Origin: Bartonella apihabitans
GTDB lineage: Bacteria > Pseudomonadota > Alphaproteobacteria > Rhizobiales > Rhizobiaceae
DNA: 64,000 bases
Direction of reading: 5' to 3'
Assembly: GCF_030758755.1 (NCBI RefSeq)
Contig: NZ_CP132387.1
Span: 930,001 to 994,000 of the forward strand
Within the stretch, counting starts at the first letter, position 1; the number at the start of each line of letters is the position of its first letter. The position numbers and the translations under genes were made by a program. Of the stretch, positions 1 to 64,000 are shown piece by piece. Below the pieces are notes generated by a model. The model did not search any database, was not told where the DNA came from, and worked only from the letters and a program-made list of their open reading frames with translations.

Positions 1-257
1 CGGTCAGCAACAGGAATTTGATAATAGTCAGGATGAATTTCAGAGAACGCAAGAAATCCGTGGCGATTACCGCCATATTCAACGAATGCAGCTTGCAGAG
101 AAGGTTCAACCCGCGTTACGCGAGCCAGATAGATATTTCCTTTTATTAGTTTTTTGTGTTCGGATTCAAAATCGAATTCTTCAATCCTGTTACCACGAAC
201 AACAACCACGCGAGTTTCCTCCGGGTGGGAGGCATCGATAAGCATTTTGTTTGACAT
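1..257 (-). CDS. rne: Ribonuclease E, N-terminal fragment
   Basis: The gene is cut by the window edge. Only the first 85 residues are present, starting at the ATG whose complement is 255-257. They read MSNKMLIDASHPEETRVVVV, then an S1-like stretch (about residues 38-85) containing GNIYLARVTRVEPSLQAAFV and GNRHGFLAFSEIHPDYY. This is the typical start of alphaproteobacterial RNase E, the endonuclease that organises the degradosome and matures rRNA and tRNA. The catalytic DNase-I-like part and the C-terminal scaffold lie outside. It is divergent from the amidase gene at 908, as in other Rhizobiales. Confidence 0.93.
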   Translation of the reverse strand, partial: MSNKMLIDASHPEETRVVVVRGNRIEEFDFESEHKKLIKGNIYLARVTRVEPSLQAAFVEYGGNRHGFLAFSEIHPDYYQIPVAD

Positions 258-907
258 TATAGAAAATCCTGCAGGCGACACGTATGGAACAACGGATAGA
301 GGTCTTTGAAAAACCGATCAAAGCCGATGCATACTGTCTGCCGATGGAAAGAAGATTTGCCAACAGACTATAGTGAGAATGGGCGTGCATATCCCCGCTT
401 GCATGTGCCGCGCTTAAAACTACTTCTACTACCAGTTGTGTTCAACTCATATCCAGCAAGTCTCCGGCAAAACGTTTTTAAAATAGTTCGGGATAACCGA
501 ACCAGCGAAACTTAATCATTACAAACTTGCTCCATATTCATTGAAAACATAACGTCAAATGACCTAGGACAGCTAAAGTTTGTAGACTTTTTGGCTGAAA
601 ATGGTTTGAATGAACCGGTTAACCGAAGGTTCATTTATTGTTTTTCCAGCCGTTCAAGACATTTACGCTTTTAAGTCGATATCCTGCCGAACACAAGTAA
701 CTTTATAAAGACGTCTACTTTATTTGCTGGAAAAACATAAATTTGGTGGTTCGCGCAGCGCTCGTGTCCACAGGTGCAGCTGTTATTTTAAGAAAATATT
801 ATCTTAAAATTGCCAAAGACCCTGATTAACGTTTCCGGGATTTGCTAGTTTTTATTTAAATGCTTTAGAACAAAAATTGGAAGTAGAGAAACGAGGGCCA
901 CGCCGCA
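258..907. other. rne / amidase divergent intergenic region
   Basis: About 650 bases separate the divergent rne and amidase starts. I see no convincing gene; a 69-codon open frame at 306-515 has no recognisable protein character. The region should hold both promoters and a long rne leader, which is where RNase E autoregulation acts in other bacteria (knowledge from E. coli, not shown here). Confidence 0.5.
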
Positions 908-2146
908 ATGGATCATGCCGGACAACAAGCAATTGGTATTGGCAATATCGGACAATCAAAATGGCTTGTTTTTATTGTTGCATTTTTCTTAAGTCTTATG
1001 AGCTTTTCTGGTAGATGCAATGCCGGTAGTGAACAATTGGAACTCGTGAACATTAGAGCGGTAGGAGATTTAACGAGAACAAGACTTATTGCGGTATTCT
1101 CGGGCAATCCCGACTACTCCTTACAGTTTCTCGACCACCCGAACCGGCTCGTTGTCAATCTTCCTAGAACGGACTTTTCCTCACAAAAACAGCCTCCGTT
1201 AAAGCTCGGTATGGTTACCGATTTGCGTTACGGAACGTCCGGGCCAAATTCATCAAGAATTATATTGACAACCAACGCCCCTTTCGTAACCGAAAAAGAT
1301 AATATTGAGCAACTTGATAGTGGACTTTGGCAATTGGTCATAGATTTGACCAAGGATAGTGAGGAGAACTTCAAAAAGTTAATCCAAAAACAGCAAACAG
1401 AAAATAATGCGCCGGCACGTGACGATAGAAAAGCTCAACAAAAGCCTTTTCGCGTCGTAATAGATGCCGGCCATGGAGGAATTGATAGCGGGGCTGAAAG
1501 TGTCTCGGGTGTGCTTGAAAAAAACGTTACATTGGCGTTTGCGCGCACATTACGCGATGAACTGGAAAAAAACGTCAATTTGCAGGTATTTTTGACACGT
1601 GATTCCGATATTTTTCTGAGACTTAACGAGCGGGTTCAAAAAGCGCGTGATTATGGTGCCGATCTGTTCATTTCTATCCATGCCGATACAATAAATATGA
1701 CATCGATGCGTGGCGCAACAGTTTATACAATTTCGGATCGCGCATCTGACGATTTGGCAAAAGCTTTGGCGGAAAGAGAGAATAAAGCTGATCTGGTTGA
1801 CGGTTTACCGGCTGACGAATCTCCCGAGGTGACTGATATTCTGATCGATCTTGCAAGACGGGAGACATTGTCTTTTTCGGTGAATTTTGCCGATCGTGTA
1901 GTTTCAAGTCTCTTGGAAGATAATATAAACCTTATAAAAAATCCGCATCGCTATGCCGGTTTTCAGGTTCTAAAAGCCCCCGACATTCCATCGGTTCTCA
2001 TTGAAATCGGATATTTATCGAATAAGGATGACGAGAAGCTCATTTCGGATCCCGTTTGGAGGAGACAAGCAGCAAGCGCAATTGCGACAGCTGTGCAACA
2101 ATTTGCAAATTATAGGACCCGTAACGGGAATAATCCACAGCCATGA
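908..2146 (+). CDS. ami: N-acetylmuramoyl-L-alanine amidase (AmiC type)
   Basis: Periplasmic zinc amidase that cuts the amide bond between MurNAc and the stem peptide to separate daughter cells. The 412-residue protein has a hydrophobic signal segment (about residues 19-40, ending near RCNAGS), an AMIN-type peptidoglycan-targeting domain (about 45-145), a charged linker, and an Amidase_3 domain from about residue 180. That domain shows VVIDAGHGGIDSGA (first zinc His), a conserved Glu in VLEKNVTLAFA, SIHAD (third ligand) and EIGYLSN (catalytic Glu). The order rne-ami-mrcA is standard in Brucella and Bartonella. The start at 908 leaves a longish N-terminal stretch before the signal segment; a later start is possible. 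Confidence 0.93.
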   Translation: MDHAGQQAIGIGNIGQSKWLVFIVAFFLSLMSFSGRCNAGSEQLELVNIRAVGDLTRTRLIAVFSGNPDYSLQFLDHPNRLVVNLPRTDFSSQKQPPLKLGMVTDLRYGTSGPNSSRIILTTNAPFVTEKDNIEQLDSGLWQLVIDLTKDSEENFKKLIQKQQTENNAPARDDRKAQQKPFRVVIDAGHGGIDSGAESVSGVLEKNVTLAFARTLRDELEKNVNLQVFLTRDSDIFLRLNERVQKARDYGADLFISIHADTINMTSMRGATVYTISDRASDDLAKALAERENKADLVDGLPADESPEVTDILIDLARRETLSFSVNFADRVVSSLLEDNINLIKNPHRYAGFQVLKAPDIPSVLIEIGYLSNKDDEKLISDPVWRRQAASAIATAVQQFANYRTRNGNNPQP

Positions 2147-2312
2147 TAAAAATGCTTGAGAAAAACGAGAGCGATAGTCTTAACTTTGACATTAAAATAC
2201 TAAATAGTGCATTTAGCCTTGTTTCTAACGAAATTCCAGTGCACACGCATCGGGTTTTACCAATAAAGGTCTCGCATAAAGCGGGTACGGGAGAAAGCGA
2301 CATCCGGTTATT

Positions 2313-4783
2313 ATGATGAAGTTTTTTAGAATTTTTCTTGCCGCTGGAGTTACTCTCAGCCTGGGCACATATTTAATCGGCTTGGCAAGCGCCGAGAATG
2401 AACAGCAAGGCGACGAGCTTCCGGATTATCAGGTGCTCGCCGATTACGAGCCGCCCGTTATGACCCGCGTTCACGCTGCAGATGGTGGCCTCATGGCAGA
2501 ATTTGCGACGAATCGTCGACTTTATCTGCCAATTCAATCGGTTCCCGATTTAGTGAAATTTGCATTTATTTCTGCCGAAGACAAAAATTTTTACACCCAT
2601 TTCGGTCTTGATCCGGAAGGGCTTGCACGAGCCTTGGTAAGCAACGTCAAAAATATTGGTTCCGGTCGCAGACCTGAAGGTGCTTCGACAATCACCCAAC
2701 AGGTTGCAAAAAATTTCCTTTTGAGTTCCGACGCCACGATGGAGCGTAAAATCAAGGAAGCCATATTGGCAATGCGTATCGAACGGGCTTATTCCAAAGA
2801 TCGTATTCTCGAACTCTATCTGAACGAAATTTATCTGGGACGTGGCGCTTATGGTATTGCCGCTGCTGCACTTACCTATTTCAATAAGTCGGTGAACGAG
2901 CTTACATTAGAAGAATGTGCCTATCTTGCATCCCTTCCAAAGGGCCGAGCAATTACGATCCTTTCAAACATACCCAGCGTGCTCTCGACCGTAGAAACTG
3001 GGTAATTGATCGTATGGTTGAAAATGGCTATGCGACGCAGGCGCAAGGCGAGCAGGCAAAACTGAAACCTTTGGGAATCTCGCTGCGTGGTGACGATTTA
3101 TATATTTTTGCGGCAGATTATTTTACCGAAGAAGTTCGTCGGCAATTAATCAACCGTTATGGTTCAAAAACCTTGTATGAGGGTGGCTTATCTGTTCGCA
3201 CAACTCTGGATCCGAATTTACAAGTTCAGGCCCGTCGGGCATTGCAGGACGGTCTAGTCAAATACGACCAGAACCATGGTTGGCGCGGAGCTTATAAACA
3301 CATCGACATTTCTGATGATTGGGGTGTCGCCTTGGGAGATGTCAGCGGCTTTAGCGATGTTCCGGAATGGCGTTTGGCTGTCGTTCTGTCCGTTTCGCCG
3401 GATAAAGTAAAAATCGGTTTGCAACCAAAACGTGAAGTATCGGGCGCACTTTCGGCCGAGCGCGATGTGGCCACAATTACCGCAAGCGATATGAAATGGG
3501 CTTACCGAATGGTCGGCAAGAACGACCGCCGCTCTTCAGCTTCAAATCCTGGTGGTGTTCTGCAGGTTGGTGATGTGATTTTTGTCGAGAAAAAGCCGGG
3601 AAGCGAAGACGCTTATTTGCTCCGCCAGCCACCTAAAATTGAAGGTGCAATGGTTGTTATGGAGCCAAGAACAGGACGTGTTTTGGCAATGGTTGGCGGG
3701 TTCTCGTTTGCTGAATCCGAGTTCAACCGTGCAACCCAAGCCTATCGGCAACCCGGTTCTTCTTTTAAACCCTTCGTTTATGCGGCAGCGCTTGATAACG
3801 GTTATACACCGGCTTCGGTTGTGCTCGATGGGCCTGTGGAAATCAAACAGCCGAATGGCGAAGTGTGGCGACCAAAGAATTATGGCGGGACATTCGCCGG
3901 CCCGTCGACTTTACGTTATGGTATCGAACATTCACGCAATTTGATGACAGTCCGCTTGGCAAACGATCTCGGTATGCCGATTGTGTCAGAATATGCGGAA
4001 CGTTTCGGAATTTATGACAAATTGCAACCTTACCTTCCTATGGCGTTAGGGGCAGGGGAAACAACGGTATTGCGCATGGTTACCGCTTATTCGGTTATCG
4101 CCAATGGTGGCCGCTCCATTTCACCGTCCCTTATAGACCGCATTCAGGATCGATATGGTGCGACGATTTATCGGCATGACCAACGTAAATGCGAGGCATG
4201 CAACGTAAAGAGCTGGGATAACCAGCCCGAACCAACATTGATAGATGAGCGGGATCAGGTGCTCGATCCTATGACAGCCTATCAGATTACATCGATGATG
4301 GAAGGTGTGGTTCAACGCGGCACGGCTGCACGCCTTGCATATCTTAATCGTCATATTGCGGGTAAAACCGGAACCACGAACGACTCGAAAGATGCGTGGT
4401 TTATGGGCTTTACTCCCAATATCGTTGTTGGTGTGTTTATCGGCTATGACCAGCCTTCAACACTCGGATATGGTGGTACCGGAAGTTCTCTTGCGGTTCC
4501 TGTATTCGGTGAATTTATGGAGAACGCTATGAAAGGCGTTCCCGACGTTGATTTTAAAATACCGGATGGCATGATGCAAATTGCTATTGATCGCAAAACC
4601 GGTATGCGTGCGGAACCCGGAAATAGCAATGTGATTGTCGAAGCCTTCAAACCAGGTACTGGTCCGGCCGATGTTTATCAGGTTATTGGCGGAACGACAT
4701 CCTTTAAAGAAGGGGTGCCGGTTGCGCCGACGTCTCCTCAAGTCAATAAAGCTATTCAAAGTGGAGCCGATGGCCTTTATTGA
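2313..4783 (+). CDS. mrcA: Penicillin-binding protein 1A (frame fault at 2942-2946)
   Basis: Bifunctional class A PBP that polymerises glycan strands and cross-links peptides. One N-terminal membrane anchor (about residues 5-25) precedes a GT51 domain with EDKNFYTHFGLDPEG, GASTITQQVAKNF and KDRILELYLNEIYLG. The transpeptidase domain has PGSSFKPF (catalytic Ser, near 3760), HSRN (SxN motif) and GKTGTTND (KTG motif, near 4365). The frame starting at 2313 runs off after LASLPKG and stops at 3003-3005. The rest (PSNYDPFKHTQRALDRRNWV onward) is one base out of phase. Adding one base to GGGCC at 2942-2946 restores a single protein of about 823 residues with the family's usual LPKGPSNYDPF junction. 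All catalytic motifs downstream are intact, so I treat this as a base error or a very recent lesion. Confidence 0.9.
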
Positions 4784-4940
4784 AAATTGCCTTTTGACAA
4801 AAATGACATCATGTGGATATTGCTGCACAATTGTTGTCGGACAAATGACGTTCAAAGCGGAAAAGTTGAATTCGCTATTGTAACGGAACATAGGCCCGAC
4901 AACGAACACCAAAATAAATGATCAGGAAAAAGACATAACA

Positions 4941-6069
4941 ATGCGAGCAGAAATCGAAACTTTGGTTGAAGAAATCAAGCAGGCTATTGGCTTGCTGAGG
5001 AGGCATCTTTGACTGGGATCAGTCGGTAAAACGCCTGGAATATCTCAACGAAAAAGCTGAAGATCCCAGTTTGTGGGACGATGCCGCAAAAGCGCAGGAA
5101 CTTATGCGCGAACGTCAGCGACTGGACGACGGTATTAATAATATCAAACATCTGACGCAAACACTGAACGACAACATCGAATTGATCTCCATGGGAGAAG
5201 AAGAAGGTGATGACGACATTGTCAGAGATGCCGAATTATCGATACATGCCCTCAAAGGTGAACTCGATAAACGCCAGATCGAAATGTTGTTATCCGGTGA
5301 AGTGGATGCCAATGACACTTATCTCGAAATTCACGCTGGTGCTGGTGGTACAGAAAGTCAGGACTGGGCTTCTATGCTCCTTCGCATGTATACCAGATGG
5401 GCAGAAAAACACTCGATGAAAGTTGAAGTGCTGGAAGTTCATGATGGCGAAGAAGCAGGAATAAAATCCGCAACTATACTTGTGAAAGGTCATAACGCTT
5501 ACGGTATGCTTAAAACCGAGTCAGGAGTACATCGTCTGGTTCGTATTTCTCCATATGACTCCAATGCAAGGCGCCATACGTCTTTTGCCAGCGTCTGGGT
5601 CTATCCGGTTATTGATGACAATATAGAAGTGGATGTTTCGGAAGCGGACGTACGCATTGACACATATCGTTCGTCAGGTGCCGGTGGGCAGCACATTAAC
5701 ACAACAGATTCGGCGGTGCGCATCACGCACCTGAAAACCGGTATTGTCGTACAGTGTCAAGCTGAACGCTCCCAACATAAAAACCGTGCTACAGCTTGGG
5801 CCATGTTAAGAGCGCGCCTTTATGAAGAAGAGTTGAAACGTCGTGAAGACGAAGCCAACGCGCTGGAAGCATCCAAGACAGAAATCGGCTGGGGCCATCA
5901 AATCCGTTCTTATGTTTTACAGCCTTATCAGCTTGTAAAAGATTTGCGCACCGGTGTGGAAAACACCGATCCACAAGCCGTGCTTGATGGTGACCTTGAT
6001 GAATTCATGGAAGCGGCGCTTGCTCAAAAGATCAAAGGTGGTGTCGAGCATGTTGAAGATGTTACCTGA
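4941..6069 (+). CDS. prfB: Peptide chain release factor 2 (programmed +1 frameshift)
   Basis: Releases peptides at UGA and UAA stops. The frame opens at ATG 4941 (MRAEIETLVEEIKQAIGLLR), reaches an in-frame TGA at 5010-5012 (codon 24), and continues one base forward at GAC 5011 as DWDQSVKRLEYLNEKAEDPS. The coding region therefore needs the classical RF2 recoding event. Domain 3 carries GAGGQHINTTDSAVRITH with the peptidyl-hydrolysis GGQ (near 5682). At the stop-recognition tripeptide the sequence reads SPYDSNARRHTSF, with SPY where E. coli RF2 has SPF; I recall SPY as usual in alphaproteobacteria. Total about 375 residues, normal for RF2. Confidence 0.96.
4998..5013 (+). promoter_or_regulatory. 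prfB: prfB autoregulatory +1 recoding site
   Basis: The bases read AGGAGG (4998-5003), three bases, CTT (5007-5009), TGA (5010-5012), C. This has the layout of the E. coli RF2 site: an internal Shine-Dalgarno-like element three bases before the slippery CTT, and a poor UGA-C stop context. When RF2 is scarce the ribosome slips from CUU to UUU and reads on, so RF2 controls its own level. The element here is a perfect AGGAGG. Confidence 0.95.
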
Positions 6070-6082
6070 CATCTTCAACATG
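6049..6082 (+). terminator. Long hairpin spanning the prfB stop codon
   Basis: A perfect 14-base-pair stem (6049-6062 with 6069-6082) closes a 6-base loop; the prfB stop TGA (6067-6069) sits at the loop/stem edge. Only a weak T-rich tail (aattta) follows. It could be a terminator or a 3' stabiliser of the prfB message. Confidence 0.5.
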
Positions 6083-6255
6083 AATTTAACAAGAATTGGA
6101 ACGCACCATTTTAGGTTATAATATTGGGCTTCAATTCGACGAATTTTTTATATCAGTTCGCGGGTTGAAGTATATTTTGCGGCTGAACTGTATATCGCGA
6201 GCAACCTGATTTCTAACAATCGGCTATAAAGATCGTTAAGGCGGGATAAAACAGG

Positions 6256-6477
6256 TTAACCACGTGGCCCTGTTATTATGGGATCAATGCCGGCATAAGG
6301 TTTTAAGACAATATTTTCTGTTTTTGGAACCGAAACCTTGGGCATAGCCGGAAGAGATTGATGAAAATAGGGCTTTTTTGCATCTGTTTCTTTTGTCAGT
6401 TCTTTTGCTGTTGTAGCAACCGACATTGCTGCAAACAAAACCGATGTTAGAACCAGAATCTTTGCAAAATAGTGCAT
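6256..6477 (-). CDS. Small exported protein of unknown function
   Basis: A 73-residue protein opening with MHYFAKILVLTSVLFAAMSV, a clean Sec signal peptide with likely cleavage after TTA at about residue 24. The mature part (about 50 residues) is rich in Lys and Pro, lacks Cys, and ends IDPIITGPRG. I do not recognise the family. It lies 70 bases downstream of the bcp gene on the same strand and may be co-transcribed or have its own promoter in the AT-rich gap. Signal peptide and position argue for a real gene. Confidence 0.6.
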   Translation of the reverse strand: MHYFAKILVLTSVLFAAMSVATTAKELTKETDAKKPYFHQSLPAMPKVSVPKTENIVLKPYAGIDPIITGPRG

Positions 6478-6547
6478 ATTTTCATCTTCCCTGTTCAGTT
6501 TTAATTAACACACTAAAAAGTTAACAAAGTCCTAACGATTGTTATTT

Positions 6548-7018
6548 TCAAGCAATTGTCGTCGCCTTCTCCAATACAGCTTTGGCATGGCCGGGAACTT
6601 TAACTTTTCTCCAGATTTCAGCAATTTTACCGTTTTTGTCGATCAAAAATGTCGTGCGTTCGACGCCCATATATTTGCGTCCATACATCGACTTTTCCAC
6701 CCATACACCATATTTCTGAAGTGTTGTTTTTTGTTCGTCGGAAACAAGGATAAGCTGAAGATCGTGTTTGCTTATGAATTTATCGTGTTTTTCAGCCTTG
6801 TCCGGCGACATTCCGATAATTGTTACGCCAATTTTGTCGAACTCGGGCCGAAGTTCCGTAAAGTCATGTGCTTCCAGTGTGCAGCCGCTGGTATCATCTT
6901 TCGGATAGAAATAAAGTACAACAGGATGCCCCCGCAATTCGGATAAAGTTTGTGTCTTTCCACTATCGCGAGGCAAATTGAAATCAGGTGCAACATCGCC
7001 TTTTTGTAAACCTGCCAT
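6548..7018 (-). CDS. bcp: Thioredoxin-dependent peroxiredoxin, Bcp/PrxQ family
   Basis: Cytosolic thiol peroxidase that reduces H2O2 and organic hydroperoxides. The 156-residue length fits the family. The thioredoxin fold is recognisable from GDVAPDFNLPRDSG, VVLYFYPKDDTSGCTLEA (peroxidatic Cys near residue 47), YGVWVEKSMYGRKYMGVERT and the final VKVPGHAKAVLE. The position five residues after the peroxidatic Cys, where E. coli Bcp has its resolving Cys, is His (GCTLEAHDF), so this is a 1-Cys-like variant. I recall rhizobial homologues also lacking that Cys. Divergent from the large envelope gene at 7130. Confidence 0.93.
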   Translation of the reverse strand: MAGLQKGDVAPDFNLPRDSGKTQTLSELRGHPVVLYFYPKDDTSGCTLEAHDFTELRPEFDKIGVTIIGMSPDKAEKHDKFISKHDLQLILVSDEQKTTLQKYGVWVEKSMYGRKYMGVERTTFLIDKNGKIAEIWRKVKVPGHAKAVLEKATTIA

Positions 7019-7129
7019 TATAATTACCTTTCTTCTGTGGGTAGAACGAAAATTGAATTAGAAACCATAAGAATCAACATTATTCGGTGCTATAAAGAGT
7101 CTTACGATATTAATCCTACATCGTAAAAT

Positions 7130-10100
7130 GTGATTACAGAGATAAATGGGGTTGATTGCAATTTGTCAGATCCACATGAAGAGATTCGCTTTAAAAAAAG
7201 CGAGATAAAGAGCCTCGACCAATTTCCGTCAGCACAAGATAGCGATGGCGTGACGGTTGATACACCACGTCGACGCAAAACATTGGCAAGGCGCTTTTTC
7301 CATATCATTTTGTGGGCTATTATTATCGTTATATTATTGTTGGCGCTGATCTTTTCTCTATTGAAAGTAGGCATTAGCGGCAAATATTTGACGCAAAAAA
7401 TGCAGGCAACGCTTACCCAGCAGTTAGGTGATTACGCACGTGTAAAAATCACCGATGCTCGTCTTTCATTGGACGAGGACTATCATCTTGCATTGGAAAC
7501 ACAAAATGTCATGTTGGATGATATCAAGGATGGCGTAAAAGTAGACCAGATCGGGGTTTTTCGCGTTGGCTTTTCCTCATGGGCTCTTCTGATGGGGAAA
7601 TTGCAGATAGCGCAGATCGAACTTCACGATGCCAACGTCCTCTTGCCGCAAACGGGCGGACCGGGCTTTTTTGAGCAATTACCAAAAGATGAATATGGGC
7701 GCATTGACCCTGACGCAACGTCCAAAGCACTGTTCTCGGCTTTCGATAGTGGTGCCGATAAATTGCGTTCAATGTCAATCAATGTACTCGTTTTGAAGAA
7801 CATTTCTCTGCATATGCCCGGCGATAATGGCGCAATATTGGGAATAAAAGATTTTGATTTGCGCACACGCTGGAGAACGGCCGCACTTTTATCTTCCCTG
7901 ACGTGGAACGGTGAAAAAATTGGCGTTACAGCAAATGCAAACTACGTCAGCCGACATGCTACCGACATAACGCTTGAGGTCAAATCTTTCCCCCTCCATT
8001 TAGGCGCAGCCGATGATGTTTCACCATTTTTACCAAATGGTCACACAAATAATGGGCATTTCAGATTGAAGGGAAAAGCCAATCTGGCAGTCGAGGCTCA
8101 TCGTGTGTCATTAGCAGATGAACCGGTGGTGCGCACATCGCTTGTGATGGCTGATGGCGTTATGGACTTTGGAACAGAACAAAATATTCCTTCAAAAATC
8201 GATTTAAATCTGTTGCACACACCTCACAGCGGTAAAATCGAAGTCGAAACGTCATTGTTGACAATCGGCGGGCTCACTTTGCCGTTTAACGGTGCATTGG
8301 GGATTACCCCAGATGATAAAGAAACAGGAAAGCCGGTTAATGATTATCGTTTCGAAATTGTTGCCCAACATGCAGTCAGTGCCTCGAACGAGGTTCCCGA
8401 TATAGCACTCAGATTCGAGATAAAGCTCGCTGGCCAGTACAATATTGGCGATAAAAAAGTAACGATGGATGAAATAACCATCAATACGCCGCATGGTAAT
8501 TTGATGGGGCAGGGTAGTCTCAAATTCGGGAACGGTCCCCCCGAAACGATCTTTGTTCTTCGTGTTCCTCAAATGGATGTAGCTGAAGCAAAACAACTTT
8601 GGCCGGTCAATCTATCTCCGGGAGCAAGGCGATGGGTTGTTTCCCATATTTTCGGCGGTCAGTTAAAAAACGGTTCTATCGAAATAGCCTTGCCGCAAGG
8701 ATATTTTCAATCGGGAATACCGACAGGAACAATTTCAGGAAATGAAATAAAAATCAGGACAGAAATCTTGAATACGCGCTCTGATCTTGTTGGAGAATTA
8801 CCAGCTTTGCGAGATGCGTCCGGTAATATCGCCATTGACGGGATGACGACAACTATCACGCTTGACAAGGGGGTAAGCTATTTATCCGACGGACGTAAAA
8901 TTGAAGCAACAGACGGAACGATGGTTATTCCTTGGGGGCCTCAACGGCCGGTTTATGCCGATATGAACCTGACAGCACATAGCGAGATTGATGCAGCCGG
9001 AGAGATGATTGGCTATGCACCGATCAATGCCCGCCATCGTTTGCCGTTCAACCCTGATCATGCAGAGGGCAATGTAGAAGTTGATCTTGATCTCCGCTTT
9101 CCGGTAACGCGTGATAATCCACGAGGTGAAATAACTTATAACGCTAATGTCAATTTCAGTAATTTTTCCATTCCGGACCCGATTGAAAACAATCTGGTCA
9201 GCAATGCTTCCGGTACAGCTAATGTTACAAAATCGGGTATTGTTCTGGAAGCGAATGGCTTGCTCAATGACTTTCCTGCCCAAATCAAGCTTGTACAGCC
9301 GTTTGATAACTCGAATTTACAAAAAAGCGAAAAAATTACGCTCAATATTGATGATTCAATTCGGGCAAAACATTTCTCGTTCCTCAATAACTTTCTATCA
9401 GGGCCGGTTAATATAGAGGTCGGGCAGGATAATAATGGAAAACGCCATTTTAATGCAGATCTCACCAATGCCGAGCTGGAATTTTCATGGGCAGGCTGGA
9501 AAAAAGGCAAAGGCATGGCTGCGCGTGCCCAATTTGATATGCCATCAAATATAAAAGACAAACCTGACTATACAATAGAAAATTTCTCTTTATCCGGTCA
9601 GAATCTGGATGTAGCTGGTCAAATCCATATCAAGGACAAACAACTTGCAAGTGCTGAATTCAGCAAAGCCAATTTAAGTCGAAACGACGATTTGGGATTG
9701 AAAATTATCAGTTCCGGAAAAACCTATCATATAGAAGCGACCGGAAAAAGTTACGATGGACGCGCCTTGATCCAGCAAATGGGAAAAACACAAAATTCGA
9801 ATTCCAATGATAAAACAGCCATATCTTTGAATGCATCCATAGGAAGCCTTGCGGGTTTTTATGGGGAAGAACTTGATAACGTTAAGGCGACTTACGAAAT
9901 AACCGAGCAAAAAGCTGCGCAATTTTCATTAAGCGGAACGACCCATAGTCGCAGGTCTGTCAACGTCGAGACACAAAAAAGTCAGGGGCGACAAACGATC
10001 TCGGCAAAAAGCAATGATGCCGGAGCATTGATGCGATTTATGAATTATTATGACAAAATTCGCGGTGGTGATCTGAAAGCCGATTTAACGTCATCTTCCG

Positions 10101-10589
10101 GCCAACCGTTATCCGGTCGCGTCAGTATCAGGAACTTTGCGGTGGTCGACGAACCGAGATTGGCTGCGATTGTCTCCTCACGACCAAGTGGCGGTGGTAA
10201 AAGTTTGAATGAAGCCGTAAGAGGTAAAATTAACAGTTCGAGTATCGGTTTTGACCTTGCTTATGCCCACATTGCAAAGGGTGATAATTATCTGGTTCTT
10301 GATAAAGGTGTCCTGAGAGCAACCGACAGTCGGTGCAACTTTTCAAGGAGTTCTTTACGATGTCTCGGGAAATATGTCGATCACCGGTACTTTTATGCCG
10401 GCTTATGGTTTGAACCGTTTGTTTGGAGATCTGCCAATTATAGGGCAAGTGTTAGGAAATGGCCGCGACCGTGGATTGATCGGAATTACTTTTAAGATTG
10501 AAGGCAAGGCGAAGCACCCGCAAGTTATGGTCAATCCGATTTCTGTGATCGCACCCGGTATTTTCAGGTCGATATTCGAATTCCAATAA
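7130..10589 (+). CDS. Very large AsmA/YhdP-like (DUF3971) envelope protein, frame fault near 10321
   Basis: A protein of about 1150 residues: a charged cytosolic N-terminus (about 1-55, ending RRRKTLARR), one membrane segment (FFHIILWAIIIVILLLALIF), then a long periplasmic part made of beta-strand-like repeats, as in YhdP/AsmA/TamB-type proteins thought to bridge inner and outer membranes for lipid transport. The frame from 7130 continues to 10495, but after GVLRA (about 10320) the protein ceases to make sense. The conserved AsmA-like C-terminus (TVGATFQGVLYDVSGNMSIT, then GTFMPAYGLNRLFG) continues in the next frame to 10589. One base too many around 10321-10325 (gcaaccg) explains this. The start is GTG 7130; an ATG at 7128 meets TGA at once. 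Confidence 0.8.
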
Positions 10590-10881
10590 GCCTTTCTAAT
10601 GGAGAACGTGGGTGAATTATCAGTGTGTCTTGTTAACGGAGTAGTCTGTTTCCGGTTTTTTAATGTTGCTCGACGAACCGGATTGAAGCAGAAACAGTTA
10701 GATTTTAAGCCTGCCACATCAATCACGTTAACAAGCGAAATATAACTGTTGAAATATAGGGTAAGCTCTGATGAGACTTTTCTCGTGAATGACGTTCCCA
10801 TGGCCAAGTTATAGAGCTGTTTTGGAATGCGTTATCAAGAACGCAAAAATTTTATTGAAAATGGACTTTTATATAAAAATT

Positions 10882-10904
10882 CTTCCGGCAAGATCTGCCG
10901 GAAG
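10882..10904 (-). terminator. Rho-independent terminator of tyrS
   Basis: A perfect 9-base-pair stem (cttccggca at 10882-10890 with tgccggaag at 10896-10904) has a 5-base loop. On the minus strand it is followed by AATTTTTATAT. It lies 35 bases past the tyrS stop; the plus-strand side also has a short T run, so it may work both ways. Confidence 0.85.
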
Positions 10905-10938
10905 ACCATTTTTATGACTGTGCAGGAATACGAACTAT

Positions 10939-12192
10939 TCACACTGGCTTGACGAGAACGTGCTTCTTTTTACCGAAAGACAATTTGATGACGCCGTCGG
11001 CGTTGACATCATTTTCATTGATTATACGTTTTTCGTCTTCTACCGATGCATCATTCACCCTTATACCACCGCCTTGAACATGACGCCGCGCTTCGCCATT
11101 TGATTTGGCAAGCCCTGCCTTCACCAACAGGGTGAGTAAGCCAATACCATCTTTAAGTTCGGTTGCCGGAACGTCTATTTTGGGAAGGTCATGACTGACT
11201 TCACCTTGTTCGAATGTTTTACGTGCGGTTTCGGCAGCTTTTTCAGCCGCGTCACGTCCATGGAGCATGGCGGTTATTTCTGTCGCCAATATCTTTTTCA
11301 CATCGTTGATTTCCGAGCCTTGGAGGGCAGAAAGACGTTTTATTTCGTCCATTGGCAAAGTTGTATAAAGTTTTAAAAAACGCGAAACGTCAGCGTCTTC
11401 CGTATTGCGCCAATACTGCCAAAAGTCATAAGGAGAAAGCATGTCGGCATTGAGCCAGAGAGCACCATTGAGCGATTTACCCATTTTAGCGCCAGATGCT
11501 GTCGTCAATAATGGCGAAGTCAAAGCAAAAAGCTGTGGCGTATCCATACGGTGGCCAAGATCAATGCCGTTTACGATATTTCCCCATTGATCGGAACCGC
11601 CCATCTGCATACGCAAGCCGTAACGTTTGTTGAGTTGAACAAAGTCATAGGCTTGCAAGATCATATAATTGAATTCGAGAAACGACAGCGAATGCTCTCT
11701 ATCCATACGTAATTTGACAGAGTCAAAAGAGAGCATCTTGTTTACCGAGAAAAAGCGACCGACATCGCGCAAAAATTCAATATAATTCAAATCCCGAAGC
11801 CAGTCGGCATTGTTGACCATAATGGCGTCTGTGGCACCGTCACCGAATTTGATATATTTGGAAAAAACTTTTTTAATACCGGCGATATTGGAGTCGATTT
11901 TGTCGACAGTGAGGAGTTTACGCGCCTCGTCTTTAAACGACGGGTCACCGATCATACCCGTACCGCCACCCATGAGCGCGATAGGACGATGGCCTGTCTG
12001 CTGCAACCAGTGAAGCATCATAATCTGGATCAAACTGCCGGCATGGAGGCTTGCGGCCGTTGGATCAAAGCCGATATATCCTGTCACGATTTCCTTCGAA
12101 AGGAGATCGTCCAGACCTTTTTCGTCGGACATTTGGTGGATAAAACCACGTTCGCTCATCACATTTAGGAAATCGGATTTAAAACCGGACAT
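10939..12192 (-). CDS. tyrS: Tyrosyl-tRNA synthetase
   Basis: Charges tRNA-Tyr. The 417-residue protein has the class I signatures: [13 protein letters not shown] (HIGH-like, residue about 44), the tyrosine-binding region [15 protein letters not shown], and [12 protein letters not shown] (KMSKS-like, near residue 240). A C-terminal S4-type RNA-binding domain follows ([16 protein letters not shown]). The start ATG is at 12192. It is divergent from anmK, with about 110 bases between them for both promoters, and ends at a strong terminator. Confidence 0.97.
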
Positions 12193-12303
12193 CGGACTTT
12201 TTCCCTGAAAATTTTATATTTGGAAAAGAATATTCAACTGTTTCGTGGGCTTTATCATAGAATATATGTGATTTACAAGGAAACATAGTACGGGAAACAA
12301 GCT

Positions 12304-13461
12304 ATGCGCACGGTAAAAACGGCGATCGGCCTCATGAGCGGTACCTCTATGGATGGCATTGACGCCGCTTTGATTGAAAGTGACGGCGAAAAAACCGTCA
12401 ACATTATCGGTCATTTGTCTTGTGAGTATGATGCCGCGTTTCGTAAAAAATTGAAGTCAACGCTTGATGAAGTGACAAATGTTGTGAAGCGTGATGAGCT
12501 TCCAAAATCGGTTTTGAATGTCGGAAACGAGTTGACAATCAAACACGCATTTGCGGTCAATCAACTATTAAAAAAATATTCCATTTTGCCGAACGAGGTG
12601 GATTTAATCGGCTTCCATGGTCAGACTATACTCCATAAACCCGAGATCGGATTAACTATCCAGATAGGGGACGGTGCAATGCTTGCACAACAGTGTGGCA
12701 TTGATGTTGTCTACGACCTGAGATCAAACGATATGAAACATGGCGGACAAGGGGCGCCATTGGTTCCTGTTTATCACCGGGCTTTGGCTTTGAAATTGAC
12801 CGATAAACTCGATTTTCCAGTAGCTTTTATTAATATTGGCGGAATTTCCAATTTGACGTTCGTCGGTAAAAATAACGAACTTTATGCTTTTGATTGCGGA
12901 CCGGGGAATGGTTTGATCGACCAATGGATGTATTTTAGAACCGGAAGCCCGATGGATCGCAATGGTGAAGCTGGTCTACGCGGAACTGTTAATGAGGGGA
13001 TTGTGAATTCCTATTCTCGACACCCGTTTTTTAATCAGAAAAAACCGGGTTCTCTCGATTGGCGTAATTTTAAACCTCTAACGGATAAAGCTGTTTCTGT
13101 TGAAGATGGAGCAGCTTCGCTGAGCTTCGTAACTGCCTATGGAATCGTCAATTCTTTCCGACATTTGCCGGTGTATCCAAGAACACTCGTCCTCTCTGGA
13201 GGCGGGGCTTATAATAGATCGATTATCAAGGAATTACAGGAACTTACGCAAAAATATGGAATCATCACATTAACGGCGCAGTCACTTGGTCTTTCTTCGG
13301 ATTTCATAGAAGCGGAGGCGTGGGCTTATCTTGCGATCAGGTCAATTTATAACTTGCCGATCACATTTCCAACCACAACCGGTTGTCTAACACCTCAATC
13401 AGGCGGGCGTCTTGCACGACACCAGAATACGACACCGGATTGCGATGTAACCGGAAATTGA
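12304..13461 (+). CDS. anmK: Anhydro-N-acetylmuramic acid kinase
   Basis: Phosphorylates and opens 1,6-anhydroMurNAc released during wall turnover, giving MurNAc-6-phosphate for recycling. The 385-residue protein shows the family's start AIGLMSGTSMDGIDAALIE (ATP-binding, residues about 7-25), GFHGQTILHKP, the substrate-site NIGGISNLTF, FDCGPGNGLIDQWM and LVLSGGGAYNRSI. It starts at ATG 12304 shortly after a GGAAAC stretch. Next to tyrS, as in other Rhizobiales. Confidence 0.96.
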   Translation: MRTVKTAIGLMSGTSMDGIDAALIESDGEKTVNIIGHLSCEYDAAFRKKLKSTLDEVTNVVKRDELPKSVLNVGNELTIKHAFAVNQLLKKYSILPNEVDLIGFHGQTILHKPEIGLTIQIGDGAMLAQQCGIDVVYDLRSNDMKHGGQGAPLVPVYHRALALKLTDKLDFPVAFINIGGISNLTFVGKNNELYAFDCGPGNGLIDQWMYFRTGSPMDRNGEAGLRGTVNEGIVNSYSRHPFFNQKKPGSLDWRNFKPLTDKAVSVEDGAASLSFVTAYGIVNSFRHLPVYPRTLVLSGGGAYNRSIIKELQELTQKYGIITLTAQSLGLSSDFIEAEAWAYLAIRSIYNLPITFPTTTGCLTPQSGGRLARHQNTTPDCDVTGN

Positions 13462-13616
13462 ATGAAACAAATTTAAAAATGGCTTCAATGCGCGGCGAAA
13501 TCCGCCATTTCGAAAGTAATCGAAAGACTGTTTTATCGGATGTTTCGATTATAAGTTTCGGATTTTGATATGGCCGTGAAAGTTTTTGTCTGAAACCGAT
13601 TGCGCTCATTAAAAAA

Positions 13617-13644
13617 GGTTCATGCGGAAACTCTCGCATGAACC
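13617..13644. terminator. Bidirectional terminator between anmK and the hydrolase
   Basis: A perfect 10-base-pair stem (ggttcatgcg at 13617-13626 with cgcatgaacc at 13635-13644) is flanked by AAAAAA on the left and a short T run on the right. On the minus strand it ends in TTTTTT, a good terminator for the hydrolase gene; it may also stop anmK transcripts. Confidence 0.85.
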
Positions 13645-13681
13645 GATTTTGGAGGAAAATAGTAACAAATAATGAAAAGTT

Positions 13682-14356
13682 TTATCTTAAACGTTTCATA
13701 CGCGGCTCGGACAATTCGCCATTAAGGCGCCGGTCAAGATAATTGGCGCAATCATCGATAAGTTCGTCGACCTGACCAGCAAAAAAGTGGTTTGCACCTT
13801 CAAGAATTTGCTGGGTTATCGTAATTCCCTTTTGTGTTTTAAGCTTGTCCACGAGGCCCTGAACGTCTTTTACCGGAGCAACACGGTCGGCGTCGCCATG
13901 AATGATGAGGCCTGACGACGGGCAGGGAGCAAGAAAAGAAAAATCGTATATATTCGGTTGGGGAGCAACCGATATGAATCCTTCAATTTCAGGTCGACGC
14001 ATCAAGAGCTGCATGCCGATCCATGCGCCGAAAGAATAACCGGCCACCCAACAATTTTTCGAATCCGGATGCAGTGCCTGTACCCAATCGAGTGCTGCCG
14101 CTGCATCGGACAACTCGCCGGCGCCATGATCGAATTCACCTTGACTGCGTCCGATACTGCGGAAGTTGAAACGCAATGTGGTAAATCCGCGTTGTTGGAA
14201 CATATAGAAAAGATCATAAACGATCTTGTTATTCATCGTACCGCCAAATTGCGGATGTGGATGGAGAATAATGGCTATAGGAGCATTTTTTTCCGGCGAG
14301 GGTTGATAACGGCCTTCAAGGCGACCCGCAGGACCATTGAAAATGACTTCAGGCAT
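13682..14356 (-). CDS. Alpha/beta hydrolase
   Basis: A 224-residue cytosolic protein. The nucleophile elbow GYSFGAWIG (Ser near residue 117), an oxyanion region HPHPQFGG, an acid in LIIHGDADRVAP and a terminal His in LEGANHFFAG form the catalytic triad of the dienelactone-hydrolase-like family often annotated as KANL3/Tex30-like. Substrate unknown. Start chosen at ATG 14356, six bases after AGGAG; a TTG directly before it is also in frame. It is transcribed away from the SUF operon, which in Brucella-type genomes also has a hydrolase at this place. Confidence 0.88.
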   Translation of the reverse strand: MPEVIFNGPAGRLEGRYQPSPEKNAPIAIILHPHPQFGGTMNNKIVYDLFYMFQQRGFTTLRFNFRSIGRSQGEFDHGAGELSDAAAALDWVQALHPDSKNCWVAGYSFGAWIGMQLLMRRPEIEGFISVAPQPNIYDFSFLAPCPSSGLIIHGDADRVAPVKDVQGLVDKLKTQKGITITQQILEGANHFFAGQVDELIDDCANYLDRRLNGELSEPRMKRLR

Positions 14357-14538
14357 CAAGTACTCCTTACTTAATCAGCTTGGATATCCCGTTGTGACAT
14401 AAAAGAAAATCGGTAAATTCAAACTGTTTTGCATGTTTAAAGTTTATTCTAAGCGTTAGATAGTCTGTAATGGGTGCACTTTTCAAGGAAATTGCGTTAT
14501 GGATGCGTTTGAAATAATAAAAATTACGAGGCCTCCAT

Positions 14539-15684
14539 ATGTCATCTTCAAGATGCTATCTCGATTATAATGCTACAACGCCTTTGTCAGATGCTGCCCG
14601 CAACGCTTTGGTGAGCGCACTTGACGTATATGGCAATCCTTCTTCGGTTCATCAGGAAGGGCGAGCCGCAAAAGCCCTGCTGGAAAAAGCACGGCGGCAG
14701 GTCGCCAATCGTCTTCATACCGAGCCCGATCACGTTGTTTTTACCTCCGGTGCAACGGAAGCGGCAATGACGCTTCTTACACCCGATTACAAAATGGGAC
14801 GTTCGGATGTCCACTTTTCTAAAGTCTATATAGGAGCAACCGAACATCCCTGCATTGGAAAAGGCGGTCGATTTGAAAAAGACCGGCAGGAAATTATTGA
14901 TGTTGATGAAAATGGCATCATCAACCTTGACGAACTTGAAAGAAAACTCTCGGCTCATGATAAATCCGAAGGACTACCAATGGTTGCTATTCAGGCGGCC
15001 AACGGCGAAACCGGTGTCATTCAGCCGGTTGGAAAAATTGCCGATATTGTCAAACAGGCGGGCGGCGTTCTTGTTGTCGATATTGTGCAATATATTGGCA
15101 AACTCCCTGTCAATGTCGATAGCTTCGGAGGGGATTTCTTTATTGTCGCAGCACATAAGATCGGCGGGCCAAAAGGCATCGGCGCATTTGTAGCCACAGG
15201 AAGTGCTCTTATGCCACAACCGCTTATATTGGGTGGAGGGCAGGAAAAAGGCTTCCGCTCTGGCACAGAGTCAATTCCGCTCATCGCCGCGTTCGGTGCA
15301 GCGATGGAACAAAAACCGACAACTCAGGATTTAGATCATTCTAAAGCTCTTCAAATGCGTCTGGAACACGGGTTGCATCAATTGAGTAACAATCTTGTTA
15401 TTTTCGGAGAAAAATCACCACGTCTACCGAATACAACCTATTTTGCTGTTGACGGTTTAAAGGCCGAAACGCTGCAAATCGGTTTTGATCTTGCCGGATT
15501 TGCGGTTTCGGCCGGATCGGCTTGTTCCTCGGGAAAAGTGAAACAAAGTGGTGTTCTTGCAGCAATGGGGTGCCATGTACCCGATGGCGCAATCCGGGTT
15601 TCTACAGGTAAACACACAAGCTTGAAAAACATTGATGACTTTCTCTCGGCTTTCGAAAAAATCATCCGGAATTCAAAAAATTAA
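14539..15684 (+). CDS. Cysteine desulfurase, NifS/IscS-like
   Basis: PLP enzyme that takes sulfur from cysteine for Fe-S cluster building. 381 residues: YLDYNATTPLSDAAR at the N-terminus, TSGATEAAMTLL, ANGETGVIQPVG, the PLP lysine in AAHKIGGPKGIGAF (near residue 206), and the persulfide loop SAGSACSSGKVKQSG (near 326). It is class I by its loop, unlike the class II SufS later in the operon. Starts 15 bases after a GAGGCC motif; 173 bases separate it from sufB, so sufB may have an extra promoter. Confidence 0.93.
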   Translation: MSSSRCYLDYNATTPLSDAARNALVSALDVYGNPSSVHQEGRAAKALLEKARRQVANRLHTEPDHVVFTSGATEAAMTLLTPDYKMGRSDVHFSKVYIGATEHPCIGKGGRFEKDRQEIIDVDENGIINLDELERKLSAHDKSEGLPMVAIQAANGETGVIQPVGKIADIVKQAGGVLVVDIVQYIGKLPVNVDSFGGDFFIVAAHKIGGPKGIGAFVATGSALMPQPLILGGGQEKGFRSGTESIPLIAAFGAAMEQKPTTQDLDHSKALQMRLEHGLHQLSNNLVIFGEKSPRLPNTTYFAVDGLKAETLQIGFDLAGFAVSAGSACSSGKVKQSGVLAAMGCHVPDGAIRVSTGKHTSLKNIDDFLSAFEKIIRNSKN

Positions 15685-15857
15685 AAAACAGCACTTGAAA
15701 TCTTCTTTAGAACTGTTTTAAACAAGGTCAAATAAGCTTGACTGGATTTATCATGTTTTTCATTGAAGTACGGTGACCGAGACACTAAATCAAGTTATGC
15801 TTATTTTGGTATCATCGACAACTGCCGGTTTTTGACCCGGCCAGGAGGGAGAAGCCC

Positions 15858-17368
15858 ATGCCTGCAGTGCAGGAAACTATAAGTCAGGTTCGTGAAATTG
15901 ATGTGGACCAATATAAATATGGTTTTGAGACCAAGATCGAGGCAGATAAAGCCCCGCTCGGTCTTAACGAAGATATTATCCGTTTGATTTCGGCAAAAAA
16001 ACAGGAACCGGAATGGATGCTGGAATTGCGACTGAAAGCATTCCGGCATTGGTTGACTATGGAAGAGCCTCATTGGCCCGACTGGAAATCCCTAAAATAG
16101 ATTTTCAGGCGATTTCATATTATTCGGCACCTAAAAGCCAGAATGCACCAAAGTCTCTTGATGAAGTTGATCCTGCATTGCTGAATACTTATGAGAAGCT
16201 TGGTATTCCTTTAAAAGAACAAGAAATTCTCGCCGGTGTACGTAAGCAGGCAGAACCTTCACAATTGGACGATAATGTTTATGCATCCGGTCGCGTTGCG
16301 GTCGATGCGGTGTTCGATTCGGTTTCTGTGGTCACCACATTCAAGAAAGAATTGATCCGTTCCGGCGTTATATTCTGTTCAATATCGGAAGCGATACGTG
16401 AACATCCTGATCTGATCAAGCAATATCTCGGCTCGGTTGTTCCTGCCGGCGACAACTTTTATGCGGCGCTCAATGCGGCTGTTTTCACGGATGGGTCATT
16501 TATTTACGTTCCTAAAGGCGTTCGTTGTCCCATGGAGCTGTCGACTTATTTCCGTATTAACGAACGTAATACCGGCCAATTCGAACGCACATTGATTATC
16601 GCCGACGAAGGTGCTTACGTATCCTATCTTGAAGGTTGTACAGCACCGCAACGCGACGAGAACCAGCTGCATGCGGCGGTTGTTGAACTCATTGCCCAGG
16701 AAGATGCGGAAATAAAATATTCAACCGTTCAGAACTGGTATCCGGGTGATAAAGACGGCAAAGGCGGGATTTTCAATTTCGTTACCAAGCGTGGTGATTG
16801 TCGCGGTGACAATTCGAAAATTTCCTGGACACAGGTTGAAACCGGGTCGGCGATAACCTGGAAATATCCTTCATGCCTGTTGCGTGGGGATAATACACGC
16901 GGTGAATTCTATTCCATTGCAGTTTCCAATGGACACCAACAGATTGATTCAGGCACAAAAATGATCCATCTTGGAAAAAACACATCAAGCCGTGTTATTT
17001 CCAAAGGTATTTCAGCCGGTTTTTCCAATAACACCTATCGTGGACAAATCTCGGCTCATCGCAAAGCCACCAATGCCCGTAACTTCACCCAATGTGACAG
17101 CCTGTTGATCGGCAATAATTGTGGTGCCCACACAGCTCCTTACATTGAAGCGAAAAACGCGACGGCAAAATTCGAGCACGAGGCAACTACGTCGAAGATT
17201 TCCGAAGATCAATTGTTCTACGTTATGCAGCGGGGCATTCCGGAAGAAGAAGCGATTGCTCTTATTGTAAATGGCTTTGTCAAAGAAGTTATTCAGGAAT
17301 TACCGATGGAATTTGCTGTTGAAGCACAAAAGCTTATCGGTATCAGTCTTGAAGGTAGTGTCGGCTAA
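15858..17368 (+). CDS. sufB: Fe-S assembly scaffold protein SufB (frame fault at 16075-16079)
   Basis: Core subunit of the SufBCD scaffold. The start at 15858 ([20 protein letters not shown]) follows GGAGGGAGAAG. The frame reads to WLTMEEPHW, then slips: the family's continuation [11 protein letters not shown] is one base out of phase and runs intact to 17368. Adding one base to ggccc (16075-16079) gives TGG GCC CGA (W-A-R) and a protein of about 503 residues, normal for SufB. Downstream conserved stretches are complete: [76 protein letters not shown] (with the conserved Cys) and [12 protein letters not shown]. Decay of so central a gene inside an intact operon is unlikely. Confidence 0.9.
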
Positions 17369-17425
17369 CTAAAGCTGTTGTTTTTGTTGGGGGCCTTATC
17401 AGTGTCCGCAAAATAGGATTTAAAA

Positions 17426-18199
17426 ATGTTAGAAATTAAAAATCTTCATGCACGTATAGCCGAAACCAAGACAGAAATTCTGCATGGTCTGGATTTGACA
17501 ATCCACGATGGCGAAGTTGCAGCAATTATGGGACCAAACGGTTCTGGTAAATCGACGCTTTCATATATTCTTGCCGGTCGTGATGATTATGAAGTGACGG
17601 ACGGAGAAGTTATCTTTAACGGCAAGTCGCTTCTTGATATGGATCCGGCAGAACGGGCGGCAACCGGTGTGTTTCTGGCTTTCCAGTATCCGATGGAAAT
17701 ACCTGGCGTTGCGACAATGGAATTTTTGAAAGTCGCAATGAATTGTCAGAGAAAAGCGCGCGGCGAAGAAGAATTGAAAGTGCCCGAGTTCTTGAAAAAA
17801 GTAAAAGCGGGCGTTACCGAGCTTGATATGGATATGAGCATGCTCAAGCGTCCTCTCAATGTCGGTTTTTCCGGTGGTGAAAAGAAGCGCGCAGAAATAC
17901 TCCAGATGCTGTTGCTGGAACCGAAGCTCTGTATTCTTGACGAAACAGATTCAGGCCTTGATATTGATGCGTTAAAAATTGTGGCAAACGGTGTCAATGC
18001 TTTGCGCTCTCCGGATCGTTCGTTCATGGTCATCACCCACTATCAAAGACTTCTGGACTATATTGTGCCGGATACTGTGCACGTCCTCTATAAAGGTAAA
18101 ATCGTCAAGACTGGCGATAAGACATTGGCTATGCAGCTTGAACAAACAGGTTATGCCGACATTATCGACAAGGTAGAAGCGGAGGAAGGACATGAGTGA
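17426..18199 (+). CDS. sufC: SUF ATPase SufC
   Basis: ABC-type ATPase that drives conformational change of SufB-SufD during cluster assembly. 257 residues with Walker A GPNGSGKST (near residue 37), Q-loop FQYPMEIPGV, signature FSGGEKKRAEI, Walker B LCILDETDSGLDID and the switch His in MVITHYQRLLDYI. Soluble, with no membrane partner. It starts 57 bases after sufB and overlaps sufD by 8 bases, a sign of translational coupling. Confidence 0.97.
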   Translation: MLEIKNLHARIAETKTEILHGLDLTIHDGEVAAIMGPNGSGKSTLSYILAGRDDYEVTDGEVIFNGKSLLDMDPAERAATGVFLAFQYPMEIPGVATMEFLKVAMNCQRKARGEEELKVPEFLKKVKAGVTELDMDMSMLKRPLNVGFSGGEKKRAEILQMLLLEPKLCILDETDSGLDIDALKIVANGVNALRSPDRSFMVITHYQRLLDYIVPDTVHVLYKGKIVKTGDKTLAMQLEQTGYADIIDKVEAEEGHE

Positions 18200-19472
18200 A
18201 ACCTCCAAAGTCGATAAAAAACCGGAAATGACTGCTGCGGAACAGGCAATAGTCGATATTTTTGGTCAAAAATTGGGTGATTTTCCTGGAAATAGCGAGG
18301 TCATGTCAACGCGGGATAGCGTGGTAGAACAGTTCAAACGCGTGGGCATTCCTTCCAGAAAACGCGAATATTGGCATTACACCGATTTGCGTACCTTGTT
18401 GAAGACAATTCCGAACTTTAGTGATGAAGGTGACGGATTATCTCGCGACCCGCTTCTGCCAAAGAATTCTGTATTTGCCATTTTTAACGGCAAAACACTC
18501 GCAGCCCCTGAGGTCGATTCAGTCACTGTAAAACGCGTTGCCGATGAACTTGCTAACGAGCATTTCACTCTGAAGCCAGATATTTCCGACGATGATTTTG
18601 TCGGTCAGGTCAATACGGCTTTTGTCACTGACGGTTGGCTTCTTGAAGTAGCAGACGGTGCAAAAATCGCTGATCCGATTGAATTGCAAATGATCAATCC
18701 GGGTGGTCAGGCTCATGCCTATTCCCAAGTCAAAGTAGGTAATAATAGCTCGGTTACTTTCATCGAAAGACAATTGGGTGGCGAAAAATCCACATTTGTA
18801 ACTTCCGTACAAGACCTCAAAATAGGCGAGGGAGCAGATGTAACTTGGATTATCATTCGTGATCGGGGTTTCGACGCGACGCAGTTTTCCAAGTTTCTCG
18901 CAAATCTTGATAAGAAAGCAAAACTGACCCTATACATCGTGAATGTCGCAAGTCAGTTTAACCGACAGGAAATAGACATTGAGATGCCGGGCGAGGGTGG
19001 GAACTTCCAATTGAGGACGATCAATCTCCTTGCAGGTGCCAGTCATAGCGATGTTACAATGTTTGTTCGTCACATTGGCGAAGATACTGTTTCGACCGAA
19101 ATTGTTCGCAATGTTGTAGCTGATAATGCAAGAGGTGCGTTTCAGGGCATGATCAAGGTTTCCAGAGAAGCCCAGAAAACTGATGCCCGCATGACGTGCA
19201 ACAGTCTTATCTTATCGGATGACGCCGAATTCGATTCGAAACCCGAACTCGAAATTTTTGCCGATGATGTTGCTTGCGGACATGGTTCCACAGTTGCGGA
19301 AATCGATCGCGAACAACTCTTTTATCTGATGGCACGCGGTATCGAAGAATCTGTCGCTCGCGGCTTGTTGGTAAAGGCTTTTGTCTCCCAGTTGATTGAT
19401 GACGTGGAAAACGATCAAATGAAAGACGTCATTGTTGCTCTCATTAATCAATGGTTGGAAAAGCACCTTTAA
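18192..19472 (+). CDS. sufD: SUF scaffold subunit SufD
   Basis: Partner of SufB in the SufBC2D scaffold. 426 residues: an N-terminal helical part with KREYWHYTDLRTLL, and the beta-helix core ending in SILSDDAE-type motifs (here NSLILSDDAEFDSKPELEIF), DDVACGHGSTVAEIDREQLF (conserved Cys and His) and YLMARGIEESVARGLLVKAF. It starts at ATG 18192 inside the end of sufC. Confidence 0.95.
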   Translation: MSETSKVDKKPEMTAAEQAIVDIFGQKLGDFPGNSEVMSTRDSVVEQFKRVGIPSRKREYWHYTDLRTLLKTIPNFSDEGDGLSRDPLLPKNSVFAIFNGKTLAAPEVDSVTVKRVADELANEHFTLKPDISDDDFVGQVNTAFVTDGWLLEVADGAKIADPIELQMINPGGQAHAYSQVKVGNNSSVTFIERQLGGEKSTFVTSVQDLKIGEGADVTWIIIRDRGFDATQFSKFLANLDKKAKLTLYIVNVASQFNRQEIDIEMPGEGGNFQLRTINLLAGASHSDVTMFVRHIGEDTVSTEIVRNVVADNARGAFQGMIKVSREAQKTDARMTCNSLILSDDAEFDSKPELEIFADDVACGHGSTVAEIDREQLFYLMARGIEESVARGLLVKAFVSQLIDDVENDQMKDVIVALINQWLEKHL

Positions 19473-19481
19473 GAAGGAATA

Positions 19482-20726
19482 ATGATGATAGACCAAACGT
19501 CTTCGTCTTTCGATATCAATCAAATACGGCGTGATTTTCCGATCCTTGATCGGAAAATCTACGGTAAACGTCTCGCCTATCTTGATAATGCTGCTTCGGC
19601 TCAAAAGCCGAGGCAGGTTCTTGAGGCTATGGACGAGGTCTATCGGACAAGCTATGCCAATGTTCATCGCGGCCTTCATTTTTTATCGAACACTGCAACC
19701 GAGCTTTATGAAAAAGCCAGAGAAAGCGTTCGTAAATTTATGAATGCTTCATCTCATGAAGAAATTGTCTTTACCAAAAACGCGACGGAAGCCATCAATA
19801 CTGTGGCATATGGATATGGAATGCCGCGTTTTTCGGAAGGTGACGAAATTGTTTTGACGATTATGGAACATCATTCCAATATCGTTCCCTGGCATTTTAT
19901 TCGCGAAGTGAAGGGCGTAAAACTTGTTTTCGTGCCGGTTGACGACGATGGAGTTCTCCATTTGGAGGATTTCGAAAAGGCATTGACTGAAAAGACGAGA
20001 CTTGTAGCCGTCACCCATATGTCGAACACCCTCGGCACAGTGCCACCGGTCAAAGAGATGATAAAGGCCGCTCATGAGCGGAATATTCCGGTTTTGATCG
20101 ACGGGGCACAAGGGTCAGTCCATTTGACCGTCGACGTGCAAGACCTCGATTGTGACTGGTATGTAATGACAGGCCACAAACTTTACGGCCCGACAGGGAT
20201 CGGTGTTCTTTACGGCAAAAAAGACCGATTGCAAGAAATGCACCCGTTTCAGGGTGGCGGCGAGATGATTGAAGATGTGAGTGTCGACAAGATCACTTAC
20301 AACGACCCCCCTCATCGCTTTGAAGCTGGAACGCCTCCGATTGTTCAGGCGATCGGATTGGGTGTTGCTCTCGAATATATTATGTCGAAAGATCGCAAAG
20401 CACTTGAGGCTCACGAGAAAGCATTGACGGCCTATGCTCATGAACGGCTTGAAGCGATCAATTCGTTGCGCATTTTCGGGCATGCTCCTGATAAAGGTGG
20501 CATTATCTCGTTCCAACTCGAAGGAATTCATCCTCACGATGTCTCGATGTATATTGACCGTCAGGGAGTAGCCGTGAGAGCTGGAACGCATTGTGCCCAG
20601 CCGCTCCTTAATCGCTTTCATGTAACATCGACCTGCCGTGCATCTTTTGCCATGTATAATGATCGCGATGATGTCGAACAGCTTGCCGAAGCGTTGGAAA
20701 AGGCAAGGAGGTTTTTTAATGAGTGA
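19482..20726 (+). CDS. sufS: Cysteine desulfurase SufS
   Basis: Class II PLP cysteine desulfurase dedicated to the SUF scaffold. 414 residues: YLDNAASAQKPRQVLEAMDE, FTKNATEAINTVAYG, MEHHSNIVPWHF, the PLP lysine in MTGHKLYGPTGIGVLYG and the active Cys in VRAGTHCAQPLLNRF. It starts at 19482 (two ATGs in a row) nine bases after sufD and overlaps sufT by 8 bases. The protein that usually receives its sulfur (SufE or SufU) is not in the window. Confidence 0.96.
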   Translation: MMIDQTSSSFDINQIRRDFPILDRKIYGKRLAYLDNAASAQKPRQVLEAMDEVYRTSYANVHRGLHFLSNTATELYEKARESVRKFMNASSHEEIVFTKNATEAINTVAYGYGMPRFSEGDEIVLTIMEHHSNIVPWHFIREVKGVKLVFVPVDDDGVLHLEDFEKALTEKTRLVAVTHMSNTLGTVPPVKEMIKAAHERNIPVLIDGAQGSVHLTVDVQDLDCDWYVMTGHKLYGPTGIGVLYGKKDRLQEMHPFQGGGEMIEDVSVDKITYNDPPHRFEAGTPPIVQAIGLGVALEYIMSKDRKALEAHEKALTAYAHERLEAINSLRIFGHAPDKGGIISFQLEGIHPHDVSMYIDRQGVAVRAGTHCAQPLLNRFHVTSTCRASFAMYNDRDDVEQLAEALEKARRFFNE

Positions 20727-21123
20727 ATCCGACAACAAAATTCATACTGCCGAGCCGGTAGGTGATTGGGGCGATCATGTTGTTGCAGCAAACACGTCAA
20801 CGATTCCCCCTGCCGAACTCGATCGTATGACGGAGGATATCATCAATGCTTTGAAAACAGTCTTCGACCCTGAAATTCCCGCCGATATTTATGAGTTGGG
20901 TCTGGTCTACAAAATCGACATTGAAGATGATCGCACTGTAAAAATCGATATGACTTTGACTGCTCCGGGGTGTCCCGTCGCAGGCGATATGCCGAGCTGG
21001 GTAGAAAATGCCGTCGGTGCGGTAGAGGGCGTTTCGCATGTCGAGGTCAACATGACATTTGACCCACCTTGGACGCCAGATAGAATGTCTGAAGAAGCCC
21101 AGATTGCACTTGGCTGGTATTAA
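20719..21123 (+). CDS. sufT: SUF-associated MIP18/DUF59 protein SufT
   Basis: Accessory factor for Fe-S maturation. 134 residues from ATG 20719, which overlaps the sufS stop (ATGAGTGA) and follows AAGGAGG. The DUF59 core (residues about 37-130) holds ALKTVFDPEIPADIYELGLV and MTLTAPGCPVAGDMP with the conserved Cys, then VNMTFDPPWTPDRMSEEAQI. It is the last gene of the operon; the 319 bases before dinB show no sufA. Confidence 0.93.
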   Translation: MSESDNKIHTAEPVGDWGDHVVAANTSTIPPAELDRMTEDIINALKTVFDPEIPADIYELGLVYKIDIEDDRTVKIDMTLTAPGCPVAGDMPSWVENAVGAVEGVSHVEVNMTFDPPWTPDRMSEEAQIALGWY

Positions 21124-21442
21124 CCACTTCCGTCTTGATAATAATTGCTGCTGGGTAAGGACGTATTGAATTTTCCCGACATATCCAGTTTCGGTCATGT
21201 GATTGAAAATTAGGTTGTTCTTGCACTATTCAATCCGGAAAAGGGGGTTCTTTCTAATCAAAAGTTCAACAAAGCCGAAATGCGTCAAGCTATATTGTTT
21301 GGATGTAGAAAAATCCGATTTGCGCACTAAGGCTAAACGAGCGGAAAAGGCGGTGTTTTAACCGGTAAAACCGACATGGCTTTTCCTTTCGAGTGAAATT
21401 CGAAAACCTCTCTATTATTCGGAAAATGGCGATATTTCCGCT
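21124..21442. other. Intergenic region after the SUF operon
   Basis: About 320 bases between sufT and the convergent dinB. I read all frames for an A-type carrier (SufA/IscA, with the CGCG motif near its end) and found none. No strong terminator is visible; only a weak near-palindrome around gttttaaccggtaaaac (21354-21370). Confidence 0.5.
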
Positions 21443-22765
21443 TTATCTGGACTTGTCATCCGGTGTTTTGTTCAAGGAAATATTTTTTCCGAATGTGTAA
21501 CCGGTTTCGATTGATTTATTTCCGAATTTGGCACGGAGTTTATCCATCGCGGTTTCAGCAACAGCCCGTTTGTGCTGAAATGGGTCCAGAAGATCATTAT
21601 CATGTAAATGGGACGCTTTCGATAATTGCTGGACACCTATTCCGAGTAGACGGAATTTTGTTCCATCAAGTTCCTTTTGCAATAATCTTAGCCCTACGCG
21701 AAAAATGCGGTCAGCAGTCTGTGTCGGGTCATCAAGGCTCTGGTTGCGTGTTCGCGTTTTGAAATCTTTGGTCTTTAACTTCAAAACAACAGTTTGTCCG
21801 GCAATTTCACTTGCCTTCAGTCGTGCTGAAACTTTTTCAGATAACATTCGTAAAACCGGTATCAGGTCTTCCGCATTTGATAAATCGCTCATGAAGGTCG
21901 TTTCGGAAGATATGCTCTTCATTTCTCGTTCAGGTTGAACCAGCCGATTATCTTGCCCGCGCGACAACCGATAAAGGCGCTGCCCCATTTGTCCATAACG
22001 TTTGATAAGTAATGCTTCATCCAATTGTTGGAGTTCGCCCACTGTGGTAATTCCGTCATGGGATAATTTTTGCGCTAATGCGGAACCGACACCCCATATT
22101 TTTGTTACCGGTTGTTTTGCCAGAAACGCGAGTGCTTCATGTTCGCCGATGATCGAAAAGCCACGCGGTTTATCAAGATCGGACGCAATTTTTGCCAGAA
22201 ACTTGCAATAAGATAAACCGATCGAGACAGTAACACCGATTTCTTGCTCGATACGTTTTGCAAAACGTGCAAGCGTATATGAGGCCGGCGCCTTATGGAG
22301 TTTTTCAGTACCACGCATATCCAGAAACGCCTCATCAATCGAAATTGGCTCGACAAGCGGCGTCAGTTCGAACATGAGCTGACGGATTTCCCGTCCTATG
22401 CGCGCATATTTTGTAATATCGGGGGGAATGACTATTGCGTCGGGGCATAGTTCCAATGCCTTGAACATTGGCATTGCCGAGTGCACTCCAGAAATTCGAG
22501 CAATATAACAGGCTGTGGAAACAACCCCACGTTTGCTACCTCCGACAATAACCGGTTTGTTACGCAGCTCAGGATGGTCACGCTTTTCAACGGAGGCGTA
22601 AAAGGCGTCGCAATCAATATGGGCCAATGTGAGAGAATAAAGTTCCGGATGGCGGATAAGGCGCGGCGAACCACATTTTTCGCACCGTTTATTGAACTTA
22701 TGTTGAATGGATAAACAATCCCGACAAAAACCAAATTCAGGTTGGTTAAACGGGGTCAGAGCCAT
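21443..22765 (-). CDS. dinB: DNA polymerase IV (Y family)
   Basis: Low-fidelity translesion polymerase. 440 residues with an N-terminal Cys motif typical of rhizobial DinB ([19 protein letters not shown], residues about 15-36, zinc-ribbon-like). The catalytic domain has [14 protein letters not shown] (metal Asp), [29 protein letters not shown] (second metal site) and [20 protein letters not shown], followed by a little-finger domain ending [11 protein letters not shown]. Its start overlaps the end of the DUF3572 gene by 10 bases, so the two are co-transcribed. Confidence 0.95.
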
Positions 22766-23049
22766 ATAGGTTGTTCTCCACCAGGAAGAAAGTTGATGGC
22801 TTCTCCGACTGATTGCGGGGGATAGCCAGATTCGGTTGAAAAGGCTATAAGTGTTGGTTCATGAGCCATTATGAATTGTAAAACACCGGCTAGAAACCCC
22901 TTGGTTGAGGCGGCTTGGCGAATATCGGAAGCATTAATACCTGTGATATTTAAAAAACGTGGCATAAGTTCGGCATCGTTTGCGATAAATAACAACGCTG
23001 CCACAGCCAATTCTTCAGCTTCTTCGCGATTTGTTATGTGTTTTTTCAT
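22756..23049 (-). CDS. DUF3572 family protein
   Basis: A 97-residue, mostly helical soluble protein with [20 protein letters not shown] and [20 protein letters not shown]. The DUF3572 family is confined to alphaproteobacteria and often sits between dinB and divK, as here. Function unknown. The start is at 23049, 75 bases from the divergent divK start. Confidence 0.85.
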
Positions 23050-23123
23050 ATCATCTTAGCCAAGTAGTAACCACAGCGAGTTTACTCTCCAAAGTGAAAA
23101 GCTGGAAGAGCGGAGATTATATA

Positions 23124-23489
23124 ATGACAAAAAAAGTTATGATCGTGGAAGATAATGAACTCAATATGAAATTATTCCGCGATCTCGTCGAAGCGAGCGG
23201 CTATGAAACGGTAGAAACGCGTAGCGGTTTGGCTGCGTTGGATTTGGCACGGCAGAGTAAACCCGGTCTCATTTTAATGGATATCCAATTACCGGAGGTT
23301 TCCGGAATTGATGTTATAAAACAATTGAAAGCAGACGATGAATTGAAATCGATTCCGGTTGTTGCGGTCACTGCTTTTGCCATGAAAGGTGACGAAGAAA
23401 GAATAAGAGCCAGCGGCTGTGAAGATTATATGTCAAAGCCGATATCAGTCGTTAATTTCATGGCTATGGTTAAACGGTTCTTGGGGTGA
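23124..23489 (+). CDS. divK: Single-domain response regulator DivK
   Basis: Receiver-only regulator that links PleC/DivJ-type kinases to CtrA control of the alphaproteobacterial cell cycle. 121 residues: acidic pair EDNE near residue 9, phospho-acceptor Asp in [15 protein letters not shown] (near 53), conserved Thr/Ala in [16 protein letters not shown] and Lys in YMSKPISV. Start chosen at ATG 23124, which follows GGAGATTAT; the frame is open upstream but without a better start. In Caulobacter and Brucella pleD follows divK; here a terminator follows instead. Confidence 0.93.
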
Positions 23490-23533
23490 ATCGACTTAAC
23501 CCCGCTTATTCAATCTGTCAGAATAAATAAAAA

Positions 23534-23552
23534 AGCCCCGCAAAACGGGGCT
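23534..23552. terminator. Bidirectional terminator between divK and rpsI
   Basis: AGCCCCG (23534-23540), a 5-base loop, CGGGGCT (23546-23552), with an A run before it and CTTTTG after it. It serves the convergent divK and rplM-rpsI transcripts. Confidence 0.9.
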
Positions 23553-23574
23553 CTTTTGTAAAACAAAATAGAAA

Positions 23575-24063
23575 TTAACGTTTGGAGAACTGGAAAGAAC
23601 GGCGGGCTTTTGCCTTACCATATTTCTTACGTTCAACAACGCGGCTATCACGAGTAAGGAAGCCACCCTTCTTCAGTACCGAACGCAGACCGGGTTCGAA
23701 ATAGGTCAAAGCCTTGGAAATGCCGTGACGAACAGCACCTGCTTGACCGGAAAGACCACCACCGGCAACCGATGCAATAATGTCGAACTGGCCATCGCGA
23801 TTTGCAGCAAGAATTGGCTGACGCAAAATCATCTGCAAAACAGGGCGTGCAAAATATTTGTCAAAATCTTTACCGTTGACGACAATTTTGCCGCTACCGG
23901 GTTTTATCCAAACGCGTGCAATAGCGTCTTTACGTTTACCTGTAGCATAGGAACGTCCTTGAGCGTCAAGTTTACGTTCGTGAACAGGAGCTTCCGGTGC
24001 TGCAGGAGCTACAACCGTTTCGGTTGCCGCACCAAGCTCAGAAAAAGAACTAATCTCGGCCAT
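23575..24063 (-). CDS. rpsI: Ribosomal protein S9
   Basis: Small-subunit protein whose C-terminal tail reaches the P-site tRNA. 162 residues: an alphaproteobacterial N-terminal extension rich in Ala, Pro and Glu (about residues 1-35), then [38 protein letters not shown] and the basic end [11 protein letters not shown]. Two bases after rplM, forming the usual L13-S9 operon. Confidence 0.98.
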
Positions 24064-24065
24064 AA

Positions 24066-24530
24066 TTAAGCAATCCTTTTATTTTTACGGTTGAGTGCAC
24101 CAACATTGATAACTTCAGGCTGCTGGGCTTCATGAGGATGTTTTGTTCCAGCATAGACGCGCAAATTTTTCATCTGCCGACGGCCAAGAGGACCACGCGG
24201 AATCATACGTTCAACAGCTTTTTCGATAACTCTTTCAGGAAAACGTCCTTCAAGAATTTGGCGGGCTGTACGTTCTTTGACGCTACCAATATATCCGGTA
24301 TGCCAGTAATATTTTTTGTTATGAAATTTTTTGCCAGTCAATACGACTTTGTCGGCATTGATTACGATAACATTATCACCATCATCAACATGAGGTGTAT
24401 AAGTTGGTTTGTGTTTACCGCGTAACCGATTGGCTACCAGTGTGGCAAGACGACCTAAAACAAGGTTCTCTGCGTCAATAATGACCCATTTCTTGGCCAC
24501 TTCAGCGGGCTTTTGTGAAAAAGTTGCCAT
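24066..24530 (-). CDS. rplM: Ribosomal protein L13
   Basis: Early-assembling large-subunit protein. 154 residues with [57 protein letters not shown] and [20 protein letters not shown]. First gene of the rplM-rpsI operon; the leader lies in the AT-rich region from 24531. Confidence 0.98.
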
Positions 24531-25987
24531 TGAAGCTTTCCTTTTTAAAATCCCTTGTTAAACAAGGGCGTTTTTTGTTGCTTGGCGTTGCGATATGATA
24601 CCGCAACAATTGTGCCGAATACGACACGTGCGAGCTTCTTATAGGCTTGCAACAATTACGTCAATCGAAAAATAAGCCAATATTTCCAATATTTTGCAAT
24701 AACGGTAATATAATACCGCTATAATTTGGTTAGTGATTGCCAAGATTACAACAAGGATTTACCTCTACTTCTTGAAGTTTGCCATAACAATGAAAATTCT
24801 TACAGAATTATCTTCAAAAAAAATCTAAAATATGTTGCGAAAACAATGAGGTAAGAATCTTGATGACCGGAACAAACAAATTGGGTTAAGCAATCGGTAT
24901 CAATGCGCGACCAAGGCATTTTTTGAAATCCGGCAGAATATGGATGGTCGATCAGTTTATACCGGTTAAGTACTTATTGAACGCGTTCGTTTTGGCTTGA
25001 GTTTAGTCACCAACCAATATTTTGAATCGGTTTTTTACGAAATATTGTAAGACCGACAATTTGTCCGCATCGGCTTCGGTATACCTGCCGATAGATTGAA
25101 AGTGGAGCGAAAGAGAAATCATTGAACATCAATACCGGCCCATTGTTTTATATGATTGCTTTCTAAGGGAGGTAATCTCTTTGAGAAGACAATTGTTACG
25201 GGGTGAAATTCAAACCGAATGATAAGTTCCGTAAAAATCCTTTTGCCTTCACGGAAGGCGAGGTTGTAGACTTCAAATTCAACAATGAATTCTCAAACCG
25301 CTATGAAAGAGGCGGCGTGGCGGCTCATGTCAACCAAAAGAAAAGGCGGTTATCATTATCGCTTGTTTATGGTCTTATAGAATTTCTCTCAATTTTTACC
25401 GGACGAAGAGTGGATAAAGTTCAACCGCTAACCGGTTGTCACACTATGGATTAGGCTAAGATTTAGCCGGTTATCTGCAAAGCGGGGTCTTTTACTGTTT
25501 TTTTCTTAAAATATTGATCGGAAAAGTTCAGCACCATTGCCATAAAGAATAAAATTGACGTTCGGTTTTTGTTTATGATCATAAGTGCAGGGGTGGACGC
25601 GTCAGGTTTGAGAACTGGCGAACCTCCAGACGATAGCGGGTTTTAATTTCAAGTCGCAACGCAGAGAAAAACAAATGAATTTTCCCGCAACAAATAATTT
25701 GCCGATAAATCATCGAACATCATCGATGTCAGAAAATGCATAATTGTCTTCGACAAAGAGCAAAATGATGGGTTTTGCTAGATTTCTAATACGAGTTTTA
25801 TCTTTCTAAAATCTTTTCTATTTGGCCGGAACAAATTGCAGAGAAAACAAATATCGAAAGTCAGGGTATTGTGAGATGAAACGAGTAATAATTAAGGGAT
25901 TAAAGAAATTGTTTTCTTGTACTCATTCTCCGTGTCCTCTAGCCTCATTTTAAATAAAATATTGCACGACGCTCTATGGAGATGAAA
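24531..25987. other. Long gene-poor gap between rplM and metY
   Basis: About 1.46 kb. It should contain the rplM promoter at its left and the metY promoter at its right. I find no gene I can name on either strand. Apart from an 83-codon frame (25203-25454) and a possible paired element at 25600-25642 it looks like eroded sequence. Confidence 0.5.
25203..25454 (+). CDS. Doubtful small open reading frame
   Basis: A GTG-started frame of 83 codons (MKFKPNDKFRKNPFAFTEGE at its start) that is basic and without signal peptide, membrane segment or known motif. A GGGAGGTAA stretch lies at about 25168-25176, too far upstream to decide the start. It may be a chance frame or a remnant in a decaying gap. 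Confidence 0.2.
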   Translation: MKFKPNDKFRKNPFAFTEGEVVDFKFNNEFSNRYERGGVAAHVNQKKRRLSLSLVYGLIEFLSIFTGRRVDKVQPLTGCHTMD

Positions 25988-27271
25988 ATGACAAAAGTTA
26001 CACCGGGAATAGAAACATTGGCGGTTCATGCGGGAACCGCCCCAGATCCGACAACCGGAGCGCGGATTACACCAATTTATCAGACGACAGCTTACGTGTT
26101 CAAGGACGCTGATCAGGCAGCAAACCGTTTTGCGTTGACAGAACCGGGAAACATCTATGGCCGTATCACCAATCCGACGCAGGCAGTTCTCGAGGAAAAA
26201 GTAGCAGCACTCGAAGGTGGCACAGCAGCCTTGGCGACAGCATCCGGCCATGCTGCCGAGTTTCTTACATTCCACACACTCATGGAACCGGGTGAAAATT
26301 TTGTTGCGGGACGTCAGTTATATGGCGGTTCCATCAACCAGTTTGCAAATGCTTTCAAATCATTTGACTGGCAAGTCCGTTGGGCCGACAGCGAAGATCC
26401 GCAATCGTTCGAGAAGCAGATTGACGAGAAAACGCGTGCGATTTTTATTGAAAGCTTTGCCAATCCGGGCGGCATCGTCGTTGATATCGAGGCAATTGCA
26501 AAGATTGCCCATGCTCACGGTGTCCCTCTCATAGTGGATAATACGCTTGCAACACCTTATCTTTTGCGCCCGATTGAACACGGAGCCGATATCGTTGTTC
26601 ATTCTCTCACGAAATTTATAGGCGGTCATGGCAATTCAATGGGAGGTCTGCTCATTGACGGCGGTACATTCGATTGGGGGAAATCGGGACATTATAAAAA
26701 ATTGACAGAACCACGTCCGGATTACGCCGGTCTTGTTATTTACGAAGCAACGGGTAATGCGGCTTTTGCAACTGCTGCCCGTGTTTTGGGAATGCGTGAT
26801 TTTGGTCCGACTATTTCGCCGTTTAATGCGTTTCTTATTTTGACGGGAGCGGAGACGTTACCGCTACGTATGCAAAAACACAGTGATAACGCTTTAGCTG
26901 TAGCCCAATATCTTGAAAAACATGACAAGGTTTCCTGGGTTAACTATGCAGGTTTGACCGGCAATAAATATCATAAATTGCAGCAGCACTACGCCCCTAA
27001 AGGTGCCGGTTCTGTTTTTACGTTCGGAGTAAAAGGCGGCTATGAAGCTGGTGTAAAATTTGCTTCGTCGTTGAAGTTATTTTCGCTCCTTGCAAATATC
27101 GGAGACACGCGGTCCCTTGTTATTCATCCGGCTTCCACCACACACCGTCAGCTCACTGATAGTCAAAAAATAGCGGCCGGAGCAGGGCCGGATGTTGTTC
27201 GCCTGTCGATTGGAATTGAAGATATAAAGGATATCATTGGCGACATCGAACAGGCTTTGAATCAGATTTGA
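25988..27271 (+). CDS. metY: O-acetylhomoserine sulfhydrylase
   Basis: PLP enzyme of the Cys/Met metabolism family that makes homocysteine (or cysteine analogues) from O-acetylhomoserine and sulfide. About 427 residues: ETLAVHAGTAPDPTTGARIT, PIYQTTAYVF, YGRITNPTQAVLEEKVAALE, PLIVDNTLATPYLLRPIEHG and the PLP lysine in SLTKFIGGHGNSMGG; the C-terminal HPASTTHRQLTDSQ and RLSIGIEDI are typical. Three in-frame ATGs (25976, 25982, 25988) are possible; GGAG at 25979-25982 is well placed for 25988. It stands alone, with its own terminator. I looked for a SAM riboswitch upstream and saw none. Confidence 0.94.
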   Translation: MTKVTPGIETLAVHAGTAPDPTTGARITPIYQTTAYVFKDADQAANRFALTEPGNIYGRITNPTQAVLEEKVAALEGGTAALATASGHAAEFLTFHTLMEPGENFVAGRQLYGGSINQFANAFKSFDWQVRWADSEDPQSFEKQIDEKTRAIFIESFANPGGIVVDIEAIAKIAHAHGVPLIVDNTLATPYLLRPIEHGADIVVHSLTKFIGGHGNSMGGLLIDGGTFDWGKSGHYKKLTEPRPDYAGLVIYEATGNAAFATAARVLGMRDFGPTISPFNAFLILTGAETLPLRMQKHSDNALAVAQYLEKHDKVSWVNYAGLTGNKYHKLQQHYAPKGAGSVFTFGVKGGYEAGVKFASSLKLFSLLANIGDTRSLVIHPASTTHRQLTDSQKIAAGAGPDVVRLSIGIEDIKDIIGDIEQALNQI

Positions 27272-27301
27272 CAAGAAAGTTCGGTCAATTACGAATATTG
27301 T

Positions 27302-27339
27302 AGCCTTCAGCCGTGGATATATCAAAAGGGCTGAAGGCT
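27302..27339 (+). terminator. Hairpin terminator after metY
   Basis: AGCCTTCAGCC (27302-27312) pairs perfectly with GGCTGAAGGCT (27329-27339) around a 16-base loop, 30 bases past the metY stop; followed by cgaagcaatttt. The T run is short, so efficiency is uncertain. Confidence 0.55.
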
Positions 27340-27442
27340 CGAAGCAATTTTGCAAAAATGGTGATCCTTCACTCTGTCAGGATTAGTTTAACCCGATTTT
27401 TGTCCTTCGCTTTCAGCGCTGTTTTGTTGTATCAAATCAATC

Positions 27443-29227
27443 ATGAAACAGACAAAACAAAATTTTCTAGGTGTGGCGCATTCTGCGCTTGGACAGACGT
27501 GGATTAATAGCCTTGACAGAGAAGGGCTGAATAATGCCCGTACTCTGTCGCAAAAGTTCGGTCTTGCCGAACCTCTGGCGCATGTTCTCGCTGCGCGTTC
27601 GGTTTCTGAAGAGGAAGTTATAAATTATCTCGACCCGACTTTGAAAGCTTTGACACCTGACCCGACGACTTTTGTCGATATGGAAAAAGCAACTGAACGC
27701 ATTGTCAAAGCAATCAATCGAAAGGAAAAAGTCGCAATTTTCGGCGATTATGACGTTGATGGTGCTTGTTCGTCGGCCATTCTTTTTCGATTTCTGACAT
27801 TTTTCGGTCTCGACGTGACGATTTATATACCTGATCGTATCGTAGAGGGATATGGACCAAATCCGCAAGCGATGAAAATGCTTGCGGATGATGGTGCCAG
27901 TCTGATCATAACAACGGATTGCGGAGCAAATAGTCCTGAGGCGATAAAAGCGGCACGTGAAAAAGGTGTTGATGTCGTTGTTCTAGACCACCACCAAATG
28001 TCTGAAATCCATCAGGAAGCTTATGCACTTGTGAATCCCAACCGTCCTGATGATCTGTCGGGGCAGGGACATCTTTGTGCTGCCGGACTTGTTTTTATTG
28101 CTGTTGCCTGGACACTTAAACACCTGAAACAACAAGGAAAATATAAAGAATATCCGGACATTCTTTGTTATCTTGACCTTGTAGCACTCGCAACAGTTTG
28201 CGACGTTGTGCCGTTGACAGGCATTAATCGGGCATTTGTTGTCAAAGGACTTCAAGTCGCAAGGATGATGTCCAATCCCGGTATTGCCGCGCTTTCACGC
28301 GTTGCCAGAATAGGCGAGCCGCTCAATGTTTTCCATCTCGGTTTTTTACTGGGGCCTCGAATTAATGCGGGAGGCCGTATCGGAGATCAGGCACTTGGCG
28401 CACGGTTGTTAACAACGAAAACGGAAGGAGATGCCAATTCTATTGCAGAAGAGTTGAATGTTCTCAATCAGGAAAGACAGGATATTGAAGCCCGCCAACT
28501 TCTGGAGGCCGAAGGCGATTTACAATCAATGAAAATCGACCAAACCCCAGGTGTAATTGTTGTAGCACATGAAGGTTGGCATCCAGGAATTGTCGGTATT
28601 CTCGCAGCAAGACTTAAAGAAAAATTTCGTTGCCCCACCTTTGCGATCGCAATCAAAGAAGACGGGTCTGCTACCGGCTCGGGTCGTTCAATTAATGGAA
28701 TTAATCTTGGAGAGCTCGTGCGCGAGGCGGTTGAACTCGGGCTTCTCGAGAAAGGAGGCGGGCATGCAATGGCAGCAGGCATCACGGTGTCAAAAAGCAA
28801 AATTCAAGAATTCCGAACATGGCTAGAGCACAAATTGTCAGCTCGCGTTAGCGATATTCATGCCCATGAAACGCTTTTGATCGACGGTGTCATTTCTGCT
28901 TCGGGTGCTACAAAAGAACTCTACGAAATGATTGAAAAAGCAGGACCTTTCGGAGCAGGCAATCACTTACCGGTATTTGTATTGCCTTCCCATCGTTTGA
29001 GCGATGTTAGGGAAGTTGGAAAAGGGCATTTGCTTATGTCCATTTCGAATGTTGAGGGTAAAAAGTTGAAAGCAATAGCATTCCGCGCGGTTGGAACAGA
29101 GTTGGGCGATTTTTTAATGGCCCATCTTGGAAAAAACATCCATATCGCGGGTAACTTGAGCCTCAATTATTGGAATGGGCAAGCTTTACCCCAATTACGT
29201 GTTATTGATGCTGCCGAACCTAATTAA
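27443..29227 (+). CDS. recJ: Single-stranded-DNA exonuclease RecJ
   Basis: 5'-3' ssDNA exonuclease for recombination and mismatch repair. 594 residues. The DHH core shows AIFGDYDVDGACSSAILFRF (metal site, near residue 100), IITTDCGANSPEAI, VVVLDHHQ (the DHH motif) and ALVNPNRPDD. The DHHA1 domain has GPRINAGGRIGDQALGARLL and GGGHAMAAGITV, and an OB-like C-terminus follows. The ATG at 27443 opens with the family's usual FLGVAHSALGQTW. Single gene. Confidence 0.96.
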   Translation: MKQTKQNFLGVAHSALGQTWINSLDREGLNNARTLSQKFGLAEPLAHVLAARSVSEEEVINYLDPTLKALTPDPTTFVDMEKATERIVKAINRKEKVAIFGDYDVDGACSSAILFRFLTFFGLDVTIYIPDRIVEGYGPNPQAMKMLADDGASLIITTDCGANSPEAIKAAREKGVDVVVLDHHQMSEIHQEAYALVNPNRPDDLSGQGHLCAAGLVFIAVAWTLKHLKQQGKYKEYPDILCYLDLVALATVCDVVPLTGINRAFVVKGLQVARMMSNPGIAALSRVARIGEPLNVFHLGFLLGPRINAGGRIGDQALGARLLTTKTEGDANSIAEELNVLNQERQDIEARQLLEAEGDLQSMKIDQTPGVIVVAHEGWHPGIVGILAARLKEKFRCPTFAIAIKEDGSATGSGRSINGINLGELVREAVELGLLEKGGGHAMAAGITVSKSKIQEFRTWLEHKLSARVSDIHAHETLLIDGVISASGATKELYEMIEKAGPFGAGNHLPVFVLPSHRLSDVREVGKGHLLMSISNVEGKKLKAIAFRAVGTELGDFLMAHLGKNIHIAGNLSLNYWNGQALPQLRVIDAAEPN

Positions 29228-29757
29228 TAGATTATTGAGCTAACATGATGTTCATAAATTTCGGTCGGAAGGGGCGTATATTGTTTGTCGAACCGTGCCG
29301 ACAACGCCTTACAAGATAACAACAACATTATTTTTTCGAAGATTGATTTATCAAATGAATTTTTTGGTTTAAAAAATCTTGTAGACAGGCTGATAAAGCA
29401 GATCATTTACGTAACAATATCGACAATAGCGTATAATATTCTATATTTTTATAATAAACAACGTAAAATAATGTTTTGTTTACATTGTTTCTCCGGTGAA
29501 ATATTTACTTCATATGTATTTCTACAAATTTGTATTGGAATTTTATGGATCAATAACAAATTGTCTTATATTAGAAATAAAATGCCTTTGCCAAATCAAC
29601 AACATAAATTTCTATTTTTATTTAAGACGTGAACAAACTAAACAACAATTTATATATTCGGAACAAGGAATTTCTATTGCAAAAACAATGTTGTTAGTTA
29701 GAACTAATTAAAACGCCAAAATGACAATTAAACACCGTTACGTTTTACACTGTCGAT
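29228..29757. other. AT-rich recJ / parE convergent gap
   Basis: About 530 bases of very AT-rich DNA with short open frames on both strands that lack protein character. No clear terminator hairpin with a T run was found for either convergent gene. Confidence 0.5.
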
Positions 29758-31836
29758 TCAAATATCAAGATTATCGGCAAATTCGGCATTGTCTTGTATG
29801 AAATGGAATCGCGCTTCAGGTTTTGAACCCATAAGATCCTCGACAACCTTTTTTGTTTCCTGATTACTTTCGCTATCAATATCAACTCTCAACAAAGTAC
29901 GATTTTTAGGGTCCATTGTTGTCTCTTTGAGTTGATCGGAACGCATTTCTCCCAAGCCTTTGAACCGACCGATTTCGATTTTTCCCCGTCCGGTAAATTT
30001 TGTTTTCAATAATTCGTCTTTATGAGCATCGTCACGCGCATAAGCAACAATTCCGCCTTGTGAAATGCGATATAAAGGAGGAACGGCTAAAAACAGATGT
30101 CCTTTTCGAATGAGTTCAGGCATTTCCTGATAGAAAAAGGTAATCAGCAAAGAAGCAATATGCGCGCCGTCAACGTCCGCATCTGTCATAATGATGATGC
30201 GATCATACCGCAGATCGCTTTCTTTGTATTTCGAGTGGGTACCGCATCCCAGTGCCAAAATGAGATCGGAAATAATCTGATTATTGCTAAGCTTATCGCG
30301 GCCGGCACTGGCAACATTCAAGATTTTTCCTCTTAACGGCAAAACAGCCTGTGTCGCTCGATTGCGCGCTTGTTTCGCCGAACCTCCAGCAGAATCACCT
30401 TCAACAAGGAATAGCTCGGCTCCAGCAGCAGAATTATGTGTACAATCTGCAAGTTTTCCAGGAAGTCGCAATTTGCGAACCGCTGTTTTACGGCTTACCT
30501 CTTTTTCCTGACGTCTTTTGAGCCGTTCTTCGGCTCTGTCTACGACCCAATCGAGAAGTTTTGTCGCTTCTTGTGGTGAATTGGCTAACCAGTGATCAAA
30601 GGGGTCTCGAATAGCATTTTCAACAATCTTTTGTGCTTCCGCCGTAGCTAGCCGGTCTTTAGTCTGCCCGACAAATTCCGGTTCTCGAATAAACACAGAA
30701 AGCATAACGGCAGCAGATATCATAACATCATCTGTCGTAATAACCGATGCACGTTTGTTACCGATCAACTCGGCATAGGCCTTCAATCCCCGCAACAGCG
30801 CCTGTCTCAAACCGGCTTCATGTGTTCCGCCTTCACCGGTAGGGATAGTGTTGCAATAAGAATGGACAAAGCCGTCGCCACCATACCATGTAATGGCCCA
30901 TTCAACCGAACCATGGCCACCGCGTTGTTCAGTCTTCCCTGCAAAAATATCGGAAGTGACCTGGTATTCTCCATTGAGGGATGAACTTAAAAAATCTTTC
31001 AAGCCACCCGGAAAATGAAAAACAGCTTTTTCGGGGATATCATTTTTTCCAGCGAGCTTTTCTGGAGCACAATTCCAACGGATTTCAACACCACCGAAGA
31101 GATAGGCCTTGGAACGAGCCATTTTATATATCAATTCGGGATCAAAAGCAGCTTTCGGACCAAATATTTCTGCATCGGGGTGAAAACGAACGCGCGTGCC
31201 GCGGCGATTATGAACTTCGCCCAAATCCTCAAGTCCTGTTTGCGGAATTCCGCGTGAAAAACGCTGGCGGTAAAGCCGACGTCCACGCGCTACTTCGACT
31301 TCCATGTCATCGGATAAAGCATTAACGACCGATATACCAACACCGTGCAAGCCCCCCGACGTCTCATAAGCTTTTCCGTCGAATTTGCCACCAGAATGAA
31401 GCTGGGTCATAATGACTTCGAGTGTCGACTTATCCGGCATTTGCGGATGGTTTTCAACCGGTATGCCGCGCCCGTTATCCGTAACTGTGAGGTAACCTTC
31501 ATTATCCAGCGTGACATCGATGAAATTGGCGTAACCGGCGACGGCTTCATCCATGGAATTATCGATAACTTCAGCAAATAAATGATGGAGCGCTTTGCTA
31601 TCTGTGCCGCCAATATACATACCGGGCCGCAAACGCACAGGCTCGAGACCTTCCAACACACGAATCGAAGACGCGTCATAGCTATCTTCGGCGTCGGTGG
31701 TGATATTCAGAGACTTCGATGTCTGCTGGTCTTTTTTCCCCGAATTTTCAGTTTTCGAAGGTGAATCGACAAGTTCTTTTACGGTTTCGGTTTGGCTTTG
31801 CAAGTTGCCAAACAGGTCATTATGTTTCTCGTCCAT
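29758..31836 (-). CDS. parE: DNA topoisomerase IV subunit B
   Basis: ATPase subunit of the decatenating topoisomerase. 692 residues: a variable N-terminal tail (about 1-50), then the GHKL ATPase with DNSMDEAVAGYANFI, VTDNGRGIPVENHP and GGLHGVGISVVNALS. The transducer follows, then the TOPRIM domain with LVEGDSAGGSAKQARNR and IMTDADVDGAHIASL, and the end FKGLGEMRSDQLKETTMDP. Called ParE rather than GyrB from its length and overall resemblance to rhizobial ParE; GyrB is usually about 800 residues. ParC is not in the window. Confidence 0.93.
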   Translation of the reverse strand: MDEKHNDLFGNLQSQTETVKELVDSPSKTENSGKKDQQTSKSLNITTDAEDSYDASSIRVLEGLEPVRLRPGMYIGGTDSKALHHLFAEVIDNSMDEAVAGYANFIDVTLDNEGYLTVTDNGRGIPVENHPQMPDKSTLEVIMTQLHSGGKFDGKAYETSGGLHGVGISVVNALSDDMEVEVARGRRLYRQRFSRGIPQTGLEDLGEVHNRRGTRVRFHPDAEIFGPKAAFDPELIYKMARSKAYLFGGVEIRWNCAPEKLAGKNDIPEKAVFHFPGGLKDFLSSSLNGEYQVTSDIFAGKTEQRGGHGSVEWAITWYGGDGFVHSYCNTIPTGEGGTHEAGLRQALLRGLKAYAELIGNKRASVITTDDVMISAAVMLSVFIREPEFVGQTKDRLATAEAQKIVENAIRDPFDHWLANSPQEATKLLDWVVDRAEERLKRRQEKEVSRKTAVRKLRLPGKLADCTHNSAAGAELFLVEGDSAGGSAKQARNRATQAVLPLRGKILNVASAGRDKLSNNQIISDLILALGCGTHSKYKESDLRYDRIIIMTDADVDGAHIASLLITFFYQEMPELIRKGHLFLAVPPLYRISQGGIVAYARDDAHKDELLKTKFTGRGKIEIGRFKGLGEMRSDQLKETTMDPKNRTLLRVDIDSESNQETKKVVEDLMGSKPEARFHFIQDNAEFADNLDI

Positions 31837-32010
31837 CGGTTCCGATTATATATCCAATAATTAACAGAAGGTCAGTTCATGCAATTCGTATAGAGTTTAC
31901 ACATTTGACGAAAAAAAGCGAGAATGTTCGTGTTATGTTCACGACACTTTTCTTTGTGATCAATTCGTGCGAAAGAATATACACGGCTATAATATTTCCG
32001 GGATAGAGCA

Positions 32011-32970
32011 ATGACAACAGTTTCTGTGGTAAGCCCATTTTATAATGAAGGACACGGTCTTCGACTGTTTGTTGAAAAAGTTGCGCATATTTTTGCCGGT
32101 CTGGATTATGATTTGACGATCATAATGGTAGATGACGGTTCAAAAGATAATAGCTGGTCAAGCTTAAAAGAAATTGTTCCAGAAAAATTCAAACTTTTAG
32201 GCATACGTTTGGCCAAAAACTTCGGGAAAGAAGCCGCTATTGCTGCCGGCCTTTCATTGGCCGATAGTGATGTAGTCATTACGATTGATTGTGATTTGCA
32301 ACACCCTCCAGAATTGATGGAGCCGATGCTCAAATTTTGGGAAGAGGGGGCTGAAATTGTTTTAGCTGTTAAAGAGGAGCGGCAGAAAGAATTGTTTCTC
32401 AACCGGTTGGCAGCCAAGTTTTTTTATAAAATTTTCCAATGGGTTACCGAAAATGATATCGATGGATCGTGTGATTTTATACTTTTGGACCGTAAAGTTG
32501 TCACCGCGTTGAACGCTTTACCAGAAAAACTCTTTTTTTATCGTGGAGTTGTTCAATGGCTTGGTTTCAAGCAAAAAAGCCTTTCATTCATTCCAGCCGA
32601 TCGACAAAACGGAAAAAGTAGTTATTCATTTTGGAAAAAAATCCGACTGGCGGTGGATTCTCTGACGGGTTTTTCAGCAAAACCATTAATTGTTATTTGG
32701 TTTTTAACATTTCTCTTCATGATCTTTGCAACGGTGATTGGAGGAGAAGCCCTAATTTCGAAAATGATGGGAAAGTCGGTTGGCGGGTTTTCCACATTGA
32801 TTTTGGTTGTGCTTATAACAGGCGTCGCAATTCTCTCCTGTTTTTGCGTTCTTTCAGCCTATGTGCGCCAAATATTTTACGAGGTCAAAAATCGTCCGCG
32901 TTATCTCATCAGTGATCAAATTGGTGTGGAGGCAGAATACGGCCGAAAAAAAAGAAAAACTGAAGAATGA
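32011..32970 (+). CDS. Polyprenyl-phosphate glycosyltransferase (GtrB/ArnC/FlmF2-like)
   Basis: Family GT2 enzyme that loads a sugar from a nucleotide donor onto undecaprenyl phosphate at the inner face of the inner membrane. 319 residues: VSVVSPFYNEGHGLRLFVEK, IIMVDDGSKDNSW, KNFGKEAAIAAGL and the metal-binding TIDCDLQHPPELM (near residue 95), then FILLDRKVV and RQNGKSSYSFWKK. Two C-terminal membrane helices follow (about 230-252 and 265-290). The stop overlaps the next gene's ATG by four bases. The sugar cannot be read from the sequence. With the deacetylase next to it I favour an N-acetylhexosamine. Confidence 0.88.
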   Translation: MTTVSVVSPFYNEGHGLRLFVEKVAHIFAGLDYDLTIIMVDDGSKDNSWSSLKEIVPEKFKLLGIRLAKNFGKEAAIAAGLSLADSDVVITIDCDLQHPPELMEPMLKFWEEGAEIVLAVKEERQKELFLNRLAAKFFYKIFQWVTENDIDGSCDFILLDRKVVTALNALPEKLFFYRGVVQWLGFKQKSLSFIPADRQNGKSSYSFWKKIRLAVDSLTGFSAKPLIVIWFLTFLFMIFATVIGGEALISKMMGKSVGGFSTLILVVLITGVAILSCFCVLSAYVRQIFYEVKNRPRYLISDQIGVEAEYGRKKRKTEE

Positions 32971-33866
32971 CGCTATATTGCCTTATGAATGCGGATGATT
33001 TTGCACTGAATTCATCTTGTTCGAATGCCATTATCACTTCGGTAAAAGAGGGAAGACTGCAAGCGACAAGCGTTCTCGCTGGAGGTGAAGATCAGGCAAG
33101 TTACAACGCACTGAACGAGGCGGGCGATGTTTTTATAAACGCACATCTCAACCTTCTGGAAGGAAAAGCCTTGACGGAGGGAGGAAGCGAATTCGGATTA
33201 ACAACTGACGATAACTTTTTTTGTTTATCTTTGGGAGGTTTGTTGAGAAAATTATGGTTTTCGCCAAAAACAAAGTTGCTTCAGGAGTGGATTTATAACG
33301 AATTCTGTTGCCAGATAGATTCCGTTTACAAGCATTTTGACAATAAGAAAATAAGGATTGATGGGCATTTACATATTCATACTTTACCGCCGTTAAAAGG
33401 AGTTATTGAAAAGCTCCTGAATAAATATTCTGTTTGCTACATTCGCACCCCTTATGAAATCGGATATCGCTATAGTCCTTTTTCAATTGAAAATATGAAA
33501 GGTAATTTGCGGCGGCAATTGCTGGGGTGGTGGGCAAAAGATATGACAACTTTGGCCCGACAATATCATCTTGAGACAGCCGATTTCTTTTTGGGGGCGA
33601 CCGCGAGTTGCCGGCTAACTTTGGATGATATCGATAGAGGTTTGGCAATGATATCACGCCAAGCCGGTGGGAAAGACGCAACAATCGAAATAATGATACA
33701 CCCCGTTGTTAAAGGCTTTTCCGGGGGTAGTTTTTATAAAGATAGCCTTTATCGCCCGGCCCACGTAACTCAGGAACGGCAAGAGGAACTGGACCTGTTG
33801 CTATCCGATGAACTTATTCAGGTTATGAAAAAGCATAACGCTGTTTTCATAGATGTGAACAATTAA
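32967..33866 (+). CDS. YdjC/ChbG-family carbohydrate deacetylase (NaxD-like by context)
   Basis: 299 residues, no signal peptide. Metal and catalytic motifs of the YdjC fold are present: MNADDFALN (Asp pair, residues about 10-11), NAHLNLLEGKAL (His), IDGHLHIHTLPPL (second His cluster, near 133) and EIMIHPVVKGF near 247. The family removes N-acetyl groups from sugars; ChbG acts on chitooligosaccharides, whereas Francisella and Bordetella NaxD act on undecaprenyl-linked amino sugars. The 4-base ATGA coupling to a polyprenyl-phosphate glycosyltransferase argues for a NaxD-like role on a lipid-linked sugar. Chitooligosaccharide or other substrates remain possible. Confidence 0.85.
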   Translation: MTLYCLMNADDFALNSSCSNAIITSVKEGRLQATSVLAGGEDQASYNALNEAGDVFINAHLNLLEGKALTEGGSEFGLTTDDNFFCLSLGGLLRKLWFSPKTKLLQEWIYNEFCCQIDSVYKHFDNKKIRIDGHLHIHTLPPLKGVIEKLLNKYSVCYIRTPYEIGYRYSPFSIENMKGNLRRQLLGWWAKDMTTLARQYHLETADFFLGATASCRLTLDDIDRGLAMISRQAGGKDATIEIMIHPVVKGFSGGSFYKDSLYRPAHVTQERQEELDLLLSDELIQVMKKHNAVFIDVNN

Positions 33867-33880
33867 GTTGTTAATTACTT

Positions 33881-34345
33881 TTATGATTTCTTAAAAAAAA
33901 CGGTGTGATTGAGAAAAAAATTGGCAAACAGCCCCGCAATAGATCCGGCTGCAACAGCTAGAAACATAGTTACAGGATTAACTTCGCTAACGCTCTTTAT
34001 GACAGCCATACTTGCGCAATAATTAAAACTGCCGCCGATTGTAGCCAATGCAATATAGGTACTCCAGCCTTTCAGTTTCTTAAAACGCGCTTCACGTCCG
34101 CGAAATGATATTTTGGTGTTGAAGACCCAAGTGAAGGTAGCAGCAATAATAAAAGCTGCTGCTCGTGCGAGCCAAAGGTTTAACCCCGCGGTTTGCAACA
34201 TCCAGAATGTCAAAAAATCAATCCAAAAGGCGATTGCACCAGAACATAAAAACCACAGAATCGTCTTATGTCTTTGGTAGAATTTGATACTACGAACAGC
34301 TATTGCCGTCCTCCAATTATTTTGTCTCGGCGGTGTAATTGTCAT
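33881..34345 (-). CDS. GtrA-family membrane protein (putative lipid-linked sugar flippase)
   Basis: A 154-residue protein with four membrane helices in the GtrA layout: TILWFLCSGAIAFWIDFLTF, LARAAAFIIAATFTWVFNTK, the third helix around YIALATIGGSFNYCASMAV, and FLAVAAGSIAGLFANFFLNH; it ends HTVFFKKS. GtrA proteins are thought to flip polyprenyl-phosphate sugars to the periplasm. Start chosen at ATG 34345, overlapping the upstream membrane glycosyltransferase by 29 bases; an in-frame TTG at 34357 is an alternative. Downstream of lipB and the GtrII-like gene. Confidence 0.85.
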   Translation of the reverse strand: MTITPPRQNNWRTAIAVRSIKFYQRHKTILWFLCSGAIAFWIDFLTFWMLQTAGLNLWLARAAAFIIAATFTWVFNTKISFRGREARFKKLKGWSTYIALATIGGSFNYCASMAVIKSVSEVNPVTMFLAVAAGSIAGLFANFFLNHTVFFKKS

Positions 34346-35867
34346 TATAATGCCCAAGGCACATATTTTTTTTCCCGAGTGATATAAACAGATAATCTCC
34401 TAAATCGAATATCCTGTAATAAGGGGTGGTAATATCCGGTAAAGCGCGGTTAGCGCATAGTTTTGTTACTAATTCATGAGCTTTCGGCGTATCCGACAGA
34501 TTGGTTATGTTATTATAACCGAATTCTTTTAACTGGTTCGAGATTACCCAAGCATTGCCAAAAGGGATTGTAATGGCAACAAGCCGCATTCTGTCCACTG
34601 TCTGTGCAACAAATGGTGATTTTCCTAGTCCACCGATGATTACAGCCGGTTTATCAACAGGATAGCGTTCCAGAGACGTTGCAATGCGTTGAAGATAAAA
34701 GCGGTTTAAATCATTCTGGATTCGCGTTGCGCTATTGACGATATAGCTGAACACAAGCGGGCATAGAAGCAAGAGAAATAATGTCACCCAAATTAATTTT
34801 GTATTGGCGAATGTTCCGATTTTTGCAATGAGCTCGGGTTGCTGGAAACCCGTGATAAAGCGGGATAACAGAAAAACGATCAACACAGAAAAGAAAATCG
34901 ACGCAGGCATAACCCTCGGGGGGACGCCGCTGTCGCCAACAATTCCATATAATACACCGAGTGAAATGGGTAACATAAATAAAAATACAATTGAACAAAT
35001 TGAGGCTCGCAAAACCGGACGATCAAAGTTTGTATCTCTATAAAAGTGCAGTTGAATTTGGACAAATGCGAGACAGATAGCCACTGAATACAATATTTTA
35101 CCGGTAGTGGATAGAAAACCGAAATAACGAGAAAAAACGTTTTCGGTCATAACTGCAAAATAGTGCCAAAAGCTTTTGGAGCCGAAAAAAATAAACTGGC
35201 TTTTTACAGTTGCAAAGTCACGAATGAACAATTTGTCGAATAAATAGGTAGCGATACAAATAAGGGCTGCGAAAACGAGTGCTTTGATCACAAATTTTAC
35301 AGTGGAATAGACGGGTTTTCCGCTATAAATTAGGTATAATCCTTCCGTTATGACAAGAACAATAAACATGTTGATATAGGATTGGTAATACCCCATTGAA
35401 ACAAAGCATAATAATGCTGATTTTAGTTTCGATTGATTGTAGTAGGCCCATCCCAGCAGACTACAGGCGATGCCCATCGCCATAATGACGCAATCAAAAC
35501 GATAGAAAAAAGCCGACAAAAGAAAAGGATTAAAAAGAAAGGTAACGACCAGAACTGCAGTTGTCGCATTGAATGGGATCGCACGTATTTTTAAACTCAA
35601 GCACGTCGAAGTTATTGTTAGAAACAAAGCAGCCAACAAGAAAAAAGGTGACGAGTTGGGCACCGACTGCCAGTCAGCCGAAAGAAAATATGCGAGCAAA
35701 TCTGCGAATGGTCTTCCTAATTCGCTCCAACCCGGTTTTTGTGAGATAAGACGTTCAAAATCATCACGGTAGTAATAGCTCCCGATGACAAGTGGGAAAT
35801 AAAATAAAACAGTAGCTATAGAGGAGGTAATTAAAAACTTTTTTTGGTCTGTATTGTCGCCGATCAT
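34317..35867 (-). CDS. GtrII-like membrane glycosyltransferase (GT-C fold)
   Basis: A 516-residue polytopic protein with about ten or more hydrophobic helices. Its first periplasmic loop holds SYYYRDDFERLI and GWSELGRPFADLL, the acidic DD and GR signatures of the GtrII/GtrC glucosyltransferases that use polyprenyl-phosphate sugars on the periplasmic side. The C-terminal third is a soluble domain (GGLGKSPFVAQTVDRMRLVA region). The acceptor glycan is unknown. It begins 10 bases after lipB and overlaps gtrA, so the three minus-strand genes probably form one operon facing the glycosyltransferase-deacetylase pair. Confidence 0.82.
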   Translation of the reverse strand: MIGDNTDQKKFLITSSIATVLFYFPLVIGSYYYRDDFERLISQKPGWSELGRPFADLLAYFLSADWQSVPNSSPFFLLAALFLTITSTCLSLKIRAIPFNATTAVLVVTFLFNPFLLSAFFYRFDCVIMAMGIACSLLGWAYYNQSKLKSALLCFVSMGYYQSYINMFIVLVITEGLYLIYSGKPVYSTVKFVIKALVFAALICIATYLFDKLFIRDFATVKSQFIFFGSKSFWHYFAVMTENVFSRYFGFLSTTGKILYSVAICLAFVQIQLHFYRDTNFDRPVLRASICSIVFLFMLPISLGVLYGIVGDSGVPPRVMPASIFFSVLIVFLLSRFITGFQQPELIAKIGTFANTKLIWVTLFLLLLCPLVFSYIVNSATRIQNDLNRFYLQRIATSLERYPVDKPAVIIGGLGKSPFVAQTVDRMRLVAITIPFGNAWVISNQLKEFGYNNITNLSDTPKAHELVTKLCANRALPDITTPYYRIFDLGDYLFISLGKKNMCLGHYNDNYTAETK

Positions 35868-35877
35868 AATTTTGAAC

Positions 35878-36609
35878 CTAACGGTTTAAAGAACGTGTTG
35901 GACCAAATATTTTTTCAAAAGTTTTTTTAAGAACAACGTCAACATCTGCCATCGTGACAGGCAAGCCGAGATCAACCAAACTGGTTACTCCATGTTCAGA
36001 TATTCCGCACGGAACAATGCCACTATAATGTGATAAATTCGGCTCCACATTGAGAGCAATTCCATGAAAACTAACCCATTTGCGTAAACGGATACCAATA
36101 GCTGCAATTTTGTCTTCAGCCGGTTCATTTTTTATTGTCGACGGTCTTTCTGGTCTTACGACCCATACGCCAACTCTGTCTTCCCGACGTTCACCCTTAA
36201 TGTTGAATTCGGCAAGAGTTTGTATAATCCACTCTTCCAAAGCTCCGATAAATGCGCGAACGTCTTCCTTTCGTCTCTTTAAGTCAAGCATGACATAAAT
36301 GACACGCTGTCCAGGGCCATGATAGGTAAACTCGCCACCTCTACCCGTTTGGTAAACAGGAAAACGGTCGGGGGCGAGTAGATCGCTTTTTTTTGCACTG
36401 GTTCCAGCGGTATAAATAGGTGGATGTTCCAACAACCAAATGCGTTCATCAGCTTCACCTGAAGCAATTTTAGCAATGCGTTCTTCCATTTCATGAAGAG
36501 CGTAGGGGTAAGGTGTCAATCCATCACTAACCAACCATTCAACTGGATGGGCAGAGGGAACGCTTGGCAAAAAAATATGATTGAGATTTTGACGTATGTT
36601 ATTATTCAT
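35878..36609 (-). CDS. lipB: Octanoyl-ACP:protein octanoyltransferase
   Basis: Moves octanoate from acyl carrier protein to lipoyl domains, the first step of endogenous lipoate synthesis. 243 residues with [40 protein letters not shown], the catalytic Lys in [20 protein letters not shown] and the catalytic Cys in [14 protein letters not shown]. Housekeeping; its link with the two glycan genes downstream is probably only positional. Confidence 0.96.
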
Positions 36610-37027
36610 TATATCCTGAGAGAAAACTTCAACTTGAGCAATTTATAAGCTTCAATCAATAAAATCAAGGTAAAGCCTTAGTCCAGTCGCGGCGCCAGCG
36701 AGCAGGAATCGACGACCACTTTTAGTGCCAAATTAGAATGCCAAAAACAGTTTTGAATGCCAAAAACAGTCGGGTTATGTGAAAAGACGAAGCGTAGGAG
36801 AGTTAAGGTTTAATTGAAAATTATATTAGTGATACAAAAAGCAAAGTGTAAGTTAAAATTTTATAAACTAAATTAATTTCTTAAAATAGATAAAACTATA
36901 AAATAAATAAAAATAAATACATTATGCGTAATTATAAAAATAAATTCACATTACGATTTAATGTAATTGTTTTATGAGAATTTTTATTGATAAGAGGAAT
37001 TAAAAAGATAATTAACGTTTTTATCGT
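36610..37027. other. AT-rich gap with a short tandem repeat
   Basis: About 420 bases, extremely AT-rich from 36800 on. It contains the lipB promoter region and the repeat listed separately. No gene seen. Confidence 0.5.
36736..36770. repeat. Two-copy tandem repeat, 19-base period
   Basis: GAATGCCAAAAACAGT occurs at 36736-36751 and again at 36755-36770, identical over 16 bases. It lies upstream of lipB. It could be a replication-slippage scar or a pair of binding sites. Confidence 0.7.
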
Positions 37028-37681
37028 CTATATTTCGATAATATGGTCGGGTAACTCGTTTTCGGTAGTTGGGATCCGTGGAAAATAGTGTGTCAGCACT
37101 TCGCCCGACTTTTTTATGGCTTCGACATAAGCTTCGGTCAAATGGCCTTCTTTGGCCTCGGTCATCATTCCCTTGACAATATTATTCCAGATTTCTGCAG
37201 GTACTTTTTCGACAATTTTGATATCCGATATAACTTCCGCATAATGTTCGGCTTGAGAAATGAAAAGCAGAATACCTGTTCGTTTCTTTGTATGATTGAT
37301 ATTTTGCGCAAGAAATTGCCGCACTGCATTGGCGTGACAAATGCGATTTTTAATTGCGGCCGGTGTTATAAGAAGCCGTAACTGCGGCAGAATTGACAAA
37401 TAGAATAAACCCAGAAGGTGGATGGCAAGGACGGTGGAGGCAAAATAATGGAGGGGAACGTCATGCCAAAACCAATGAATTCCATAGGCTGCAATTATTG
37501 ATATGAAAAAGATCGTTACCGTCCAAATAAAAAATGAAATGAAAAAATAATTGTCACTTTCTTTTGCAAAAACCGCGAAAATTTCTCCATTCGTCGATTT
37601 TTCTGCGTCGTGAATAGCCGCGCTAATTTGGTCACGTTGAAGAATATTCATACAATTTGCAGAGTTTGTTTGTATCACCAT
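37028..37681 (-). CDS. TPM-domain membrane protein
   Basis: 217 residues. The N-terminal part (ISAAIHDAEKSTNGEIFAVF) resembles a split TPM domain interrupted by a pair of hydrophobic segments (about residues 46-70 and 78-100). The TPM-like remainder, with GILLFISQAEHYAEVISDIK, lies toward the C-terminus. No enzyme function is established for bacterial TPM proteins. Start at 37681 overlaps the stop of the preceding gene by 7 bases and follows AGGA; a later ATG at 37651 is possible. Last gene of the lemA-TPM-TPM operon. Confidence 0.75.
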   Translation of the reverse strand: MVIQTNSANCMNILQRDQISAAIHDAEKSTNGEIFAVFAKESDNYFFISFFIWTVTIFFISIIAAYGIHWFWHDVPLHYFASTVLAIHLLGLFYLSILPQLRLLITPAAIKNRICHANAVRQFLAQNINHTKKRTGILLFISQAEHYAEVISDIKIVEKVPAEIWNNIVKGMMTEAKEGHLTEAYVEAIKKSGEVLTHYFPRIPTTENELPDHIIEI

Positions 37682-38535
37682 CGTCCTGAAGCTCCACCGC
37701 CTCCCGATGAACCGCCGCCGCCACTAAAGCCACCGCCAAAGCCACCGGAACCTCCCCCAAATCCGCCGCCAAATCCGCCTCCGCCGAAGCCGCCGCCTCT
37801 GCCGGAACCCAAGAACCAGAGAACAAACACGATGCCAAGCCAACGGTAACGTCTTGGTCCGACTTTTGTACCGAAAATCGATGCAAGTACGGGAAGTACA
37901 ACAAAGAGTAAAAATATCAGAACGGCAACGTTATTCGCAATCATATCCTGTCTTTGTTGTTGTTTAAGTCTTTCCTGTTCAATCTGTTGATATTCGTGAA
38001 CACGTGCGTCAAAATCTGCTTTGCTACCTGTCAGAACTTCGACGATAGCTGCAACTCCTTCAACAATACCTTTTTCAAAATTATCTTGCCTGAAATTTGG
38101 TAAAATAATCGCATTGATAATAGTCGAAGAGAGAGCGTCGGTCAGAACTCCTTCCAGACCATAGCCGACCTCAATTCTAACTTGTCTCTCGCTTGGAGCT
38201 ATGAGCAGCAACACACCATTATTCATTTGTTTTTGCCCTAATGCCCAGCGCCTGAACAATGAATTTGCAAAAGTTTCGATATCATGTCCAGACAGTGTTG
38301 GTAATGTAGCGACGACGATTTGGGCTCCCGTTTTTTCCTCCAAAGAAGAGAGCTTCTCGGTTAAAGAGGCTCTTACCGTCGGACTTAACAAGTCAGTATT
38401 ATCAACTACCCGGCCAGAAAGGGCAGGCAGAGAATCTTCTGCAAACGTGTCAACACACATAAATTGTGCGATGAAGATGAAGGCCAATCCTAGAAAAAAT
38501 AGTGCCGTGTTGATTGGCCAACGGAAATGATTCAT
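37675..38535 (-). CDS. YgcG-like TPM-domain protein with Gly-rich tail
   Basis: 286 residues. A hydrophobic signal or anchor (about 7-30) leads to the TPM domain (about 35-160), with GRVVDNTDLLSPTVRASLTE, GAQIVVATLPTLSGHDIETF, FRRWALGQKQMNNGVLLLIA and RQVRIEVGYGLEGVLTDALS. A membrane helix follows (about 208-230), then a tail of Gly, Ser and Phe ending GGGGASGRW. This is the usual plan of the YgcG family, often paired with LemA. Start chosen at 38535, overlapping the lemA stop as ATGA; the open frame extends further upstream inside lemA without meaning. Confidence 0.85.
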   Translation of the reverse strand: MNHFRWPINTALFFLGLAFIFIAQFMCVDTFAEDSLPALSGRVVDNTDLLSPTVRASLTEKLSSLEEKTGAQIVVATLPTLSGHDIETFANSLFRRWALGQKQMNNGVLLLIAPSERQVRIEVGYGLEGVLTDALSSTIINAIILPNFRQDNFEKGIVEGVAAIVEVLTGSKADFDARVHEYQQIEQERLKQQQRQDMIANNVAVLIFLLFVVLPVLASIFGTKVGPRRYRWLGIVFVLWFLGSGRGGGFGGGGFGGGFGGGSGGFGGGFSGGGGSSGGGGASGRW

Positions 38536-39161
38536 TTGTTGAACTCGACCTGAGGTGCTTTCTCGGCTGCTTCGTCGATTGAGAATGTCGGCATGGGCTT
38601 TGCGTCGCGATACCACAACCACGTCCAAATCATAGTTGGCATAGTTTTGATTGCAGTGTTGTAGATACGAACCGCCTCTATATAATCACGTCGTGCAACA
38701 GCAATTCGATTTTCTGTACCCTCAAGTTGCGATTGCAGAGCGAGAAAATTTTGATTCGCTTTCAGATCCGGATAATTTTCAGCCACGGCCATCAAGCGCG
38801 AGAGCGCTCCGGTGAGATTGGACTGGTTGTTGATGAATTGTTGCATTGCCTCGGGATTATTGAGCATATCGGCATTAATGTTGGTCTGCGTTGCTTTTGC
38901 ACGTGCCTCGACAACGCCGGTCAATACAGCCTGTTCATGCTGTGCATATCCCTTCACCGTTTCAACAAGATTCGGTATCAGATCTGATCGCCGCTGATAT
39001 TGGTTGAGAACTTCACTCCAAGCGGCATGAGCTTTTTCTTCATTCGTTGGAATTGTATTAAATCCGCATCCGGATAATACCGGCAGAACAAATAAGAATA
39101 ACACAAAAATAAAGGGCAATTTGAGCGAATAAGAGTTGTTTTTCAGATAAGCCGCTTGCAT
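38532..39161 (-). CDS. lemA: LemA family lipoprotein
   Basis: 209 residues from the ATG at 39161, preceded by GGAG at eight bases. The N-terminus is a lipoprotein signal ending in a lipobox (VLPVLSGC, Cys near residue 31). The LemA domain follows as long helices: SEVLNQYQRRSDLIPNLVET, VVEARAKATQTNIN, LTGALSRLMAVAENYPDLKA and VARRDYIEAVRIYNTAIKTM. Function unknown; LemA and TPM proteins are commonly encoded together and probably act together in the envelope. Confidence 0.9.
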   Translation of the reverse strand: MQAAYLKNNSYSLKLPFIFVLFLFVLPVLSGCGFNTIPTNEEKAHAAWSEVLNQYQRRSDLIPNLVETVKGYAQHEQAVLTGVVEARAKATQTNINADMLNNPEAMQQFINNQSNLTGALSRLMAVAENYPDLKANQNFLALQSQLEGTENRIAVARRDYIEAVRIYNTAIKTMPTMIWTWLWYRDAKPMPTFSIDEAAEKAPQVEFNK

Positions 39162-39852
39162 AAAATCATCTCCGTATAAAAACACCATACAGGTGCAGAT
39201 AGGAAAAACTTTGATATTGAAAAGATCTTTATTGCGCTTTTTATGGCTTTTTGTCGGTGACAAGAAAAAATTGATTCAAGTAACTTATCAGGTGCCTGAT
39301 CTTCGATGGCACGCTGATTCTATGGTCGATATCCAGTTTCATGAAAAGCCGGCAAGGAATCATGATCGATCGTGATTAATTTGAAGCCAAATAATCGCTT
39401 ACCCCATCTAACGCGAAAACTTCTGATTATGTTGTTAATATTCTTTGTTGGATGAAATTTTTACGAAGTTGGATTCTATTGTTACGAATCCCCGACCGCT
39501 GAATTCTTGTAAACAAATTCGCTCTTCCCAGATTCATCAATCACTCAAGAGTGGATATCCAGCTCGTCTGCGTTTTAAAGCGCAAATTGAAACGCTCGTA
39601 AGGGCTCAAAAACTTTATCATTGAATGAGAAAACGAAGTCGTAGTCTATCGGAGACTAGAACTCTGGAAAGTCACCTCTTTATTACCGATTTCATTGGGG
39701 GGTTTCTTCGGTCTCAATCAAATATGTGCAAGAGTTGGGTAAACTTGGTTCACGAGGGCCAATAATTGACGATATATACTTGCCTAGCCAACGGCCTTAA
39801 TGCACGTTGATACCATATCCTGAATATAATTATCTGTGCGAGGTATGATGCA
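39162..39852. other. Intergenic region before the decayed island
   Basis: About 690 bases. The left end holds the lemA promoter. No gene seen. A stretch at 39652-39667 matches part of the 3' half of the tRNA-Val gene at 13 of 16 bases (gagactagaactctgg against gagactcgaactcccg), a weak candidate for the far attachment scar of the island. Confidence 0.35.
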
Positions 39853-40413
39853 ATGTGGATTAACTTCGGCGCATTTATTGCAGCATCACTGACAGCAATA
39901 TCAACTATAATATTGAGTTGGATGACGTACATTCTTGCTAAAGAAACTAAGGTTCTTGCGAGGATGACCTCAAAGGCTTTTGTTATCACCTATTTAGAGT
40001 CTACAGAAGTTACCAATGAAGCCATGAATATTGTTATCCATAACACAGGTAATGCCCCGGCGTTTAATGTATCAGTAAGAATAACCCCAGCTATGCCAAA
40101 TTATTCTCACCCAAGCAGCATGGCAACAGAAACAAGTTACGAAGTACTTCTAATACCTCCAACTACTAAATAGTCAATATACGGAGTGGCTTTAAAAGAA
40201 ATGGGCGCCACCCTTTACGAAGTCAGTGTGAGTTGGTCCGACCCCCCCAAGGGGTCTGTACGAGAACCAATTTCTTATCAAATTAAACCCAAAAATCAAA
40301 TAAAAGGTGGGTGGATAATTAAAGGTATCCATAATGTAGCGACTGAATTAGAAAAGTTGACGAATGAGGTAAAAAAATTAACGACAAAATCCATTAGCTT
40401 TAAAGAGGCATAG
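39853..40413 (+). pseudogene. Small membrane protein interrupted by an in-frame TAG
   Basis: One open frame of 187 codons is split by a single amber codon at 40171-40173. The first part has a membrane helix (FGAFIAASLTAISTIILSWM), then a soluble region with MNIVIHNTGNAPAFNVSVRI that looks immunoglobulin-like. The second part continues the fold (MGATLYEVSVSWSDPPKG) and ends in a charged helix LEKLTNEVKKLTTK. Both halves have good protein character and share one frame, so a CAG or similar codon probably mutated. I do not know the function. A second start at GTG 40186 might give a separate short product. Confidence 0.65.
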
Positions 40414-40484
40414 TCTTTTAAGAATAGAAAACCTCTGAGGCATCACATCTCGCAGGTCTGGGACACTCCCCCATATAGCAAGCT

Positions 40485-40745
40485 TTAACTCACTTTCTTT
40501 CCATCTATGTAGATATTAAGACGGACAAGCGAAGGACGTGTTGCTGCTGTGTTTACACGTACCGAGAACCCCTTGCGGATGATGAGTTCTATCATTTCAC
40601 GTTCCGTCTTAACCGTGACTTGGTTTTTTTTGAGGTGTTTCTTCTTCCCGAAAGCCGGGTCGCCTAGCACATAAAACCCATTTTCTATATAAGGATATTG
40701 TTCGGTTTTAGTCTTTGGGTCTAGTCTATATACACGTTTGCTCAT
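40485..40745 (-). CDS. Hypothetical basic protein, 86 residues
   Basis: Starts at ATG 40745, seven bases after AGGAGA, which fixes the start (MSKRVYRLDPKTKTEQYPYI). The protein is basic, contains KKKHLKKNQVTVKTEREMIE and ends RLNIYIDGKKVS, with no Cys, no signal and no membrane segment. The charged N-terminal half and beta-like end suggest a nucleic-acid or phage-type protein, but I do not recognise a family. It is the only apparently intact gene in the decayed island. Confidence 0.6.
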   Translation of the reverse strand: MSKRVYRLDPKTKTEQYPYIENGFYVLGDPAFGKKKHLKKNQVTVKTEREMIELIIRKGFSVRVNTAATRPSLVRLNIYIDGKKVS

Positions 40746-40969
40746 GCATAGTTCTCCTATATTTTCGTATTTATTGCACGTATCAGGTTTCTTTCGAAAA
40801 AAAACACTACGTATAACATGCAAGATAATGCCTTAACGTGTCTCTTTAAACGTCTCATAAAAGTTTTCTTATAAATTCTAAGGAAATATGAGCATGATTG
40901 ATCAACAACACAAATCCAACAAACATAAGCGCAACGCAAGGCAATGGTGAAGAAAAGAGAGCGGAAAAG

Positions 40970-41344
40970 CGGATCTCGTATATCCCGGTTTCATCAACTG
41001 GACAGAGTCGTGAAGTCTAGCGAAACAAGATGCCGTCTCTTGGTATTTATTAAAAAAATATCTTTGAGGAAAAATATTCTGGTGTAGGCGGCAACTGTCC
41101 AGCTCTTGAGGGAACAATAATGTTTGTCCGAAAGGAAAATTTTTTGTTATCATCATGATTGACCACTTGGCGAGATCAGCAACGGACCTTCTTTCCATCG
41201 TTCACCAGCTGGAACGGAAAAGCGTCCAGTTGCGTGTTGTCGATCAGACTATTGTTTTTCATCTTGGCAATCAAATTCCTTTCAGAGGCTTTCTGTGAAG
41301 GTTTTCTTGGACAGTGTAGGTTTTTTGCGTACCGCCTTAGGTAG
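40970..41344 (+). pseudogene. Serine recombinase (resolvase/invertase) remnant
   Basis: Pieces of a Tn3-type resolvase appear in order on the plus strand but in different frames. ISYIPVSSTGQSREV (about 40973-41017) matches the GYARVST-GQ start with the catalytic Ser. IFEEKYSGVGGNCPAL and MFVRKE (41060-41158) match the EEK-SG and RPALKAAL-VRKGD segment. MIDHLARSATDLLSIVHQLE then RKSVQLRVVDQ (41155-41235) matches the LDRLARS helix region. FLGQCRFFA (about 41298-41324) matches the FLGML-VFAEFE segment. Several frameshifts and stops show it is long dead. The C-terminal DNA-binding part is not recognisable. Confidence 0.78.
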
Positions 41345-41784
41345 AACCATCGGAAGAAGGAAAGTGGTGAATAGCAATCAACCGAAATAAGAGACTACTG
41401 AGAGGCGTTAAGTGTTCCGTTGGTGAATTTAATAAGCAAGCTCTATAATCACACTCAGTGGCTCTCTACAACGTTTTATTCATTTTGCCTATGCGTCTCA
41501 AAGTTAGGAATAAACGAGGTAGGGGGAGAATTTGGTGCGACTTTTTGCATTTGTCAGTATATAGACAAATGAACAAACACGGGAGCTTTTGAACTGGCGT
41601 TTCAATTACTACCTCATCAAAGTGAGCAACCTCATTGAGACATTTTACTTAACATTTTAATAAACAGTTTAACAAACATGTTATTGAGTGTTAATTCTAA
41701 TCGGGTGAACGAAGTGGATGGCCTCCCACATATTATTCTTTCTCAGTCTTTCTCATGTTCAACTCTCCTATCTTTTCCCGCTAC

Positions 41785-43087
41785 CCCCCCAGATCTCGCA
41801 CGATAAGGAATGAACGAATCTTTGCCATTTCCTTGGGGAGGTTAGGAAACCTCGCATGATTGCCACCATATTGGTGGTCAGCTCTACCAGATGAATAGTC
41901 TGTCAGAGATAGAGGAGCGGCATCCGAAAGCCCTCCCTCAATTCATACATACATAAATCTTCAGATTGATGTCGCCTGCCGTGGGGATGGTGCCAGGCGT
42001 TCCCGCTCAAAACTTAGCGTGTTTCTGGTCCATCCTGAGATATTGGCTTGGGAGCGTGTAGGAAATGAGCGGGTATATTGTTTGAACGTTTGATAAGCTC
42101 TATTAGTCCTTCTTGCGAGAGATCAGGAAGGTCAGGGATTGTTCTTTCACTGCTTGCCGTATTGAGTGTTCTGGCTCCGATGGTTGTCAGCGTGTAGAAT
42201 CATAACCCGTAAACCTGTAAAAAGCCGAAAGGGGTCAATTGAGCAAGTTCGTTGATTCTTGCGCCCAAATAAGGGCTGAGCCAAAGAGATCACCTTTTGT
42301 TATTGCTTATCTCTTTTCTGTCCGCAAGCAAGACGCTTCTTGTCTTCCATCGTGTAAGCGCGTTTATCACTCGGCGCCGTCTGATAACCCGGCTTCTCTT
42401 TTTCAGAATCCTAGCCCGTGAAACACCGACTTTGACGCTATTCAATCTATTACCGCTGGCTTCTGTTTCCAACGATCTGTTTTTTTCAAAGAATCATTAC
42501 GCTAAGATTGGACCTCAAGCGGCATTATTGCGGCGACAATAGCACTTTTCTAAACTCTGCATACTCATTATCAGTAAGACGATATTTCCCGATCGTAATT
42601 GGTCGAATAGGTTTCGAGTCCCGGCCAATGTTTCACTGTTTCTCTTTGTTATCAATGACAGCATTGAAGGAAGGGGGGGGTAATAGCGTTGTTACGGTCG
42701 TTGTTAGATGCCGTGTTCTCTGGTAACGTAGGGGAACGAGATCAGGATACTTCGTCATGAATCCTGTTTCGGAATAGTCTCCTTCGGGCTTCCTTAGATT
42801 GATTGCTGCCATGTCATTCAAAGCGTGGGCACAATGCCTTATAAAATGGAACCGTGGCTTGCATGCCATTGTGATGATTGGTTTAGCAACGCTCCGTTTG
42901 CTATTGCTCAAAATGCCTTTCCAAGTCAGCTTCGATAGTGTCTAGGTCGTTGGGTACAATTTTGAGAGCGCTAAGCTTGCCTTGTTGTGATGATATTTAC
43001 CTCAAGAACGTCGCGGCACATGTCAGGATGAACATGATTCTCGTTATACGCCTCAATGAGGGCATTGGGTATAGGACCAGCCAACAC
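41785..43087 (-). pseudogene. Phage-type tyrosine integrase remnant beside tRNA-Val
   Basis: Read on the minus strand, fragments line up as one large integrase of the type with a long N-terminal region. PNALIEAYNENHVHP and LDTIEADLERHFEQ (43087-42901) are followed by FIRHCAHALNDMAAINLRKP with EGDYSE (near 42830-42750). Next come SLWLSPYLGARINELAQL (near 42290-42240; compare WLP-LGLYTGARINEIAQL), TIGARTLNTASSERTIPDLP (near 42190-42130; compare LKTAASERTIPIHPDL) and, at the end, DHQYGGNHARFPNLPKEMAK (near 41885-41820; compare the Arg-Tyr-Gly C-terminus of integrases). Stops and frameshifts break it many times. The assignment is from memory of such integrases and needs a profile search. Confidence 0.6.
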
Positions 43088-43384
43088 AAATGATTACTTA
43101 TTAGTGCAACTTTTTAGGGTCCTTTCTAACAGTCCTAAAGTATGCTATCAGGTCGGCGTAGTCTCCGTGAAGTGTCTCTTGGCTGTCGCGGTGTCAGAAG
43201 AATTGTCTGCGCCATAAACTCATTTTATCGGGTCGGCCGAAATTTTGACATGTAAATTGTATTTCTGGTTAATTGTGACACGGGGCGTCAGGGGGATTCT
43301 TTATAACGCACTCTTCCTGTGTGCCACGTGGTCAGCGGGAAGTGCAACGAATAGAAATAACTCGATGAAATCAATTGAAAATTT

Positions 43385-43460
43385 TGGTAGGCGATGAGAG
43401 ACTCGAACTCCCGACATCCTCGGTGTAAACGAGGCGCTCTACCAGCTGAGCTAATCGCCC
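43385..43460 (-). tRNA. tRNA-Val (anticodon TAC)
   Basis: The 76-base minus-strand sequence folds as a full cloverleaf. The acceptor GGGCGAT pairs with ATCGCCT (one G-U pair at the end); the D arm is AGCTCAGCTGGTAGAGC; the anticodon arm CCTCG-TTTACAC-CGAGG gives TAC; the T arm contains GTTCGAGTC. The CCA is encoded. The 3' end faces the decayed island, the usual orientation for an integrase target. Confidence 0.97.
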
Positions 43461-43697
43461 GCTGTTACCTCAGTCGGTAACAACTGCAGCTCTCTTTAGG
43501 CAAAAGTTTTCCTAAACGCAAGAGAAAGATCGCATCCAATTAGTTTTTTTTACCGAAAAAATTAAAAATCGCGGTTTTCCGGCATTTTTCGTGAAAAAAA
43601 CAATTTTTATAAAAAAACTGAACTGTTGTCGCTTGACAGATGCAGACGAACACCTTAAACGACCGCACACAGTCACAATGACTGAACTGAAAAGTGC

Positions 43698-43774
<77 letters not shown>

Positions 43775-44383
43775 TTTTCAAATAGCTTTCAAAGCTTGTT
43801 GGAATTGGCGTTTTTCCCAAAATATCCAATATTTTATCAATCCTCTGATAATTAAAAAGTCTCTTTATATTCAACCATATTCTGTCTGGTTAAATTTGTT
43901 TGGCTTGTGGTCTCCAGCGGAATTTTAAAGTTTCATGATAGAATTTGCTCAACCGTTGTCATGCTCAAAATTTCCTATAAAAAAGGTAAAATGTGTCGTT
44001 TTGGCTCAACGATGACGTAAATATCGCCGCTCGCCAAAACGTGACCAGATGAATAAAATGGGAAATTTTCGATATTTTATATCGAATAATATACGTAAAA
44101 ACCATGCCAATACATTGTTTTCTAATTGTTTTTTTGAATAATCAAGAATGTTTTACACATTGTTGCTTTTTTAAACATGCAGGATTTTTGCACAGCTTGT
44201 GATTTTATGATAGCGTTAGCTATTGCGCAGGAGCGTTTGGTGGGGTAACGCTTAGCGCAGATTTGTCGCACGGCATGCCCTTTAAGCTGCACGGGCGGGA
44301 TTAACTTATCAACCAGCAAAGTCGTCGAGTTAGTCGACGTTGGTTGTGTTAGTTCGGCACCTAATTAAAGGCAGAAGTGAACC
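43775..44383. other. Upstream region of the nuo operon
   Basis: About 600 bases, AT-rich, between tRNA-Asp and nuoA. It must contain the complex I operon promoter. No gene seen on either strand. A GGCAGAAG motif lies just before the nuoA ATG. Confidence 0.45.
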
Positions 44384-44749
44384 ATGGCTGATCTTATTAG
44401 TTCTTATTTGCCAGTATTGATTTTTATCATCGTATCGGCGTTGATCGCTGGCGTACTTTTGATAATGCCTTACATCGTGGCTTATCGTTCCCCGGATCCG
44501 GAAAAATTATCTGCATATGAATGCGGTTTTAACTCATTTGATGATGCACGCATGAAATTCGATATCAGGTTTTATCTGGTTTCAATTCTATTTATTATTT
44601 TCGATCTGGAAGTGGCCTTTCTTTTTCCGTGGGCTGTTTCGTTCGACGCGATTGGCTGTTTTGGTTTTCTCTCGATGATGGTGTTTCTTGCTGTGCTGAC
44701 TGTCGGCTTTATTTATGAATGGAAAAAAGGAGCACTTGAATGGGATTGA
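44384..44749 (+). CDS. nuoA: NADH-quinone oxidoreductase subunit A
   Basis: Membrane subunit at the junction of the complex I arms. 121 residues with three helices: [20 protein letters not shown] at the start, then the conserved loop [20 protein letters not shown] and [20 protein letters not shown], and a last helix before [11 protein letters not shown]. It overlaps nuoB by 10 bases. First gene of the 14-gene operon. Confidence 0.97.
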
Positions 44750-45321
44750 TTCATGACAATTCGGCTTTGGTCGCTCCTAAGCCTAAAGGCATAATTGATC
44801 CAAATACAGGAAAGCTGATTGGATCTGATGACGAGTTTTTTCAAAATATAAGTGGTGAGCTTTCTGACAAAGGTTTCTTGGTGACGTCGGTTGATGCGCT
44901 TGTAACCTGGGCAAGAACCGGCTCGCTTATGTGGATGAGTTTTGGTTTGGCATGTTGTGCAATCGAATTGATGCAATGTTCCATGCCGCATTATGATAAT
45001 GAACGGTTTGGCTATGCACCGCGTGCTTCACCGCGTCAGTCCGATGTGATGATGGTTGCTGGCACATTGACGAACAAAATGGCACCTGCGCTGAGAAAAG
45101 TTTATGACCAGATGCCGGAACCTCGTTATGTGATTTCGATGGGGTCATGCGCAAATGGTGGTGGCTATTATCATTATTCCTATTCTGTTGTCAGAGGATG
45201 TGATCGGATAGTGCCTGTAGATATCTACATTCCGGGCTGCCCGCCAACGGCTGAAGCTTTGCTTTATGGTGTGCTTCTGTTGCAGAAAAAGATACGTCGC
45301 ACCGGTTCGATCGAGCGGTGA
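44740..45321 (+). CDS. nuoB: NADH-quinone oxidoreductase subunit B
   Basis: Peripheral-arm subunit carrying cluster N2, the last Fe-S centre before quinone. 193 residues; the four ligands are visible in [13 protein letters not shown] (two Cys), [18 protein letters not shown] and [16 protein letters not shown]. It starts within the end of nuoA. Confidence 0.98.
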
Positions 45322-45335
45322 GGGGAGAGCAGTTG

Positions 45336-45947
45336 ATGACTACTGAAGCGCTAAAGGAATTGCAATCCTATGTTACCGAACGCTTGGAAACGGTGATTGA
45401 GGATTCAACTTTCGCCTATAATGAGCTCACGCTCGTATCGAAACTTGATGCGATTGTCGATGTTCTGTCGTTTTTGAAAGATGATTCACATTGTCAATTT
45501 GTTGGTCTGATTGATATATGTGGTGTCGATTATCCGGAACGGGAAAAGCGCTTCGATGTTGTCTATCATCTTTTGTCGCCCCGTCACAATCTTCGGATAC
45601 GTGTGAAGGTTCGTACCGACGAAGATACCCCGGTTCCTTCTGCTTGCAGTGTATATCCCGGTGCGGAATGGTATGAACGCGAGACCTACGATATGTACGG
45701 TGTTCTTTTTTCCGGTCATCCGGATTTACGCCGTATTTTGACGGATTACGGCTTTGAAGGTCATCCATTGCGCAAGGATTTTCCAACTTCTGGGTTTGTC
45801 GAATGCCGATACGATAATGAAGTGAAACGGGTTGTTTATGAGCCTGTTGTGCTTCGTCAGGAAATGCGTAATTTTGATTTTATGTCTCCATGGGAAGGAA
45901 CCGAATATGTTCTACCGGGTGACGAAAAAGCTGGAGGTGTAAAATGA
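45336..45947 (+). CDS. nuoC: NADH-quinone oxidoreductase subunit C
   Basis: Peripheral-arm subunit next to NuoD. About 203 residues with [20 protein letters not shown], the hallmark [20 protein letters not shown] and [21 protein letters not shown] choose ATG 45336, preceded by AGGGGAGAG; a GTG at 45318 overlapping the nuoB stop is in frame but makes that purine stretch coding. It is separate from nuoD, as in other alphaproteobacteria. Confidence 0.96.
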
Positions 45948-46072
45948 GTTGCGATCCAGCCCGTTTAAAGTCGAGCGTTACGAATTCCGGTTTTCATTCA
46001 TTGCTAAACGTTATGAACGCTCAAATCATTACATTCATACCATTTAGAGACAGAGGAGTTGATCGTGGCTGA
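45944..46072 (+). CDS. Possible 42-codon ORF bridging nuoC and nuoD
   Basis: An ATG overlapping the nuoC stop as ATGA opens a 42-codon frame ([20 protein letters not shown] at its start) that ends at TGA 46070-46072, just inside nuoD. It fills the otherwise unexplained 117-base gap and would couple translation of the two genes. It has no known motif and may be fortuitous. Confidence 0.25.
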
Positions 46073-47255
46073 GGTCAATGTCCGTAATTTCAATATAAAC
46101 TTTGGTCCGCAACATCCTGCTGCGCACGGTGTTTTGCGTATGGTTCTGGAGCTTGACGGCGAGGTTGTTGAGCGTGTTGATCCGCACATCGGTCTGCTTC
46201 ACCGCGGCACCGAAAAGCTCATGGAAACGAAAACCTATTTGCAGGCTACCCCTTATCTCGACAGGTTGGATTATGTTGCGCCGATGAATCAGGAACATGC
46301 ATTTGTTCTTGCTGTCGAAAAATTGTTGGGATTGGAAGTGCCTAAGCGGGCACAGCTTATTCGTGTTCTGTTTTCGGAGATTGGTCGTATCCTCAATCAT
46401 TTGTTGAACGTTACGACACAGGCAATGGATGTCGGTGCACTTACACCACCGTTGTGGGGATTCGAACAACGTGAAAAACTGATGATTTTTTACGAGCGTG
46501 CTTGTGGCGCGCGGCTACACGCTAATTATTTCAGACCGGGTGGCGTGCATCAGGATTTACCGGAAAAGCTGGTAGAAGATATCGGAGAATTTATTGATCC
46601 ATTTTTGGTTGCACTTGATAAACTTGATGCGCTTGTGACACCAAACCGCATTTTCAAGCAACGCAATGTCGACATTGGTGTTGTCAAAATTGAAGATGCA
46701 TGGATTCGCGGTTTTTCCGGTGTAATGATTTGCGGTGCAGGCGTTCCGTGGGATTTGCGTAAGAGCCAGCCCTATGAATGCTATGACGAAATGGACTTTG
46801 ATATACCGGTCGGTAAAAACGGTGATTGTTACGATCGTTATCTCATCCGCATGGAAGAGATGCGTCAATCTGCCAAAATTATGCGTCAATGCGTAGAACG
46901 CTTATTGAGTACTGAAAAAAGTGGACCTGTTCTGGCTGTTGACCATAAAGTCACTCCGCCCAGAAGAGCTGCTATGAAAAGTTCGATGGAATCTCTTATT
47001 CATCATTTCAAACTCTATTCGGAAGGGTTTCATGTTCCTGCCGGAGAAGTTTACGCTGCTGTTGAAGCGCCAAAAGGTGAGTTCGGGGTTTATCTGGTTT
47101 CGGAAGGCAAAAATAAGCCTTACCGTGTAAAGTTGCGTGCTCCCGGCTATGCGCATTTGCAGGCAATGGATTTTCTTGCGCGGGGTCATTTGCTGGCTGA
47201 TGTTACCGCAATACTGGGTTCTATTGATATTGTTTTTGGAGAGGTTGATCGCTGA
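46065..47255 (+). CDS. nuoD: NADH-quinone oxidoreductase subunit D
   Basis: 49-kDa subunit that forms the quinone pocket with NuoB. 396 residues with [20 protein letters not shown] (conserved His pair), [34 protein letters not shown] and [14 protein letters not shown]; it ends [13 protein letters not shown]. The start is GTG 46065, six bases after AGGAG; a TTG at 46059 is too close to that site. Confidence 0.97.
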
Positions 47256-47914
47256 TGTCTGTGCGCCGTCTTGCCAATGAAGCCATACAACCCAGCTCGT
47301 TTTCCTTTAATAAGGAGAATTTAAAATGGGCAGAAAAGACTATTGCTAAATATCCGGAAGGGCGGCAAAGATCTGCCGTCATTCCATTGCTCATGCGCGC
47401 TCAGGAGCAGGAGGGGTGGGTTACCCGTGCAGCAATAGAATATGTCGCAGACATGCTTTCGATGGCCTATATCAGGGTGTTGGAAATTGCGACGTTCTAT
47501 ACCCAGTTCCAATTGAAGCCGGTCGGGACAAAAGCCCATGTTCAAGTGTGTGGAACTACTCCTTGTATGTTGAGGGGGGCGGGGGACCTAATTAAAGTTT
47601 GCAAAAAGAAAATAAACGAAGCGCCGTTTGTAACCAATAAGGATGGAACTCTTTCTTGGGAAGAAGTTGAATGCTTGGGTGCATGTGCAAACGCACCGAT
47701 GGTTATGATCTTCAAAGATACTTACGAGGATCTTACACCGGAACGTTTGGAAGAAATTATTGACGCATTCGAAGCAGGTAAGGGTGATACTGTTCCGGTG
47801 GGGCCACAAAATGGGCGTAAAACGTCGGAACCGATTACCGGTCTTACGGCATTGCTGGACGGAGACCAAAAAACAACCAAGAAGAAGTCTTCCGCCAAGA
47901 AGGCAGATGAATGA
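47255..47914 (+). CDS. nuoE: NADH-quinone oxidoreductase subunit E
   Basis: 24-kDa subunit with the [2Fe-2S] cluster N1a. 219 residues; ligands in [14 protein letters not shown] and [14 protein letters not shown]. The C-terminal 45 residues are an alphaproteobacterial extension ending in a Lys-rich tail. Overlaps the nuoD stop by one base (TGATG). Confidence 0.97.
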
Positions 47915-47975
47915 GGTAGTGGTTGAGGTTGGGCTGGTTAATCAAGGTCTGAACGCTTTTGATAAAGCAGTTTAA
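47907..47975 (+). CDS. Possible 22-codon ORF after nuoE
   Basis: An ATG inside the end of nuoE opens a 22-codon frame ([20 protein letters not shown]) that covers most of the nuoE-nuoF gap. Very short and without motif; recorded only because a similar coupled frame occupies the nuoC-nuoD gap. Confidence 0.15.
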
Positions 47976-48017
47976 AGAAACTGAATAAGGTATTGAAAAC
48001 AAAGGAATAGGTGAGAA

Positions 48018-49325
48018 ATGCTGGCAGATAGTGATCGCATCTTCACCAATATATACGGTTTAAAAGACAAGTCTCTCAAAGGCGCGATGTCTCGCGGTTG
48101 TTGGGATGGAACCAAAGCCATTCTCGAGAAGGGTCGTGACTGGATCATCAACGAGATGAAAGCGTCCGGTTTGCGCGGAAGAGGTGGCGCGGGATTTTCG
48201 ACCGGTATGAAATGGTCTTTCATGCCTAAACAAAATGATGGGCGTCCGCATTATCTGGTTGTCAACGCTGATGAATTGGAACCGGGAACTTGTAAAGACC
48301 GTGAGATATTACGCCACGATCCTCATACCTTGATCGAAGGATGTGTTATTGCGACTTTTGCTATGGGTGCGCATACAGCCTTTATCTATGTTCGCGGTGA
48401 ATATATTCGTGAACGTGAGGCTCTGCAGGCCGCTATTGATGAATGTTACGAAGCCGGCCTTCTCGGTAAAAAGACAAAACATGGTCATGCTTGCGATATT
48501 ATCGTCCACCATGGTGCAGGCGCATATATTTGCGGTGAAGAGACCGCTCTTTTGGAAAGTCTGGAAGGTAAAAAAGGTCAACCGCGGTTAAAACCGCCTT
48601 TCCCTGCCAATATGGGGGTTTATGGTTGTCCGACGACGGTCAACAATGTCGAGTCAATTGCTGTTTCTCCGACTATTTTGCGGCGTGGGGCATCGTGGTT
48701 TTCGTCCATTGGCCGACCCAATAATGTGGGAACGAAACTGTTTATGTTTTCCGGACACGTTAACACACCTTGTGTTGTCGAAGAAAGTCTGGGACTTACG
48801 TTTCGGGAATTGATCGAGAAACACGCAGGCGGAATTCGCGGTGGCTGGGATAATCTTCTGGCTGTTATCCCGGGGGGTGCTTCCTGTCCGGTTGTACCGG
48901 GTGAAAAAATGCCCGATGCGATAATGGACTTTGACGGCATGAAGGCAATCGGTTCTTCGTTCGGCACGGGCGGTGCAATTGTAATGGATAAATCGACAGA
49001 TATTATCAAAGCGATTTGGCGTATTTCTGCGTTTTTCAAACATGAAAGTTGCGGACAATGTACGCCTTGTCGCGAAGGCACCGGCTGGATGATGCGTCTT
49101 TTGGGGCGTATGGTCGAAGGACGGGCACAAAAGCGTGAAATCGATCTTTTGTTTGACGTTTCAAAGCACGTTGAAGGACATACAATTTGCGCATTGGGGG
49201 ATGCGGCCGCTTGGCCTGTACAGGCCCTTATCAGAAATTTCCGTCCTGAAATAGAAAAACGTATTGATGATTATACGCGCAATGCGGTTCAGAGTAAGAA
49301 TATTGCTTTGGAAGCAGCAGAATAA
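48018..49325 (+). CDS. nuoF: NADH-quinone oxidoreductase subunit F
   Basis: 51-kDa subunit that binds NADH, FMN and cluster N3. 435 residues: [20 protein letters not shown] (nucleotide/FMN glycine loop, near residue 55), [39 protein letters not shown] and the N3 ligands in [17 protein letters not shown] with a fourth Cys in [12 protein letters not shown]. Confidence 0.98.
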
Positions 49326-49391
49326 AGACGGCAGTGTTTGAGAATTTAGAGTTTTAAAGGTTAGGCGGTTTATCCGCGGACTGGAATAACA

Positions 49392-51461
49392 ATGGCGAAG
49401 ATCAAAATTAACGGAAAAGAGATCGAAGTACCGGATCACTATACGCTTCTTCAGGCTGCCGAGGCAGCAGGAGCAGAGGTTCCGCGTTTCTGCTTTCATG
49501 AGCGGTTATCGATCGCTGGTAACTGCCGCATGTGCCTTGTTGAAGTGAAGGGTGGTCCGCCCAAGCCGACAGCTTCATGCGCAATGGGTGTGCGCGATTT
49601 GCGTCCTGGTCCCAATGGTGAGCCGCCGGAGATGTTTACCAACACTCCGATGGTGAAAAAGGCACGTGAAGGGGTGATGGAATTTCTCCTTATCAATCAC
49701 CCGCTTGACTGTCCGATTTGTGATCAGGGGGGTGAATGCGACCTTCAGGATCAAGCAATGGCCTATGGTCACGATTTCTCACGCTATACGGAAGACAAGC
49801 GTGCTGTCGAAAACAAGTATATCGGACCATTGGTAAAGACGGTGATGAATTGTTGTATCCATTGTACAAGATGTGTGCGCTTTACAACGGAAGTAGCCGG
49901 AATATCGGAGCTTGGATTGATTGGGCGCGGTGAAGACGCAGAGATTACAACTTATCTTCAGCAAGCCATGACATCCGAATTGCAAGGCAATGTCATTGAC
50001 CTTTGCCCCGTTGGAGCTTTGACGTCGAAGCCTTATGCTTTCCACGCTCGTCCGTGGGAATTGACAAAGACTGAAACGATCGATGTGATGGATGCGTTGG
50101 GGAGTGCCATTCGCGTTGATACACGCGGGCGGGAAGTTATGCGTATCATGCCACGTGTCAACGACGATATTAATGAAGAATGGATTTCTGATAAAACGCG
50201 TTTTATCTGGGATGGTTTGCGCACCCAAAGACTTGATCGACCATATGTGCGGAAAGAAGGCAAATTGGTTGAAGCAAGCTGGGCAGACGCATTCGGAGCT
50301 ATCAAATCGGCCGTAGAATTTGCTTCGGCTGACAAGATCGGCGCTATTGCTGGCGATTTTGCTACTGTGGAAGAGATGTATGCGCTTAAACTGTTGCTGA
50401 AATCTCTGGGTTCTACTCTAGTGGATTGTCGGCAGGACGGGAGCTTCCCTTCGGCTGAAAACGGCCGTTCGTCCTATATGTTCAATCCTAAGATTACCGG
50501 AATTGAAGAAGCCGATGCACTCTTGATCATTGGTTCAAATCCACGCTTTGAAGCGGCGGTAATGAACGCAAGAATTCGCAAACGCGAACGTCAGGGTAAT
50601 TTCCCGATCGGCGTTATCGGAGATAAGTTGGAACTACGTTATCCTTATACTTATCTCGGTGCAGGTGCCGATACTCTCGGGCAAGTGGTCAACGGTAAAA
50701 ACGAATTTTTTGAAGTTTTGAAAAAAGCTGAAAAGCCGTTGATTATTGTAGGGCAGGCCGCCTTGGTGGGAGAAACTGGCGAAGCCGTGTTGAAGTCGAT
50801 AGCCAAGCTTTGTGTTGAAGTTGGCGCTCTCTCGGAGACATGGAACGGTTTGGGCGTTCTCCAAACAGCAGCTTCCCGTGTAGGCGGGTTGGATATTGGT
50901 TTTTCTTCGCAGCTTGGTGCAGAAAACATTGTCAAAAACTCTGATGTATTGTTCCTTCTTGGAGCTGACGAAATCGATCTTGATAAAAAGAGAGGATTTA
51001 CTGTCTACATTGGTAGTCATGGAGACAATGGCGCACTGAATGCGGATGTCATTTTGCCAGCATCGGCATATACCGAGAAATCCGGTATTTATGTCAATAC
51101 AGAGGGGCGCGTTCAAATGACTGCACGTGCAGCCTTTGCACCGGGAGAAGCCAAAGAAGATTGGGCAATTATAAGAGCCTTGTCGGAAGTTTTGGGGCAT
51201 AAGCTGCCGTTTGATACATTGGCAGAATTGCGCCGTAGCTTGTTTGAAAACTTCCCGCATATGGCTAATGTAAACGCAATTAAAACCGGGGATATCAAAG
51301 ACATTGAAAAGCTCGGTTCGCAGACTGCCAAACTTGGCAAGCAAACCTTTTCTTCTTTGATAAAAGACTTCTATTTGACAAACCCGATTGCCCGTGCGTC
51401 GGCTGTAATGGCTGAATGTTCAGCCCTTGCAAAAGCCCGACTGACTGAAGCGGCAGAATGA
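49392..51461 (+). CDS. nuoG: NADH-quinone oxidoreductase subunit G
   Basis: Largest peripheral subunit, with several Fe-S clusters. 689 residues: N1b ligands in VPRFCFHERLSIAGNCRMCL with a following Cys in TASCAMG; the His-Cys set for N5 in HPLDCPICDQGGECDLQD; N4 ligands in CCIHCTRCVRF and VIDLCPVGAL. A molybdopterin-oxidoreductase-like domain without visible cofactor-binding evidence fills the rest. 66 bases separate it from nuoF. Confidence 0.97.
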   Translation: MAKIKINGKEIEVPDHYTLLQAAEAAGAEVPRFCFHERLSIAGNCRMCLVEVKGGPPKPTASCAMGVRDLRPGPNGEPPEMFTNTPMVKKAREGVMEFLLINHPLDCPICDQGGECDLQDQAMAYGHDFSRYTEDKRAVENKYIGPLVKTVMNCCIHCTRCVRFTTEVAGISELGLIGRGEDAEITTYLQQAMTSELQGNVIDLCPVGALTSKPYAFHARPWELTKTETIDVMDALGSAIRVDTRGREVMRIMPRVNDDINEEWISDKTRFIWDGLRTQRLDRPYVRKEGKLVEASWADAFGAIKSAVEFASADKIGAIAGDFATVEEMYALKLLLKSLGSTLVDCRQDGSFPSAENGRSSYMFNPKITGIEEADALLIIGSNPRFEAAVMNARIRKRERQGNFPIGVIGDKLELRYPYTYLGAGADTLGQVVNGKNEFFEVLKKAEKPLIIVGQAALVGETGEAVLKSIAKLCVEVGALSETWNGLGVLQTAASRVGGLDIGFSSQLGAENIVKNSDVLFLLGADEIDLDKKRGFTVYIGSHGDNGALNADVILPASAYTEKSGIYVNTEGRVQMTARAAFAPGEAKEDWAIIRALSEVLGHKLPFDTLAELRRSLFENFPHMANVNAIKTGDIKDIEKLGSQTAKLGKQTFSSLIKDFYLTNPIARASAVMAECSALAKARLTEAAE

Positions 51462-51485
51462 AGGTAGAGAGGAAAAATAAAGACG

Positions 51486-52525
51486 ATGGGTGATTTCTTT
51501 ATGACCTGGCTGCTTCCCCTGCTGATTATCGTCGGCAAAGCGGTACTGCTTTTGGTAGTTTTGTTGATTATCATCGCATATCTACTTTACGCCGATAGAA
51601 AGATTTGGGCCGCTGTTCAATTGCGGCGTGGGCCAAATGTTGTGGGCCTTGGGGCTTGTTTCAATCTTTTGCGGATTTGATCAAATTCGTTGTTAAAGAA
51701 CCGATCATACCGGCAGGAGCAAATAAGGGCGTGTTTTTGCTTGCGCCGTTCATTTCTTCTACATTGGCGTTATCGGCGTGGGCTGTTGTGCCGGTGAGTG
51801 AAGGTTGGGCAGTTGCAAGCATCAATATCGGACTGCTTTATATTCTAGCTATATCTTCACTTGAAGTTTATGGCGTGATCATGGGGGGGTGGGCTTCCAA
51901 CTCGAAATATCCTTTCTTGGGTGCTTTGCGTTCTACCGCTCAAATGGTCTCTTATGAAGTTTCGATAGGCTTTGTTCTGGTAACCGTTATTCTGGTGAGC
52001 GGTTCGCTTGACCTGACAACGATTGTTAATGGACAGAAAGCGGGTCTTGGTACAAATATTGGACTGCCGTTCAATACATTCCTTGATTGGAATTGGTTGG
52101 CTCTATTTCCGATGTTTATCATCTTCTTTGTTTCTGCCTTAGCTGAAACAAATCGTCCACCGTTCGATTTGGTAGAAGCTGAATCCGAGCTTGTTGCCGG
52201 CCATATGATTGAATATTCTTCAACGCCTTATATGTTGTTTTTCCTTGGGGAATATGTCGCAATCGTCCTTATGTGCGCACTGACAACCATTCTGTTCATG
52301 GGTGGATGGCTACCACCTCTGGATGTCTGGTGGCTTAACTGGGTGCCCGGGATTATCTGGTTTGTGCTCAAAGTATGCTTTGTTTTCTTCTGGTTTGCCA
52401 TGGTGAAAGCATTTGTTCCTCGCTACCGCTATGACCAGCTAATGAGATTGGGTTGGAAAGTATTCCTGCCGATTTCACTCGCAATGGTTGTTATTACGGC
52501 AGCTTATTTGAAACTTGTAAGTTGA
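51486..52525 (+). CDS. nuoH: NADH-quinone oxidoreductase subunit H (frame fault at 51644-51648)
   Basis: Membrane subunit forming the quinone entry channel. The frame from 51486 gives the first helix and [20 protein letters not shown], then goes wrong. The continuation [19 protein letters not shown] is one base out of phase and intact to 52525. Adding one base to GGGCC at 51644-51648 restores GTG GGC CCT TGG (V-G-P-W), the family's strictly conserved GPNVVGPWGL, and a protein of about 347 residues with the later hallmark [20 protein letters not shown] and [18 protein letters not shown]. All neighbouring nuo genes are intact, so a real loss is unlikely. Confidence 0.92.
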
Positions 52526-52536
52526 AGGTGAAGAAT

Positions 52537-53028
52537 ATGTCTGGTCTTTTTAGAGCTGCCAAGTCACTTCTTCTGATAGAGTTCTGGAGTGCATTTTGGC
52601 TGTCCATGCGCCAGTTTGTTGCTCCGAAACCGACGATCAACTATCCTTATGAGAAGGGAGTTGTCTCTCCTCGCTTTCGTGGTGAACACGCATTGCGCCG
52701 TTATCCGAATGGCGAAGAACGTTGTATTGCATGTAAATTATGCGAGGCGATTTGTCCGGCACAAGCTATTACCATCGAAGCAGGACCTCGTCGTAATGAC
52801 GGCACCCGTCGCACAGTTCGTTACGACATAGATATGGTTAAATGTATTTATTGTGGCTTTTGTCAGGAAGCCTGTCCGGTTGAAGCAATTGTTGAAGGTC
52901 CGAACTTCGAGTTTGCTACCGAAACACGGGAGGAACTTTATTATGACAAAGAAAAACTGCTTTCGAACGGAGACCGTTGGGAACGTGAAATAGCGCGGAA
53001 TATTGCTATGGACGCACCTTATCGGTGA
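52537..53028 (+). CDS. nuoI: NADH-quinone oxidoreductase subunit I
   Basis: Ferredoxin-like subunit with clusters N6a and N6b. 163 residues from ATG 52537 ([20 protein letters not shown]); two CxxCxxCxxxCP motifs are visible, [12 protein letters not shown] (near residue 66) and [12 protein letters not shown] (near 105). The open frame extends upstream within nuoH but that part is meaningless. Confidence 0.98.
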
Positions 53029-53124
53029 GTTTGGAGAAATCGTGTGATCGCGTTTATCGACGCGATTTAAGATAAATCGGCGTAATTTTTTGCGTCATCT
53101 TTTGGTTTAACTTAGGGGAAACCA

Positions 53125-53745
53125 ATGTTAACAGGTATAGCAGCGGCATTCTTTTATTTGTTCGCTTTCATTATGCTGGCTAGCGCAGTTATGGTTGTTG
53201 CCGCGCGTAATCCGGTGCATTCGGTGTTGTTTCTCATTCTGGCGTTCTTTAACGCGGCAGCATTGTTCATTTTGACCGGAGCAGAATTTCTAGGCCTCAT
53301 CTTAGTGGTTGTTTATGTCGGCGCAGTCGCAGTGTTGTTCTTGTTCGTCGTGATGATGCTTGATGTGGATTTTGCCGAATTGAAAAGTGGTGCGTTGAAA
53401 TATGCTCCTATCGGCGCTCTTGTCGGAATAATTATAGCTGTAGAACTGATTGTCGTTTTTGGAAGTTCGTATTTCTCTCCAACACTGGCAGAACATGTTA
53501 CCGAGCCAATGCCAAGTCTGGCACAGCGTACAAATACACAGGCTTTGGGTGACATTCTCTACACCGATTATGTTTTCTACTTCCAACTCGCCGGCTTGGT
53601 ATTGCTTGTGGCGATGATTGGGGCGATCGTTTTGACATTGCAACATCGTGCAGGCGTAAAAAGGCAATCAATCTCGAAACAGGTTGCCAGAATGCCTGAA
53701 GACACGATGGAAATTAAAAAAGTTAAATCTGGTAAAGGTATTTAA
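53125..53745 (+). CDS. nuoJ: NADH-quinone oxidoreductase subunit J
   Basis: Membrane subunit with five helices; 206 residues. Conserved parts are [40 protein letters not shown] and [18 protein letters not shown] (helix 3 region with the pi-bulge glycines). The C-terminal 30 residues are a charged tail. Confidence 0.95.
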
Positions 53746-53758
53746 CGGGAAGAATAAT

Positions 53759-54067
53759 ATGCACATTGAAATTGCTCACTATCTGACCGTTTCTGCATTG
53801 TTGTTCACAATTGGTGTCTTTGGCATTTTTCTGAACAGAAAAAACGTCATTATTATACTGATGTCGATTGAGCTCATATTGCTTTCAGTCAATTTAAATT
53901 TTGTGGCCTTTTCTTCGGTCTTGCACGATCTTGTAGGGCAAGTATTTGCGCTCTTTGTGCTGACCGTAGCTGCAGCAGAAGCTGCAATCGGCTTGGCTAT
54001 TCTGGTTGTGTTCTATCGTAATCGCGGTTCGATTGCGGTCGAAGATGTTAACGTGATGAAAGGCTGA
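53759..54067 (+). CDS. nuoK: NADH-quinone oxidoreductase subunit K
   Basis: 102 residues, three helices: [40 protein letters not shown] (conserved membrane Glu) and [20 protein letters not shown] (second Glu of the proton path). Start at ATG 53759 after GGGAAGAA. Confidence 0.97.
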
Positions 54068-54073
54068 CGCGTT

Positions 54074-56038
54074 ATGTTTTACGCTATTGTCTTCCTACCT
54101 ATTTTAGGCTTTTTCATTGCCGGATTGGGTGGAAAAACGCTGGGAGCCCGCGCCGCCGAACTGGTGACCTGTACCTTTATGGTAATTGTCGCTGTTCTTT
54201 CATGGATAGCATTTTTCGATATTGCTATTGGAAGCGGGCAAACTGTTGATGTTCCAATATTCCATTGGATTAAAGTGGGAGGCTTGCAATTTGATTGGGC
54301 TTTGCACATTGATGCTCTGACGGCGGTGATGCTGATCGTTGTCAACACAGTTTCTGCATTGGTTCATATTTATTCTATCGGCTATATGCATAACGACCCG
54401 TCACGGCCAAGATTTTTTGCTTACCTGTCGTTTTTTACGTTCATGATGTTGATGCTGGTCACATCGAACAATCTGGTTCAACTCTTCTTCGGATGGGAAG
54501 GCGTCGGTCTAGCGTCATATCTGTTGATCGGTTTTTGGTATCAACGTCCCTCGGCATGTGCTGCCGCAATCAAAGCGTTCGTCGTAAACCGGGTAGGGGA
54601 CTTCGGATTTCTGATCGGTGTATTCAGCGTTTTTGTTCTGTTCAAATCGGTCAGTTTCAATACAATTTTTTCACGAGCCGCCGATCCGAGTTTCGTTCAG
54701 CAAATGACTTTTCTCAGCTGGCAGGTTGATGGCAACAAAGCAATAACAGTTGCATGTCTATTTCTTTTTGTCGGTGCAATGGCCAAGTCGGCACAATTCT
54801 TCCTGCATACATGGTTGCCTGATGCTATGGAGGGGCCAACACCGGTTTCGGCGCTTATTCACGCCGCCACGATGGTTACCGCGGGCATATTCATGGTTAC
54901 ACGTATGTCGCCGATTTTCGAGCTTGCTCCGACCGCTCAGACAGTCATTGTGATTATTGGTGCGACAACCGCATTTTTTGCCGCCACTGTCGGTTTGGTA
55001 CAAAACGATATCAAGCGTGTGATTGCCTATTCTACCTGTTCTCAATTAGGTTATATGTTTGTGGCACTTGGTGTCGGCGCTTACAGTGCGGGCGTCTTCC
55101 ATTTGTTCACTCACGCATTTTTCAAAGCATTGCTCTTTCTCGGGGCAGGTTCGGTCATTCACGCAGTTTCCGACGAACAAGATATGCGGAAAATGGGTGG
55201 TTTGCGGAAATTTATTCCGACTACCTATTGGATGATGATTATCGGAACGCTCGCTCTGACCGGTGTCGGTATTCCAGGAACGGTCTTCGGTACAGCCGGC
55301 TTTTTCTCTAAAGATGGTATTATTGAATCAGCATTTGCTTCCCATAATGTGGCGAGCGGCTATGCATTCTGGTTGCTTGTTATCGCTGCGTTGTTTACGA
55401 GCTTCTATTCGTGGCGTCTGATTTTCCTGACATTCCACGGCAAGCCGCGGGCAACAGCAGATATTATGCACCATGTTCATGAATCGGGATCGGTAATGAT
55501 TGTGCCGTTGATTGTTCTGGCGATCGGTGCAGTTTTTGCCGGTGTTATTTTCCAGCCATATTTTTCCGGTGAATTATACGATGCTTTTTGGAAAGGCGCG
55601 ATATTTACCGGTGCTGAAAATCATATCCTTCATGACGCTCATGGCGTTCCTGTATGGGTGAAATGGTCGCCATTCGTAGTAATGGTTGTCGGGTTTGTAT
55701 TGGCTTATCTTTTTTACATTGTTGCAACTGCCATTCCAAAGGCATTGGCCAACGCATTTCCCTTCCTTTACCGTTTTCTACTCAACAAATGGTATTTTGA
55801 TGAACTTTATAACGTAGTGTTTGTCCGCTCGGCTTTTGTAATTGGTCGCTTCTTCTGGAAGGTGGGAGACGGAAAGATTATCGATGGCCTTGGCCCGAAT
55901 GGCGTTGCGGCCCGCGTTGTAGACATAACCAATAAGGTGGTTCGTATGCAGACTGGGTATCTGTATCATTACGCATTCGCGATGCTGATCGGTATCGCTG
56001 CGCTCATCACCTGGATGATGATCGGGAGCTTAAACTGA
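54074..56038 (+). CDS. nuoL: NADH-quinone oxidoreductase subunit L
   Basis: Distal antiporter-like proton pump. 654 residues, many helices, with [20 protein letters not shown] (channel Glu), [36 protein letters not shown] and [18 protein letters not shown]. The long lateral helix lies in the C-terminal part. Confidence 0.97.
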
Positions 56039-57507
56039 TGACCGACTGGCCTATTCTTTCTACGGTCACATTTTTGCCGCTTGTTGGCGTTGTTCTGATC
56101 CTTTTGATCAAGGACGATGGTGAAACAGCAAAACGCAATATTCGTAATGTGGCACTTTTTACGACTTTGTTCGTATTTGTATTGTCCCTCATCATCTGGG
56201 CTGGATTTGATAACAATAACTCCGGATTCCAGATGGAAGAGCGGATTGGTTGGCTTGGTGGTGGCATAAACTACCATATGGGCGTTGACGGAATTTCGGT
56301 TTTGTTCGTTGTCCTTTCAGGTTTTCTTATGCCGCTTTGCGTTCTGGCTAGCTGGGAAACCGTTAAAGACCGTTTAAAAGCGTATATGATTGCATTTCTT
56401 CTTCTTGAAGTTGCGGTTATTGGTGTTTTCTGCGCTCTTGATGCTGTCTTGTTCTACGTATTCTTCGAGGGAAGTCTGATTCCGATGTTCATTATCATCG
56501 GTGTCTGGGGTGGTCCAAGGCGAGTCTATGCAAGCTTGAAATTCTTCTTGTATACATTTTTGGGATCGGTACTTATGCTGGTCGCCATTATGGTCATGTA
56601 CTGGCAAGCTGGTACACTCGATATTCCGACGCTTCTGCACTATAAATTTCCAGCTCATATGCAATTCTGGTTATGGTTCGCATTCTTTGCATCTTTTGCT
56701 GTAAAAATGCCAATGTGGCCGGTTCATACATGGCTGCCGGATGCCCACGTTGAAGCTCCTACAGCCGGATCGGTAATTTTGGCCGGTATCCTGTTGAAGC
56801 TGGGCGGTTACGGTTTCATACGTTTTTCATTACCTATGTTTCCGGTTGCTTCAGCCGACTTGGCACCCTTTGTTTTCACTCTGTCGTTGATCGCTATTAT
56901 TTATACCTCTCTGGTCGCACTCGTTCAGGAAGATATGAAAAAACTGATTGCCTATTCATCTGTCGCCCATATGGGATATGTGACAATGGGTATTTTTGCG
57001 GCCAATGAACAAGGTATTCAAGGCGCGATCTATCAGATGCTTTCTCATGGTATCGTTTCCGCTGCTCTGTTCCTGTGCGTCGGCGTTATTTACGATCGGC
57101 TGCATACCAGAGAGATTGCAGCATTTGGCGGTCTTGCTAACAATATGCCGAAATATGCTGTTGCCTTCATGGTTTTCACAATGGCTAACATAGCTCTTCC
57201 GGGTACGTCGGGATTCCTCGGTGAATTCCTGACCTTAATCGGCGTATTCCAGGTCAATAGCTGGGTTGCTATCATTGCTACGACCGGCGTTATTTTGTCT
57301 GCGTCTTATGCGCTTTATCTTTACCGCCGTGTTATCTTTGGAAAACTCGACAAGGAAAGTTTGAAGGCTCTTCTTGATTTGTCACCGCGGGAGAAATTCA
57401 TCCTATATCCGATGATTGTTCTTACCGTATTTTTCGGTTTCTATCCGACGCCGGTTCTCAATACTACGGCTGCGGCAGTAGAAGCTCTTGTTAACCAGCT
57501 GCACTAA
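56038..57507 (+). CDS. nuoM: NADH-quinone oxidoreductase subunit M
   Basis: Antiporter-like proton pump, 489 residues, with [20 protein letters not shown] (conserved Glu), [40 protein letters not shown] and [16 protein letters not shown]. Its ATG shares one base with the nuoL stop (TGATG). Confidence 0.97.
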
Positions 57508-57521
57508 AGAGGCGAAGGTCC

Positions 57522-58979
57522 ATGCATACTGATTTAATGGCTCAATTGCCGCTGATATTTCCCGAACTCCTCATTGTTATAGGAGCTTTGGTGCTGCTTT
57601 TGATCGGTGTATATTCCGGCGCACGTTCTTATGTAACAATCACCGGCTTATCCATTGCACTTTTAGTTGCGACAATTTTTGTAATAATTCTGTCGCCGAA
57701 AGATAGCGCATTTGCTACCAATGCTCTTATCATTGATGATTTTGCCCGGTTCATGAAAGTTCTTATGCTCGTCGGCGCAATATTTACATTGATTATGTCG
57801 GTCGGATTTGCGCGTTCGGATAAGCTTGCCAAATTTGAATATCCAATTCTGATGCTTTTTGCCGTTCTCGGCATGATGCTCATGATTTCAGCCGGAAATA
57901 TGCTCACACTTTATATGGGCTTGGAACTTCATTCTTTGGCTCTTTATGTTCTCGCTGCTTTCAATCGGGATAACGTAAAATCGTCGGAAGCCGGATTAAA
58001 ATATTTTGTGCTCGGCGCCTTGTCTTCAGGCATGCTTCTTTATGGAATTAGTTTGATTTATGGCTTTACCGGTCAAATCGGTTTTCATGAATTGGCATCG
58101 GTTCTTAATGGTCAAGTTCCGCAGCTCGGTATCATTTTCGGTATTGTCTTTGTCCTTGCAGGTCTCGCATTCAAAATTTCGGTCGTTCCATTTCATATGT
58201 GGACACCCGATGTTTATGAAGGTGCACCAACTCCCATCACAGCATTTTTTGCGAGTGCTCCGAAAGTTGCAGCGATGGCGCTTATTATCCGTGTCATTGT
58301 TGAAGCTTTTCTTCCGCTATCGGGTATGCACGGCGCACTGGCTGCTTGGCAACAGATTCTGGTTTTCATGTCGATTGCGTCTATGGTTTTGGGGGCATTC
58401 GCCGCTATCGGCCAAACAAACATAAAACGGCTTATGGCTTATTCTTCAATCAGCCATATGGGTTATGCGCTTGTCGGTCTTTCGGCGGGAACATCATTCG
58501 GCATTACCGGTGTGATCCTTTATATGACGGTTTACGTCGCGATGATTTTGGGGTCTTTTGCCTTCATCCTCGGAATGCGGACACGGGATGGCAATGTCGA
58601 AAATATCTATGATCTCGCAGGATTAGCAAAAAGCAGGCCGTTTATGGCGTCTATAATGACAATTATGTTATTTTCTTTGGCAAGCGTTCCGCCAATGGCC
58701 GGCTTCTTTGCCAAATGGTACGCCTTTTCTGCCGCAGTTTATGGCGGATTGGTTCCGCTTGTCGTTGTCGGTATGATCGCTTCGGTTATCAGTGCTTTTT
58801 ATTACCTTCGTGTGATAAAAATTATGTGGTTCGATGAAGCCCAGCAATCGCTCTTCCTGCCACTCACAGGTGAGCTGAAGTTCGTATTGACCATTAGCGG
58901 TATTTTTGTCCTGTTTTATGTATTCTTTGGCAGTTGTCTTTTCCAATTGGCAGAGAAGGCTGCTGCATCACTCTTTTGA
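57522..58979 (+). CDS. nuoN: NADH-quinone oxidoreductase subunit N
   Basis: Proximal antiporter-like proton pump, 485 residues, with MLTLYMGLELHSLALYVLAA, SEAGLKYFVLGALSSGMLLY, FKISVVPFHMWTPDVYEGAP and RLMAYSSISHMGYALVGLSA. Last gene of the nuo operon; birA follows after 5 bases. Confidence 0.97.
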   Translation: MHTDLMAQLPLIFPELLIVIGALVLLLIGVYSGARSYVTITGLSIALLVATIFVIILSPKDSAFATNALIIDDFARFMKVLMLVGAIFTLIMSVGFARSDKLAKFEYPILMLFAVLGMMLMISAGNMLTLYMGLELHSLALYVLAAFNRDNVKSSEAGLKYFVLGALSSGMLLYGISLIYGFTGQIGFHELASVLNGQVPQLGIIFGIVFVLAGLAFKISVVPFHMWTPDVYEGAPTPITAFFASAPKVAAMALIIRVIVEAFLPLSGMHGALAAWQQILVFMSIASMVLGAFAAIGQTNIKRLMAYSSISHMGYALVGLSAGTSFGITGVILYMTVYVAMILGSFAFILGMRTRDGNVENIYDLAGLAKSRPFMASIMTIMLFSLASVPPMAGFFAKWYAFSAAVYGGLVPLVVVGMIASVISAFYYLRVIKIMWFDEAQQSLFLPLTGELKFVLTISGIFVLFYVFFGSCLFQLAEKAAASLF

Positions 58980-58984
58980 GCGAG

Positions 58985-59782
58985 ATGGATTTTTCACTTT
59001 CTCTTCTTGCTCAGGAACATCATTATAAGCTGGAGTCCTACGTGAGTGTGGACTCCACCAATCGTGTTGCTTTGGCACAAGCTCATGAGGGCAAAGATCG
59101 ACTTTGGGTCGTTGCCGAAGAACAGACCTCGGGAAGAGCTCGACGCGGGCGCCAATGGAACAGCCCGAAAGGTGATCTTTATTCGAGCCTTCTTTTAACT
59201 CGGAATATCAATCCTATAAATGCTGCACAGTTGGGTTTTGTTGCCGGTGTTTCTCTTGCTGATGCAGTAACGGCTTTTTTGAAAAAAAATGGAATTACCG
59301 AGGATGTTGTGCGCCTTAAATGGCCGAACGACATGCTGTTAAAAGGCGCAAAAGCTTCCGGAATATTGCTTGAACTGGAGCGGATGAGCGAAAACAGTTA
59401 TGCATTGGTGATTGGCATAGGCGTTAATATCATTCACCCTTTTCGAGACGCTCCTTATCCGACTGAAGCACTCATAAACATGGGAATAGCTGTAGATAGC
59501 GCAACAATTTTCAGCTTACTTAGTGAATATTGGGCTTTGAATTATGATTTGTTTCTTTCTCCCGAAGGACCGGAAATCATTAGAAAAAAATGGCTTGATT
59601 ATGCTGCCCATCTTGGCGAAGAGCTAACAATCACGGGTAATAATCAAACAATCTCCGGAATCTTTTCAGGCCTCGACGACAAATTCAATTGCATTATTAC
59701 CAATGATCGAGGTGATGAAATATCTGTTTCGGCCGGCGACGTACATTTCGGTAACGTTGCATCTTCAAGTGCAGGTCGATAA
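58985..59782 (+). CDS. birA: Biotin--[acetyl-CoA-carboxylase] ligase (class I, no repressor domain)
   Basis: Attaches biotin to carboxylase carrier domains. 265 residues: ESYVSVDSTNRVALAQAHEG, the biotinyl-AMP loop GRARRGRQWNSPKGDLYSSL, VRLKWPNDMLLKGAKASGIL (conserved Lys) and VIGIGVNIIHPF, then a small C-terminal domain. It lacks the N-terminal winged helix of E. coli BirA, so it cannot repress transcription that way. Start chosen at ATG 58985; the frame extends back into nuoN without meaning. Confidence 0.93.
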   Translation: MDFSLSLLAQEHHYKLESYVSVDSTNRVALAQAHEGKDRLWVVAEEQTSGRARRGRQWNSPKGDLYSSLLLTRNINPINAAQLGFVAGVSLADAVTAFLKKNGITEDVVRLKWPNDMLLKGAKASGILLELERMSENSYALVIGIGVNIIHPFRDAPYPTEALINMGIAVDSATIFSLLSEYWALNYDLFLSPEGPEIIRKKWLDYAAHLGEELTITGNNQTISGIFSGLDDKFNCIITNDRGDEISVSAGDVHFGNVASSSAGR

Positions 59783-59837
59783 AAGAATTAAATTCAGACA
59801 ATTACGGCCCTAAAAGTCGTTTATCAGGGAGTCTTTA

Positions 59838-61514
59838 ATGGCATCAGGCAAAAATAACCAGCTGGTTTTTCTACCACTTGGAGGTGTAGGCGAAATTGGT
59901 ATGAATCTCGGCGTCTATGGCTTTGGTCCGGAAGATAACCGACAATGGTTGATGGTTGATCTTGGTGTCAGTTTTGCAGGCCCTGAATTGCCCGGTGTAG
60001 ATCTTGTAATGCCGGATATAAGATTTTTGGAAAACGAAAGACCGAGTATATTGGGATTGGTTGTCACACATGCCCACGAAGATCATTTCGGCGCTATACT
60101 GGATTTGTGGCCGAAGCTTAAGATACCGGTTTACTGTACTGCTTTTACCGCCGGATTGCTGGAAACAAAACGTGAATTGGACTACAGTTCTTATGATGTT
60201 CCAGTCACGCTTTTTAAAGCGGGTGACCAATTCGAACTGGGGCCGTTTGCAATTGAAGCTATAGCTGTCGCACACTCCATTCCCGAACCGGTTTCATTGG
60301 CAATCAAAACGTCACTTGGCACTGTCATTCACACTGGTGATTGGAAAATAGACAATGAACCATCTTTAGGCGCACCGACTGACGAGAAGCGGTTTAGAGA
60401 ATTGGGTGATGAGGGTGTACTTGCTCTTGTCTGCAACTCAACCAATTCTATGCGCGATGGCGTATCACCTACAGAGCATGACGTTTTAAAAAGTCTGACA
60501 GAAATAATCTCGAACGAGAAGGGGCGTGTTGCAATTACAACTTTTTCCTCGAATGTCGGGAGAATTATTTCGATAGCTCGTGCAGCAAAAGAAGCCGGAA
60601 GACAAGTGCTATTAGTTGGCCGGTCGATAAAACGTAGTGTTACTGTAGCTGAAGAACTAGGATATCTTGAAGGTATAGATCCTTTTCTGAATGAAGAAGA
60701 TTATCCCTATATTCCACGTGATAAAATTGTCATGGTTCTGACGGGAAGTCAGGGAGAACAAAGAGCTGCTCTAGCCAAATTGTCTCGCGATGAAATGCGT
60801 TCACTCGCTCTGACAGCCGGTGATACTGTCATCTATTCATCGCGGAGTATACCTGGTAACGAACGGTCGATTATTGATACACAAAATCGATTGATTGATA
60901 TGGGTGTGAAAATTATTACCGATCATGACGCACTTGTTCATGTTTCCGGGCATCCGCGACGCAATGACCTTAAAAAAATGTATGAATGGGTTAGGCCGAA
61001 AATATTGGTTCCGGTTCATGGCGAAGCGCTTCATTTGGCTGCACAAACCGCTTTAGGACGGCAGGCAGGAATTAAAACGGTGGCAGAAATCCGCAATGGT
61101 GACATGCTTAAACTTGCTCCCGAACCGGCCGAGATTATCGACGAAGTTCCTGTCGGGCAAATTTATAAAGACGGAAATCTCATAGGCAATGAAGATGAGA
61201 TGGGCATTAGCGAACGCCGAAAATTAAGCTATGTAGGGCATGTGGCTGCGTCATTTCTTCTCGACAAACATTATAATCTGATGGAAATGCCCGAAGTCGT
61301 TACTTTCGGTTTACCCGAGACAGACGATGAGGGTGAGCTTTTTGACGATATTATTTCGGATACGATTGAAACAACAATAGACAGTATCCCACGTGCAAGA
61401 CGTAAAAACGATGAAGTCATTCGTGAGGCCGTCCGTCGTTCAATCAGAGCTACAATTAATGAAAAATGGGGTAAAAAGCCGGTTTGTACCGTGTTTATAC
61501 ATCATTCGAAATAA
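59838..61514 (+). CDS. rnj: Ribonuclease J
   Basis: Metallo-beta-lactamase/beta-CASP nuclease with 5'-exo and endo activity, for mRNA turnover and rRNA maturation. 558 residues: LVFLPLGGVGEIGMNLGVYG, the zinc motif VVTHAHEDHFGAI (near residue 75), VIHTGDWKIDNEP, VCNSTNSMRDGVSPTE, the beta-CASP stretch with VLTGSQGEQRAALAKLSRD, and HVSGHPRRNDLKKMYEWVRP then PVHGEALHL. Alphaproteobacteria carry both RNase E and RNase J, as here. Located after nuo-birA, as in other Rhizobiales. Confidence 0.96.
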   Translation: MASGKNNQLVFLPLGGVGEIGMNLGVYGFGPEDNRQWLMVDLGVSFAGPELPGVDLVMPDIRFLENERPSILGLVVTHAHEDHFGAILDLWPKLKIPVYCTAFTAGLLETKRELDYSSYDVPVTLFKAGDQFELGPFAIEAIAVAHSIPEPVSLAIKTSLGTVIHTGDWKIDNEPSLGAPTDEKRFRELGDEGVLALVCNSTNSMRDGVSPTEHDVLKSLTEIISNEKGRVAITTFSSNVGRIISIARAAKEAGRQVLLVGRSIKRSVTVAEELGYLEGIDPFLNEEDYPYIPRDKIVMVLTGSQGEQRAALAKLSRDEMRSLALTAGDTVIYSSRSIPGNERSIIDTQNRLIDMGVKIITDHDALVHVSGHPRRNDLKKMYEWVRPKILVPVHGEALHLAAQTALGRQAGIKTVAEIRNGDMLKLAPEPAEIIDEVPVGQIYKDGNLIGNEDEMGISERRKLSYVGHVAASFLLDKHYNLMEMPEVVTFGLPETDDEGELFDDIISDTIETTIDSIPRARRKNDEVIREAVRRSIRATINEKWGKKPVCTVFIHHSK

Positions 61515-61550
61515 ACGGAATTCGTTATAATTGAAGTCAATTTTTGATGG

Positions 61551-61573
61551 TCATTGATTGTTATCATCAATGA
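61551..61573 (+). terminator. Weak hairpin after rnj
   Basis: TCATTGAT (61551-61558) pairs perfectly with ATCAATGA (61566-61573) around a 7-base loop, followed by tttgaat. The stem is AT-rich and the T run is short, so it is at most a weak terminator. Confidence 0.3.
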
Positions 61574-61791
61574 TTTGAATAGTGCAACCGTTTTATGACA
61601 CTTGAATAAAATATGTGCGATATTGAATGACGGTGCAAATTGGCGCGAGAGAAAACAGGCAACATATTTCTTGCGAAAACTTTTTGATCGTAGATTGTTT
61701 CTATTTTCAAGCGTTAGTTTAGCCGCTATGGTTAATAAATATTGATAAATCTGCTCCGATTCGAAGAGCTTTAGTTGGATTCTAATGGTCG

Positions 61792-63117
61792 ATGCGTCTA
61801 TCTCGTTATTTTTTGCCTATATTGAAGGAAAACCCCAAAGAAGCTGAAATTGCTTCTCACCGTCTCATGTTGCGTGCCGGTATGATCCGACAACAGGCTG
61901 CGGGAATATATGCCTGGCTACCGCTTGGCAAAAAGGTTCTCGACAAAGTTTGTGCCATTATTCGTGAGGAGCAAAACCGCGCAGGCGCCCTTGAAATTTG
62001 GATGCCGACCATACAATCGGCTGATTTATGGCGTGAAAGCGGGCGTTATGACGCTTACGGGCTGGAAATGTTGCGCATCAAAGACCGTCAGGAACGTGAG
62101 CTTCTTTATGGCCCGACCAATGAGGAAGTGATTACGGATATTTTCAGGGCTCATGTAAAGTCATACAAAAATCTTCCGTTAAATCTTTATCATATTCAAT
62201 GGAAATTCCGTGACGAGATCAGACCACGTTTTGGCGTTATGCGGTCGCGTGAATTTTTGATGAAAGATGGCTATTCTTTCGACATTGATTATGAAGGCGC
62301 AAAAGCTGCTTATAATCGCGTTTTCGTTTCCTATTTGCGTACTTTCGCACGAACCGGATTAAAAGCAATTCCGATGCGCGCTGATACCGGACCTATCGGT
62401 GGTAATTTGAGCCACGAGTTTATCATTCTGGCCGATACCGGCGAAAGTGCTGTTTATTGTGATAAGCATTTTCTGGACTTGACTATTCCTCCGGCTGATG
62501 TCGATTTTTCTGATGATGCTGCGATCGCGGACATTGTCAAACAATGGACAACGCCCTATGCCGCAACCGATGAAATGCATGATGAAGAGCTTTGGGCGAA
62601 AGTTCCGCAATCCGACCAGATAGCGGCAAGGGGAATTGAAGTTGGTCATATCTTCCATTTCGGTACGAAATATTCGTTGCCGATGCATGCTACAGTTATG
62701 GGCCCTGACGGACAGGAACATCCGGTATCCATGGGATCTTATGGCATTGGTCCATCACGGTTGGTAGCCGCAGCTATCGAAGCTTCGCATGATGAAAACG
62801 GGATCATTTGGCCGAGCGCAATGTCGCCTTTCGATTTTGGTATCATTAATATGAAGCCCGGCGATCAGAAGTGTGATGAGTTGAGTGAAAAATTGTATCA
62901 ATCACTCATTAACGCCGGATTTGATCCACTGCTTGACGATACACAAGAACGTGCGGGTTCCAAATTTGCAACTATGGATCTTATCGGACTGCCGACACAA
63001 ATTATCATTGGTCCCAAAAATGCTGCTCAAAATGAAGTCGAAATAAAAGATCGTAAAACCGGTCATAAAGAAATACTTCCATTCGATGCGGCTTTAAGGC
63101 GTCTGACGGAGGCCTGA
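61792..63117 (+). CDS. proS: Prolyl-tRNA synthetase (short alphaproteobacterial form)
   Basis: Class II synthetase. 441 residues: [40 protein letters not shown] (motif 2), [20 protein letters not shown] (motif 3), and a C-terminal anticodon-binding domain with [20 protein letters not shown]. The family in most bacteria is about 570 residues because of an inserted editing domain; that insert is missing here ([15 protein letters not shown] leads straight into a short spacer), as usual in alphaproteobacteria. Mischarged Ala-tRNA-Pro would need a free-standing editing protein elsewhere. Its stop overlaps the lolC start. Confidence 0.96.
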
Positions 63118-64000
63118 TGAGTACGAGAGCCAAGCTTGGTAGCCGGTTAAGATTTTCGTCCTATGAATGGATGATTGCATTTCGTTATATGCTTCCCAAC
63201 CGGAAACAGATGTTTACATCGGTGATATCAATCATATCGCTGATCGGCATCATGCTTGGCGTTTTTGCATTAATTGTGGTGATGGCCGTTATGAACGGTT
63301 TCAGGACTGAATTGCTTGACCGCATCTTGGGTATGAATGGCCATCTCGTAATTCAGGCAATTGATAGCGATTTTACCGATTACAATACGCTCATTCCACG
63401 TATTGAAGGTGTCGACGGTGTTAAATTTGCACTTCCTGTGATTGAAGGGCAAGCCATGGCACAAGGAGAAGCCGCAGGCGGAACCGGAGCACTGGTTCGC
63501 GGACTTCGTAAGCAAGATCTCGATAAACTCACCACGGTTACAAAAAATATCAAATTCGGTAATCTCGACGACTTTGACAAGCAGGATGGCGTTGCGATTG
63601 GCAGCGGCATGGCTGAAAAATTGGGTCTTTCTGTGGGGAGCGATATCCGTATTGTTACTCCCGATGGGGATGTAACACCTTTTGGTGTAACCCCGCGTGT
63701 CAAAGCTTACAAAGTCACTGCTATCTTCACTGTGGGAATGTCGGAATACGATACGATTTTCGTCTTTATGCCGTTAAAAGAAGCTCAGGCTTTTTTCAAT
63801 TTAGGCAATAAAGTCCAATCACTCGAGATATTTTTGAACGATCCCGATGCAGTTGATAAAATCAGCCCGGAGATCGAAAAAGCCGTCGGGCGGCAAGTTT
63901 ATTCTATTGATTGGCGTTCGAGAAATCAGGCGTTTTTTTCCGCGTTACAAGTTGAACGCAACGTCATGTTTTTCATATTGTCGCTCATTGTTTTGGTAGC
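63117..64000 (+). CDS. lolC: Lipoprotein-releasing ABC transporter permease LolC/E, 5' part
   Basis: Inner-membrane subunit that extracts mature outer-membrane lipoproteins. The start ATG (63117-63119) overlaps the proS stop by one base; the window ends after about 294 codons. Visible: a short cytosolic N-terminus with SYEWMIAFRYMLPNRKQMFT, the first membrane helix (SIISLIGIMLGVFALIVVMA) followed by VMNGFRTELLDRILGMNGHL, a periplasmic domain, and the second helix at the very end. proS-lolC-lolD is a typical rhizobial order; lolD would be just outside. Confidence 0.95.
   Translation, partial: MSTRAKLGSRLRFSSYEWMIAFRYMLPNRKQMFTSVISIISLIGIMLGVFALIVVMAVMNGFRTELLDRILGMNGHLVIQAIDSDFTDYNTLIPRIEGVDGVKFALPVIEGQAMAQGEAAGGTGALVRGLRKQDLDKLTTVTKNIKFGNLDDFDKQDGVAIGSGMAEKLGLSVGSDIRIVTPDGDVTPFGVTPRVKAYKVTAIFTVGMSEYDTIFVFMPLKEAQAFFNLGNKVQSLEIFLNDPDAVDKISPEIEKAVGRQVYSIDWRSRNQAFFSALQVERNVMFFILSLIVLV

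What the first reader, a model, noticed from the sequence alone, without database searches (positions are those of the whole stretch)
32011..35867. Candidate amino-sugar decoration system: GtrB-like + YdjC-like pair facing GtrII-like + GtrA-like pair
Four adjacent genes give every step of a lipid-carrier sugar-modification pathway. A GT2 enzyme with two C-terminal helices loads undecaprenyl phosphate. A YdjC-fold deacetylase is coupled to it by a 4-base ATGA overlap. A GtrA-type flippase and a GtrII-type GT-C transferase with the Y-RDD and GR-FAD loop complete it. Known parallels are ArnC-ArnD-ArnT (L-Ara4N on lipid A) and Francisella FlmF2-NaxD-FlmK (galactosamine on lipid A), where deacetylation of the lipid-linked sugar exposes a positive charge. 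Here the last two steps use GtrA/GtrII proteins known from O-antigen glucosylation, a mixture I do not recall being described. Prediction: a free amino sugar is placed on lipid A, core or another envelope glycan, reducing sensitivity to cationic host peptides.
Basis: partly seen in the sequence, partly recalled or inferred. Interest (0 to 1): 0.72.

Follow-up and report, generated by a model that had tools for sequence, protein, structure and literature searches.

The report
Bartonella clade amino-sugar decoration gene cassette
One Bartonella clade that includes a honey-bee gut species carries a compact four-gene set that probably attaches a positively charged sugar to its outer envelope; the parts are known kinds, but this combination with a GtrII-type transferase appears unusual.

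Summary
The four genes are real, at the stated coordinates, and belong together: a GtrB-like GT2, a YdjC deacetylase sharing 4 bases with it, a GtrA flippase-type protein and a GtrII-type GT-C. Putative catalytic residues are invariant in 11 of 11 intact orthologues; dN/dS is about 0.1 for each gene. The cassette lies between parE and lipB in 13 of 71 Bartonella genomes, one clade. In 57 of 57 testable genomes without it parE and lipB are adjacent. Two carriers are decaying; one, of the window's species, has lost most of YdjC and all of GtrA.
Acceptor and peptide resistance are untested. The novelty claim needs trimming: contiguous GT2+YdjC+GtrA+GT-C sets occur in 6 of 43 other YdjC regions (five genera), with PMT, PMT_2, YfhO or GT87 transferases. 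Distinctive here is the GtrII partner; no other adjacent GtrII–YdjC pair was seen, in a sparse sample. I file it as a new variant of a known kind: a shared deacetylating core with an interchangeable final transferase.

The parts
32011..32970 (+). GT2 polyprenyl-phosphate glycosyltransferase, GtrB-like, two C-terminal membrane helices (by alignment with GtrB)
   Evidence: PF00535 1.8e-29; best solved relatives GtrB-type sll0501 2.2e-56, ArnC 6.6e-31; NCBIfam PgfS 204.7 bits and ArnC-type model 130.9 bits, both below their cut-offs
32967..33866 (+). YdjC-family deacetylase, 4-base ATGA overlap with the GT2 gene
   Evidence: PF04794 6.9e-31; D10, D11, H60, D132, H134, H136, H138, H245 invariant in 11 of 11; only solved relative at E<=0.01 is chitooligosaccharide deacetylase 7vi8, 2.4e-4
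33881..34345 (-). GtrA-type membrane protein, predicted flippase for the lipid-linked sugar (alternative TTG start at 34357)
   Evidence: PF04138 5.7e-14; starts
34317..35867 (-). GtrII-type GT-C transferase; overlaps the GtrA gene by 29 bases
   Evidence: PF14264 5.8e-18; YYRDD and GRPFAD invariant in 11 of 11; overlap
29758..31836 (-). left boundary: ParE-like type II topoisomerase subunit B, housekeeping flank (not part of the pathway)
   Evidence: PF00204 and others; flank of the cassette in 13 of 13 carriers (12, and the window)
35878..36609 (-). right boundary: LipB lipoyl ligase, housekeeping flank, 10 bp upstream of the GtrII start
   Evidence: PF21948 2e-36; flank in 13 of 13 carriers (12, and the window); adjacent to parE in 57 of 57 testable genomes without the cassette

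Best explanation
The four genes encode one envelope-glycan decoration pathway. The GT2 loads an N-acetylhexosamine onto undecaprenyl phosphate at the inner face of the inner membrane. The YdjC enzyme, translationally coupled to it, removes the acetyl group from the lipid-linked sugar. GtrA helps move the lipid-linked amino sugar to the periplasmic face. The GtrII-type GT-C transfers it to an envelope acceptor, adding a positive charge. Shown here: family membership, intact active-site residues, conserved arrangement, purifying selection, single-clade distribution at one site, and decay touching both gene pairs in two genomes. Inferred: substrate, order of steps, acceptor (LPS core or lipid A most likely, perhaps 0.4 to 0.5) and any effect on cationic peptides.
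For: Domain hits. GT2 is closest among solved proteins to GtrB sll0501 and then ArnC, both polyprenyl-phosphate glycosyltransferases (established knowledge). Putative metal and catalytic residues invariant in 11 of 11. 4-base overlap in 11 of 11. YdjC, GtrII and the cassette GT2 occur in the same 13 of 71 genomes and GtrA in 12 of those 13, between parE and lipB in each (and the window). dN/dS medians 0.095 GT2, 0.134 YdjC, 0.118 GtrA, 0.123 GtrII, from 18, 15, 18 and 14 of 55 pairs, the others being saturated. The same four functions sit contiguously in six other genomes (five genera) with other GT-C families, which suggests that they are repeatedly brought together (inference). Published parallels: NaxD, a YdjC-superfamily enzyme, deacetylates undecaprenyl-phosphate-linked N-acetylgalactosamine (PMC11279074, passages); Bordetella lgmA-C are needed for lipid A glucosamine (PMC4993483, passages).
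Against: No biochemistry and no glycan structure. YdjC-family enzymes also act on soluble chito-oligosaccharides (ChbG annotation). The GT-C is GtrII and gave no PMT/ArnT Pfam hit, so lipid A is not the default acceptor. Genome G194 keeps a 99%-identical GT2 after losing most of YdjC and all of GtrA; this should trap undecaprenyl phosphate and be costly, judging by the gtrA, gtrS and arnD entries in PMC12826051 (table passage), so the GT2 may be silent, the loss recent, or the GT2 used otherwise. Most YdjC-GT2 neighbourhoods sampled have no GtrA hit (19 of 26 with a GT2). The cassette YdjC and GT2 sit on long branches without a resolved sister. The structure prediction never finished.
Confidence: 0.68

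Rival explanations
1. The pathway is complete, but the acceptor is not LPS: it decorates a surface or periplasmic protein or another polymer, as in PgfS-type protein glycosylation (recalled) or YfhO-type polymer glycosylation (recalled).
For: The best NCBIfam match of the GT2 is PgfS, 204.7 bits, below its cut-off of 500. Comparable four-gene sets elsewhere use YfhO or GT87 transferases. No sequence feature names the acceptor.
Against: GtrII and related Gtr transferases with a reported role were linked to O-antigen: gtrA/B/II in Pseudomonas donghuensis (PMC8509367, passages) and P22 gtrABC (annotation).
Confidence: 0.3
2. Two unrelated pairs: GT2+YdjC make or modify one glycolipid and GtrA+GtrII are remnants of a serotype-conversion cassette that lost its GtrB; they are neighbours only by history.
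For: The pairs are convergent, on opposite strands. A GtrA-GT2-GtrII cassette without YdjC exists (L183). GT2 and YdjC together without a GtrA hit are common (19 of 43 other YdjC regions).
Against: All four are kept together under purifying selection in 11 intact copies. A GtrII transferase needs a GtrB-type donor (established for gtr cassettes), and this GT2 is GtrB-like. GT2+YdjC+GtrA+GT-C sets recur elsewhere. Both decayed copies are damaged in both pairs.
Confidence: 0.12
3. YdjC is a soluble chito-oligosaccharide or hopanoid-type deacetylase (ChbG or HpnK) and the other three genes form an ordinary glucosylation cassette.
For: Weak ChbG-model (73.1 bits) and HpnK-model (52.4 bits) matches; the only solved relative found is a chito-oligosaccharide deacetylase.
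Against: Both scores are far below cut-off (227 and 232.6); the neighbours are parE, lipB and the cassette genes; a conserved 4-base overlap with the GT2 gene.
Confidence: 0.1

Closest known systems
Francisella FlmF2-NaxD-FlmK (galactosamine on lipid A)
   Same: Glycosyltransferases FlmF2 and FlmK tied to lipid A galactosamine, and NaxD, a YdjC-superfamily deacetylase of undecaprenyl-phosphate-linked N-acetylgalactosamine (passages in PMC4688374 and PMC11279074; primary NaxD paper not held)
   Different: FlmK is ArnT-like (recalled); here the GT-C is GtrII-family and a GtrA gene is present; acceptor unknown; not sequence-compared here
Bordetella lgmABC(D) (glucosamine on lipid A phosphates)
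   Same: Locus in which lgmA-C are all needed for glucosamine on lipid A; a fourth gene, lgmD, is dispensable (PMC4993483, passages); that LgmA is a GT2 and LgmC a YdjC protein is recalled
   Different: The locus encodes an ArnT-type transferase (PMC5454989, passages); not sequence-compared here
gtrA-gtrB-gtr(type) O-antigen glucosylation cassettes (P22, Hafnia phage Meifeng, E. coli yfdGHI)
   Same: GtrA, GtrB-like GT2 and a GtrII-family or similar GT-C
   Different: No deacetylase, single co-directional set, phage or prophage setting; here two convergent pairs in a housekeeping site
Unnamed GT2+YdjC+GtrA+GT-C sets in other Pseudomonadota (G470, G224, G639, G676, G769, G772)
   Same: All four functions, contiguous
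   Different: GT-C is PMT_2, PMT, YfhO, PMT_2, GT87 and GT87 respectively instead of GtrII
ArnC-ArnD-ArnT (L-Ara4N on lipid A)
   Same: Lipid-linked sugar loaded, N-deformylated, then transferred (E. coli arn annotation)
   Different: ArnD is not YdjC-family (recalled), ArnT is not GtrII (recalled), and arnA/arnB-type sugar-making genes are absent from the cassette

Membership tests
YdjC-type sugar deacetylase | PF04794 domain with the ADDxx, H and DxHxHxH residues of the metal site (ligand roles recalled) | tested here: met
   108.5 bits against cut-off 29.7; D10, D11, H60, D132, H134, H136, H138 invariant in 11 of 11 and shared with E. coli ChbG. The usual ADDFG reads ADDFA in all 11 copies
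YdjC-type sugar deacetylase | Deacetylase activity | not testable with these tools
gtrABC O-antigen glucosylation cassette | GtrA, GtrB-like GT2 and Gtr-type GT-C present | tested here: met
   PF04138, PF00535 with closest solved relative GtrB, PF14264
gtrABC O-antigen glucosylation cassette | Three co-directional genes without a deacetylase, usually in a phage or prophage | tested here: not met
   Two convergent pairs plus YdjC between parE and lipB. Only distant phage relatives of GtrII (50 records, all under 60% identity); no confirmed relative of GtrII or YdjC in viral contigs
ArnCDT / FlmF2-NaxD-FlmK / LgmABC lipid A amino-sugar pathways | Undecaprenyl-phosphate GT2 plus deacetylase or deformylase | tested here: met
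   By family only; YdjC like NaxD, not ArnD
ArnCDT / FlmF2-NaxD-FlmK / LgmABC lipid A amino-sugar pathways | ArnT/PMT-family final transferase | tested here: not met
   Only PF14264 hit for the GT-C protein at E<=0.01, no PMT hit
ArnCDT / FlmF2-NaxD-FlmK / LgmABC lipid A amino-sugar pathways | Acceptor is lipid A phosphate | not testable with these tools
   Needs lipid A mass spectrometry
HpnK hopanoid deacetylase | TIGR03473 above cut-off | tested here: not met
   52.4 bits against 232.6
ChbG chitin disaccharide deacetylase | PRK02134 model above cut-off, chb operon context | tested here: not met
   73.1 bits against 227; neighbours are parE, lipB and the cassette genes

The most novel reading that the evidence does not exclude
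GT2 + YdjC + GtrA is a general, portable core that produces a flipped, de-N-acetylated lipid-linked hexosamine, onto which evolution plugs any GT-C family (PMT, PMT_2, YfhO, GT87 or GtrII), so that the same cationic sugar is sent to different envelope acceptors. The Bartonella cassette is the GtrII form, acquired once by the ancestor of one clade and now being lost strain by strain, which would make it a lineage-specific, host-linked surface switch.
Probability: 0.35. Interest if true: 0.66.

Novelty: new variant of a known kind. Interest (0 to 1): 0.48.

Why it matters
If right, a Bartonella clade that includes a honey-bee gut species has a dedicated way to put a positive charge on its envelope, absent from the 57 other Bartonella genomes that could be tested. 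It predicts the chemistry of an envelope glycan for which the listings of two paper searches showed no structure, it gives natural loss strains within and near one species for comparison, and a related species can be engineered (PMC11389375, passages). It also suggests that known amino-sugar and O-antigen systems are versions of one modular scheme, so that the acceptor would be read from the GT-C partner.

Tried and rejected
ChbG and HpnK readings of YdjC: scores far below cut-off. Mobile origin: no plasmid match for YdjC at E<=1e-5; GtrII matched 4 plasmid and 50 phage records, all under 60% identity, and most of the listed ones that are annotated are glucosyltransferase or gtr genes; viral-contig scans with two short patterns each confirmed no relative. 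Foreign base composition: GC 40 to 42% against 43 to 48% in ten comparison genes, but GC3 0.36 to 0.42 lies inside their 0.32 to 0.48, so no clear sign. Donor lineage: GT2 and YdjC trees give long stems; Bartonella GT2 was sister to a group holding phage GtrB at 84/81, but the neighbours changed without ten rows (five long ones and a distant clade of five). Promoter-like sites 13 found against 12.4 in shuffles, terminator-like 2 against 5.6. The genome-contig scan gave only 3 loci. The paper looked up for YdjC metal ligands (PMC12017989) concerned another family and PMC6281622 did not mention YdjC. PMC7716237 mentions a YdjC-like protein in an exopolysaccharide cluster, not comparable. PMC9600256 gave no mention of M0177, and PMC9927164 reports lipid A glucosamine in Achromobacter without the gene names searched for.
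Full report
WHAT IS THERE. That B. apihabitans lives in the honey-bee gut is recalled; a listing (PMC10924886) has the name in a honey-bee gut survey. The hosts of the other carriers are not known to me. Four genes lie between parE and lipB: GT2 (32011-32970 +), YdjC (32967-33866 +), GtrA (33881-34345 -) and GtrII-type GT-C (34317-35867 -). Pfam supports each clearly, and the flanks are ParE-like and LipB. The GT2 aligns nearly end to end with solved GtrB sll0501 (E 2.2e-56) and less closely with ArnC (6.6e-31). No solved relative was found by sequence for GtrII or GtrA. For YdjC the only one is a chito-oligosaccharide deacetylase (7vi8).

ACTIVE SITES. In 11 of 11 intact orthologues the YdjC residues D10, D11, H60, D132, H134, H136, H138 and H245 are invariant. 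They are shared with E. coli ChbG, and D10, D11, H60 and H134 together are kept in 36 of the 42 other YdjC proteins aligned (of 43 found; the fragment L210 was left out); five exceptions carry E at the H134 column (one of these also has a gap at D10 and D11), and one more has a gap at D10 and D11. That D11, H60 and H134 bind the metal and D10 is the base is recalled. One oddity: the common ADDFG motif reads ADDFA in all 11 Bartonella copies, against A at that column in 3 of the 42 others. The GT2 keeps its DDGS and D-DLQ acidic motifs and the GtrII protein its YYRDD and GRPFAD motifs in 11 of 11; across eight diverse GtrII-type proteins D35, D36, R39, W47 and R52 are invariant.

ORGANISATION. 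The GT2 and YdjC genes overlap by four bases in all 11 intact copies (ATGA in 10, GTGA in one), as expected for translational coupling. GtrA and GtrII overlap by 29 bases in the window; in the ten others the spacing runs from a 29-base overlap to a 29-base gap, depending on the start called. GtrII begins 10 bp after the lipB stop, so the right-hand pair may be read from the lipB promoter, while the left-hand pair starts 174 bp from parE, divergently (inference; the promoter scan was no richer than shuffled sequence).

DISTRIBUTION IN BARTONELLA. Of 71 genus genomes, YdjC was found in 13 and GtrII in 13, the same genomes. GtrA was found in 13, but one of these (G216, E 5.6e-4, 27% identity, several stops) looks like a chance match, so 12; G194 has none. 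The GT2 search gave 14, of which 13 hold the cassette gene and one (G206) only a paralogue. In all 13 carriers (12, plus the window) the genes lie between parE and lipB. Of the 58 genomes without the cassette, 57 could be tested and all 57 have parE and lipB directly adjacent, with roughly 50 to 100 bp between them. The remaining one, G206, is an 86% complete draft whose contig breaks inside lipB. A LipB+ParE tree (FastTree, midpoint root) puts the 13 carriers and G206 in one clade of 14 with support 1.0. A single gain in the ancestor of this clade is the simplest reading.

DECAY. G194, labelled the same species as the window, keeps the GT2 at 99% identity, but a deletion of about 1.2 kb (reckoned from the coordinates) has removed YdjC after about residue 43, all of GtrA and the end of GtrII. 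G153 has its GT2, YdjC and N-terminal GtrII reading frames interrupted, with GtrA open. The other 11 carriers have all four open. Among these the dN/dS medians are 0.095 (GT2), 0.134 (YdjC), 0.118 (GtrA) and 0.123 (GtrII), using 18, 15, 18 and 14 of 55 pairs; the rest were saturated and dropped. So the set is under purifying selection but dispensable in some strains.

OUTSIDE BARTONELLA. In the 150 other genomes of a family sample the single-protein YdjC search found three weak matches (E 1e-3 to 2e-5; their surroundings were not examined) and the GtrII search none. With profiles, YdjC matched 17 of 385 class genomes and 31 of 284 phylum genomes, and GtrII 3 of 385 and 3 of 284, own genome included each time; the two samples overlap. 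I fetched the surroundings of all 43 distinct non-Bartonella YdjC genomes from the two profile searches, some cut by contig ends, and searched them with profiles of the four Bartonella proteins (the GtrA profile enriched with two others). A GT2 of this type was in 26 of 43 and a GtrA in 7 of 43. In 6 of 43 there is a contiguous set of GT2, YdjC, GtrA and a multi-span GT-C: L140/G470, L143/G224, L187/G639, L205/G676, L208/G772 and L209/G769, the last two of one genus in Bartonella's own family. Their GT-C proteins match PMT_2, PMT, YfhO, PMT_2, GT87 and GT87, and Pfam confirms GtrA in all six. None of the 43 regions had a GtrII by the Bartonella-built profile, and none of the four GtrII regions fetched (three genomes) had a YdjC; one of these is a plain GtrA-GT2-GtrII cassette (L183/G754). 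One genome, G245, does hold both a YdjC and a GtrII, but about 245 kb apart. Caveats: the profile is narrow and could miss distant GtrII proteins, and only a few hundred genomes were sampled.

MECHANISM. NaxD is described as a YdjC-superfamily enzyme acting on undecaprenyl-phosphate-linked N-acetylgalactosamine (PMC11279074, passages), and lgmA-C as needed for lipid A glucosamine (PMC4993483, passages). GtrA/B/II were linked to O-antigen glucosylation in Pseudomonas donghuensis (PMC8509367, passages). Against a firm lipid A claim: the transferase gave no PMT/ArnT hit. A useful side prediction: blocking late steps while GT2 works should trap undecaprenyl phosphate (gtrA, gtrS and arnD are listed so in PMC12826051, table passage), so a strain such as M0177 should either silence or soon lose its GT2; G153 has already lost the integrity of its own.

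NOVELTY. In the library searches made, no paper held YdjC together with GtrA or GtrII (14 papers, none with YdjC), and the listings (20 of 305 papers; 12 of 292; 2 of 2), with the passages I read from them (PMC7716237, PMC11279074, PMC9927164, PMC12826051), did not describe this combination; most subscription papers are not held. Given the six related sets with other transferases, I file it as a new variant of a known kind rather than something categorically new.

Noticed in passing
G000:C3:1488000-1502000 (locus L217 3097-7273), outside the window: A second lipid-carrier glycosylation locus in the same genome: UDP-glucose/GDP-mannose dehydrogenase family protein, PMT_2-type GT-C, and, on the opposite strand, a LAB_N protein plus a 243-aa GT2. 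This GT2 or a like one matched in 13 of 71 Bartonella genomes: 12 of the 13 cassette carriers and G206. It may add an acidic sugar; not followed further.
   Followed up: partly
L037 6698-9312 (G194, Bartonella sp. M0177) and L039 6159-10010 (G153, B. apihabitans BBC0178): Two different decays of the cassette in close relatives: a deletion of about 1.2 kb removing most of YdjC, all of GtrA and the end of GtrII, and interrupted frames in GT2, YdjC and GtrII.
   Followed up: yes
39264-43384: About 4 kb with no ORF of 150 aa or more, between a LemA gene and a tRNA-Val / tRNA-Asp pair upstream of nuo-like genes; no Rfam family other than the two tRNAs reached its gathering score in the window. Possibly decayed genes.
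   Followed up: partly
52000-59000: Strong AT skew (down to about -0.29); one ORF there was confirmed as a NADH-quinone oxidoreductase subunit. Probably just T-rich codons of membrane proteins.
   Followed up: partly
Alignment A1, residue 13 of YdjC: All 11 Bartonella YdjC copies read ADDFA where most YdjC proteins aligned have G in the last place; effect unknown.
   Followed up: no
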